Positions 1-40,309 of a stretch of DNA of 40,309 nucleotides are shown one piece after another. Where the stretch lies: contig JAJZUZ010000010.1 of the NCBI GenBank assembly GCA_021845965.1, forward strand, positions 1-40,309. The letters are read 5' to 3'. Each line of letters starts with the position of its first letter. Position 1 is the first letter of the stretch. The notes beneath the pieces are model-generated. The model was given only the letters and a program-made list of their open reading frames with translations, searched no databases and was not told the origin of the DNA. The DNA is from Pseudomonadota bacterium (GTDB lineage Bacteria > Pseudomonadota > Gammaproteobacteria > Burkholderiales > Burkholderiaceae_C). The position numbers were made by a program, and so were the translations under genes.

Positions 1-1026
1 CAGGCAGTCGAAGCTCTTGGTGCAGCGTGTCTTGTGGTGCACCACGGCCTGCAGCTTGCTCTCGATCTTCAGGTAGGCGCGCAGCCAGGGCGTGGCCACG
101 GCGCGCGCCGGCAGGCCGGCCACGCTGGTGAACTCCACCATGTCTTCGGGCCCGGCCTCGGCCAGCACGCGCTTGAACTCGGGGTGGGCGTCGCCTTCGG
201 TGGTGACGGCAAAGGGCGTGCCCAGCTGCGCGCCGGCTGCGCCCAGGGCCTGCACGCGCGCGATGTCCTCGCAGCTGCGGATGCCACCGGCGGCAATGAG
301 CGGAATCTCCTGCTCGATGCCGGCGGACTTGAGGAACGCGCGCGATTGCGGCAGCACGTTCTCGAAGTCGAAGCGCGGGTCGTTCAGGTCGGCGATCTTC
401 GCGGCGCCGAGGTGGCCGCCGGCCAGGCGCGGGTGCTCGATGACGATGGCGTCGGGCAAGCGCTTCTTGCGCTCCCATTTCTTCACGATGAGCTGCACGC
501 CGCGCGCATCGGACAGGATGGGAATCAGTGCGGCCTTCGGATGGTCCTGCGCCAGTTCGGGCAGATCCAGCGGCAGGCCGGCGCCCACCACCACGGCGTC
601 GATGCCGGCTTCCAGCGCGGCCACGACCGAGTGCGCATATTCGCTCACCGCGCGCATGACGTTGATGGCCAGCAGGCCCATGCCCTGGGACAGTGCGCGC
701 GCGGCACGGATCTCGCGCCGCAACGCCTCCAGGTTGGCGGCATCGATGGCCGCCTTGGCGGCGTCACCGGCTTCCAGGTGACCGGTCTGTTCCATCAGGT
801 CGGGGTGATGCCGGCGCAGGTCCACCGAGGAAAGGGTGCCGACGCCGCCGAGTGCGGCCACGCTGCCGGCGAGGCGGTGCGCCGAGACGCCGATGCCCAT
901 GCCGCCTTGCACGATGGGCAGCAGGCTGCGCCCGGCGAGGTTCAGCGGCTGGAGGCCGCTGCGTGCCAGCCAGGACAGGCTGTCAGCGGGAACAGGGGGG
1001 AAGGGCAGGGTTGCATTCATGGCCAT
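1..1026 (-). CDS. Nitronate monooxygenase-like FMN protein (3' end cut by window)
   Basis: The minus-strand reading frame runs off the left edge, so the C-terminus is missing; about 342 residues are present. It belongs to the nitronate monooxygenase / 2-nitropropane dioxygenase TIM-barrel family, which oxidises alkyl nitronates with FMN. Visible family signatures are IVQGGMGIGVS near residue 37, HPRLAGGHLG in the middle and IPLIAAGGI followed by the GTPF region, which together bind FMN and phosphate. Two start codons lie close together (ATG at 1026 and at 1020); neither has a strong ribosome site. It is the last gene of a long same-strand run, 130 bases after the hemerythrin gene, so it probably has its own promoter. 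A FabK-type enoyl-ACP reductase is the main alternative within the same fold. Confidence 0.85.
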   Translation of the reverse strand, partial: MAMNATLPFPPVPADSLSWLARSGLQPLNLAGRSLLPIVQGGMGIGVSAHRLAGSVAALGGVGTLSSVDLRRHHPDLMEQTGHLEAGDAAKAAIDAANLEALRREIRAARALSQGMGLLAINVMRAVSEYAHSVVAALEAGIDAVVVGAGLPLDLPELAQDHPKAALIPILSDARGVQLIVKKWERKKRLPDAIVIEHPRLAGGHLGAAKIADLNDPRFDFENVLPQSRAFLKSAGIEQEIPLIAAGGIRSCEDIARVQALGAAGAQLGTPFAVTTEGDAHPEFKRVLAEAGPEDMVEFTSVAGLPARAVATPWLRAYLKIESKLQAVVHHKTRCTKSFDCL

Positions 1027-1156
1027 CTCGAATCCAGGGCGGGCGCGCGGACCCCCAACGATATTGACGTCGGGGCAGTCTAGGGGGGCGCCCGCCATCG
1101 TGTATTGCGATGGGTCAAGCTTTGCCGGGCGGGTGCCGCAGCCCGGCGCGCCATGC

Positions 1157-1582
1157 TCAGCGCCTGGTTTGGGCCGGACCTCGCTGTTGCTGGCGCAGGA
1201 AGTCGTGCAGTTCCTTGTCGTTGCGGCGGATGTGCAGCGAGAGCCAGTCGCGCAGCACGGAGGACAGCTGAGCAGCCACCGAGATGCTGCCTTGCTGGTA
1301 GCGCTGCTGCAGCTTGTGCAATTCGTCGACAAAGGCCTGGTGGCCGATCTTGTGCCGCTCCAGATTGGGAAAACCTGCCGCCGCCATGGCAGCCTCTTCG
1401 TTGCGCAGGTGATCAGCGGTGTCGACGATCAGCTCGCCCAGCAGCTTGCCCACGACCTCGCGGCCGCGCCCCTGTGAGGTGGCGTCGTGCAGGGTGTTGA
1501 GCAGGTCGACCAGTTTCTTGTGTTCCTCATCGATGGCGCCACCGTCGATGACCATGTCCTGGGCCCAGACAAAATAAGCCAT
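1157..1582 (-). CDS. Bacteriohemerythrin
   Basis: This 141-residue single-domain protein has the full set of di-iron ligands of bacterial hemerythrins: His21, His58, Glu62, His77, His81, His117 and Asp122. Members of the family bind oxygen reversibly and serve as oxygen carriers, oxygen stores or sensors in the cytoplasm. There is no signal peptide. The ATG at 1582 is preceded by GAGGAG at seven bases. The gene starts only 15 bases after the stop of the chemoreceptor gene, so the two are very likely co-transcribed. That pairing suggests a role in oxygen supply or oxygen-linked signalling, although the sequence alone cannot show physical interaction. Confidence 0.95.
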   Translation of the reverse strand: MAYFVWAQDMVIDGGAIDEEHKKLVDLLNTLHDATSQGRGREVVGKLLGELIVDTADHLRNEEAAMAAAGFPNLERHKIGHQAFVDELHKLQQRYQQGSISVAAQLSSVLRDWLSLHIRRNDKELHDFLRQQQRGPAQTRR

Positions 1583-1597
1583 GTGCGTCTCCTCGCG

Positions 1598-3202
1598 TCA
1601 GCCCGGCAGGGCGAGTGGGGTGGCGCCACCCAGGCGCGGCAGTCCGCCGACGCGCTGGCCGCCGAGGTGGAAGACGCTCACGATGTCGACCAGATGCCTG
1701 GCCTGCTGTTCCAGTGACTGTGCCGCTGCGGCGGCTTCCTCCACCAGGGCGGCGTTCTGCTGCGTGACCTGGTCCATCTGGCCAATGGCCTGGTTGACCT
1801 GTGCGATGCCGGCGGCCTGCTCGTGAGTGGCCACATTGGTCTCGCGCATGAGGTCGGCCACGCGGCGCACGTGCACCACGATCTCGTCCATGGTGCTGCC
1901 GGCCTGTTCCACCAGCGTGCTGCCGGCGTTGACGTTGTTGACCGATTCGTTGATCAGCGCCTTGATCTCCTTGGCCGCTTCGGCGCTGCGCCCCGCGAGG
2001 CTGCGTACCTCCGACGCGACGACGGCAAAGCCGCGGCCCTGTTCACCGGCACGCGCTGCTTCCACCGCGGCATTGAGCGCCAGGATGTTGGTCTGGAAGG
2101 CGATGCCGTCGATCAGGCCGATGATGTCCGAGATGCGCTTGGACGAACTGTCGATGGCTTCCATGGTGTGCACCACCTGGCCCACCAGGTCGCCGCCCTT
2201 GGCCGCCACTGCGGCGGCCGACTCGGCCAGCTGGCTGGCGTGGGCGCTGCTGCTGTCGTTGTTCTTCACCGTGGCCGACAGCTGCTCCATGGAGGCCGCG
2301 GTCTGCTCCAGTGCGCTGGCCTGTTCCTCGGTACGGGACGACAGGTCGAGGTTGCCGGCGGCGATCTGGCTGGTGGCGGTGGCCATGGCGTCGGCGCCGT
2401 GGCGCACCTCGTGCACGATGCGCGCCAGGCTGTCATTCATTTCCTTGAGCGATTGCAGCAGTTGCCCGGTCTCGTCGCGCGTTTCGACGCGGATCTCGCT
2501 GCCCAGGTCGCCGCTGGCTACCGTCCGGGCCACCTGCACGGCCTCGCCCAGCGGGCGCGTGATGGAACGCGCAATCACGAAGGAGAAGAGTATGCCCAGC
2601 ACCAGGCCGAGTCCGCCGAGCGCCGACATCAGAACCTGGGCGGCACGGATGTCGCTCCGCACCTCCTCGCTGCTGCTGACGACGATCTTCTTCTGCAGGT
2701 CCGCCAGCTTGTTGATCGGGTCCTGCAGGGCGTCGAGCAGGGGCAGGGTCTCGGTGTTCATGACCCGGGTGGCTTCGTCCTTGTTGCCGTCCTCCATGAG
2801 CTTGGCCACCTTGCCGAAGGAGGCGACATAGGCGCCGCGCCGCACCGTGAGGTCGGCCAGCAGGGCCTTGCCCTCGGGCAGGTAGACCAGCTTCTCCAGC
2901 GTGGCCAGCGCGTCGTCGATGATCTTCTTGTTCTCGGCAATGCGTTCCTTGATGTTGGCCAGCTGCGCCACGTCGCCGACGATGATCAGCTCCATGGTGC
3001 GGCGGGCATTGGCGCGCGTGGTGGCGTTGATCACGTTGGCGGCGTCGGCCTTGACCCATTCCTTTTCGATGATGCGGGCGTTCACTTCCGCCACCTGGTT
3101 GAAGCGCAGCATGGCTACCGCCACACAGCTCAGCAGCATCACGATCAGCAGGCTAAAGCCCAGGGCCAGCCGGGTGCTGATATTCCAGTCTCTGAAGTTC
3201 AT
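1598..3202 (-). CDS. Methyl-accepting chemotaxis protein (4HB type), no C-terminal tether
   Basis: This 534-residue transmembrane chemoreceptor starts at the ATG at 3202, preceded by AGGAG at six bases; a longer frame to 3250 lacks a ribosome site. The order is a short cytoplasmic N-terminus, a transmembrane helix at about 10-32, a four-helix periplasmic sensor domain of about 155 residues, a second helix near 190-213, a HAMP domain and a methylated signalling coiled coil. The hairpin tip carries the conserved [14 protein letters not shown] segment that binds CheA and CheW. The C-terminus ends in LALPG and has no NWETF-like pentapeptide, so methylation would depend on better-equipped receptors. 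The ligand cannot be read from the sequence. It is followed directly by the hemerythrin gene. Confidence 0.95.
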   Translation of the reverse strand: MNFRDWNISTRLALGFSLLIVMLLSCVAVAMLRFNQVAEVNARIIEKEWVKADAANVINATTRANARRTMELIIVGDVAQLANIKERIAENKKIIDDALATLEKLVYLPEGKALLADLTVRRGAYVASFGKVAKLMEDGNKDEATRVMNTETLPLLDALQDPINKLADLQKKIVVSSSEEVRSDIRAAQVLMSALGGLGLVLGILFSFVIARSITRPLGEAVQVARTVASGDLGSEIRVETRDETGQLLQSLKEMNDSLARIVHEVRHGADAMATATSQIAAGNLDLSSRTEEQASALEQTAASMEQLSATVKNNDSSSAHASQLAESAAAVAAKGGDLVGQVVHTMEAIDSSSKRISDIIGLIDGIAFQTNILALNAAVEAARAGEQGRGFAVVASEVRSLAGRSAEAAKEIKALINESVNNVNAGSTLVEQAGSTMDEIVVHVRRVADLMRETNVATHEQAAGIAQVNQAIGQMDQVTQQNAALVEEAAAAAQSLEQQARHLVDIVSVFHLGGQRVGGLPRLGGATPLALPG

Positions 3203-3246
3203 GCTATCGCTCCTTGCTCTTGTACTTATCGGCGTCGGGCCGGCAA

Positions 3247-4032
3247 TCATGACCTCGTGTCGGGTCGTGGGCGAGCATAGCTTGCATCAATTTCGTTGAA
3301 CAGGGGACTTGCCATGGTGTCGGCATCGTTGTCCACATAGGGGCCGGTGCCGCTGTGGGTGGCACTGGAAGCGGGCACAAACTGACCGCTTTTGACGTCA
3401 AACACGTGCACCTCACCCTCTTCAATCACGTAATGCCAGCCGTGCAGGGCCAGCTTGCCGGCCTCGACGCGCTCGCGCACCATGGGGTAGCCCATGAGGC
3501 GCTCCAGCTGCAGGATGACGGCGCGCTGTTCGGTGCGGCGCAGCGCCTCCGGGCTGAGCTGTACGGGGAGCACGGCTTCGCGGCCCAGCTCCAGCCAGGC
3601 GGCGAGGTTGATGGCTTCGCTCGGAATGCCCTCGTACAGGGCGCGGATGCCGCCGCAATGGCTGTGGCCGCACACGACGATATGGCTGACCTGCAGGTTG
3701 AGCACGGCGAACTCGATCGCGGCGGCGGTGCCGTGGTAGCCCGTCCAGCGCTGCGCCTCGCCCAGGTAGGCACCCTCCGGATTCGGCGTTTCGGTCCGCA
3801 GCCGCAGCATGCCATCGTGCGGCGGCACGAAGGCCGCCACATTGCGCACCAGGAACAGGTCGCCCGGGCCGGTGCCGGTGAGCAGGTAAGGGACCAGGCG
3901 CGAGTCGGAACACCCGATGAAGAGGATGTGCGGGTGCTGGCCGTGCTCCACCAGATCCTGGAACTGCTCCTGGATGCCGGGGAAGGTCTGCTCGCGAAAG
4001 CGGCGCAGGCGCGCCAGCAGCTCATCAGGCAT
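3247..4032 (-). CDS. Beta-class carbonic anhydrase
   Basis: This 261-residue protein would interconvert carbon dioxide and bicarbonate in the cytoplasm. The zinc and active-site residues of the beta class are all present: Cys41, Asp43 and Arg45 in CSDSR, and His123 and Cys126 in GHSHCGG. Length is slightly above the usual 200-230, with extra C-terminal residues that look unstructured. The ATG at 4032 has only a weak ribosome site. It lies between the prolyl isomerase gene of the nar operon, from which it is separated by a 162-base gap filled by a GC-rich repeat, and the chemoreceptor gene 44 bases downstream. Whether it shares the nar transcript is unclear. Confidence 0.95.
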   Translation of the reverse strand: MPDELLARLRRFREQTFPGIQEQFQDLVEHGQHPHILFIGCSDSRLVPYLLTGTGPGDLFLVRNVAAFVPPHDGMLRLRTETPNPEGAYLGEAQRWTGYHGTAAAIEFAVLNLQVSHIVVCGHSHCGGIRALYEGIPSEAINLAAWLELGREAVLPVQLSPEALRRTEQRAVILQLERLMGYPMVRERVEAGKLALHGWHYVIEEGEVHVFDVKSGQFVPASSATHSGTGPYVDNDADTMASPLFNEIDASYARPRPDTRS

Positions 4033-4103
4033 GGCGTAATCGTGTCAGGTCGTCGTCGAAATACCGGAGGCGCGTTGCGCGAAGTGGTCAAACCGCGGGA
4101 CGC

Positions 4104-4192
4104 CGTGGAACCGGCTTTGCCGGGCCACTGGCGTTGCCCCCTTGAGGGAGGTGGCGGAGCGACACGCAGTGCGCGTAGCCTGGGGGTGCTTC
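4104..4192 (-). repeat. GC-rich intergenic repeat, copy A (divergent)
   Basis: In the sense of transcription it opens with a CACCCCC block just after the prolyl isomerase stop, then has a GCGTGTCGCT-like segment and a CCCTCAAGGGGGC hairpin core. It shares this layout and orientation with copies at 6471-6538 and 8084-8144 but is the least similar of the three. It fills most of the 162-base gap before the carbonic anhydrase gene. Its second half carries a separate short inverted repeat (GGCTTTGCCGG). Confidence 0.55.
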
Positions 4193-4194
4193 AC

Positions 4195-5025
4195 TTACTG
4201 CACCAACGGGGTGTCGGCCGCCTCCAGGGCCACGCCCTCGATGTCGGCCTGGCCGGCCAGCAGCGCGAGGTACTGGCGCAACGCCGTCACATAGCTCTGC
4301 TGGCGCAGTGTCATGGCCACGGCGCCGTGCACGGCCTCGAAGGGTTGGTCCTGGCCGGGGTCGCGCTGCTGCACGTCCACCACGTGCAGGCCGAAGCGGC
4401 TGTGCACCAGGCGCGGCAGCACGCCGACCTCGGGGTGACCGAAGATCTCGCGCGCGAACTCGGGGGCACAGTCCTCGGCTGTCAGCCAGCCCAGTTCGCC
4501 GCCCTCGCTGCCGCTGGGGCAGTTGGAGAGCTGGCGTGCCACCTCCGGGAACGGGTCGCTGGCGCTGTCATGGCTGCGCACTTCCAGCAAGGCGTGCTCG
4601 GCGCGCTTGCGCAGGGCACCGACGTCCACGCCGGGCGTGACGGCAAACAGGATGTGGCGCACGCGCGCACGCTCGCCCAGGCGGTAGCGCGCCGCGTGCG
4701 CGCTGTGGTGGCGGCGGCAGGCTTGCTCGGACGGCTCGGGCACGTTCAGGCTTTGCTCCAGCAGCTGCTCGATGGCGCTGCTGGCCGCCTCGCTGGGGAT
4801 GCCGTCGGCCGCGGGGGCATCGTCGGCCGCCAGCAGGCCGGCGCGCTGCGCCGCCTGGCGCAGCAGCTCGGTGCAGGCGCGCTGGCGCAACGCGTCCTCG
4901 CTGAGCTGTTCGGTCGGGCCCTGCAGGGCGACGCCGTTGACGCGGGCCACCGCCGTGACGGGCGCGGTGTCGGGTGCAGTATCGGCCGCGCTGGCGCAGC
5001 CGCAGGTGGGGGAACATCCGCTCAT
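4195..5025 (-). CDS. PpiC/parvulin-type peptidyl-prolyl isomerase of the nar operon
   Basis: This 276-residue protein has a C-terminal parvulin domain (about 130-235) with the family RHILFAV start and the GGELGWL segment, and a helical N-terminal part like SurA or NifM. Such proteins catalyse cis-trans isomerisation of prolyl bonds and act as chaperones. The ATG at 5025 is preceded by GAGGAG at seven bases. The first residues (SGCSPTCGCAS) hold three cysteines and there is no convincing signal peptide, so a cytoplasmic site is likely. It begins 10 bases after narI, and I recall such genes following narGHJI in many betaproteobacteria. A role in maturation of the nitrate reductase is an inference from position. 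Confidence 0.9.
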   Translation of the reverse strand: MSGCSPTCGCASAADTAPDTAPVTAVARVNGVALQGPTEQLSEDALRQRACTELLRQAAQRAGLLAADDAPAADGIPSEAASSAIEQLLEQSLNVPEPSEQACRRHHSAHAARYRLGERARVRHILFAVTPGVDVGALRKRAEHALLEVRSHDSASDPFPEVARQLSNCPSGSEGGELGWLTAEDCAPEFAREIFGHPEVGVLPRLVHSRFGLHVVDVQQRDPGQDQPFEAVHGAVAMTLRQQSYVTALRQYLALLAGQADIEGVALEAADTPLVQ

Positions 5026-5035
5026 GACACGCTCC

Positions 5036-5770
5036 TCAGACACGGGCGCCGGGCTGGCGCGGCAGGTTGTGGCCGGCCGGCAGGTTGAGCCGGCGGCTGC
5101 GCACGACCTGGTAGGGCCGGGCCAGGTAGGCCACGGTGGCAAAACCGCTCCAGACGTGCACCAGGCGCGTGAAGGGGAAGATCAGGAAGATGCTCATGCC
5201 CAGGAACATGTGGGCCTTGAAGACCCAGCCGGCTTCGGTCATGAGGTCGGCGGCGCCGGCACGGAAGGTGACGATGCGCTGCGCCCACTCGGCCAGCACC
5301 AGCATCATGCTGCCGTCCAGGTGCTGGGCCGACAGCGGGATGGTGGCCAGGCCGAGGGCGAACTGCAGCCACAGCAGCAGCAGCAGCACGATGTCGCTGG
5401 TCTTGCTGGTGGCACGGATGCGCGGCTCGGCCAGGCGGCGGTGCAGCAGCAGCGTCAGGCCCAGGAAGCCGAACAGGCCGAAGGCGCCGCCCGAGACCAT
5501 GGCCAGCAGCTGCTTGGCGCCGGCGCTGATGAAGGGCTCGTAGACGAAGTGCGGCGTCAGCATGCCCACCGTGTGGCCGAAGAACAGGAACAGGATGCCG
5601 ACGTGGAACAGGTTGCTGCCCCAGCGCAGCTGGCCGGCTTTCAGCAGCTGCGAGGAGTCGCTCTTCCAGGTGTACTGGTCGCGGTCAAAGCGGACCAGGC
5701 TGCCCAGCAGGAAGATGGTCAGGCAGATGTAGGGATAGATGCCGAAGACGAATTGGTTCAGGTAGCTCAT
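5036..5770 (-). CDS. narI: Respiratory nitrate reductase gamma subunit (cytochrome b)
   Basis: NarI is the membrane anchor that takes electrons from quinol and passes them through two b hemes to NarH. The 244-residue protein has five hydrophobic helices. Using the ATG at 5770, the four heme ligands fall at His56, His66, His187 and His205, the same numbers as in Escherichia coli NarI. That agreement and AGGAG at seven bases support this start over the GTG at 5776. The start lies two bases after the narJ stop, so translation is probably coupled. The C-terminus is a little longer than in E. coli, with a basic tail. Confidence 0.97.
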   Translation of the reverse strand: MSYLNQFVFGIYPYICLTIFLLGSLVRFDRDQYTWKSDSSQLLKAGQLRWGSNLFHVGILFLFFGHTVGMLTPHFVYEPFISAGAKQLLAMVSGGAFGLFGFLGLTLLLHRRLAEPRIRATSKTSDIVLLLLLWLQFALGLATIPLSAQHLDGSMMLVLAEWAQRIVTFRAGAADLMTEAGWVFKAHMFLGMSIFLIFPFTRLVHVWSGFATVAYLARPYQVVRSRRLNLPAGHNLPRQPGARV

Positions 5771-5772
5771 GA

Positions 5773-6453
5773 TCACACTCCTGGCGCAGGGTTCTGCGCA
5801 GCATTTCTGACGATGCGGATGGGCTGCGGCTGGCCGGGTTTGGCCTGGCCCTCGGTGGAGCAGCCGCCGAAAACCACCGGCTCCTCCCAGCTCTCATCCA
5901 GCGGCGGCTCCTCGGCCACCTTGACGGCCTGCGCCTTCTCGCCGGCGATGTCCAGCAGCGCGCCCAGCACCACGGCATACAGGCTCTGGCGCTTGAGCAG
6001 GGCGCTGAAGAGGGCCTGCAGGATGTGCGCCATCTCGCCGAGGAAGGCCTTGGCCTCCCTGGCGGGCTGGGTGGACACGAACTCCAGCACCACCGGCAGG
6101 TAGTCGGGCAGCTCGCCTTCGGCCAGGTACAAGCCCGCTTTCTCGTAGGTCTGGGCCAGGTCGATCATGGCCGGTCCGCGGTCGCGGCTGTCGCCGTGCA
6201 CGTGCTCGAACAGGTGCAGCGAGGTGCTGCGGCCGCGGTCGAACAGCTGCACGTAGTCGGCCTCGATCTCGATCGGGTCGCGCGCAGCCAGGCTGTGCAG
6301 CAAGGTCTCCAGCTCGGCCAGGCGGCCCGCGGAGAGCGTGCGCTCGCTGTGCAGGGCGGCCTGCAGTTCGCCCAGGTGGGTGCGCAGCTCGGCGTCGGGG
6401 TAGCTGAGCAGGCGTGCCAGCACGCGCAGGGTCAGGGTGGCGTTATTCGGCAT
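5773..6453 (-). CDS. narJ: Nitrate reductase molybdenum cofactor assembly chaperone
   Basis: NarJ binds the apo-NarG N-terminus and oversees insertion of the molybdenum cofactor and iron-sulphur cluster before the NarGH complex docks on NarI; it is not part of the final enzyme. The 226-residue protein is of the all-helical TorD/NarJ class, with the typical LARLLSYPD segment near the N-terminus and FEHVHGDSRDRGPAM near residue 90. The ATG at 6453 is preceded by GGGAGA at eight bases. It lies between narH and narI. The gap from narH is 89 bases and contains a repeat element. Confidence 0.95.
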   Translation of the reverse strand: MPNNATLTLRVLARLLSYPDAELRTHLGELQAALHSERTLSAGRLAELETLLHSLAARDPIEIEADYVQLFDRGRSTSLHLFEHVHGDSRDRGPAMIDLAQTYEKAGLYLAEGELPDYLPVVLEFVSTQPAREAKAFLGEMAHILQALFSALLKRQSLYAVVLGALLDIAGEKAQAVKVAEEPPLDESWEEPVVFGGCSTEGQAKPGQPQPIRIVRNAAQNPAPGV

Positions 6454-6470
6454 GATCAGTCTCCCGCAGG

Positions 6471-6538
6471 GCCGCCCCAAGGGAGGCTGTGGCCCCCGTG
6501 GGGGGCAGTGAATACACGAAGTGATGAACGTGGGGGCT
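6471..6538 (-). repeat. GC-rich intergenic repeat, copy B
   Basis: Read with transcription, it begins AGCCCCCACGTTCA only four bases after the narH stop, passes through TTCACTGCCCCCCACGGGGGC and ends with CCTCCCTTGGGGCGGC. The layout matches copy C between narG and narH. It holds a hairpin made by CCCCC and GGGGG and occupies nearly the whole narH-narJ gap. I recognise this as a repeat style common in Comamonadaceae genomes, from memory only. Confidence 0.7.
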
Positions 6539-6542
6539 CATT

Positions 6543-8066
6543 TCACACCTCGGCTTTGATGGGGATGGTGCGGCGCTTGTTGCCGCCAAAGAGGCTCACG
6601 TCGCTGCTGCCTTCGGAGCAGCCGTTGCCGAAGGAGAAGCCGCAGCCGCCGCGCACGTCGAAGGCGTTCTCGGCGTATTCGCGGTGCGTGCTGGGGATGA
6701 CGAAGCGGTCTTCGTAGTTGGCGATGGCCATGATCTGGTACATCTCCTCCACTTCGGCCTCGCTCATCTGCACCTGCTGCAGGGCCGCGGTGTCGATGCG
6801 GCCGTCCACGTGCTTGCTGCGCTGGTAGGCGCGCATGGCCAGCATGCGCTCCAGCGCGCGTTCCACCGGCATGGTGTCGCCGGCGGTCAGCAGGTTGGCC
6901 AGGTACTTGACCGGGATGCGCAGCTGCTTGACGTCGGGGATCTGGCCGTTGACGCCGATCTGGCCGGCGTTGGCCGCGGCCGTGATGGGCGACAGCGGCG
7001 GCACGTACCAGACCATGGGCAGGGTGCGGTACTCGGGGTGCAGCGGCAGGGCGATCTTCCACTCCACCGCCATCTTGTAGACCGGGCTCTTGCGCGCCGC
7101 TTCCATCCAGGCATCCGGGATGCCGTCGGCGCGCGCCTGCTCGATCACCTTGGGGTCGTTGGGGTCGAGGAAGATATCGAGCTGGGCGCCGTAGAGGTCG
7201 CGGTCGGAGGCCACGCTGGCGGCGGCCTCGATGCGGTCGGCGTCATAGAGCAGCACGCCGAGGTAGCGGATACGGCCGACGCAGGTCTCGGAGCACACCG
7301 TGGGCTGGCCGGCCTCGATGCGCGGGTAGCAGAAGATGCACTTCTCGGCCTTGCCGGATTGCCAGTTGTAGTAGATCTTCTTGTAGGGGCAGCCCGAGAC
7401 GCACATGCGCCAGCCGCGGCACTTGTCCTGGTCGATCAGCACGATGCCGTCCTCCTCGCGCTTGTAGATCGAGCCCGAGGGGCACGATGCCACGCAGGCG
7501 GGGTTCAGGCAGTGCTCGCACAGGCGCGGCAGGTACATCATGAAGGTGTTCTCGAACTGGCCGTAGATGTCCTTCTGCACCTCGTCGAAGTTCTTGTCCT
7601 TGCTGCGCTTGCTGAATTCGCCGCCCAGGATCTCCTCCCAGTTGGGGCCCCACTCGATCTTCTCCATGCGCTGGCCGGTGATCAGGCTGCGCGGGCGGGC
7701 CGTCGGTGCGGCCTTGGACTCCGGCGCCGACTGCAGGTGGTCGTAGTCGAAGGTGAAGGGCTCGTAGTAGTCGTCGATCTGCGGCAGATTGGGGTTGGCG
7801 AAGATCTTCATCAGCAGCTTCCACTTGGCCCCCTGGCGCGGCTCGATCTTGCCGCTGGAGAGACGGTGCCAGCCGCCGTTCCACTTGTCCTGGTTCTCCC
7901 ACTCCTTGGGGTAGCCGATACCGGGCTTGGTCTCGACGTTGTTGAACCAGGCGTACTCCATGCCGGAGCGGCTGGTCCAGACGTTCTTGCAGGTGACCGA
8001 ACAGGTGTGGCAGCCGATGCACTTGTCCAGGTTCAGCACCATGCCGATTTGAGCGCGTACTTTCAT
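6543..8066 (-). CDS. narH: Respiratory nitrate reductase beta subunit (iron-sulphur)
   Basis: NarH carries electrons from NarI hemes to NarG through three [4Fe-4S] clusters and one [3Fe-4S] cluster. The 507-residue protein shows the first cysteine group at Cys16, 19, 22 and 26, then the CEHCLNPACVASCP group, the CRGWRMCVSGCP group and the later CIFC and CSETC groups. The tryptophan in CRGWRMC replaces a cysteine and marks the [3Fe-4S] site, as in E. coli NarH. The ATG at 8066 has GGAGG at seven bases; the open frame extends far upstream to 8993 only because it overlaps narG in another frame. It follows narG after a 92-base gap containing a repeat. Confidence 0.97.
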   Translation of the reverse strand: MKVRAQIGMVLNLDKCIGCHTCSVTCKNVWTSRSGMEYAWFNNVETKPGIGYPKEWENQDKWNGGWHRLSSGKIEPRQGAKWKLLMKIFANPNLPQIDDYYEPFTFDYDHLQSAPESKAAPTARPRSLITGQRMEKIEWGPNWEEILGGEFSKRSKDKNFDEVQKDIYGQFENTFMMYLPRLCEHCLNPACVASCPSGSIYKREEDGIVLIDQDKCRGWRMCVSGCPYKKIYYNWQSGKAEKCIFCYPRIEAGQPTVCSETCVGRIRYLGVLLYDADRIEAAASVASDRDLYGAQLDIFLDPNDPKVIEQARADGIPDAWMEAARKSPVYKMAVEWKIALPLHPEYRTLPMVWYVPPLSPITAAANAGQIGVNGQIPDVKQLRIPVKYLANLLTAGDTMPVERALERMLAMRAYQRSKHVDGRIDTAALQQVQMSEAEVEEMYQIMAIANYEDRFVIPSTHREYAENAFDVRGGCGFSFGNGCSEGSSDVSLFGGNKRRTIPIKAEV

Positions 8067-8083
8067 GTCATGCCTCCTGCCGA

Positions 8084-8144
8084 GCCGCCTCAAAGGAGGC
8101 ATGCGCCCCCTTGGGGGGCAGCGAACGAATGTGAGCTTGGGGGT
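8084..8144 (-). repeat. GC-rich intergenic repeat, copy C
   Basis: Read with transcription it starts ACCCCCAAGCTCACATTCG about 14 bases after the narG stop, continues TTCGCTGCCCCCCAAGGGGGC and ends CCTCCTTTGAGGCGGC. The CCCCC-AA-GGGGG core can form a hairpin, and a second small hairpin (GCCTCC with GGAGGC-like bases) follows. It matches copy B closely in order and orientation and sits in the untranslated gap before narH. Confidence 0.7.
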
Positions 8145-8158
8145 ACATAGTCCTCTCC

Positions 8159-11100
8159 TTAAGCGTGATTGCCGGTGGCGGTGCTGGTGGCGGGCTCGCC
8201 ATCGAGCCAGTCCACCTTGTTCATCTTGCGCACCACGACGAACTCGTCGCGGTTGGTGCCGATGGTCCCGTAGTAGTTGAAGCCGTAGCTGAACTGCGCG
8301 TAGCCGCCGATCATGTGCGTGGGCTTGAGCACGATGCGGGTCACCGAGTTGTGGATGCCGCCGCGCGTGCCGGTGATCTCCGAGCCCGGGGTGTTGATGA
8401 TCTTCTCCTGCGCGTGGTACATCAGCACCATGCCGGGGTTCACGCGCTGGCTCACCACCGCGCGCGCCGCGATGGCGCCGTTGATGTTGAACAGCTCCAC
8501 CCAGTCGTTGTCGACGATGCCCGCCTTCTTCGCGTCGTCCTCGCTGAGCCAGATCACCGGGCCTCCGCGGTTGAGGGTGAGCATGTGCAGGTTGTCGCTG
8601 TACGTGCTGTGGATGCCCCACTTCTGGTGCGGCGTGATGAAGTTCAGCAGGATCTCGGTGTTGCCGTTGGACTTGACGCCGTGGATGCCGGCTGTGGTCT
8701 TCAGGTCCACCGGTGGCTTGTAGCTGGACAGGTTCTCGCCGAAGGCCGTCATCCAGGGGTGGTCCAGGTAGAACTGCTGGCGGCCGGTCAGGGTGCGCCA
8801 CGGGATCAGCTCGTGCACATTGGTGTAGCCGGCGTTGTAGGAGACCTTCTCGCTCTCCAGGCCGGACCAGGTGGGCGAGGAGATGATCTTGCGTGGCTGC
8901 GCCTGGATGTCGCGGAAGCGGATCTTCTCGTCCTCGCGGTGCAGGGCCAGGTGGGTGTGGTCGCGGCCGGTCTGCTTGGACAGCGCGTCCCACGCCTTCA
9001 CGGCGACGTGGCCGTTGGTCTCGGGTGCCAGCTGCAGCACCACCTCGCAGGCGTCGATGTCGCTTTCGATCTTGGGCATGCCACAGGTGGCGCCGACGGC
9101 ATTGACCACGCCGTTGAGCTCACCGAGCTGCTTGACCTCGTCCTGCGTGTTCCAGGCGATGCCCTTGCCGCCGTTGCCCACCTTGTTCATCAGCGGGCCC
9201 AGCGCGGTGAAGCGCTTGTGCAAGTTGGGGTAGTCGCGTTCCACCACCATCATGTTCGGCGCCGTCTTGCCCGGGATCAGCTCGCATTCGCCCTTCTTCC
9301 ATTCCTTGACGTCGAAGGGCTGGGCCAGCTCGGCCGGGCTGTCGTGCATCAGCGGGCTCAGCACCATCTCGCGCTCCACGCCCAGGTGGCCGACGCAGAG
9401 TTCGCTGAACTTCCTCGCGAAGCCCTTGTAGATCTCCCAGTCGCTCCTGCTCTGCCAGGCCGGGTCGACGGCGGTGGACAGCGGGTGGATGAAGGGGTGC
9501 ATGTCGCTGGTGTTGAGGTCGTTCTTCTCGTACCAGGTGGCGGTGGGCAGCACGATGTCCGAATACAGGCAGGTCGTGCTCATGCGGAAGTCCAGCGTGA
9601 CCAGCAGGTCCAGCTTGCCTTCAGGGGCCTGGTCATGCCATACCACCTCGGTGGGCTTGGCCTCGTCCTTGCCCAGGTCCTTGCCCTGCACGCCGTGCGC
9701 CGTGCCCAGCAGGTGCTTGAGGAAGTACTCGTGGCCCTTGCCGGAGGAGCCCAGCAGGTTGGAGCGCCACACGAACATATTGCGCGGCCAGTTGACCGGG
9801 TGGTCCGGGTCCTCGCAGCTCATCTTCAGGCTGCCGTCCTTCAGTCCCTTGACCGTGTAGTCCTTCGGGTCCATGCCGGCGGCCACGGCGTCCTTCACGA
9901 CCTGCAGCGGGTTGGTCTGCAGCTGCGGTGCGCTGGGCAGCCAGCCCATGCGCTCGGCGCGCACGTTGTAGTCGATCATGCTGCCGCCGAAGGTCTTCTT
10001 GTCGGCCAGCGGCGAGAGCACCTCGTCCATGCCCAGCTTCTCGTAGCGCCACTGGTCGGTGTGGGCGTAGAAGAAGCTGGTGCTGTTCATCTGGCGCGGT
10101 GGGCGGATCCAGTCCAGCGCGAAGGCCAGCGCGGTCCAGCCGGTCTGCGGGCGCAGCTTCTCCTGGCCCACGTAGTGCGCCCAGCCGCCGCCGCTCTGGC
10201 CGATGCAGCCGCACAGCATCAGCATGTTGATGATGCCGCGGTAGTTCATGTCGCTGTGGTACCAGTGGTTCATGGCCGCGCCGATGATGACCATGGACTT
10301 GCCGTGCGTCTTGTCGGCGTTCTCGGCGAACTGGCGCGCCACCGTGATGAGCTGCTGGCGCGGCACGCCGGTGATCTTCTCCTGCCAGGCCGGGGTGTAG
10401 GGCGTGTCCTCGTCGTAGTGCTGCGCGGCGTTCTCGCCCGGCAGGCCGCGGGCCACGCCCAGGTTGGCGGCCTGCAGATCGAACACGGTGGCCACCAGGG
10501 CCTCGCGTTTCTCGCCTTCCTTGCCCAGGCTGATGCGCGTCACCGGCACGGTGCGCAGCATCACGCTGCTGTTGCCGGCGCCGGCCGTGTTGTTGGGGAA
10601 GTGTTCGTGCGCGATGCCGCCGAAGTAGGGGAAAGCCACCTGCGCGGTGTCGCACTTCGCGCCGCCCTCCAGGGCCGACAGCTTGAGCTTGACGGTGTTG
10701 CCGTGGCGGCCTTCCTTGTCTTCCAGGTTCCACTTGCCGGTGTCGGCGCGGCCGTCCGGACCCCAGCGGAAGCCGATCGAGCCTTGCGGCAGAACGACCT
10801 TGCCGGACTCGTCAAAGGCCACGGTCTTCCACTCGGGGTTGTTGGCCTGGCCGAGCTTGCCGTTGAAGTCGGAGGCGCGCACGTAGCGGTCGGGCACCAG
10901 CAGGGTCTTGCCGTCCGGTCCCTGCTGCTCCTTGAGCATGACCAGCATGGGCAGGTCGGTGTAGCGGCGCGCGTAGTCGTCGAAGTAGGTGCTGGGCTTG
11001 TCGAAGTAGAACTCTTTCAGGATCACGTGGCTCATGGCCACCGCCATGGCGGCATCGGTGCCCTGCTTGGGGTGCATCCAGATGTCGGCCAGCTTGGAGA

Positions 11101-11959
11101 TCTCGGCGTAGTCCGGGGTGACGGCCACCGTCTTGGCGCCCTTGTAGCGCACCTCGGTGAAGAAGTGGGCGTCCGGGGTGCGCGTCTGCGGCACGTTGGA
11201 GCCCCAGGCGATGATGTAGGTGGAGTTGTACCAGTCGGCCGATTCCGGCACGTCGGTCTGCTCGCCCCAGACCTGCGGGCTGGCCGGCGGCAGGTCGCAG
11301 TACCAGTCGTAGAAGCTCATGCACACGCCCCCCAGCAGCGACAGGTAGCGGCTGCCGGCGGCGTAGCTGATCATGGACATGGCGGGGATGGGCGAGAAGC
11401 CGATCACGCGGTCCGGGCCGTATTTCTTGACGGTGTAGATGTTCGCGGCGGCGATCATCTCGTTGACCTCGTCCCAGCTGGAACGGACAAAACCGCCCAG
11501 GCCGCGCACGCTCTGGTATTCCTTGCGCTTGGCGTTGTTCTCGGCGATCGTGGCCCAGGCTTCCACCGGTGAGTTGGTCAGGCGCGCCTCGCGCCAGAGC
11601 TTGAGCAGTCGGCCGCGCACCATGGGGTACTTCACGCGGTTGGCGCTGTAGAGATACCAGCTGTAGCTGGCGCCGCGGGCGCAGCCGCGCGGCTCGTGGT
11701 TGGGCATGTCCCAGCGCGTGCGCGGGTAGTCGGTCTGCTGCGTTTCCCATGTGACGATGCCGCCCTTGACGTAGATCTTCCACGAGCAGGAGCCCGTGCA
11801 GTTCACGCCGTGGGTGGAGCGCACGATCTTGTCATGCGCCCAGCGGTTGCGGTAGGCGTCTTCCCAGCTGCGGTCTTCGCCGGTGGTGACGCCGTGCTTG
11901 TCGGAGAAGTTCTCGCGCGGTTGCGAGAAGTAGCTCAGTCGGTCGAGAAAATGGCTCAT
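8159..11959 (-). CDS. narG: Respiratory nitrate reductase alpha subunit (molybdenum catalytic)
   Basis: NarG reduces nitrate to nitrite at a bis-MGD molybdenum site facing the cytoplasm. The 1266-residue protein has the usual family length. His50, Cys54, Cys58 and Cys93 match the ligands of the FS0 [4Fe-4S] cluster. Asp222, in the YDWYCDLPP segment, aligns with the aspartate that coordinates molybdenum in E. coli NarG. The ATG at 11959 is preceded by GGAGG at five bases. There is no cleaved Tat signal; the N-terminus keeps the short vestigial form typical of cytoplasmic NarG. It lies 35 bases after narK2 and leads the narGHJI set. Confidence 0.98.
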   Translation of the reverse strand: MSHFLDRLSYFSQPRENFSDKHGVTTGEDRSWEDAYRNRWAHDKIVRSTHGVNCTGSCSWKIYVKGGIVTWETQQTDYPRTRWDMPNHEPRGCARGASYSWYLYSANRVKYPMVRGRLLKLWREARLTNSPVEAWATIAENNAKRKEYQSVRGLGGFVRSSWDEVNEMIAAANIYTVKKYGPDRVIGFSPIPAMSMISYAAGSRYLSLLGGVCMSFYDWYCDLPPASPQVWGEQTDVPESADWYNSTYIIAWGSNVPQTRTPDAHFFTEVRYKGAKTVAVTPDYAEISKLADIWMHPKQGTDAAMAVAMSHVILKEFYFDKPSTYFDDYARRYTDLPMLVMLKEQQGPDGKTLLVPDRYVRASDFNGKLGQANNPEWKTVAFDESGKVVLPQGSIGFRWGPDGRADTGKWNLEDKEGRHGNTVKLKLSALEGGAKCDTAQVAFPYFGGIAHEHFPNNTAGAGNSSVMLRTVPVTRISLGKEGEKREALVATVFDLQAANLGVARGLPGENAAQHYDEDTPYTPAWQEKITGVPRQQLITVARQFAENADKTHGKSMVIIGAAMNHWYHSDMNYRGIINMLMLCGCIGQSGGGWAHYVGQEKLRPQTGWTALAFALDWIRPPRQMNSTSFFYAHTDQWRYEKLGMDEVLSPLADKKTFGGSMIDYNVRAERMGWLPSAPQLQTNPLQVVKDAVAAGMDPKDYTVKGLKDGSLKMSCEDPDHPVNWPRNMFVWRSNLLGSSGKGHEYFLKHLLGTAHGVQGKDLGKDEAKPTEVVWHDQAPEGKLDLLVTLDFRMSTTCLYSDIVLPTATWYEKNDLNTSDMHPFIHPLSTAVDPAWQSRSDWEIYKGFARKFSELCVGHLGVEREMVLSPLMHDSPAELAQPFDVKEWKKGECELIPGKTAPNMMVVERDYPNLHKRFTALGPLMNKVGNGGKGIAWNTQDEVKQLGELNGVVNAVGATCGMPKIESDIDACEVVLQLAPETNGHVAVKAWDALSKQTGRDHTHLALHREDEKIRFRDIQAQPRKIISSPTWSGLESEKVSYNAGYTNVHELIPWRTLTGRQQFYLDHPWMTAFGENLSSYKPPVDLKTTAGIHGVKSNGNTEILLNFITPHQKWGIHSTYSDNLHMLTLNRGGPVIWLSEDDAKKAGIVDNDWVELFNINGAIAARAVVSQRVNPGMVLMYHAQEKIINTPGSEITGTRGGIHNSVTRIVLKPTHMIGGYAQFSYGFNYYGTIGTNRDEFVVVRKMNKVDWLDGEPATSTATGNHA

Positions 11960-11994
11960 GGTGGCCTCCAGTCAATTCGTTGGCGGGCAGGGTG

Positions 11995-13632
11995 TCAGGG
12001 GTTCTTCACATATGCGTTGCGCCGCAGGTAGAACCACCAGTTCAGGATCAGGCAGATGGCGTAGAAGGCGGCAAAGCCGTACATGGCCACCTGCGGGGTG
12101 CCGGCCTTGACCTGCGCGCCGATCACCACCGGCGCCACGAAGGCACCATAGGCGGCGACCGCCGAGGTCCAGCCCAGCACGGGGCCGGCCTGGGTGCGGT
12201 CGAAGATGACCGCGATGGTGCGGAAGGTCGAGCCGTTGCCGATGCCGCTGGCGGTGAAGAGCACCACGAACAGCAGCATGAAGGTGAGGAAATACTGCTC
12301 GGGCGTGGCCGACTGGTAGGCCTGCAGCATGATGTAGCCCACGGCGGCCGAGGCCACGACCATCACGGCGGAGATGATCTGCGTCACGATGGAGCCACCC
12401 ACTTTGTCCGAGATCCAGCCGCCCACGGGGCGTACCGCCGCACCGACGAAGGGGCCGATCCAGGCGTAGGTCAGGGCGCTGGGGGCGTTGGGGTTCTTGG
12501 CATGCACCCAGGCGTTGGTGGCGGCGTCCAGCACGTGCGTGCTGCCGAAGATGACGGTGATCGCCAGGGGCAGGGCCATCGAGAAGCCGATGAAGGAGCC
12601 GAAGGTCACGATGTACAGCGCCGTCATCGACCAGGTGTGCTTGTCGCGGAAGATGGCGAACTGCTTGGCGATGTTTTCCTTCATGGGGCCGAAGGCGGCC
12701 AGCTTCATGGTGAACAGGGTGGCCACGATGATCAGCGGCATGGCCACCCACATGTTCAGCAGCCCCAGGCCGGTCGGCGCCGGCAGGTAGAGATACAGGC
12801 CCAGGATCGCGGGCGCGAAGCTCAGGGTGTAGAGCCAGGTGATCTTGAGGAAGGCGCCGAAGGTGCTGCCGATGCTGGGCGAGACCGTGCTCAGGTTGTT
12901 CATGCCGAACCAGGCCAGCACGGACAGGGGCACCAGCGAGATCAGCCAGGCAAAGCCGGCGTTCTGGATCCAGGTGGGGGTGCCGGCGGCGATCTTGCCG
13001 AAGATCCAGCCGCTGTCCTTCACCAGTGTCATGGGTTCGCCGCCGAAGGGGCCAAACAGGCTCATGGTCATCACGAAGGGGATGACGATCTGCATGGTCG
13101 TCACGCCAAAATTGCCCAGGCCGGCGTTCAGGCCCAACGCCGTGCCCTGCAGGCGCTTGGGAAAGAAAGTGCCGATGTTGGACATGCTGGAGGCGAAGTT
13201 GCCGCCGCCCACGCCCGACCACAGCGCCATGAGCTGGAACACCCACAGCGGCCAGTCCTTGTGCTGCAGGCAGATGCCGGTGCCGATGGCCGGCGCCAGC
13301 AGCATGGAGGTGGTGAGGAAGATGGTGTTGCGCCCGCCGGCCAGCCGGATCAGGAAGGAGGCCGGGATGCGCATGGTGGCGCCGGCCAGGCCCGCGATGG
13401 CGGTGAGCGTGAAGAGCTCGGCCTGGCTGAAGGGGAAGCCCAGGTTGAGCATCTGCACGGTGATGATGCCCCACATGCCCCAGACGGCAAAACCGCACAG
13501 CAGGGCAGGAATCGAGATCCAGAGGTTGCGGTAGGCGATGTGGCGCCCCGTGCTTTCCCAGAACTGTTCGTCTTCCGGGCGCCAGTCGGTGATGTCGGCC
13601 CGGCTGGTCTTGGTCGCATTGGTGGTGTTCAT
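11995..13632 (-). CDS. narK2: NarK2-type nitrate/nitrite transporter (MFS)
   Basis: This 545-residue major-facilitator protein belongs to the nitrate-nitrite porter family. It has a hydrophilic N-terminal stretch with the WRPEDEQFW motif found in the NarK2 group, then about 12 membrane helices. The two nitrate signatures are visible: GVGGGNFASSMSNIGTFFP near residue 145 and the GIGNGSTFRTIAV segment near 455. NarK2-type proteins are generally nitrate/nitrite antiporters that export the nitrite made by NarG. The ATG at 13632 has AAGGA at seven bases. It sits 26 bases after narK1 and 35 bases before narG, so all are probably in one transcript. Confidence 0.94.
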   Translation of the reverse strand: MNTTNATKTSRADITDWRPEDEQFWESTGRHIAYRNLWISIPALLCGFAVWGMWGIITVQMLNLGFPFSQAELFTLTAIAGLAGATMRIPASFLIRLAGGRNTIFLTTSMLLAPAIGTGICLQHKDWPLWVFQLMALWSGVGGGNFASSMSNIGTFFPKRLQGTALGLNAGLGNFGVTTMQIVIPFVMTMSLFGPFGGEPMTLVKDSGWIFGKIAAGTPTWIQNAGFAWLISLVPLSVLAWFGMNNLSTVSPSIGSTFGAFLKITWLYTLSFAPAILGLYLYLPAPTGLGLLNMWVAMPLIIVATLFTMKLAAFGPMKENIAKQFAIFRDKHTWSMTALYIVTFGSFIGFSMALPLAITVIFGSTHVLDAATNAWVHAKNPNAPSALTYAWIGPFVGAAVRPVGGWISDKVGGSIVTQIISAVMVVASAAVGYIMLQAYQSATPEQYFLTFMLLFVVLFTASGIGNGSTFRTIAVIFDRTQAGPVLGWTSAVAAYGAFVAPVVIGAQVKAGTPQVAMYGFAAFYAICLILNWWFYLRRNAYVKNP

Positions 13633-13658
13633 GTTGCGTCCTTGGTGGGATTCGGGAG

Positions 13659-14915
13659 TCAGCCCTTGAGGCTGAACGCGGTGGCCTTGGCGCCCATGAC
13701 CTCGGTGCGGCGCACCTCGGTCCAGTACATCCAGATCAACGAGACCCAGACCACGCCGTACATCAGCATGAAGGCGCTGGAACGGATGCCCGTGAGGTCC
13801 ATCAGCGCGCCGAACATGATGGGAAGGATGAAGCCGCCCATGCCGCCGGCCAGTCCGACGATGCCGCTGATGGTGCCGATGTTGCCGGGATAGTCATCGC
13901 TGATGTACTTGAACACGCTGGCCTTGCCAAAGGCGAAGGCAATGCCCAGCAGGAACATCAGTGCGGTGAACAGGTAGACGTTGAGGCCGATGTGGAAGGT
14001 TTTCGGGCCGCCGGCGGTCAGGATGGTGAAGTCGGTCTGCGGATAGGACAGCAGGAACAGGCAGATCCAGCTCACCCACATGACCCACCAGGTGACGGAG
14101 TGGGCGCCATACTTGTCGCTCAGCCAGCCGCCCACGGCACGCAGCACGCCGCCGGGCAGCGAGAAGCAGGCCGCCAGCAGGGCCGCGGCGCGGATGTCCA
14201 GGCCGTATTCGCCGACGTAGTACTGCACCATCCAGAGCGAAAGCGCCACGTAGCCGCCGAACACGATGCTGTAGTACTGGCAATACTTGAGCACCTTGGG
14301 ATCCTTCAGCGCCTTGAGCTGGTCCATGAACTTCACGTTGCTCGACACCAGGTGGGCCGGGTCGCTGTGGGTGAAGAACCAGAACAGCAGCACTGTGCCC
14401 GCCATGATGGCGGCGTAGACCGTGGGCACCATGGTCCAGCCGAAGGCCACCACCAGCGCCGGCGCGATGAACTTGTTGACCGCCGCGCCCGAGTTGCCGG
14501 CGCCGAAGACGCCCATGGCGAACCCTTGCCGGTTCTTGGGGAACCAGCGCGCCACATAGGGCGTGCCGACCGAGAAGGAGCCCCCGGCCAGGCCCAGCAC
14601 GAGGCCGATGGTCAGGAACTGCCAGTACTGGGTGGCATAGGCCATCAGCCAGATGGCCGGCACGGTGATGGCCATCAGCACCGTCATGACGATGCGCCCG
14701 CCGAACTTGTCGGTCCAGATGCCCAGCGGCACCCGCACCAGCGAGCCGCTGAGCACGGGCATGGCGGTGAGCAGACCGAATTCGGTCGCATTGAGGTTGA
14801 GCGTCTTCTTGATCGGAATGCCAATGACGGCAAACATCATCCAGACCATGAAGCACACGGTGAACGCCCAGGTGCTGGCGATGAGCACCGAGAGCGCTTG
14901 TCTGTTTCTGTCCAT
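13659..14915 (-). CDS. narK1: NarK1-type nitrate transporter (MFS)
   Basis: This 418-residue protein is the first transporter of the nar operon. It has 12 predicted helices, the MFS loop motif GIWTDKFGGR near residue 70 and nitrate signatures GLAGGSFSVGTPYVARWFP (about 105-123) and GLAGGMGGFILP (about 370). NarK1-type proteins usually bring in nitrate with protons and thus start nitrate respiration. The ATG at 14915 has AAGGAGA at seven bases. The 207-base upstream region contains an FNR-type box and an inverted repeat, marking this as the probable operon promoter. Confidence 0.94.
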   Translation of the reverse strand: MDRNRQALSVLIASTWAFTVCFMVWMMFAVIGIPIKKTLNLNATEFGLLTAMPVLSGSLVRVPLGIWTDKFGGRIVMTVLMAITVPAIWLMAYATQYWQFLTIGLVLGLAGGSFSVGTPYVARWFPKNRQGFAMGVFGAGNSGAAVNKFIAPALVVAFGWTMVPTVYAAIMAGTVLLFWFFTHSDPAHLVSSNVKFMDQLKALKDPKVLKYCQYYSIVFGGYVALSLWMVQYYVGEYGLDIRAAALLAACFSLPGGVLRAVGGWLSDKYGAHSVTWWVMWVSWICLFLLSYPQTDFTILTAGGPKTFHIGLNVYLFTALMFLLGIAFAFGKASVFKYISDDYPGNIGTISGIVGLAGGMGGFILPIMFGALMDLTGIRSSAFMLMYGVVWVSLIWMYWTEVRRTEVMGAKATAFSLKG

Positions 14916-14973
14916 GTCACATCTCCTTGAGGTGTGGATGGACTGTAGAAAGCGGTGCTGCAATGCACCATCC

Positions 14974-15011
14974 TTCGGAGGTAGCGGCGAGGCCGGCCGG
15001 CATCCTCCGAA
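14974..15011 (-). repeat. Inverted repeat in the narK1 leader
   Basis: TTCGGAGG at 14974-14981 is the perfect reverse complement of CCTCCGAA at 15004-15011, with 22 GC-rich bases between them. If transcription begins about 41 bases downstream of the FNR box centre, this hairpin would lie in the 5' untranslated leader of the nar transcript. It could equally be a protein binding site. Confidence 0.5.
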
Positions 15012-15043
15012 AGAACTAGGCCGGCGGCCTATTCGACATGGGC

Positions 15044-15057
15044 TTGAGGTGGATCAA
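15044..15057 (-). promoter_or_regulatory. FNR/ANR-type box upstream of narK1
   Basis: The plus strand reads TTGAGGTGGATCAA, one base off the FNR consensus TTGAT-N4-ATCAA with correct spacing. Its centre is about 135 bases upstream of the narK1 ATG, in the only sizeable gap before the nar operon. A weak -10-like TAGTTC lies about 35 bases downstream on the minus strand. Anaerobic activation of narK1K2GHJI is the expected outcome. Confidence 0.6.
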
Positions 15058-15070
15058 ACCCGGAGGCGGT

Positions 15071-15096
15071 CCGCCGCGGCCGGCCGTTCGCGGCGG
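15071..15096 (-). terminator. GC hairpin after the GGDEF gene
   Basis: CCGCCGCG and CGCGGCGG form an eight-base-pair stem around a 10-base loop, 26 bases past the diguanylate cyclase stop and before the narK1 control region. No run of T follows, so factor-independent termination is uncertain. Confidence 0.3.
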
Positions 15097-15122
15097 CCGC
15101 GTCTGCGGCGCGATCGCGGCAC

Positions 15123-16121
15123 TCAGGTTTCGGGCTGCGTCATCGGGGCCATGACCACCCGGTCACGCCCCAGATCCTTGGCGCGATAGAGCGCCTGGTC
15201 GGCTGCCAGCACCAGGGCGTCGGGCTGGGTATCCGCGGTGGGTACCATGACCGCGACACCGAGGCTGACGGTGACCTGGCCGATGGGGGAGCCCGCGTGG
15301 GCTTGCGCGATGCCATGCACCGCCAGGCGGATCGAATCGGCCAGCGCCACGGCCGCGTCGGCATCGATTTCCGGGACGATCATGGCGAACTCTTCACCGC
15401 CGTAGCGGGCCGCCAGGTCCCCCGCCCGGCGTGCCTTGGCTTGCAGTGCCGTGGCCACGGCCCGCAGGCAGGCGTCACCGGCCTGGTGCCCGTAGAGGTC
15501 GTTGAAATGCTTGAACCAGTCGACATCCAGCAGGAGCAGCGCCAGGCTGTGTCCCTGGCGCTGGCCGCGCGACCATTCATGGAGGAGGACCTGATCGAAC
15601 TGGCGCCGGTTGGCCAGGCCCGTCAGGCTGTCCGTGATGGACAGGGCTTCCAGCTTGCGGTTGGCCTCGATCAATTGCGTCTGCGCGTCGCGCAGGGCCG
15701 TGACATCGCGCATATGCCAGATGCGGCCGCGCCGGCCATCGCCGTACTCGAAGGGAATGAAGTCCCGCATCAGCGTGCGCCCGTTCTTCAGCACCAGTTC
15801 CGCGCCGAGGATCGGGACTCCCGCCTTGATGATCTCCTGGAGACGGCGCACCGTCGCGTCGGGCTCCGTGTACATCTGGCTGATCCTGAGCATGATGTTG
15901 CGGGAATCGAAGCCGATGAAGGACTCCGGCGGGGCGTCGATCGAGTACATGGTGCACAGCTGCTGGTTCGCGTACTCGACCTTGCCATCGTGATCGACGA
16001 CCAGGATGCCGTCATGCAAGGACGTCAGCAGCGCACGAAAGAGCACCTCCGATTCGGTGCGCTGCGTCTGCGGTGCGGCGTCCGAGGTCCGGAGTCTGGC
16101 AGTGGTTGATTTCTCAGGCAT
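15123..16121 (-). CDS. PAS-GGDEF diguanylate cyclase
   Basis: This 332-residue soluble protein has a PAS domain (about 25-140) and a GGDEF domain (about 160-330). It should make cyclic di-GMP from two GTP. The active-site motif GGEEF is intact at 241-245, and an inhibitory I-site RAGD lies at 232-235, exactly five residues before it, so product feedback is expected. The PAS domain has no visible heme or flavin signature that would name its ligand. The ATG at 16121 has a poor ribosome site. It lies between narXL and narK1 on the same strand, hinting at a link between nitrate or redox state and cyclic di-GMP. Confidence 0.93.
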   Translation of the reverse strand: MPEKSTTARLRTSDAAPQTQRTESEVLFRALLTSLHDGILVVDHDGKVEYANQQLCTMYSIDAPPESFIGFDSRNIMLRISQMYTEPDATVRRLQEIIKAGVPILGAELVLKNGRTLMRDFIPFEYGDGRRGRIWHMRDVTALRDAQTQLIEANRKLEALSITDSLTGLANRRQFDQVLLHEWSRGQRQGHSLALLLLDVDWFKHFNDLYGHQAGDACLRAVATALQAKARRAGDLAARYGGEEFAMIVPEIDADAAVALADSIRLAVHGIAQAHAGSPIGQVTVSLGVAVMVPTADTQPDALVLAADQALYRAKDLGRDRVVMAPMTQPET

Positions 16122-16260
16122 GCGCTTGTCGTGTCCTCGCCGGGAGGGCTACCCCAACAGGCAGATGGTATCGCGGCAAGCAGGCGGGGCGCCTGCCGGG
16201 TGGCGGCAAGGGCGTGCAAAACGCCGCTTTGTGTCGAAAACTGCCGGCCCCGCCGGCGCG

Positions 16261-16494
16261 TCAGAGCGGCGCGCGCCGTGCCAGCGCGAGCGGTGCCACG
16301 CCCGTGCGGGTCTGGAGAGTCTCCTCGTCCGGGCCGCAGGCGTCGTCCGCCAGCACCTCATTCAGGTAGGCGAGTTCGCTGGCGATCCAGAGCAGCGCCA
16401 GCAGGACACCGATCTTCCAGAGGCGCTCGAAAGTCATGACGCGGGTCAGCCACCGCCACAGGCGCGTGACGGCGCCCGGATTTTCTTCAGACAT
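16261..16494 (-). CDS. Small single-pass membrane protein, unknown
   Basis: I do not recognise this 77-residue protein. It has one membrane helix (about 24-40, GVLLALLWIASELAYL) preceded by basic residues and followed by a short tail containing a single cysteine (DDACGPDEE). The ATG at 16494 has only a weak ribosome site (AAGAA). It lies between the DCC-family gene and the diguanylate cyclase gene on the same strand. Coding status rests on the hydrophobic pattern and the absence of another gene in this gap. Confidence 0.5.
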   Translation of the reverse strand: MSEENPGAVTRLWRWLTRVMTFERLWKIGVLLALLWIASELAYLNEVLADDACGPDEETLQTRTGVAPLALARRAPL

Positions 16495-16589
16495 GTTCTT
16501 GACAACAAAACGGGAACGGGCTGCATTGTCGCCGCTCGCCGGCGTCTGCGCACGGAGCGCGGCCGGCACCCGCAGGCGGGCCGCGCGCA

Positions 16590-16979
16590 TCACGGCGCGG
16601 GTTCCTGCCAGTGCGCCCGCGCCCAGCGTTGCAGGCGCGGGCGCAGGCGCAGGAACAGCCGGTAGCCCAGTTCGAGCAGCCAGGACAGGGGCGGCAGCAG
16701 CGCCAGCCAGCCCAGCGCGCGCCAGCCGGGCAGGCTGCGCCACAGGCGGGCGAAGGCGGCGGCACCGCTGTACAGGCGCCCCCGGGCGTCGCGCACATGG
16801 AAGCGCCGCAGGGCCGCGGCACAGGACAGGTCGCTGCCGGTCGGGGCGCCGGCGCTGACGTCATGCCAGGCCAGGTGCTCGGCGCCGCGCAGGCGTTGGT
16901 AGAGCGCGATCTCACGCCGGCACAGCGGGCAGCTGCCGTCGTAGTAGACGGTCACTTCAGGGAGCGGGCTCGGGTGCAT
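16590..16979 (-). CDS. DCC-family thiol-disulfide oxidoreductase-like protein (DUF393)
   Basis: This 129-residue protein belongs to the DUF393/DCC family, named for the Asp-Cys-Cys pattern seen here as YYDGSCPLCRREI at residues 12-24. The thioredoxin-like CxxC suggests a redox role, but no substrate is established for the family. A hydrophobic segment near 85-110 (LGWLALLPPLSWLLELGYRLF) may contact the membrane. It starts 93 bases after narL and is transcribed in the same direction. Confidence 0.88.
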   Translation of the reverse strand: MHPSPLPEVTVYYDGSCPLCRREIALYQRLRGAEHLAWHDVSAGAPTGSDLSCAAALRRFHVRDARGRLYSGAAAFARLWRSLPGWRALGWLALLPPLSWLLELGYRLFLRLRPRLQRWARAHWQEPAP

Positions 16980-17072
16980 GGGGCGGCATCATGCCGCGCC
17001 TGGGCGCCCGGCTGCGGGCCCGACGCACAAGCCCCGTGCGGCGCAGGGGGTTTCGCCGGACGCGCGCCGGCC

Positions 17073-17747
17073 TCAGCGCACGCCGGCGTTGGCCGCCAAT
17101 ACGGCCGCCTGCACGCGGGTGCTCACATCCAGCTTGCGCAGCACATGCTGCACGTGGATCTTGACGGTGGTCTCGGCGATGCCGAGTTCGGCGCCGATCT
17201 CCTTGTTGCTGGCGCCGCGGGCGATGCTGCGCAGGATGTCGCGCTCGCGCGGGGACAGGCTTTCCAGCAGCGCGGCGGCCGGGCTGGTGGCTGCGGGCGA
17301 GGCAGCGGCTGTCTCGCCCTTGAGGGCGGCAACGAGCTTGCTGGTCATCTCGGGTGCCACCACGTTCTCGCCGCGCATGGCGTTGCGGATGGCGGTGGCC
17401 AGGGCCTCGCCCTCGATGGTCTTGAGCAGGTAGCCGGCGGCGCCGGCCTTCAGCGCCGCGCTCAGGTCCTGCTCGTCCTCGCTCACCGTGAGCATGAGTA
17501 CACGCGCCCTGGGCACGGCCTCGCGCAGGGCGGGCAGGGCGTCGACGCCGCGCACGCCGGGCAGGTGGTTGTCCAGCAGGATCAGGTCCGGTTGCAGCTC
17601 CTGCGCGCGGCGCTGGGCCTCGCCGGCGTCGGCGGCATCCCCAACGACTTCGAATTGGGGATCGCGGGCCAGCAGGGCGGTGAGGCCGCGGCGAAAGAGG
17701 GTGTGGTCGTCGACCACCAGGATGCGGATGGTGTCAGCTCGGGGCAT
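17073..17747 (-). CDS. narL: Nitrate/nitrite response regulator
   Basis: This 224-residue regulator has a receiver domain with phospho-acceptor Asp59 (the same number as in E. coli NarL), acidic residues Asp13-Asp14 and a conserved lysine in YLLK. A LuxR-type helix-turn-helix follows at about 160-215 (LSPRERDILRSIARG, KEIGAELGIAETTVKIH). It should be phosphorylated by the adjacent NarX and control nar genes. The start overlaps the end of narX by 14 bases, so the pair is translationally coupled. I could not identify convincing NarL heptamers near narK1. Confidence 0.95.
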   Translation of the reverse strand: MPRADTIRILVVDDHTLFRRGLTALLARDPQFEVVGDAADAGEAQRRAQELQPDLILLDNHLPGVRGVDALPALREAVPRARVLMLTVSEDEQDLSAALKAGAAGYLLKTIEGEALATAIRNAMRGENVVAPEMTSKLVAALKGETAAASPAATSPAAALLESLSPRERDILRSIARGASNKEIGAELGIAETTVKIHVQHVLRKLDVSTRVQAAVLAANAGVR

Positions 17748-19656
17748 GTTCCAGGGGCGGGGCGGGGGAGAGGGCGGCCGGTGGGACGCTGGCGGCGACC
17801 AGATGCGCGGGCAGTGTCAGCACCACCGAGGTGCCGGCGCCGGGGGTGGAGATCACGTCGAGCCGGGCGCCGATGCGTTCGGCGCGCTCGCTCATGATGC
17901 GCAGGCCGACGTGGCTGTCGTCGATGCCGGCCTCGCTGTCGAAGCCGCTGCCGTCGTCGCGCACCTCGAAGCGCCATTCGGGCTGTTGCTGCACGTCCAG
18001 CCAGACCTGGGAGGCGCGGGCGTGCTTGCGCACATTGGACAGCGCCTCCTGCACGATGTGCAGCACCTGGATCTGCAGGTCCGGCGCCAGCGGCAGGCCG
18101 TGGCCCTGCACCTGCAGGTGGGCCTTGAGGCCGCTTTGCAGCTCGAACTTGTGCAGCGTGGTGGTGAGGGCGGTCTCGATGTCCTCGGTGTTGGTGCGGG
18201 TGCGGAAGTGCAGAAGCAGCTCGCGCACGTCGCCGTAGCTCTCGCGCACGCCGGCGTCGATCTCTTCCAGCACGCGGGCCATGGCCTCGCGGTCGCCGGC
18301 GGCAAGGGCGTCGCGCATCAGCTGCACCTGGATCTTCAGGAAGGCCAGCGACTGGGCAATCGAGTCATGCAGCTCGCGTGCCAGCAGGTTGCGCTCCTGC
18401 GCCACGGCGGCTTCCATCTCCAGCGCATTGAGGCGCAGGTTCTCCATGGCACTGGCCAGATGGCTGGTGAGGGCCTCGAACAGCGAGCGTTCGGCGCCGG
18501 AGGGCGTGACCTTGGCGTGGAAGAACAGGTCCACTTCGCCCATGAGCCGCTCGTGCAGCCGCACGGGGACGGTGACGAGCGTCTCGAAGCCGGCCTTGCC
18601 GCACAGGCGCTCGCGGGCGTCGCCCAGCGCGTGGATGGGGATGACACGCAGGCCCGCCGTGCCGGGCGCCGCGCCGCAATCGCAGTCGCCTCGGTGGATG
18701 CAGTGCTCGGCATCCACCATCTCGGCGGGCAGGCCGTGGGCTGCCAGCATGAGGTAGCGCTGGTTGGCCTGGTCGGACCAGCGCAGCGTGACGCCGTCGG
18801 CATGGGCGATGTGCATGATGTTGTGCGCGAAGCCCTGGGCCAGCTCGTCCAGCGAGGTGGCGCGGCTGACCAGGGTGGTGACCTGGTACAGGTTTTCCAG
18901 CCGCTCGCGCTTTTCCTCCAGCTCGGCGGTCTTCTCGGCCACCTTGGCTTCCAGGTGGCGGTACATGGACTGCAGGTGGGCCGCCATGTCGTTGAAGCCG
19001 GCGGCCAGGGTGCCGAATTCGTCGCTGCTGTCGTGGTTCACGCGGGCGGCGAAATCGCCGCCCAGGATCTTCTCGATGGCCTGCTTGAGCTGGCCCACCG
19101 GCTCCAGCACCAGCGACTGGCCCACATAGAGCATGACGACCGCGCCCAGGACGACGAGCACCATCATCGAGGTCTGCAGCAGGTGCAGGATGGCGGTCCA
19201 GCGCGAGATGTGGGCCTCGATGCCCATCACGAAGCTGTCGATGTGCTCGACGAAACGGATGGTGTGGGCACGCAGGCCGGCCTGCGCGACGCCCGAGACC
19301 AGCAGGGGCCGGAAGCTCTGCCAGTCGCGTTCGATGAGTGCAAAGCGGGCCTGTACCGTGTCGTCCCAGGGCACGAACAGCGGCCGTTCGGGGTCGCCGT
19401 GGCGCAGCACCGCCAGGCTGGACTCGAACTTCTGCACCAGCTCCGGCAGCTCGGCAGGCTGCCCGGTGCTCAGCGTGAGGGCCAGGCGGTAGGTCTGCAT
19501 GCGCATGCGCCCGGCCTCGTTGACGGCGGCCGCGCCGCCGTCCAGCTGCCAGGACACCCACAGGGTGGCGGCGGTGGCCAGCAGGGCCAGCAGCAGGAAG
19601 GGCGTGCCCGCCAACGCCAGTTTGGCGCCCAGACTGCGTTGCTTGGACCGTGTCAT
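17734..19656 (-). CDS. narX: Nitrate/nitrite sensor histidine kinase
   Basis: This 640-residue membrane kinase has a helix at about 13-35, a periplasmic domain with the nitrate-binding P-box around 45-61 (NEAGRMRMQTYRLAL), a second helix near 160-182, HAMP, a central GAF-like region with a cysteine group (Cys319, 325, 327, 352) and a HisKA_3 domain with phospho-acceptor His430 in ARELHDSIAQ. An HATPase domain ends the protein. P-box and architecture match NarX/NarQ; its place directly before narL supports NarX. The ATG at 19656 is preceded by AGGAAA. An FNR-type box lies 60 bases upstream. Confidence 0.95.
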   Translation of the reverse strand: MTRSKQRSLGAKLALAGTPFLLLALLATAATLWVSWQLDGGAAAVNEAGRMRMQTYRLALTLSTGQPAELPELVQKFESSLAVLRHGDPERPLFVPWDDTVQARFALIERDWQSFRPLLVSGVAQAGLRAHTIRFVEHIDSFVMGIEAHISRWTAILHLLQTSMMVLVVLGAVVMLYVGQSLVLEPVGQLKQAIEKILGGDFAARVNHDSSDEFGTLAAGFNDMAAHLQSMYRHLEAKVAEKTAELEEKRERLENLYQVTTLVSRATSLDELAQGFAHNIMHIAHADGVTLRWSDQANQRYLMLAAHGLPAEMVDAEHCIHRGDCDCGAAPGTAGLRVIPIHALGDARERLCGKAGFETLVTVPVRLHERLMGEVDLFFHAKVTPSGAERSLFEALTSHLASAMENLRLNALEMEAAVAQERNLLARELHDSIAQSLAFLKIQVQLMRDALAAGDREAMARVLEEIDAGVRESYGDVRELLLHFRTRTNTEDIETALTTTLHKFELQSGLKAHLQVQGHGLPLAPDLQIQVLHIVQEALSNVRKHARASQVWLDVQQQPEWRFEVRDDGSGFDSEAGIDDSHVGLRIMSERAERIGARLDVISTPGAGTSVVLTLPAHLVAASVPPAALSPAPPLEHAPS

Positions 19657-19716
19657 GGTGTGCTTTTTCCTGCCCCGGAGTGTGCCTGCAAACGGTGGAG
19701 GCGCTGGATCCGAATC

Positions 19717-19730
19717 TTGATCTGGATCAT
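19717..19730 (-). promoter_or_regulatory. FNR/ANR-type box in the narX upstream region
   Basis: The plus strand reads TTGATCTGGATCAT, one base off the FNR consensus TTGAT-N4-ATCAA. It lies in the divergent 218-base region, about 60 bases before narX and 145 bases before the YdcH-like gene. Spacing fits control of narXL best. Confidence 0.6.
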
Positions 19731-19874
19731 GACGGCATGCAATAGCCGCCGTGAATGGCCGCCGTGCTGGCGGACCGAAGACCCTACGGCCGGGTGCGGT
19801 CTGGCGTTGGCATTTGGCAGGCGACGCTCTAGACTGAGGCGCACCGGCACAGGCGGGACCCAGGAGACTCAGGC

Positions 19875-20114
19875 ATGGAACTGCTCAGGCACGACATCGA
19901 GACCGAATTCCCCGAACTCAAGGGCCAGATCGAAGCCCTCAGGCGTACCAACGCCCCCTTCGCCCGCTTCTATGACGGCTATGAGCAGGTGAATCGCACC
20001 ATCCGCAAGGTCGAGATGGGCGGCGCGGCCATGACGGAGGGCGAGCTGGAAGAGCTGAAGAAGCAGCGCCTCAAACTCAAGGACGACATGGTGCGCCTGC
20101 TGCGCGCACGCTGA
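19875..20114 (+). CDS. YdcH-like DUF465 protein
   Basis: This 79-residue protein is of the DUF465 (YdcH) family: a short, charged helical hairpin with the typical FPELKGQIEALR start, a middle HDIE/FARFYDGYEQVNRTI segment and an ending ELKKQRLKLKDDMVRLLR. Function is not established in the family. The ATG at 19875 is preceded by AGGAGA. It is divergent from narX and convergent with the SDR gene, so it is a single-gene unit. Confidence 0.9.
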   Translation: MELLRHDIETEFPELKGQIEALRRTNAPFARFYDGYEQVNRTIRKVEMGGAAMTEGELEELKKQRLKLKDDMVRLLRAR

Positions 20115-20121
20115 GGCGCAA

Positions 20122-20140
20122 GCCGGGCGCGGTGCCCGGC
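20122..20140. terminator. Short GC hairpin between convergent genes
   Basis: GCCGGGC and GCCCGGC form a seven-base-pair stem with a five-base loop, between the stops of the YdcH-like and SDR genes. No T-run is present on either side, so it is only a candidate terminator. Confidence 0.35.
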
Positions 20141-20141
20141 G

Positions 20142-20897
20142 TCAGGCGCGCACGTCGGCCACCGGCTCCTGCCCGAAATCCGGCCGGTGCAGGAAGGCCA
20201 GCACCTTGCGCGCCGCGGTCTCGGGGCTGTCGAGCTGGCTGCCGCTCTTGAGCTGCTCGAAGCGGCCGCGGTCAGGGAAGGCCGCCGCGTCGGCGCTGCG
20301 CAGCTGCACCTGCATGTCGGTATCGATCACGCCGGGGGCGAGCGAACACACCCGCGCGCCGCCGGGCTTGCGCGCCTCTTCCAGCGCCAGGCAGCGCGTG
20401 TAATGGTCCATGCCGGCCTTGGCCGCGCAGTAGACGGCCTGCGAGGCCATGGGGCGGCGGCCCAGGCCGGAGGAGATGTTGAGGATGCGGCGCGGCACGG
20501 CCCAGCCCTCGGTGGCGGCCAGGAAGGCGGCGCTGAGCGCCATGGGCGCCTCCAGGTCCACGCGCAGGGCCTGGACGAGGTCATCGAGTTCGATCGCCGA
20601 CAGCGGCGCAATGTGCGGGATGACACCGGCGTTGTTGATCAGTGTGGCGCTGGCGCAGCGCAGGCCGGGCTTGCCCAGCCACTGGTGCAGCATGCCGCCG
20701 GCCTCGCGGCTGTGGGCCAGGTCCAGCGGCCACTGCTCCAGCGGGCAGCCGGCCTGTGCGGCCTCGGCGGCCAGGGTGGCGCTTTCCTTGCGCGCGATGC
20801 ACAGCAGGCGGTGGCCCGGTTGCAGCAATTGCCGCGCCATCGCCAGGCCCATGCCGCGCGAAGCGCCGGTGAGGATGTAGAGATGCGGGTCGGCCAT
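20142..20897 (-). CDS. SDR-family oxidoreductase
   Basis: This 251-residue protein is a classical short-chain dehydrogenase. It has the cofactor motif TGASRGMG near residue 9, the NNAG motif near 88 and the catalytic Ser-Tyr-Lys set (NISSG, then YCAAK). The early Arg after the glycine motif and IARKE after beta-2 suggest NADPH. It resembles sepiapterin or benzil reductase-like members, but substrate is not determined. The ATG at 20897 has GGAG at seven bases; a longer start at 20909 lacks one. The pseudouridine synthase gene ends 11 bases upstream, so the two may be co-transcribed. Confidence 0.88.
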   Translation of the reverse strand: MADPHLYILTGASRGMGLAMARQLLQPGHRLLCIARKESATLAAEAAQAGCPLEQWPLDLAHSREAGGMLHQWLGKPGLRCASATLINNAGVIPHIAPLSAIELDDLVQALRVDLEAPMALSAAFLAATEGWAVPRRILNISSGLGRRPMASQAVYCAAKAGMDHYTRCLALEEARKPGGARVCSLAPGVIDTDMQVQLRSADAAAFPDRGRFEQLKSGSQLDSPETAARKVLAFLHRPDFGQEPVADVRA

Positions 20898-20908
20898 GGG
20901 GGTCTCCA

Positions 20909-21556
20909 TCAGAAGGGTGGCGGGCTGCGCCAATGTTTGGCGGCGCCGTCCAGCGGGTGCTGCAGGGACAGCGCGCTGGCATGCAGCAGCAGGCGCGCAC
21001 TGCGCGCCTGGGTCGGTGCGTCAGCATACAGCGCATCGCCCAGGATGGGGTGGCCGATCGATTGCAGGTGCACGCGCAGCTGGTGCGAGCGGCCGGTGAC
21101 GGGCTCCAGCTCCAGCCGCGTCTGCGCCCGGCCCTGGGCATCGGTCTCGTGCGCCAGCACGCGCCAGCGCGTCAGGCTGGGCTTGCCGCGCGCGTCCACG
21201 ATCTGGCGCGGGCGCTGGGGCCAGTCGGTCATCAGGGGCAGGTCGATCTCGTGCCAGTCGCCGTCGGCGCCCTGCAGGTGGCCCGCCACCACGGCCACGT
21301 AGCGCTTGTGCACCTGGCGCGCCTCGAAGGCCATGCTGAGCTGGCGCTGCATGCCGGCGCCGCGCGCCATCAGCAGCAGGCCCGAGGTGGCCATGTCCAG
21401 CCGGTGCACGATGAGGGCGTCGCCCCAGCGGGCCTGCGCACGCACGGCGGCGCAGTCCTGCTTGTCGGCCCCGCGCCCGGGTACCGAGAGCAGGCCGGCC
21501 GGCTTGTCGAGCACCAGCAGCGCGTCGTCCGCATGGACACAGGCGATGTCCAGCAT
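20909..21556 (-). CDS. RluA-family pseudouridine synthase
   Basis: This 215-residue protein has the RluA-family catalytic core HRLDMATSGLLL with catalytic Asp54, the opening DKPAGLLSVPG and the later GRSHQLRVHLQSIGHPILGD. It should convert uridine to pseudouridine in ribosomal or transfer RNA. It lacks an S4 domain and is short, like RluA itself rather than RluC or RluD; the exact RNA target cannot be read from the sequence. The chosen ATG at 21556 follows an in-frame GTG at 21559 that may be the real start. Confidence 0.92.
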   Translation of the reverse strand: MLDIACVHADDALLVLDKPAGLLSVPGRGADKQDCAAVRAQARWGDALIVHRLDMATSGLLLMARGAGMQRQLSMAFEARQVHKRYVAVVAGHLQGADGDWHEIDLPLMTDWPQRPRQIVDARGKPSLTRWRVLAHETDAQGRAQTRLELEPVTGRSHQLRVHLQSIGHPILGDALYADAPTQARSARLLLHASALSLQHPLDGAAKHWRSPPPF

Positions 21557-21565
21557 CACAGGTTC

Positions 21566-23632
21566 TCAGCGTCGGCGTTCGCCCTGGATCAAACGCTGCA
21601 CGGTGTCGCACAGCTCGGCCACGTCATTGGGCTTGTGGATCAAGGCCAGGGCGCCGGCAGCGCGGGCGTTGGCCTCGATCTCGGGCGTCACGTAGCCCGA
21701 GGCCAGCGCCATGGGCAGCCTGGAGTTGATCTGGCGTGCCTCGTTGAGCACGTCGACGCCGCTGAAGCCGGGCATGTTGTAGTCGGTGACCAGCAGGTCG
21801 TAGTCGTCCGGTTGCTCGCGCAGGGCGGCCAGCGCGACCTGCGGGTCGGTGTAGACGCTGACCTTGAAGCCGCGCCGGCCCAGCACGCGCTTGACGAGGA
21901 AGGCCAGGGCCTGGTCGTCGTCCACGTAGAGCACGTGGTGGCCAAAGCCCATGGCGGTCTGCATCTGCACGGTCTCGGCCGGGGCCGGGGCCACCTCGGC
22001 CGCGGCCGCAGGGAAGTACAGGATGAACACGCTGCCCTCGCCGGGGGTGCTGCTCACGTCCACCGTGCCCAGGTGCGTGCGCATGACGCCATGCACCACG
22101 GCCAGGCCCAGGCCGGTGCCCTGGCCCACGGGCTTGGTGGTGAAGAAGGGCTCGAAGATGCGTTCCAGCGTTTCCGGGTCCATGCCGCTGCCACTGTCGC
22201 GCACGGCCAGTGTCACGTAGGGGCCGCCGGCCAGGCGCAGACGCTGGCATTCGGCGGGATCGGGTTCGAGGCTGTCGAGTTCGATGGTGACCGCGCCGCG
22301 CGCGCCGCCGATGGCGTGGATGGCGTTGGTGCACAGATTCACCAGGGCCTGCTCCACCTGGGTGGCATCGGCCAGCACGGGCGGCGCGCTCTTGAGGCGC
22401 ACCTGCAGCTCCACATTGGGGGGCAGGGTGACCTTGAGCAGGCGCACCGCGTCGCGCGCCACCTCGGCCAGCTGGATCGGATGGCGTTGCGGTGTCTCGT
22501 TGCGGCTGAAGGTCAGGATCTGGCGCACCAGGTCGCGCCCGCGCTTGCCGGCTTTTTCGATCTCGGCCAGGCTGACCTGCACCGGCGAATCGGCGCCCAC
22601 GTCCTGGCGCGCCAGCGTGACGTTGCCCAGGATGGCGCCCAGGATGTTGTTGAAGTCGTGCGCGATGCCGCCGGCCATGGTGCCCATGGCCTGCATCTTG
22701 TGCGCTTCGCGCAGCTGCGCCTCCATCTGTTTGCGTGCCGTGAGGTCGCGCGCAAAGACGGTGGTGATGTCGCCGTCGCCCTCGGGCTGGCGCTCGCGCG
22801 AGACGCTGACCTCCAGCGCCAGGGTGCGGCCGTCGGCGGTACGCCCGCTGACCTCGCCCAGCACCGCCTGGGTCGAGACCTGGGTGGCGGCGATGGCCCC
22901 GATGGCCTCGGGCAGGAAACGCGCCAGCGAGGTCTTGAGCGCCTGCTCCGGCGGGCAGGCAAACAGCGCCGCGGCGGCCGGGTTGAAGACGGTGATGTGC
23001 TGGGCGCCGTCGACGCAGATGATGGCGTCCAGCGAGGAGTTGATGATGGCCCCCAGGCGGTTTTCCGACAGGCGCAGTTCCTCGTTGCGCTGCTGCAGGG
23101 CCAGCGCGCTTTCCTGCAGGGCGCGCCGGCGCTCCTGCAGCGCGCGCCGCTCCGTCAGCAGCGGCCCCTGGTCGATGACGGCGCAGATGAAATGCGTCAG
23201 GTCCTTCTGCTGCGAGTACTGGATGCGCGCGATGTGCAGGTCGCCGGTGAAGCGGCTTTCCAGGCCGCTGGAGAACACCACCTCGGTGGTGTCGCTGTGG
23301 CCCTGGAGCTTGGCCTCGTCCAGGGCGTGCTGCACACGTTCCACGTGGTCGGGGGTGACCACGGGCAGCAGGAAGTTGAGTGGCGGGTCCGACTCCTTGG
23401 GGCGGAAGAGCCGCAGCGCCATGGCATTGCTCTGCTCCACCATGCCGTATTCGTCGACCACCATCAGCGCCAGCGGCACGTTGGAGAACAGCGACTCGAA
23501 GCGCTCCGAGGCGCCCTCGGCCGCGATGCGGCTGTACTCCAGCGCGCTGTTCTGCGCCTCCAGCTCGGCCTGGTAGGCACGCAGGTCTTCGATCAGTTTG
23601 GGCAGGGCCCGGCGGTCCAGGTCGGAGGCCAC
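21566..23632 (-). CDS. PAS hybrid sensor histidine kinase with C-terminal receiver
   Basis: This 688-residue soluble kinase has a short coiled coil (about 10-45), PAS at about 45-155, a second coiled linker, PAS at about 190-300, a HisKA domain with His325 in GGIAHDFNNI, an HATPase domain with the DSGSGMD and GTGLGLAVVHG boxes, and a receiver domain (about 565-685) with phospho-acceptor Asp617. No membrane helix is seen, so it senses an internal signal. The receiver at the C-terminus may return or sink the phosphoryl group. The start is a GTG four bases after the cyclase stop, with no clear ribosome site, which suggests coupling to the cyclase gene. Confidence 0.92.
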   Translation of the reverse strand: MASDLDRRALPKLIEDLRAYQAELEAQNSALEYSRIAAEGASERFESLFSNVPLALMVVDEYGMVEQSNAMALRLFRPKESDPPLNFLLPVVTPDHVERVQHALDEAKLQGHSDTTEVVFSSGLESRFTGDLHIARIQYSQQKDLTHFICAVIDQGPLLTERRALQERRRALQESALALQQRNEELRLSENRLGAIINSSLDAIICVDGAQHITVFNPAAAALFACPPEQALKTSLARFLPEAIGAIAATQVSTQAVLGEVSGRTADGRTLALEVSVSRERQPEGDGDITTVFARDLTARKQMEAQLREAHKMQAMGTMAGGIAHDFNNILGAILGNVTLARQDVGADSPVQVSLAEIEKAGKRGRDLVRQILTFSRNETPQRHPIQLAEVARDAVRLLKVTLPPNVELQVRLKSAPPVLADATQVEQALVNLCTNAIHAIGGARGAVTIELDSLEPDPAECQRLRLAGGPYVTLAVRDSGSGMDPETLERIFEPFFTTKPVGQGTGLGLAVVHGVMRTHLGTVDVSSTPGEGSVFILYFPAAAAEVAPAPAETVQMQTAMGFGHHVLYVDDDQALAFLVKRVLGRRGFKVSVYTDPQVALAALREQPDDYDLLVTDYNMPGFSGVDVLNEARQINSRLPMALASGYVTPEIEANARAAGALALIHKPNDVAELCDTVQRLIQGERRR

Positions 23633-23636
23633 GGGT

Positions 23637-24557
23637 TCAGAAACCGGATTTGTTGGTGAACCAGAAGCTGACGATGGGCGCCGTCGGATCGTCGAAGGAG
23701 GCGCCCAGGGCCATCTCGCCCTTGTCCAGCAGCACGCATTCCTGGCGGCGCAGCGAGATCACGGCGCGCGAGCCGGCGAAGCGCACCCAGGTGCCGTAGC
23801 TGCTGATGTCGGACAGCACGAACAGGTCGCCGCGGCGGTCCAGCCGCGCGTGCAGGCGGGAGACACGCGGGTCCAGCACCGCGAAGTGCGCGTCGTTGCC
23901 GCGGCCCATGAAGACCGGCATGTCGCCGGCCTCGAACAGGCCTTTCTGGTCGCGCCAGGTCAGCTCGATGGTGCTGGGCAGGCGGCTGCTGGGCGCACCC
24001 AGCGTGTCCAGGCCGGCGGCCATGGTCAGGAAGTCGGAAGCGGTGTCGCGCTGCCAATCGATGCGGTAGACGCTCATCGGCTCGCTCTTGCCGCGGATGT
24101 CCATCGGCCCGAGGTTGCGGAAATGGATGTCCTCGTCGTGCGGCAGGGCGTCGATCACGCTCTCGGAGGCGAAGATCTGGTCGCCGCCGGAGAGGTCGCT
24201 CAGGCGCGAGGCCACGTTGACGGCGTCGCCGAAGCAGTCGCCGTCCTGCTCGACCACCTCGCCGCGCGCCATCCCGATCTTGATCTTCATCTGGTCGCCG
24301 CCGGGCACGCTGCTGTGGCGCTCGCGGTGCGAGCTCTGCAGCTCGATGGCGGCCAGCACGGCGCCGGGGTTGTACTCGAAGGACAGCAGCACACCATCGC
24401 CGAGGTACTTGATGACGCGGCCGCCGCGCGCCTGGCACAGCTTGCCGATCCAGTGGGTGGTCCGGGTGACCACCTCTGCCGCCCGGCTGTTGCCCAGCGC
24501 CTCGAACAGGCCGGTGCTCCCGGTCAGGTCGGCGAAGACAATGGTGAGTTCAGCCAT
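23637..24557 (-). CDS. Class III adenylate/guanylate cyclase with FHA domain
   Basis: This 306-residue protein has an N-terminal class III cyclase domain (about 1-185) with metal-binding Asp10 in FADLTGST and Asp54 in KYLGDGVLLSF, and a C-terminal FHA domain (about 213-300) with GR at 218-219 and SRLH at 233-236. It should make cAMP (or possibly cGMP) in the cytoplasm, while the FHA part would bind a phosphothreonine partner. The usual NGT of FHA domains reads YGT here. It precedes the hybrid kinase gene by four bases and is divergent from a cyclic-nucleotide-binding protein. Confidence 0.92.
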   Translation of the reverse strand: MAELTIVFADLTGSTGLFEALGNSRAAEVVTRTTHWIGKLCQARGGRVIKYLGDGVLLSFEYNPGAVLAAIELQSSHRERHSSVPGGDQMKIKIGMARGEVVEQDGDCFGDAVNVASRLSDLSGGDQIFASESVIDALPHDEDIHFRNLGPMDIRGKSEPMSVYRIDWQRDTASDFLTMAAGLDTLGAPSSRLPSTIELTWRDQKGLFEAGDMPVFMGRGNDAHFAVLDPRVSRLHARLDRRGDLFVLSDISSYGTWVRFAGSRAVISLRRQECVLLDKGEMALGASFDDPTAPIVSFWFTNKSGF

Positions 24558-24642
24558 GCGGTGGAAATAAGACGGTTGGAAGCAGGGTTTTGAATATTAT
24601 CGCCGGCTGCGATGGGCCTGGCCCGGTCCACGCCGGACTTGC

Positions 24643-24656
24643 TTGACCAGACTCAA
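24643..24656. promoter_or_regulatory. FNR-like palindrome between cyclase and CNB genes
   Basis: TTGACCAGACTCAA keeps TTGA and TCAA half-sites at the spacing of an FNR/CRP-family box (TTGA-N6-TCAA) but loses the inner T and A. It lies 86 bases before the cyclase start and 120 bases before the cyclic-nucleotide-binding gene, in their shared 219-base divergent region. Confidence 0.35.
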
Positions 24657-24776
24657 GAATAAGGGCTGTGGCGCCGGGCCGGGAAGAGGGGCGCCCCGAA
24701 CGCCAGGGGCGGATGTGTAAGATGCCGTAACCGTGCCCCGCGCAGGCGGGCCTTTCCTTCCGAGAGGGCGCAGTCC

Positions 24777-25331
24777 ATGGGTATCGATCCGACCATCGTC
24801 CAGAACGTCGCAGAGCGCATGCGCGCCGAGGTGCTGCCGCGCGCCAACCCCTCGCCCTCGCCCTCGCTCAAGCTCGATCCGGCCATCATCCAGAAGATTG
24901 CACAGAAGGTGCCGATCTTCGCCGGCATGGGCCAGGCGGCGCTGCTGGCGACGCTGGCGACGGGCGAGCATTTCTCGGTGCAGACCGGCGAAGCCGTGTT
25001 TCGCGAAGGCGATATGGGCAACTCCTTCTATGTGCTGATCGCGGGCGACGTCGCGGTGGAGAAACAGCGCGACGGCAAGCCCGTGGAACTCAAGCGCCTG
25101 GGCCCGGGTGAATGCTTCGGCGAGATGGCGCTGGTGGGCAACGACGTGCGCTCGGCCACGGTGCGCGCCCTGGGGCCGGTGGTGGCCATGCGCTTTTATC
25201 GCGAGCTGATCGACGCCCACCCGGAAGGCGCCTCCATCATCTACCGCAACATCGCGCGCATCCTGGCCGCGCGCCTGGGCGAGTCCAGCGTGATGCTGGC
25301 GGACCTGAAGCAGCGCGACACCGCCGCCTGA
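24777..25331 (+). CDS. Stand-alone cyclic-nucleotide-binding domain protein
   Basis: This 184-residue protein carries one cyclic-nucleotide-binding domain (about 45-165). Its phosphate-binding cassette is complete: Phe114-Gly115-Glu116, Arg125 and Ser126-Ala127-Thr128, a pattern typical of cAMP binding. There is no helix-turn-helix or catalytic domain, so it is a signal receiver without an obvious output. A helical N-terminus and a Pro-Ser linker (residues 25-30) come first. The ATG at 24777 is preceded by GAGAGG. Its divergent neighbour is a class III cyclase, which points to a local cAMP circuit. Confidence 0.92.
   Translation: MGIDPTIVQNVAERMRAEVLPRANPSPSPSLKLDPAIIQKIAQKVPIFAGMGQAALLATLATGEHFSVQTGEAVFREGDMGNSFYVLIAGDVAVEKQRDGKPVELKRLGPGECFGEMALVGNDVRSATVRALGPVVAMRFYRELIDAHPEGASIIYRNIARILAARLGESSVMLADLKQRDTAA
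24849..24866 (+). repeat. Three tandem CCCTCG hexamers
   Basis: Three perfect CCCTCG units lie inside the cyclic-nucleotide-binding gene and encode the Pro-Ser linker. Loss or gain of a unit would keep the frame and change linker length. Confidence 0.7.
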
Positions 25332-25345
25332 GCGCCGGGCGCGCA

Positions 25346-26272
25346 TCACGCAGCCGCATTGCGCCAGGGCGCCAGCAGCGTCGCAATCTCGTCCAGTTGC
25401 CGCACGGTGGTCACCCCCTCGATGGCGCGGCGGTGCAGGGCCGGATGGCTGCCGCCCGCCCACAGCTGCACGGCCGCCGGCAGGCGCTCCCGCAGTTCCT
25501 GCAGATCGCGCAGCAGCAGCAGCGGGCTGAAGGCCGGACTGAAGCTCAGGCCCACGATCTGTGCCCGGTTGGCCGCGGCGGCGCGCACGATCTCGTCCAC
25601 CGGGGTCTGCGCGCCCAGCGAGATGCACTCGCAGCCTTCCAGCGTCAGCATCACCTCGGCCATCAGCAGGCCCAGCACATGGGACTCGTGCGGGAAGGTG
25701 GCCAGCAGCACCCGGGGCATGCCCGGGCGCGGCAGGATGGCCGTGCTGCCCAGCGCGCTGCGCAGCACGGCGACCACGCTTTCGGTGTACGTGTGCTCCT
25801 CGAACACCTGGATCTCGCCGCGCATCCAGGCCTCGCCGATCTGCACGTTCAGCGGCGCCAGCACCTCGGTCAGGAAGCGGCCCAGGCCCAGGCGCATGAC
25901 GTTCTGGTTCAGGGTGCGCCGCAGCGCCAGCGTGTCGTGGCCACGCACCAGGGCCAGCAGGGCCTGCAGTTCGGGGCTGGCGGGTGCGGCGGCGTCGGTG
26001 GGCGCCGCCTGCTGCGTCAGCTGCTGCAGTTCCTCCAGCGGCAGCGGCACGACCCGGCCCGGGCGCAGGCCGGCGCCCAGCAGGCGCGCGATCAGGCGCA
26101 GGCGCTCCACCTGCGCGGGCGGGTAGAGGCGCTCATCGTAGGCGTCACGGACCGGCTGCGGGAAGCCGTAACGGCGTTCCCAGACCCGCAGGGTGTCCTT
26201 GGCCAGGCCGGTATCGCGTTCCACGGCGGCAATGGACAGGCCTGCCGCAGCCTCGGCGGCACGCGCCGTCAT
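25346..26272 (-). CDS. litR: LitR/CarH-type MerR regulator, adenosylcobalamin photoreceptor
   Basis: This 308-residue repressor-like protein has an N-terminal MerR helix-turn-helix (about 10-80, with the typical LRVWERRYGFPQP), a helical cap domain and a Rossmann-type cobalamin-binding domain. The cap shows W-x9-EH (Trp149, Glu159, His160), the hallmark of CarH/LitR light sensors, and the cobalamin domain shows E-x-H-x-x-G (His198, the expected lower cobalt ligand). CarH proteins bind DNA in the dark and let go when light breaks the cobalt-carbon bond. The residue after Trp149 is Met, where Thermus CarH has His132. I chose ATG 26272; a TTG at 26299 is possible. It is divergent from an eight-gene operon. 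Confidence 0.88.
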   Translation of the reverse strand: MTARAAEAAAGLSIAAVERDTGLAKDTLRVWERRYGFPQPVRDAYDERLYPPAQVERLRLIARLLGAGLRPGRVVPLPLEELQQLTQQAAPTDAAAPASPELQALLALVRGHDTLALRRTLNQNVMRLGLGRFLTEVLAPLNVQIGEAWMRGEIQVFEEHTYTESVVAVLRSALGSTAILPRPGMPRVLLATFPHESHVLGLLMAEVMLTLEGCECISLGAQTPVDEIVRAAAANRAQIVGLSFSPAFSPLLLLRDLQELRERLPAAVQLWAGGSHPALHRRAIEGVTTVRQLDEIATLLAPWRNAAA

Positions 26273-26308
26273 ATCTGACTCGACTTCATGGTCTTTCAAG
26301 ATTTTTCA

Positions 26309-26325
26309 TTTTGTCTAGGACAAAA
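26309..26325. promoter_or_regulatory. Palindrome between litR and the FAD operon; candidate operator
   Basis: TTTTGTCTAGGACAAAA consists of seven-base arms TTTTGTC/GACAAAA around TAG. It sits in the AT-rich 157-base divergent region, 37 bases upstream of litR, and overlaps where promoters for either direction would lie. A further TTTGTC half-site follows at 26373-26378. Assignment to LitR is inferred from position. Confidence 0.5.
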
Positions 26326-26429
26326 CAGGATATTCTGCCGAACAGTCGCAATATTAGCGGGATATACAGATGTTTGTCCATGTCAAAGAAAGAAGCCCCG
26401 GGAGCCAGCCGGCGGAACACCGGGGGCGG

Positions 26430-27725
26430 ATGCGGGTGGCCGTCGTCGGCTCCGGCATCTCCGGCCTGGGTGTCGTGCATGCGCTGCAGGGGCGGGCCGA
26501 CCTGACCCTGTTCGAGGCCGGCAGCTACTTTGGCGGCCACACGCACACCGTGGACATCACCCTGCCCACGGCCCAGGGCCCGGTGAGCTGGGGCGTGGAC
26601 ACCGGCTTCCTGGTCTTCAATGAGCGCACCTATCCCAATCTGATCCGCCTGTTCGCCGAACTCGGCGTGGGCACGACCAAGACCGACATGTCCTTCTCGG
26701 TGCAGTCGCGCGATGCGCGCGGCGCTCGCCTGGAGTGGAACGGCGCCACCTTGGACACCGTGTTTGCCCAGCGGCGCAACCTGCTGAACTGGCGCTTCCT
26801 GCGCATGCTGCGCGAAGTGCTGCGCTTCAACCGCCTGGCCACGGCGCTGGCCGAGGCCGGCGCCGACGCCCAGCTCGCGCAGCCGCTGGGTGCCTGGCTG
26901 GACGTGCACCGCTTCAGCGCCGAATTCCGCGACTGGTACTTCCTGCCCATGATGGCCTGCATCTGGAGCTGCCCGACGGCGCAGATGCTGGCATTTCCGG
27001 TCTCCACCATGATCCGCTTCTGCCACAACCACGGCCTGATCCAGGTGAACGGCCGTCCCCAGTGGTGGACCGTGCCCGGTGGCGCGCGCCGCTATGTGGA
27101 GAAGATCGTGGCCGGCATCGCCGACAAGCGCCTGAACACGCCGGTGTGGGCCATCGACCGCGATGCGCAGGGCGTCACCGTGCACTCCGACCGCGGCGCC
27201 GAGCGCTTCGACCAGGTGGTGCTGGCCACCCATTCGGACCAGGCCCTGGCCCTGCTGCGCGAACCCAGCGCCGACGAGCGGCGCGTGCTGGGTGCCATTC
27301 GTTACCAGCCCAACCGTGCCGTGCTGCACACCGACGCCAGCGTACTGCCGGCCAGCCGCCGTGCCTGGGCCGCCTGGAACTACGAACGGGCCGCCGCGCC
27401 CGAGCAGGAGGGCAGCCGCGTCTGCCTGCACTACCTGCTCAACCAGCTGCAGCCGCTGCCTTTCGAGCAGCCGGTGGTGGTGACGCTCAACCCCTTGCGC
27501 GAGATCGCGCCCGAGCAGGTGCTGGGTGACTTCGAGTACGCCCACCCGGTGTTCGATCTGGCCGCGATCGCCGCCCAGCAGGAACTGCCGGCCCTCCAGG
27601 GCCTGCAGCGCACCTGGTTTGCCGGCGCCTGGGCCGGCTACGGCTTTCATGAGGACGGCCTCAAGGCCGGCCTGGGCGTGGCGCAGCAGCTGCTGTCCAT
27701 GCAGGCTCTGCAGAGGCCGGCATGA
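26430..27725 (+). CDS. FAD-dependent amine-oxidase-like oxidoreductase (COG2907 type)
   Basis: This 431-residue flavoprotein opens with a dinucleotide-binding motif (VAVVGSGISGLG) and the FEAGSYFGGH segment typical of NAD(P)-binding-like amine oxidase and desaturase relatives; the C-terminal FAGAWAGYGFHEDGL segment completes the FAD site. The ATG at 26430 places the motif at the N-terminus and follows GGGGGCGG; an upstream ATG at 26370 would add 20 residues without a good ribosome site. It leads an operon with DUF1365 and a cyclopropane-synthase-like gene, a combination seen widely in proteobacteria, so a fatty-acyl substrate on membrane lipids is a reasonable inference. Confidence 0.9.
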   Translation: MRVAVVGSGISGLGVVHALQGRADLTLFEAGSYFGGHTHTVDITLPTAQGPVSWGVDTGFLVFNERTYPNLIRLFAELGVGTTKTDMSFSVQSRDARGARLEWNGATLDTVFAQRRNLLNWRFLRMLREVLRFNRLATALAEAGADAQLAQPLGAWLDVHRFSAEFRDWYFLPMMACIWSCPTAQMLAFPVSTMIRFCHNHGLIQVNGRPQWWTVPGGARRYVEKIVAGIADKRLNTPVWAIDRDAQGVTVHSDRGAERFDQVVLATHSDQALALLREPSADERRVLGAIRYQPNRAVLHTDASVLPASRRAWAAWNYERAAAPEQEGSRVCLHYLLNQLQPLPFEQPVVVTLNPLREIAPEQVLGDFEYAHPVFDLAAIAAQQELPALQGLQRTWFAGAWAGYGFHEDGLKAGLGVAQQLLSMQALQRPA

Positions 27726-28522
27726 AGACCGAGCTGCGCGTCGGCAATGTGCCGCTCATCGGCTTCGGGCAGGTGCGCCACACGCGCCTGCGCCCGGCGC
27801 GCCACGCCTTCGACTACGCCACTTTCTTCCTGCTGCTGCCGCTGCGCAGCATGCGCGCGCACGGCGCAGGTCCGCTGGCCTGCAATCGTGCCGCCTGGCT
27901 GAGCTTTCACGACGCCGATCACGGCGACGGCCGCGGCCCGCAGCAGGGCGGCGCGCTGGCCTGGATGGAGGAGCTGCTGGCGGCGCACGGCATCCATGAT
28001 GCCGATGGCGAGATCTGGCTGCACTGCTACCCGCGCGTGCTGGCTTATGCCTTCAAGCCGGTGAGCTTCTGGTACTGCCACCGCGCCGACGGCACGTTGC
28101 GCGCCATCGTGGCCGAAGTCAACAACACCTTCGGCGAACGCCACTGCTACCTGCTGGAGCAGCCGCGCTACGGCGCCGAACTGCGCGCCACCAAGGTCTT
28201 CCATGTCTCGCCGTTCTGCCGTGTCGAGGGCGAGTACGTCTTTCGCTTCATGCGCACCGTGCGCGATGGGGTGACCCACACCGTGGTGCGCGTGGACCTG
28301 CACGACGCGCAGGGCGCGCTGCTGCAGACCAGCATCAGCGGCGTGCTGCAGCCCTACACCCGCGACAGCGCGGGCCGCGCGCTGTGGCGCCAGCCGCTGA
28401 TGACGCTGGCCCTGATCGCCCATATCCACTGGCAGGCGCTGCGCCTGTGGCGCAAGCGTGTGCCCTTCTTCCGCAAGCCGGCCCCGCCGGCGGATTTCGT
28501 CACCCGATCCCACCCCCTCTGA
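27722..28522 (+). CDS. DUF1365 protein
   Basis: This 266-residue protein belongs to DUF1365, a family of unknown function that nearly always accompanies the FAD oxidoreductase and Cfa-like genes found on either side here. Recognisable family segments are RHAFDYATFFLLLPL near residue 27, the YPRVLAYAFKPVSFWYCH segment near 104 and KVFHVSPFCRVEGEYVFRF near 157. No signal peptide is present. Its ATG overlaps the stop of the FAD gene (ATGA), showing translational coupling. A part in membrane fatty acid modification is likely from context. Confidence 0.9.
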   Translation: MKTELRVGNVPLIGFGQVRHTRLRPARHAFDYATFFLLLPLRSMRAHGAGPLACNRAAWLSFHDADHGDGRGPQQGGALAWMEELLAAHGIHDADGEIWLHCYPRVLAYAFKPVSFWYCHRADGTLRAIVAEVNNTFGERHCYLLEQPRYGAELRATKVFHVSPFCRVEGEYVFRFMRTVRDGVTHTVVRVDLHDAQGALLQTSISGVLQPYTRDSAGRALWRQPLMTLALIAHIHWQALRLWRKRVPFFRKPAPPADFVTRSHPL

Positions 28523-28531
28523 GTCCCCGTG

Positions 28532-29755
28532 ATGAACACCACCACCGCCCCTCGCCTTGTCCTGCCGCGCAGCGCACCCGCTGCCGCCCGCACCGTACTG
28601 CGCCTGCTGGAGCGTCTGCAGCACGGCACGCTCACGCTGCAGCTGCCCGATGGCAGCCTGCGTTATTACGGCAATGGCCAGCCACCGGCCGCGGCCATCA
28701 GCGTGCACGACTGGTCGGTCTTCGGCGCCGCGCTCAAGTCGGGTGACATCGGCTTTGCCGAGAGCTACCGCGATGGCCACTGGAGCACGCCGGACCTCGC
28801 CGCGCTGCTGCGCCTGTTCATCCACAACCGCCAGCAGCTGGAAGACGTGGTCTACGGCAACTGGCTGGGCGGCCTGCTGTACCGCCTGCGTCACCTGCTG
28901 CACCGCAATACCAAGACCAACAGCCGCAAGAACATCCACGCCCACTACGACCTGGGCAATGCCTTCTACCGCCTCTGGCTGGACGAGACCATGAACTACT
29001 CCGCCGCCTGGTTCGAGGGCGGGCACGAGGGCGACATGGTCAGCGCGCAACGCGCCAAGGTGGCGCGCGCGCTGCGCATGACCGGCGTACAGCCGGGCGA
29101 CCGCGTGCTGGAGATCGGCTGCGGCTGGGGCGCACTGGCCGAGATGGCGGTGAGCGACTTCCAGGCGCGCATCACGGGCGTCACGCTCAGCACCGAGCAG
29201 CTGGCCTGGGCGCAGGACCGCGTGGGCCGCCTCGGCCCGGAGGCGGCCACCCGCGCCGACCTGCGGCTGCAGGACTACCGCGACATCGATGACGGCCCCT
29301 ACGACGCCATCTGCTCCATCGAGATGGTGGAGGCGGTGGGACGCGAATACTGGCCGACCTACTTCGAGACGGTCAGCCGCCTGCTGCGCCCGGGCGGGCG
29401 CGCCTGCATCCAGAGCATCGTCATCGACGACCGCCTGTTCGAGCGCTACGTCCGCTCCACCGACTTCATCCAGCAGTACATCTTCCCCGGCGGCTGCCTG
29501 CCCTGCCCGACGGAGTTCCGCCGCCAGGCCGCGGCCGCCGGCCTGCGCGTGGCCGACGAGCTGTGCTTCGGCGCCGACTACGCCGAGACCCTGCGCCGCT
29601 GGCGCCGCCAGTTCCTGGCCGAGCGCGGCCGCATCCTGCAACTGGGCTTTGACGAAAGGTTCATGCGTCTATGGGAGTTCTACCTCGCCTATTGCGAAGC
29701 CGCGTTCGACGAAGCGAACATCGACGTCGTCCAGTACACGCTGCAAAAAGTCTAG
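28532..29755 (+). CDS. Cyclopropane-fatty-acyl-phospholipid synthase-like methyltransferase
   Basis: This 407-residue S-adenosylmethionine-dependent enzyme of the Cfa/mycolic-acid-synthase family has the SAM motif VLEIGCGWG at 192-200 and the NIHAHYDLGNAFYRLWLDE segment at 134-152 that shapes the lipid site. Cfa enzymes add a methylene group across cis double bonds of membrane phospholipids; close relatives methylate unsaturated chains. An N-terminal lipid-binding-like domain (about 25-120) is present. The ATG at 28532 follows an in-frame GTG at 28529. Which product is made, cyclopropane or methylated acyl chain, cannot be told from the sequence. Confidence 0.92.
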   Translation: MNTTTAPRLVLPRSAPAAARTVLRLLERLQHGTLTLQLPDGSLRYYGNGQPPAAAISVHDWSVFGAALKSGDIGFAESYRDGHWSTPDLAALLRLFIHNRQQLEDVVYGNWLGGLLYRLRHLLHRNTKTNSRKNIHAHYDLGNAFYRLWLDETMNYSAAWFEGGHEGDMVSAQRAKVARALRMTGVQPGDRVLEIGCGWGALAEMAVSDFQARITGVTLSTEQLAWAQDRVGRLGPEAATRADLRLQDYRDIDDGPYDAICSIEMVEAVGREYWPTYFETVSRLLRPGGRACIQSIVIDDRLFERYVRSTDFIQQYIFPGGCLPCPTEFRRQAAAAGLRVADELCFGADYAETLRRWRRQFLAERGRILQLGFDERFMRLWEFYLAYCEAAFDEANIDVVQYTLQKV

Positions 29756-30288
29756 TGCTCGCACTCCTGTGCGCCGGCGCCGCCCTGCTGCGCGCCGAGC
29801 CCCTGCCGGCGGCGGCGCCGACCCCGCTGGCTGAGCTGCGCGCGGCCGGCAGCGGCAGCTACACCTGGTGGGGCTTCACGGTCTATGAGGCCAGCCTGTG
29901 GGTGGCGCCGGGCTTTGACGCCGCCGACCTTGCGCGCCAGCGCTACGTGCTGGAGCTGAAATATGCGCGCGCCTTCAAGGGCAGCGATATCGCGCAACGC
30001 TCGCAGGACGAGATGCGGCGCATCGGGACCTTCAGCGAAGCGCAGGGCCAGCGCTGGCTGCAGGCCATGCAGCGCGCCTTTCCCGATGTGCGGCCGGGCG
30101 ACCGGCTGCTGGGTGTGCACGAGCCGGGGCGCGGCGCGCAGTTCTACGCCAACGGCCGGCCGACGGCGGAGATAACCGACACGCGCTTTGCCGAGCTGTT
30201 CTTCGGCATCTGGCTGTCGGAACAGACCTCGGCGCCGCAGCTGCGCCTGGCGCTGCTGGGGCCGGCCCTGGCAGGGTCGGGGCGCTGA
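29755..30288 (+). CDS. Chalcone-isomerase-like secreted protein
   Basis: This protein of about 177 residues belongs to the chalcone-isomerase-like family, with the typical YTWWGFTVYEASLWV strand and the DEMRRIGTFSEAQGQRW and YANGRPTAEITDTRFAELFFGIWL segments. Bacterial members have unknown function and often bind fatty acids. A hydrophobic stretch ending in LLRAEPLPA looks like a signal peptide. The start is uncertain: the GTG at 29755 shares a base with the Cfa stop (TAGTG), while an ATG at 29671 inside the Cfa gene would give a longer, basic N-terminus. It lies three bases before the transporter gene. Confidence 0.82.
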   Translation: MLALLCAGAALLRAEPLPAAAPTPLAELRAAGSGSYTWWGFTVYEASLWVAPGFDAADLARQRYVLELKYARAFKGSDIAQRSQDEMRRIGTFSEAQGQRWLQAMQRAFPDVRPGDRLLGVHEPGRGAQFYANGRPTAEITDTRFAELFFGIWLSEQTSAPQLRLALLGPALAGSGR

Positions 30289-30291
30289 GCC

Positions 30292-31575
30292 ATGCAGGCG
30301 GCTGCGAACTCCGCGCTGCCCGGCGCCCAGGCCTGGCGCTATGGCCTCATGGGCCTGCCGCTGGCCTTTGTCGCCTTGCCGCTGTACGTGCTGCTGCCCA
30401 ACCATTACGCACGCGAATTCGGCCTGCCGCTGGCCACGCTCGGCACCTTGCTGCTGATCACCCGCCTCCTGGACGCCGTCATCGACCCGCTGCTGGGACG
30501 CGCCTGCGACCACCTCTTTCGCCGCTCGGCCGGCGCGGTGCTGCGCGCCGCCGCGCTGGCCTGCGTGCTCATGGGGGCCGGCTTTGCGGCGCTGTTCTTT
30601 CCCCCGGTACAGGGCCGGGATGCGCTGCTGGCCTGGAGTGCGTTGTGGCTGGTGCTGACCTACGCCAGCTACAGCGCCGTGATGCTGGCGCACCAGTCCT
30701 GGGGCGCGCTGTTCGCCGGTGATGCCCTGCAGCAGGGGCGCCTGGCGGCCTGGCGCGAGGGGCTGGGCCTGGCGGGTGTGCTGCTGGCCTCCGTGCTGCC
30801 CCTGTGGTGGGGCCTGCGCGGCACGGTGCTGCTGTTCTGGCTGGCGCTGCTGGTCGCATGGTGGAGCTGGCGCCACGCGCCACGCCCCTCCGTGGCGAGC
30901 GCCGCGCCGGTCCCGGCCGCGGCAGTCTGGCTGCCCTGGCGCCGCGCCGGGTTCCGGCGCCTGCTGGCGGTCTTTGTCCTCAACGGCATCGCCAGCGCGG
31001 TGCCGGCCACGCTGGTGCTGTTCTTCGTGCAGGACCGTCTGCGGGCACCGCCGGCGCTGGAGCCGCTGTTTCTTGGTGGCTACTTCCTCAGTGCGGCATT
31101 GTCCCTGCCGCTGTGGCTGCGCGCCGTGCGTCGCTTCGGCCTGGCGCGCAGCTGGCTGGCCGGCATGCTGCTGGCGGTGGCGGTGTTCGGCTGGGCCGGT
31201 GCGCTGGGAGCGGGCGATGCCATGCCCTTTCTGCTCATCTGCGGGCTGTCGGGCGTGGCGCTGGGGGCGGACCTGGTCATGCCGGCCGCCCTGCTGGCCG
31301 GCCTGATGGCGCGCAATGGCGACCTGGGCCAGACGCAGGGCGCCTATTACGGCTGGTGGAACTTCGCCACGAAGGCCAACCTGGCCCTGGCGGCCGGCCT
31401 GGCGCTGCCGCTGCTGGCGCATTTTGGTTACACACCGGGCGCGCAGACATCACAGGCGCAACTTGCGTTAACTATTGCCTACTGTTTTCTCCCATGTGCG
31501 CTTAAGCTGCTGGCTGCAGCGCTCGTCTACGGTTTTTTCATCAGGCGCCGAAGCGGCGCGAAAGGATCCCCATGA
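30292..31575 (+). CDS. MFS transporter, GPH/MelB-like
   Basis: This 427-residue protein has about 12 membrane helices and belongs to the glycoside-pentoside-hexuronide:cation branch of MFS carriers, shown by the LLLITRLLDAVIDPLLG segment near residue 60 and GAYYGWWNFATKANLALA near 348. Substrate is unknown; the operon makes a sugar unlikely and a lipid or pigment-related compound possible. It starts three bases after the preceding gene and overlaps the next by four bases (ATGA). Confidence 0.9.
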   Translation: MQAAANSALPGAQAWRYGLMGLPLAFVALPLYVLLPNHYAREFGLPLATLGTLLLITRLLDAVIDPLLGRACDHLFRRSAGAVLRAAALACVLMGAGFAALFFPPVQGRDALLAWSALWLVLTYASYSAVMLAHQSWGALFAGDALQQGRLAAWREGLGLAGVLLASVLPLWWGLRGTVLLFWLALLVAWWSWRHAPRPSVASAAPVPAAAVWLPWRRAGFRRLLAVFVLNGIASAVPATLVLFFVQDRLRAPPALEPLFLGGYFLSAALSLPLWLRAVRRFGLARSWLAGMLLAVAVFGWAGALGAGDAMPFLLICGLSGVALGADLVMPAALLAGLMARNGDLGQTQGAYYGWWNFATKANLALAAGLALPLLAHFGYTPGAQTSQAQLALTIAYCFLPCALKLLAAALVYGFFIRRRSGAKGSP

Positions 31576-32132
31576 AACGACGTCTGCTGCTGGCCGGTGC
31601 GGCCGTGCTCGGTGCCGGCACGCTGGCCGGCTGTGCCTCGCCCACGCTGGCTGATTACGCCAACGAGAAGCCGCGCCTGGACATGCGGCGGTTCTTCAAC
31701 GGCCGCGTCGATGCGCACGGCATCTTCACCGACCGCTCGGGCAAGGTGGTCAAGCGCTTCACCGTGGTCATGAACTGCCGCTGGAGCGGCGCGCCCGGCC
31801 AGGAGGTTGGCGTGCTGGACGAAGACTTCACCTACTCCGACGGCAGCAAGCAGCGGCGCGTGTGGACGCTGCGACGCCAGCCGGGCCAGGACGGCCAGGG
31901 TCGTTATGTCGGTACCGCCGCCGACGTGGTGGGCGAGGCCAACGGCGAGGAGCGCGGCAATGCCTTCTATTGGGGCTATTACCTGAACCTGGAGGTCGAC
32001 GGGCGCACGGTGGTCGTGCGTTTTGACGACTGGATGTACCTGATGGACGAGCACGTCATGCTCAACCGCGCCGCCATGAGCAAGTGGGGCGTCAACCTGG
32101 GCGAGGTCACCCTCGCCTTCACCAAGAACTGA
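31572..32132 (+). CDS. DUF3833 lipoprotein
   Basis: This 186-residue protein begins with a lipoprotein signal peptide: MKRRLLL, a hydrophobic core and the lipobox LAGC with Cys at residue 21, so it should be anchored to a membrane facing the periplasm. The rest matches DUF3833, a beta-rich family, with DMRRFFNGRVDAHGIFTDRSG, VLDEDFTYSDG and the FDDWMYLMDEHVMLNRA segment. It may bind a hydrophobic molecule. Function is not established. It overlaps the transporter stop by four bases and is followed after two bases by an SDR gene. Confidence 0.9.
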   Translation: MKRRLLLAGAAVLGAGTLAGCASPTLADYANEKPRLDMRRFFNGRVDAHGIFTDRSGKVVKRFTVVMNCRWSGAPGQEVGVLDEDFTYSDGSKQRRVWTLRRQPGQDGQGRYVGTAADVVGEANGEERGNAFYWGYYLNLEVDGRTVVVRFDDWMYLMDEHVMLNRAAMSKWGVNLGEVTLAFTKN

Positions 32133-32134
32133 CC

Positions 32135-32941
32135 ATGGCATTCAATCCCCCGCTGCGCGACTGGCGCGGCAAGACCGTCTGGCTCGTCGGCGCCTCCAGC
32201 GGCATCGGCGAGGCCTGTGCCAACCTGCTGTACGAGCAGGGCGCCACGGTCTTTGTCTCGGCACGCAATTCGCTGGTGCTCAACGTCTGGGCCGGCCAGC
32301 GCGGGGAGCGCGACACGCTGGGGCGCGCCCGTGCGGTGGCGCTGCCGCTGGACGTGGGGGATGCCAATGCGCTGCATGTCGCGGCCCGCCTGATCGAGGA
32401 GCGCGGCCCGCTGGACATGGTGATCTATTGCGCCGGCTACTACAAGGCGCTGCAGGCCGACAGCTACAACCTGGGCGAGATGCTGCGCCACCAGCAGGTC
32501 AACTACATCGGTGCGCTGCACCTGCTTGATGCCGTGCTGCCCATCCTGCACAAGCAGGCGGCCGCGGGGCAGGGCGGGCATCTGTGCCTGGTCAGCAGCG
32601 TGGCCGGTTACCGTGGCCTGCCCAAGAGCCTGGCCTATGGGCCGACCAAGGCGGCGCTCACCAATCTGGCCGAGACCCTGTATCTCGACCTGCAGCCGCT
32701 GGGGCTGGGCGTGAGCGTGGTCAACCCCGGCTTCGTGGAAACGCCACTCACGGCCCAGAACGACTTCCGCATGCCGGCGCTGATCACGCCGCCGCAGGCG
32801 GCCCAGGCCATGCTGGACGGCTGGGCGCGCGGCCACTTCGAGCTGCACTTTCCGCGCCGCTTCACGCGCTGGCTCAAGCTGCTGCGCCTGCTGCCCTACA
32901 GCCTCTACTTCCCGCTCGTGAAGAAGGCGACCCGATCATGA
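32135..32941 (+). CDS. SDR-family oxidoreductase of the light-response operon
   Basis: This 268-residue short-chain dehydrogenase has the cofactor motif VGASSGIGEA near residue 18, an YCAGYYKALQAD segment in place of the usual NNAG, and the catalytic Ser-Tyr-Lys set (LVSSVAG, then AYGPTKAAL). The C-terminus (HFELHFPRRFTRWLKLLRLLP) is basic and amphipathic and may touch the membrane, as in some lipid-acting SDRs. The ATG at 32135 lies two bases after the preceding stop; the open frame upstream lies inside the DUF3833 gene. It overlaps the next gene by ATGA. Confidence 0.9.
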   Translation: MAFNPPLRDWRGKTVWLVGASSGIGEACANLLYEQGATVFVSARNSLVLNVWAGQRGERDTLGRARAVALPLDVGDANALHVAARLIEERGPLDMVIYCAGYYKALQADSYNLGEMLRHQQVNYIGALHLLDAVLPILHKQAAAGQGGHLCLVSSVAGYRGLPKSLAYGPTKAALTNLAETLYLDLQPLGLGVSVVNPGFVETPLTAQNDFRMPALITPPQAAQAMLDGWARGHFELHFPRRFTRWLKLLRLLPYSLYFPLVKKATRS

Positions 32942-33366
32942 GTCATGCCGTGGAACGCATCGTGGTCTTCTTCGAGACGCTGACGCCCCACAGTGTGGCG
33001 CGCTTTGCCGAGTTCTACACCGAGGACGCGTACTTCAAGGATCCCTTCAACGAGGTGCGCGGCGTGCCGCAGATCCAGCAGATCTTTCTCCACATGTACG
33101 AGCAGCTGCACGAGCCGCGCTTCATCGTCACGGCGCGCGTGGCGCAGGACGAGCAGGTGTTCCTGAGCTGGGATTTCCGCTTTCGCTTCCGGCGCTACCG
33201 CCCCGGCACCGAGCAGCTCATCCGCGGCGGCAGCCACCTGCTGCTGGCACCCGATGGCCGCATCCGTTCGCACCGCGACTACTGGGACGCGGCCGAGGAG
33301 CTGTATGAGAAGCTGCCCGTCGTGGGTGGGCTGATGCGCTGGCTCAGGCGGCGCGCCAGCAGCTGA
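32938..33366 (+). CDS. NTF2/SnoaL-like protein
   Basis: This 142-residue protein has the cone-shaped NTF2-like (SnoaL) fold pattern: an N-terminal helix, the segment FAEFYTEDAYFKDPFNEVRG (residues 23-42) and beta strands ending in RIRSHRDYWDAAEELYEKLP. Family members include small isomerases and ligand-binding proteins; no specific reaction can be assigned. It is the last gene of the operon led by the FAD oxidoreductase, overlapping the SDR by four bases and converging on the SGNH hydrolase gene five bases later, with no clear terminator. Confidence 0.88.
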   Translation: MSHAVERIVVFFETLTPHSVARFAEFYTEDAYFKDPFNEVRGVPQIQQIFLHMYEQLHEPRFIVTARVAQDEQVFLSWDFRFRFRRYRPGTEQLIRGGSHLLLAPDGRIRSHRDYWDAAEELYEKLPVVGGLMRWLRRRASS

Positions 33367-33371
33367 GGCCC

Positions 33372-34253
33372 TCAGGGCAGGTGGCTGTCGATGAAAGGCT
33401 GGAATTTCTCCGCCAGCTTGCGGTAGCCCGGCGCCGTCAGGTGGATCTCGTTGAGCCAGTCGCCGCTGGCGTAGTGCGCCTCCGGGTCGGCCGCCTGCAG
33501 TTCCACTGCCCCATAGCTGTCGAACACGTACACGCGGTCGGCGGGTGAGTGCAAGCCCAGCAGGGTGCTGCGCAGGCGGCCAAACAGCTCGTCGCTGACC
33601 ATCTGCCGGTGCGCGGGTGGAATCGCGAACGCCGCCTGCGCGAGCGCCCGGTACAGCCAGGGCCCGCCACCGCCCGTGGGCGCATCACGCACCACCGGCC
33701 GGTGGTAGGTGTGCAGGAAGATGGGCGCCTTCCAGTCGCCGCTGCGGCTCTTGCTCTGGTCGCGGCGCTGCACCAGGGTGGCGAGGTTGTGGCGCAGGTA
33801 GCCGGCCAGGCGCTCCCAGCCGGCCGGCGACACATAGTCCCGTCCCGCGCTCGGGTTGGGCACGCGTTCTTCCGGCCGCAGCAACAGGCGGTCGGCCGGC
33901 GCGTGGTCCGCGGGCAGCGCGCAGGCCTCGATCAGGTCGTTGCCGCCGGCCGACAGCAGGAGGGCGTCCCAGCGCCGCTGCTGCACACCGTCGAGCAGGC
34001 GGTTGAAATTCGGGTCGCTCAGCGCGTCCACCATGCGCCTGAGCGTTTCACCGGGGCTGGCGCAGTTGACGACCACGTCATGGGCCGTGTTGACCCGCAG
34101 CAACTCCAGCACGATGTTGCTGGTCAGCGGCGCCAGCGTGTCGCCGAGCGAGAACCAGGAGTCCCCTTCGGCCAGAAAACGGTAGCGGTAGAGATCCAGG
34201 CTGACATAGCTTTCGCCGATGTCGAGCACCTGGCTGGGGCGCAGGTAGTCCAT
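33372..34253 (-). CDS. SGNH/GDSL-type hydrolase
   Basis: This 293-residue protein has the SGNH hydrolase blocks: GDSW with nucleophile Ser32 (block I), a GGND block (block III) near residue 103 and the closing D-x-x-x-x-IH pattern (DWLNEIHLT) near 275 that supplies Asp and His. It should be an esterase or lipase-like enzyme; no signal peptide is visible, so it appears cytoplasmic. The ATG at 34253 is preceded by AGGGAGAAGG. It converges on the light-response operon and follows the NUDIX gene on the same strand after 72 bases. Confidence 0.87.
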   Translation of the reverse strand: MDYLRPSQVLDIGESYVSLDLYRYRFLAEGDSWFSLGDTLAPLTSNIVLELLRVNTAHDVVVNCASPGETLRRMVDALSDPNFNRLLDGVQQRRWDALLLSAGGNDLIEACALPADHAPADRLLLRPEERVPNPSAGRDYVSPAGWERLAGYLRHNLATLVQRRDQSKSRSGDWKAPIFLHTYHRPVVRDAPTGGGGPWLYRALAQAAFAIPPAHRQMVSDELFGRLRSTLLGLHSPADRVYVFDSYGAVELQAADPEAHYASGDWLNEIHLTAPGYRKLAEKFQPFIDSHLP

Positions 34254-34325
34254 GACCCTTCTCCCTGTCGTGTGGGGTGATGGTAGTGAGCGAGCGCGCG
34301 GCACGCAAGCGCCGCGGGACGAGGG

Positions 34326-35198
34326 TCAGGCGAACAGGGACTCGAAGCCGTCTTCGGGCACGAAGCGTTTGCCCTGGTAGCGCAGCCGTGTCGGGCCGGG
34401 CAGGGCGCGCGCGCGTACGCTGTGGCGCGGGTCACCCGGGTAGCACAGCACGCGCGTGCCGTTTTCGTCGTCGTAGGGCTCGGGCTGGATCAGGCCCGGC
34501 CGCTGGCCGCGCGCCTCGGCCAGCACGCTGGCCACGCTGGCGTGCCGCGCCAGGTGCGCCAGGCTCATGATCTGCGGCGGCGCCAGCTCGATGTGGCCGT
34601 CGCGGTACTGCTCCAGCGCGACGCGCGGCGCCAGCCACACGCTCTCGGTGGCCTCCACGTCGTCGTGCCGCGCGGTCTGCTGGCTGGGAAAGGCGGCGAC
34701 GAAGAAGCGGGTGTCGAAGCGCTTGCTGCTGACCGAGGCCATCTTGGGCGTGATCCAGCGCGACCAGGGCAGCACGCTGTGCGTGTCCAGGCGCAGGGCC
34801 AGCTGTTTCAGCACTTCGGCAAAGCCATGGCCCTGGCGCAACAGCGCCGTGGCTCGCTCCACCTGCCCGGCCGTGGCGCCATGCGCATACAGCACTCCCG
34901 ATTCCTCGAACGCTTCGCGCAGCGCCGCCACGTAGCAGCTGGCGGCCAGTTCGGCCGCCGTGTCGGGCTCGCCCAGCGCCGCATGCAGGGCGGCCACGGA
35001 CTGGTCCAGCTGTGTGATCAGCTCCGCATCCTCGGCGTCGATCTTGCCGCCGGGAAACACATAGGCGCCGCCCAGCACGTCCGACAGGCCGTGCCGTTGC
35101 AGCAGGAACACCTCCAGCCCGCCCGGCGCGTCGCGCAGCATGACCACGGTGGCGGCGTCGCGCGGCGGGGTGTCGATGACGGTGCGGTTCAGTTCCAT
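34326..35198 (-). CDS. NUDIX hydrolase
   Basis: This 290-residue protein has the Nudix fold with VFPGGKID at 47-54 and the catalytic REAFEESG at 94-101. About 43 residues separate the two parts, instead of the usual few, a layout found in the larger CoA-diphosphatase-like (NUDT19-type) members. Metal-binding Glu98 and Glu99 are present. Substrate is unknown; a CoA or acyl-CoA pyrophosphate is possible and would suit its divergent neighbour, a hydroxyacyl-CoA-type SDR. Confidence 0.9.
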   Translation of the reverse strand: MELNRTVIDTPPRDAATVVMLRDAPGGLEVFLLQRHGLSDVLGGAYVFPGGKIDAEDAELITQLDQSVAALHAALGEPDTAAELAASCYVAALREAFEESGVLYAHGATAGQVERATALLRQGHGFAEVLKQLALRLDTHSVLPWSRWITPKMASVSSKRFDTRFFVAAFPSQQTARHDDVEATESVWLAPRVALEQYRDGHIELAPPQIMSLAHLARHASVASVLAEARGQRPGLIQPEPYDDENGTRVLCYPGDPRHSVRARALPGPTRLRYQGKRFVPEDGFESLFA

Positions 35199-35220
35199 GG
35201 TGTCGGCTCGGTGACGGGGA

Positions 35221-35240
35221 CGCTAACGTCCGTTCGCTAA
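35221..35240. repeat. Direct repeat of CGCTAA in a divergent promoter region
   Basis: CGCTAA occurs at 35221-35226 and again at 35235-35240, with AACG-TC-CGTT between them forming a short palindrome. It lies in the 72-base gap between the divergent NUDIX and SDR genes and could be a regulator site. No family can be named. Confidence 0.3.
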
Positions 35241-35270
35241 GATTCGAGCATACGTCAACAAGGAGCAGAC

Positions 35271-36182
35271 ATGATCGACTTCAAGGGCCGCGTGGCCATC
35301 GTGACCGGCGCCGGCGGCGGCCTGGGCAAGGCGCATGCGCTGGCACTGGCCCGGCGCGGTGCCAGGGTGGTGGTCAACGACCTGGGCGGTGCGCGCGACG
35401 GCAGCGGCGGCTCGGCGACCGCGGCACAGGCGGTGGTGGACGAGATCCGCGCCGCCGGTGGTGAGGCGATCGCGAACGCGGCCTCCGTGACCGACTTCGA
35501 TGCGGTGCAGGCCATGGTGCAGCAGGCCATGGACACCTGGGGCCGCGTGGACGTGCTGGTCAACAACGCGGGCATCCTGCGCGACAAGACCTTTGCCAAG
35601 ATGGACCTGGCCGACTTCCGCCTGGTGCTGGACGTGCACCTGATGGGCGCCGTGCATTGCACCAAGGCTGTCTGGCCCATCATGACGGCCCAGAAATACG
35701 GCCGTATCGTCATGACCACCTCGTCCAGCGGCCTGTACGGCAACTTCGGCCAGTCCAACTACGGCGCCGCCAAGCTGGCCCTGGTCGGGCTCATGCAGAC
35801 GCTGGCGCTCGAGGGGGCCAAGCACAACATCCACGTCAACTGCCTGGCGCCCACGGCCGCCACGCGCATGACCGAGGACCTGATGCCGGCCGAGGTGCTG
35901 CGTGCCCTGCAGCCCGAGGCCGTGGTGCCCGCCATGCTGGTGCTGGCCAGCGAGCAGGCGCCCACGCGCACCACCCTGTGCGCCGGCGCCGGCAGCGTGG
36001 AGGCGGCCCACATCACCATGACCCAGGGCGCCTGGATCGGCCTGGACGAGAGCGCTGACGTCCGGCTGCAGCAGCTGCTGGAACAGGTGAAGGACCGCAC
36101 CAACGAGATGGTGCCCGGCGGCGGCAGCGCCCAGGGTACGCACGAGGTGGCTCGGGCGATGGCCATGCTGGGCCAGGGCTGA
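35271..36182 (+). CDS. SDR, (3R)-hydroxyacyl-CoA dehydrogenase type
   Basis: This 303-residue protein has a glycine motif TGAGGGLG near residue 12, VVNDLGGARDGSG after the second strand, NNAGILRD near 99 and the catalytic Ser-Tyr-Lys (TTSSSGLYGNFGQSNYGAAK) near 145-162. The VVNDLGG signature and length match the dehydrogenase part of multifunctional enzyme type 2 and related bacterial proteins that oxidise 3-hydroxyacyl-CoA with NAD. The ATG at 35271 is preceded by AAGGAG at seven bases. It is followed by a strong terminator and is probably monocistronic. Confidence 0.9.
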   Translation: MIDFKGRVAIVTGAGGGLGKAHALALARRGARVVVNDLGGARDGSGGSATAAQAVVDEIRAAGGEAIANAASVTDFDAVQAMVQQAMDTWGRVDVLVNNAGILRDKTFAKMDLADFRLVLDVHLMGAVHCTKAVWPIMTAQKYGRIVMTTSSSGLYGNFGQSNYGAAKLALVGLMQTLALEGAKHNIHVNCLAPTAATRMTEDLMPAEVLRALQPEAVVPAMLVLASEQAPTRTTLCAGAGSVEAAHITMTQGAWIGLDESADVRLQQLLEQVKDRTNEMVPGGGSAQGTHEVARAMAMLGQG

Positions 36183-36204
36183 ACCGCCGCGTTCTGCTGA
36201 CCAG

Positions 36205-36239
36205 AAACGACAAGCCCGGCTCAGCCGGGCTTGTCGTTT
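36205..36239. terminator. Strong bidirectional terminator
   Basis: AAACGACAAGCCCGGC at 36205-36220 pairs perfectly with GCCGGGCTTGTCGTTT at 36224-36239 around a TCA loop, giving a 16-base-pair stem ending in a T-run on one side and an A-run on the other. It lies between the SDR and the chemoreceptor gene, whose ends converge here, and can serve both. Confidence 0.9.
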
Positions 36240-36257
36240 GTTGCCGGTGGGACGGTC

Positions 36258-37994
36258 CTAGAAGGATTCCCAGTCGCCGCCGCCGGCCAGGGCCATGCGG
36301 GCCGGTGCCGGCCCGAGCGCTGCGGGCGTTCTATGGGCCAGGCGGGGCGCGGTGCCGGCGCCGTCATGGGAGGCCGCCCGGGCGGCCTCCTGTGCCGCGC
36401 GCGTCACGACGGCGGCCGGCGGGGTGCCAGCCGGGGCGGATGGGGCCAACTGGAACACGGCCACGGTCTTCAGCAATTCCTGCGCCTGCGTGTTCAGGCT
36501 GGCCGCCGCCGCTGCGATCTCCTCGACCATGGCGGCGTTCTGCTGCGTGGTCTGGTCCATGCTCGTGACGGCCTCGCCCATCTGCGCCACGCCGGCATCC
36601 TGCTCCCGGCTGGCCGCACTGATCTCGCCCACGATGTCGGTCACCCGGCGGATCGAGGCCACCACCTCGGTCATCGTCGCGCCGGCCTTGTCGACCAGCG
36701 CGGAGCCCTGTTCGACACGCTGCACACTGGCCTCGATCAGGGCCTTGATCTGCTTGGCCGCTTCGGCGGAGCGGCTGGCGAGGTTGCGCACCTCGCCAGC
36801 CACCACGGCGAAGCCGCGGCCCTGTTCCCCGGCGCGCGCGGCTTCCACCGCGGCATTGAGCGCCAGGATATTGGTCTGGAAGGCGATGGCGTCGATCACG
36901 CTGATGATGTCGGCAATCTGGCGCGAGCTGTCATTGATGGCCTTCATGGTGTCCACCACTTCGGTCACGACTTCGCCGCCCCTGACCGCAACGGCCGAGG
37001 CGTTCTGGGCCAGCTGGTTGGCCTGGCGCGCGTTGTCGGCGTTCTGCTTCACGGTGGAGCCCAGCTGCTCCATGGAGGCCGCGGTCTGTTCCAGCGCGCT
37101 GGCCTGGCTTTCGGTGCGGCTGGAGAGGTCCGCGTTGCCATGTGAGATCTGCGCGCTGGCCGCGGCGATGGCTTCCGAACCCTGGCGCACCCGTCCGACC
37201 ACGGCGGCCAGGCTGGCGCGCATGCGGCTGATGTAGGCCATCAGGCTGCGCGTGTCACCCGGCCGGGTATGCACGTCCACCTGGAGGTCGCCGGCTGCGA
37301 TTTCGCGTGCCACGGAAGAAGCGTAGGCCGGCTCGCCGCCGATCTGCCGCATCAGGGTGCGCGTCATGCTCCAGGCGGCCAGGAAGCCCACGAGCAGCGC
37401 CAGCGCACCCACGGAGGCGAGGATGAGGCTGCCCTGGCGCGAGTTGTCAAAGACGTGCGCGGCCTGGCCGTCGATGGTTCTGACCTGGTAGTCCATGTAG
37501 GCTTTCACCTTGTCGACGTAGGTCGTCGCCGCCGGCACGAAAGTCTGCTCCAGGATCTCGCCGGCCTGCTCGTTGCGCCCGGCGGCCTTGGCGGCGGTGA
37601 TGGCGTCGCGGGCCTGCAGGTAGCGCGCGCGTGCGGTGGCGATCTCCTCGGCGATGCGAACCTCCTCGGCGCTGGAGGGCAGCCGGGACAACTGCTCGAT
37701 GATTTCATTGCCGCGCTTGGTGGAGGCCTGCGCCTCCGCCTGGAAGTACGGCCCCAGCGAGGTGTCCGAGCTCTTGGCGATGGCGAGCAGCCGCCGCACG
37801 CCGATGGAAACATTCTTGAATTGCTCGCTGGCCAGCCGCTCCTTCAGCAGCGACACCTCCTTGATCTCGTGCGTGGTCTGCGCCACGTTGTTCAAGTAGG
37901 CGATGCCCACGACGACCACCACGGCCATCAGCAGCAGGATGGCGGCAAAGCGCAGGGCGAGCTGGGTGCCCACCCTCATCTGAGTCAAGTTCAT
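36258..37994 (-). CDS. Methyl-accepting chemotaxis protein with CheR/CheB tether
   Basis: This 578-residue receptor has a membrane helix at about 10-33, a four-helix periplasmic sensor region of about 155 residues, a second helix near 190-210, HAMP and a long signalling coiled coil with the [14 protein letters not shown] tip. It ends in DWESF, a variant of the NWETF pentapeptide that recruits the methyltransferase CheR and methylesterase CheB. A Pro/Ala-rich linker precedes it. The ATG at 37994 has AGGGGG at about six bases; the frame to 38084 has none. Ligand is unknown. No che genes are in the window. Confidence 0.95.
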
Positions 37995-38158
37995 CGGATC
38001 CCCCTGAATGTGTTTTCTTCTGCCGGCCGGAGACGGACGGCGAACCCACTCTAGCGCGATGCGCGCGCCCGGCGTATCCCCCAAAAGGGGCAGAGGCAGG
38101 AGGGTTCATGCGGCTGACATGCTCCGCTGCCAGGCGCGGCCCGCCGGGGTCGGGGGGG

Positions 38159-38521
38159 CTAGGCGACGAGGGGCGTCAGCCACGGCCAGCGGCCGCCCGC
38201 AGGTCCTACCAGCGCCGCCAGGCCGGCCAGATTGAGCAGCACCGTGAGCCAGAAGACGGCACGAAACGGGGTCTTGACGGATTTGTGACGCAGGAGGCGC
38301 TGTGCAAGCACGGCGCCCGGCCAGCCGCCGAACAGCGCCAGCAGGTGCAGGGTGCGCTCCCGCACGCGTGGCCCACCGGTGCGAGCGGCCGATTTGTCGG
38401 CGGCGTAGACCGCAAAGCACAGCAGGCTCATGGCCAGATAAGCGGCACCCGCCAGCAGCGGCAGGGGCCACCCCGGCGCGAGCAGGAGGTACAGCAGGGC
38501 AAGCAGTGCGAGCGCGGGCAC
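38159..38521 (-). CDS. DUF1294 membrane protein
   Basis: This 120-residue protein has three or four hydrophobic segments and the DUF1294 core: YAADKSAARTGGPRVRERTL near residue 40, LALFGGWPGAVLAQRLLRHKS near 62 and FRAVFWLTVLLN near 86. Function of the family is not known; fusions to cold-shock domains exist elsewhere but no such domain is present here. The start is a GTG six bases after the stop of the preceding gene, so the two are probably coupled. Confidence 0.85.
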   Translation of the reverse strand: MPALALLALLYLLLAPGWPLPLLAGAAYLAMSLLCFAVYAADKSAARTGGPRVRERTLHLLALFGGWPGAVLAQRLLRHKSVKTPFRAVFWLTVLLNLAGLAALVGPAGGRWPWLTPLVA

Positions 38522-38527
38522 GACGAC

Positions 38528-38767
38528 TCAACGCAGGGCGGCTTGCGCCGGCAGCAGCAACTCCGCTTCCTGTTGCCAGTAGGTGGCGGCTTCGTAGAAA
38601 CCCTCCCACACGCAGCCATTGCAGCCGCGGCCGCAACAGGTGGTGGGCAGGGGCGGCGGAGCGCGCAGCGCCACGCCGGCGACCTGGGCGCGTGCCTGCA
38701 GGGCCGCGAACATGGCCTGCGTCCGGGCCAGTGGCCCCTGGATCAGAAAGATGGCATCGTCGCTCAT
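38528..38767 (-). CDS. Oxidored-like small cysteine protein
   Basis: This 79-residue protein carries the CCGRGCNGCVWEGFYEA motif (about 45-61) of the oxidoreductase-like N-terminal family (PF09791), with a four-cysteine pattern that could bind metal. Its function is unknown. The ATG at 38767 is used; an in-frame TTG lies 12 bases earlier. It is divergent from gshA, with 98 bases between them, and precedes the DUF1294 gene by six bases. Confidence 0.8.
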   Translation of the reverse strand: MSDDAIFLIQGPLARTQAMFAALQARAQVAGVALRAPPPLPTTCCGRGCNGCVWEGFYEAATYWQQEAELLLPAQAALR

Positions 38768-38865
38768 GCGCTGGGTCAAGAAAGGGCATTTCCCTGTCGC
38801 ACAGGGTTTATCCCGTCCATGTTAACTTCCGGGTCCGATTACAAAGACAACAAGCCCCCGTTCCC

Positions 38866-40309
38866 ATGAGCAACCCGGCCACCCCCCTTTTTTCGCCCGA
38901 GCGCCTGCGGGGCATCCGCCGCGGCATCGAGAAGGAAAGCCTGCGCGCGCTCCCTGACGGTGCGCTGGCCCTGACGCCGCACCCGGTGGCGCTGGGCTCG
39001 GCGCTCACGCACCCGCACATCACCACCGACTATTCGGAGTCGCAGCTGGAACTCATCACCAGCGTGCACGCCGGCGTGGATGACTGCCTCGCCGAGCTCA
39101 CCGAGATCCATCAGTGCGTCTACCGCACGTTGCGCGAAGCCGGCGACGAGATGCTCTGGGTCTCCAGCATGCCCTGCGGCCTGCCCATTGACGAGACCAT
39201 TCCGCTGGGGCGCTACGGCTCGTCCAATATCGGTCGCGCCAAGAGTGTCTACCGCATGGGCCTGGGGCACCGTTACGGCCGGCGCATGCAGACCATCTCG
39301 GGCATCCACTACAACTGGTCCCTGCCGGGCCTGAGCAACGAACAGTACTTCGCCCTCATCCGCAACTTCCGTCGCCAGGCTTTTCTGCTGCTGTACCTGC
39401 TGGGTGCGTCGCCCGCGGTGTGCTCCACCTTCGTCGAGGGGCGCCAGCATGAACTGCAGTCCCTCGGCGGCAAGGCGCTCTACATGCCGTACGGCACCTC
39501 GCTGCGCATGGGGCGGCTGGGTTACCAGAGCGACGCGCAGGCTTCGCTGGCCGTGAGCTACAACAGCCTGGAGCGCTATGCCGACTCCCTGCACGATGCG
39601 CTCACGCGTCCCTGGCCGGCCTACGAGGCGCTGGGCATTGTCAATCCGGGCGGCGAGTACCTCCAGCTGGCCACCAGCCTGCTGCAGATCGAGAACGAGT
39701 TCTACGGCACCATCCGCCCCAAGCGCACCATCCGTTCGGGGGAGCGGCCACTGCACGCATTGCGCGAGCGGGGGGTGGAGTACGTGGAGGTGCGCCTGCT
39801 CGACCTCGATCCCTTCGAGCCGGTGGGTATTCATGCCCAGACCCTGCGCTTCCTGGATGTCTTCCTGCTGCACTGCCTGCACAGTGACAGCCCGCCGGAC
39901 ACGCCGCAGGAGATCGCCGAACTGGCACGCAACCAGCACCTCACGGCGGCGCGCGGGCGCGAGCCCGGGCTCAAGCTGCTGCGGCGCGGACGCGAAGTGG
40001 CGCTAACCGAATGGGGGGGCGAGATCCTGCGGGCCTGCGAACCGATTGCCCGCGCGCTCGATGCGGCGCACGGCGGTGACGACTACAGTGCCGCCGTGCG
40101 CAGCGCACTGGCCGGCCTGGCCGATCCCGCGCGCCTGCCCTCGGCGCGCGTGCTGGCGGCGATGACGGCCGAGCACGACCACTCCTTCCTACGTTTCGTG
40201 CGCGCCCGTTCGCAGCAGACCCGCCAGCAGCTGCTGGCCCTGCCATGGACGCCACAGCAGCAGGTGAAGTACGAGGTCATGGCGCGCCGCTCCATCGCGG
40301 AAGATCGGA
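38866..40309 (+). CDS. gshA: Glutamate-cysteine ligase (3' end cut by window)
   Basis: GshA joins glutamate and cysteine with ATP in the first step of glutathione synthesis. About 481 residues are present before the right edge, against about 518 in the E. coli enzyme. Typical type 1 segments are RRGIEKESLR near residue 18 (ATP and metal site), TDYSESQLELIT near 53, SGIHYNWSLP near 145 and YVEVRLLDLDPFEPVGI near 305. The ATG at 38866 fits the length of the family's N-terminus though its ribosome site is weak. It is divergent from the Oxidored-like gene. Confidence 0.95.
   Translation, partial: MSNPATPLFSPERLRGIRRGIEKESLRALPDGALALTPHPVALGSALTHPHITTDYSESQLELITSVHAGVDDCLAELTEIHQCVYRTLREAGDEMLWVSSMPCGLPIDETIPLGRYGSSNIGRAKSVYRMGLGHRYGRRMQTISGIHYNWSLPGLSNEQYFALIRNFRRQAFLLLYLLGASPAVCSTFVEGRQHELQSLGGKALYMPYGTSLRMGRLGYQSDAQASLAVSYNSLERYADSLHDALTRPWPAYEALGIVNPGGEYLQLATSLLQIENEFYGTIRPKRTIRSGERPLHALRERGVEYVEVRLLDLDPFEPVGIHAQTLRFLDVFLLHCLHSDSPPDTPQEIAELARNQHLTAARGREPGLKLLRRGREVALTEWGGEILRACEPIARALDAAHGGDDYSAAVRSALAGLADPARLPSARVLAAMTAEHDHSFLRFVRARSQQTRQQLLALPWTPQQQVKYEVMARRSIAEDR

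Follow-up and report, generated by a model that had tools for sequence, protein, structure and literature searches.

Furan fatty acids are lipids of the membrane that guard it against damage by light as quenchers of singlet oxygen, and in Rhodobacter sphaeroides the ufa genes are under the control of sigmaE–ChrR. UfaD, UfaO, and UfaM have been shown to make these compounds in R. sphaeroides and Rhodopseudomonas palustris; UfaO proteins contain DUF1365, and RSP1087–1089 are dispensable for furan fatty acid synthesis (PMC7380195). Light induction of ufaM and its neighbours has been described for the class II LitR of Pseudomonas (PMC9758184), and the Cfa-like VC1122 is light-induced in Vibrio cholerae (PMC5241685). 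The CarH operators of Thermus and Bacillus megaterium consist of three and four tandem 11-bp repeats, respectively (PMC8156234), and His132 of Thermus CarH has been tied to tetramer disassembly and to bis-His ligation in the light state (PMC10442372).

We analyzed a stretch of 40,309 nucleotides (the window) from a bacterium of the order Burkholderiales. An earlier note on this DNA had proposed that a LitR/CarH-type regulator faces there a membrane-lipid operon akin to those of light and singlet-oxygen regulons, and our results support that proposal. According to our main reading, to which we give a probability of about 0.66, this operon is light-controlled by an adenosylcobalamin (AdoCbl)-dependent LitR acting at paired boxes, and it makes a furan fatty acid.

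Organization and Conservation of the Locus

The litR gene (25346..26299, minus strand, with the TTG start as listed) codes for a MerR-type regulator with a two-part B12-binding region, of the class I LitR/CarH type (Pfam MerR_1, B12-binding_2, and B12-binding). Opposite to it, the eight tightly packed genes that the earlier note had reported were found as open reading frames on the plus strand, their families were confirmed by Pfam, and neighbouring genes were indeed joined by overlaps or by gaps of nine bases or fewer. The first three are a ufaD-like gene for an NAD/FAD-binding oxidoreductase, a putative methyl-branched acyl desaturase (26430..27725; NAD_binding_8/Amino_oxidase), a ufaO-like gene for a DUF1365 protein, a putative furan-forming oxygenase (27722..28522; DUF1365), and a ufaM-like gene for a putative SAM-dependent fatty acyl methyltransferase (28529..29755; CMAS). 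They are followed by a gene of uncertain start codon that overlaps ufaM and codes for a chalcone-isomerase-like protein with a hydrophobic N-terminal stretch (about 29671..30288; Chalcone_3), and by genes for a GPH/MFS_2 carrier (30292..31575; an MFS_2 match of GPH type, with a score under the cut-off of that model), a DUF3833 lipoprotein (31572..32132; DUF3833), a short-chain dehydrogenase or SDR (32129..32941; adh_short), and, as the last operon gene, a SnoaL_2/NTF2-like protein (32938..33366; SnoaL_2). A search of the window against Rfam at gathering scores gave no match.

Conservation of this arrangement was analyzed in 300 unselected genomes of the order. In 64 of them, belonging to 19 families by our own mapping, LitR and DUF1365 lie divergently within 12 kb of each other; this retention makes it extremely improbable that LitR is a chance neighbour with no connection to the lipid operon. 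DUF1365 was present in 87 of the 97 genomes with a strong LitR versus 58 of the 203 others, kinship being ignored in this comparison. Up to seven LitR candidates were scored per genome; 114 rows of the LitR table were used after removal of five that were short or fragments (with further pieces in G016, G270, and G293), and two fragment rows were left out of the DUF1365 table (G276 and G219). A set of 41 loci was then compared, made up of the window, 39 of the 63 other genomes with the divergent arrangement, hand-picked from those with better LitR scores, and G133. LitR and all eight genes were present in 35 of the 41 loci; since 39 of the 41 had been selected for LitR–DUF1365 adjacency, the occurrence of ufaO beside LitR is partly a product of that selection. 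In a phylum-wide draw, at least nine of 398 genomes carried LitR at E <= 1e-20, six of them of the order and including the window's own, a count that is a lower bound because at most five LitR candidates were scored per genome. LitR and the lipid operon are a conserved module.

LitR Is a Class I-Type Regulator With B12-Binding Domains

Both AdoCbl motifs that had been claimed for LitR are present, since the protein reads GEAWMRGEIQVFEEH and ESHVLG. The first motif, Wx9EH, caps the adenosyl group, and the second was taken as ExHxxG according to our own reading of a published passage; both are kept in the LitR of all 41 loci (the window and 40 relatives). A MerR helix-turn-helix followed by B12-binding_2 and B12-binding (Pfam) is the domain set of class I LitR/CarH, and LitR matched the CarH structure chains 5c8d and 3whp with E about 1e-24. 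Identity with class II LitR (PplR/PmlR) was ruled out, both B12 domains being present rather than the four-helix one alone, and the PhrR of the regulon paper was dropped, being a TyrR-type protein. LitR was not filed as a Thermus-like CarH either: it scored 113 bits against a cut-off of 400 for the CarH equivalog NF052513 of NCBIfam, and it departs from that type in its putative operator (see below) and at His132.

The published light signature is made up of GxxW, EH, GxxH, and GxxxP (PMC11796333). LitR contains GEAW, EH, and GAQTP, and has HESH at the GxxH position, where the first Gly is replaced by His and the lower-axial His is kept. The position of Thermus His132 is occupied by Met in the window LitR and by His in none of the 41 proteins. 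The lack of this ligand favours the view that LitR controls the operon but senses a non-light signal or B12 status alone, its AdoCbl site being a cofactor sensor; in one study, Thermus H132A was mostly tetrameric in the light, although an earlier report cited there saw disassembly (PMC10442372). Against it speak the adenosyl-capping Wx9EH of all 41 proteins and the case of CtMerR, which has Arg at the His132 position and is counted among the reported photoreceptors (PMC11796333). In addition, the encoded pathway, together with folE2 in 22 and photolyase in seven of the 41 loci, points to light. We consider a non-light signal unlikely and retain light sensing through AdoCbl, for which the genome encodes a cobalamin adenosyltransferase.

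The Operon Probably Directs Furan Fatty Acid Biosynthesis

The earlier note had suggested a membrane-lipid or small-molecule pathway of unknown product. The membrane-lipid part of that suggestion was upheld, but more can be said of the product than that it is unknown, since the FAD oxidoreductase, the DUF1365 protein, and the Cfa-like protein are of the UfaD/UfaO/UfaM type, these first three genes having the families and the order of ufaD-ufaO-ufaM (Pfam and PMC7380195). Judged by these likenesses, the operon very probably makes furan fatty acids. A fold search of the PDB with the UfaO model (pLDDT 93) gave no match at E <= 0.001, and a sequence comparison gave no credible match (best E 0.63).

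The CMAS protein might instead make cyclopropane or simple methyl-branched chains, or a conjugated diene might be the end product, which would agree with its family membership and with cyclopropane synthases being its top PDB matches. We take the catalytic residues of Cfa to be Cys139, Glu239, His240, His266, and Tyr317 (E. coli numbering), and at these positions the window UfaM has Ala, Glu, Ala, Gln, and Tyr. Cys139, His240, and His266 are changed in 39, 40, and 40, respectively, of the 40 UfaM-type proteins; all five residues are conserved in the genome's other two full-length CMAS proteins (C276 and C133), and genes of the UfaD and UfaO type are present in all 40 loci having UfaM. A cyclopropane synthase was disfavoured because the Cfa catalytic residues are replaced, and a modified lipid other than a furan fatty acid is in our judgement an improbable product.

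Regarding the accessory genes, the DUF3833 lipoprotein has a LAGC lipobox whose Cys21 is invariant in 28 sequences. It was modelled as a calycin/lipocalin-like beta-barrel, with weak matches to calycin-type folds only (TM about 0.4–0.6, best E 1.8e-4), and its sequence search gave no credible match (best E 0.095).

The earlier note had also stressed a missing photolyase. None is encoded in the operon, but the genome has one elsewhere (G000:C259), and by eye no box was seen in the stretch upstream of it, on another contig. Relatives of this photolyase (E <= 1e-10) were absent from the 9–14 kb fetched per locus in 34 of the 41 loci; since most compared loci also show none in that stretch, we no longer treated its lack as peculiar to the window. 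The folE2 gene of related loci was not found in the draft genome of the window (83% complete). The earlier note had overlooked this gene, as well as a pair of operator-like palindromes spaced 63 bp.

Paired Palindromes Lie Between litR and ufaD

The litR–ufaD gap contains two palindromes of the form TTGTC-N3-GACAA, spaced 63 bp start to start, that is, six helical turns. Box 1, TTGTCTAGGACAA (26311..26323, unstranded), is a putative LitR operator with perfect TTGTC/GACAA arms; box 2, TTGTCCATGTCAA (26374..26386, unstranded), a putative second operator, has one mismatch and lies 43 bases before ufaD. Their role as LitR binding sites is predicted from position and co-occurrence. The exact pattern was found in 21 of the 41 LitR upstream regions versus one of 867 control windows, and with two mismatches allowed it was common in the controls too (162 of 867). 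Using a PWM trained on the 41 loci, window included, the best two sites were 62–64 bp apart in 23 of the 41. A spacing of exactly 63 bp was also found in 13 of 20 named loci, none of them shared with the 41 (best DNA match 81%); ten of these 13 are closely related to the window (LitR 63–75% identical) and three are not (49–51%), while the seven loci without a 63-bp pair include some truncated contigs. Box pairs of this kind were found across nine families.

In 17 of 22 pair-bearing loci, TTGACN is located 0–2 bases past box 1 and a -10-like hexamer (3–5 of 6 matches) 17–18 bases beyond it; TTGAC after box 1 was absent from the other five. For a forward promoter between the boxes, no clear -35 was seen in the window or, by our own reading, in its closest relatives. 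The sole promoter-like match in 26200–33800 was a candidate litR promoter, the consensus match TGGACA-N18-TAATAT (26351..26380, minus strand), whose -35 lies inside box 2. This overlap would also fit boxes that are sites of another regulator or promoter elements, with LitR acting elsewhere. Nevertheless, the box is enriched upstream of LitR and also precedes LitR in L071, a locus in which no neighbouring ufa gene was found, and the window pair is in the litR–ufaD gap, unlike the other exact copy in the genome (C196), which is inside a long open frame. We regard such an alternative as quite unlikely and prefer the boxes as LitR operators. A genome-wide box search with one mismatch gave 58 places versus 61 for the reversed pattern, so that no wider LitR regulon can be claimed from it, and this idea was dropped.

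Two copies in register of the tandem 11-bp repeat operator, nAnnTnnACAn, were found at none of the 41 loci; box 2 has a single core, on its minus strand. The paired inverted boxes are a layout that differs from the tandem 11-bp CarH repeats and is new here.

Proposed Model

From these results we infer the following mechanism. In the dark, AdoCbl-loaded LitR would occupy the two boxes 63 bp apart. It would thereby cover or bridge the region of the divergent promoters, and would repress its own gene and the eight operon genes. In the light, the Co–C bond would be broken, LitR would leave the DNA, and the operon would be transcribed. UfaM would methylate cis-vaccenoyl chains of phospholipids, UfaD would desaturate the UfaM product, and UfaO would close the furan ring using O2, giving a furan lipid predicted to quench singlet oxygen. 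The chalcone-isomerase-like protein, the calycin-like lipoprotein, the carrier, the SDR, and the SnoaL-like protein may be accessory, perhaps in lipid handling or transfer in the envelope.

A further-reaching reading, which we put forward tentatively and do not favour, is that B12 photoreceptors widespread in this order operate without His132, the switch of Thermus CarH, and act as a tetramer (two dimers) bridging or clamping paired operators, with a furan module that includes envelope delivery by chalcone-isomerase-like and calycin-like proteins. Since the inverted-repeat operators are six helical turns apart, a single AdoCbl-LitR tetramer could then bridge or clamp the divergent promoter in the dark.

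Comparison With Known Systems

If our main reading is true, the locus connects furan fatty acids, which have so far been tied to ChrR in Rhodobacter and, via ufaM, to a LOV-driven LitR in Pseudomonas, with AdoCbl photoreception, for which the control of carotenoid genes is the main known case. Non-phototrophic bacteria may shield their membranes in daylight through such an operon, and the absence of His132 from all 41 proteins, together with the 63-bp operator pair, bears on how B12 photoreceptors release DNA. Cultured candidates are Curvibacter delicatus, Curvibacter sp. PAE-UM, and Methyloversatilis universalis. Among the literature matches listed, no paper dealt with a B12-type LitR and a furan fatty acid operon, although prior notice is possible.

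The window operon has the same gene order, ufaD-ufaO-ufaM, as RPA2571–2569 of R. palustris, a likeness of family and gene order. With RSP1091–1087 and ufaM of R. sphaeroides it shares UfaD, UfaO (DUF1365), and UfaM, the role of ufaD being taken from RSP1091/RPA2571. There, the ufa genes are raised on loss of the anti-sigma factor ChrR (PMC7380195), whereas the window operon is linked to LitR; a search for Cupin_7 (ChrR type) in the 83%-complete genome gave one match, with 20.9 bits against a cut-off of 27. Class I CarH/LitR of Thermus, B. megaterium, and Myxococcus have in common with the window protein the MerR DNA-binding domain, B12-binding_2 and B12-binding, Wx9EH, and ExHxxG, but they are known for carotenoid genes, while here a lipid operon is faced and His132 is absent. 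A MerR-type light regulator is also shared with the blue-light response of V. cholerae (MerR, VCA0056, and ChrR; PMC5241685), where the regulator is in a predicted operon with phr and the text of that paper does not contain the word "cobalamin".

The Pseudomonas class II system (PplR/PmlR) likewise has a LitR-type repressor near ufaM, an FAD oxidoreductase, and an SDR, and two LitR sites in its promoter, as with the two putative boxes here (PMC9758184). It differs in that its regulator has one B12 domain and receives the signal from a short LOV protein, whereas the window LitR keeps both B12 domains; its sites are T(G/A)TACA-N12-TGTACA instead of TTGTC-N3-GACAA, and its cluster includes a photolyase, which the window operon does not (PMC9758184). 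Light-controlled ufa operons are thus already known in Pseudomonas, and the B12-type LitR with paired palindromes is new here; the locus is probably a B12-based version of the light response known in other bacteria.

Organization and Conservation of litR and Its ufa-Like Operon

In the window, litR (25346-26299, minus strand; Pfam MerR_1, B12-binding_2 and B12-binding) faces a run of eight genes on the plus strand (26430 to 33366), which code, in order, for proteins with the Pfam domains NAD_binding_8/Amino_oxidase (ufaD-like), DUF1365 (ufaO-like), CMAS (ufaM-like), Chalcone_3 (CHI-like), MFS_2 (GPH carrier), DUF3833, adh_short (SDR), and SnoaL_2 (NTF2-like). The earlier note had claimed eight tightly packed genes facing LitR, and this was borne out by ORF reading and Pfam analysis, the genes being joined by overlaps or by gaps of at most 9 bases. 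Adjoining litR, the region 23637-25331 codes for a protein with Guanylate_cyc and FHA domains and for a cNMP-binding protein (Pfam), and both genes also adjoin LitR in three loci (L086-L088) of a separate set of 20 named LitR loci. ORF reading of 5036-19656 pointed to genes for nitrate reductase, for two nitrate transporters, and for a NarX/NarL-type pair; here Pfam covered the sensor and the response regulator only.

Among 300 genomes of the order, a LitR match (E <= 1e-15) was found in 105 and DUF1365 in 145. DUF1365 was present in 87 of the 97 genomes whose LitR match was strong (over 180 bits) and absent from the other 10, versus presence in 58 of the 203 remaining genomes, in a comparison uncorrected for kinship. 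LitR was divergent from DUF1365 within 12 kb in 64 of the 300 genomes, belonging to 19 families by hand count. A set of 41 loci was then compared (the window and 40 fetched loci, 39 of these chosen for LitR-DUF1365 adjacency), some of the stretches being cut by contig ends or by the chosen limits. UfaD, UfaO, and UfaM were each present in 40, CHI in 39, GPH in 38, DUF3833 in 37, SDR in 36, and NTF2 in 35, and 35 loci contained all eight genes. In one locus (L050) the order was reversed, with ufaD after ufaO. A photolyase gene lay at or close to the operon 3' end in seven loci. A folE2-type ORF occurred in 22 of the 41 stretches (e.g. L032), the single ORF tested matching Pfam GCHY-1 (type I GTP cyclohydrolase); folE2 was searched for and not found in the window's own genome, a 3.0 Mb draft that is 83% complete.

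Phylum-wide, LitR matches were detected in at least nine of 398 genomes, at least six of them from this order. At L109, outside the order, a photolyase-like frame adjoins LitR, as judged by reading the translation. At L071 (4705-7366), from a same-family genome, LitR has an exact operator-type box and no ufa genes were found beside it; the next genes on the same strand code for a lipoprotein of the Lipocalin_2 family and for a protein of Amino_oxidase type. MAG contigs titled Bordetella parapertussis (L096) and Rickettsia typhi (L105) each have a LitR of this type, 52% and 49% identical, respectively; these titles are probably mislabels.

Probable Lipid Enzymes and Accessory Proteins

The active site of E. 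coli cyclopropane synthase (Cys139, Glu239, His240, His266, and Tyr317) was compared with the window CMAS protein, which has Ala, Glu, Ala, Gln, and Tyr at those positions. Across 40 UfaM-type proteins (window and 39 others), the Cys139 site is Ala or Ser in 39 and Cys in one, and the other sites are invariably Glu, Ala, Gln, and Tyr. The window's genome has two further full-length CMAS proteins, on contigs C276 and C133, and both keep all five Cfa residues. Since Cfa catalytic residues are replaced, the window protein fits a methyltransferase that would not carry out cyclopropane closure, and it can be likened to UfaM by family and gene order. On contig C133 (L081, positions 86-2856), the third CMAS paralogue of this genome, 476 aa long, overlaps an FAD_binding_4 oxidase (447 aa); the two presumably resemble TmsB/TmsA (BfaB/BfaA), the 10-methyl fatty acid pair.

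In R. sphaeroides, cis-vaccenoyl chains are converted to 9M5-FuFA by UfaM, UfaD (RSP1091, with an NAD/FAD domain), and UfaO (RSP1090, DUF1365), and RSP1087-1089 are dispensable for this synthesis (PMC7380195). The same source assigns R. palustris RPA2571, 2570, and 2569 as UfaD, UfaO, and UfaM, a gene order shared by the window operon.

The model of window UfaO (27722-28522) was confident (pLDDT 93), and no solved structure in the PDB resembled its fold at E <= 0.001. The DUF3833 protein has a lipobox, with Cys21 invariant across 28 sequences. It was modelled as a beta-barrel (pLDDT 93), whose nearest solved folds, weak matches with TM about 0.4-0.6, include the calycin-type CpeS, Ycf58, nitrobindin, and lipocalins. 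The CHI-like protein, the DUF3833 lipoprotein, and the GPH carrier may take part in lipid handling.

The LitR Protein

Window LitR aligned with the solved CarH chains 5c8d and 3whp (E about 1e-24), and its nearest relatives in the named set (63-75% identity) come from Curvibacter, Hylemonella, and Burkholderiales MAGs, a group to which the host of the window probably belongs. In Thermus CarH the residues named are W131, E141, H142, and H177, and the published light signature includes GxxH and GxxxP (PMC11796333). The window counterparts of W131, E141/H142, and H177 lie in GEAW, EEH, and ESH, and GxxxP reads GAQTP. Both adenosylcobalamin motifs that the earlier note had claimed (Wx9EH and ExHxxG) were confirmed in the window protein and, together with GxxxP, are kept in all 41 LitR proteins. 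The first Gly of GxxH is His in window LitR. The position of Thermus His132, beside the Trp, is occupied by Met, and none of the 41 proteins has His there. One study tied His132 to tetramer disassembly in Thermus, and cites an earlier report in which H132A does disassemble (PMC10442372); reported photoreceptors include CtMerR, which has Arg at this position (PMC11796333). The NCBIfam CarH model scored 113 bits against window LitR, below its cut-off of 400 bits. By its two motifs (criterion of PMC8156234) we file the protein as a putative class I LitR/CarH homologue, and not as a Thermus-type CarH because of the signature departures and the NCBIfam score. A cobalamin adenosyltransferase is encoded in the window's genome.

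Putative Operators and Promoters

Exact TTGTC-N3-GACAA boxes were present in 21 of 41 LitR upstream regions versus one of 867 control windows from the same loci; the figures were 32 versus nine with one mismatch, and 40 versus 162 with two. Over the window's draft genome, at one mismatch, the box was no commoner than its control. The boxes are tied to LitR by its position and are putative operators. The best two sites were separated by 62-64 bp in 23 of the 41 loci. When both sites had to exceed a fixed score, the spacing was 63 in 11 loci, 64 in four, and 62 in three, against a mean of 0.07 loci for the remaining spacings from 20 to 259. The 22 loci that passed pair listing came from nine families (our mapping). 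In the 20 named loci, none identical to the 41 (best DNA match 81%), the best pair with free spacing (20-149) was at 63 in 13, of which 10 are close relatives of the window (LitR 63-75% identical); the other seven, some of them truncated contigs, had no 63-bp pair. The DNA helix has 10.5 bp per turn, so that 63 bp makes six turns, a spacing that would suit a tetramer touching both boxes on one face. None of the 41 upstream regions contained 11-bp CarH repeats as a tandem pair.

In 17 of the 22 pair loci, TTGACN occurs 0-2 bases past box 1, against a background of 0.5% of all positions in these regions; 17-18 bases beyond it comes a -10-like hexamer that matches at 3-5 of 6 positions. This arrangement points to a sigma70-type promoter that would lie between the boxes in those 17 loci. 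In the window (box 1, 26311-26323; box 2, 26374-26386), the forward promoter shows no clear -35, and the only promoter-like match in 26200-33800 is on the minus strand, toward litR, with its -35 inside box 2.

Comparison with Known Systems

LitR/CarH proteins of the B12 type are known for carotenoid genes. In Pseudomonas, ufaM is light-induced under LitR control, through a class II LitR which, unlike the window protein, has an incomplete B12 region, obeys a LOV protein, and uses other DNA sites (PMC9758184). What is new here, allowing for possible earlier mention in the literature, is a B12-type LitR combined with a conserved eight-gene set and a new operator layout.
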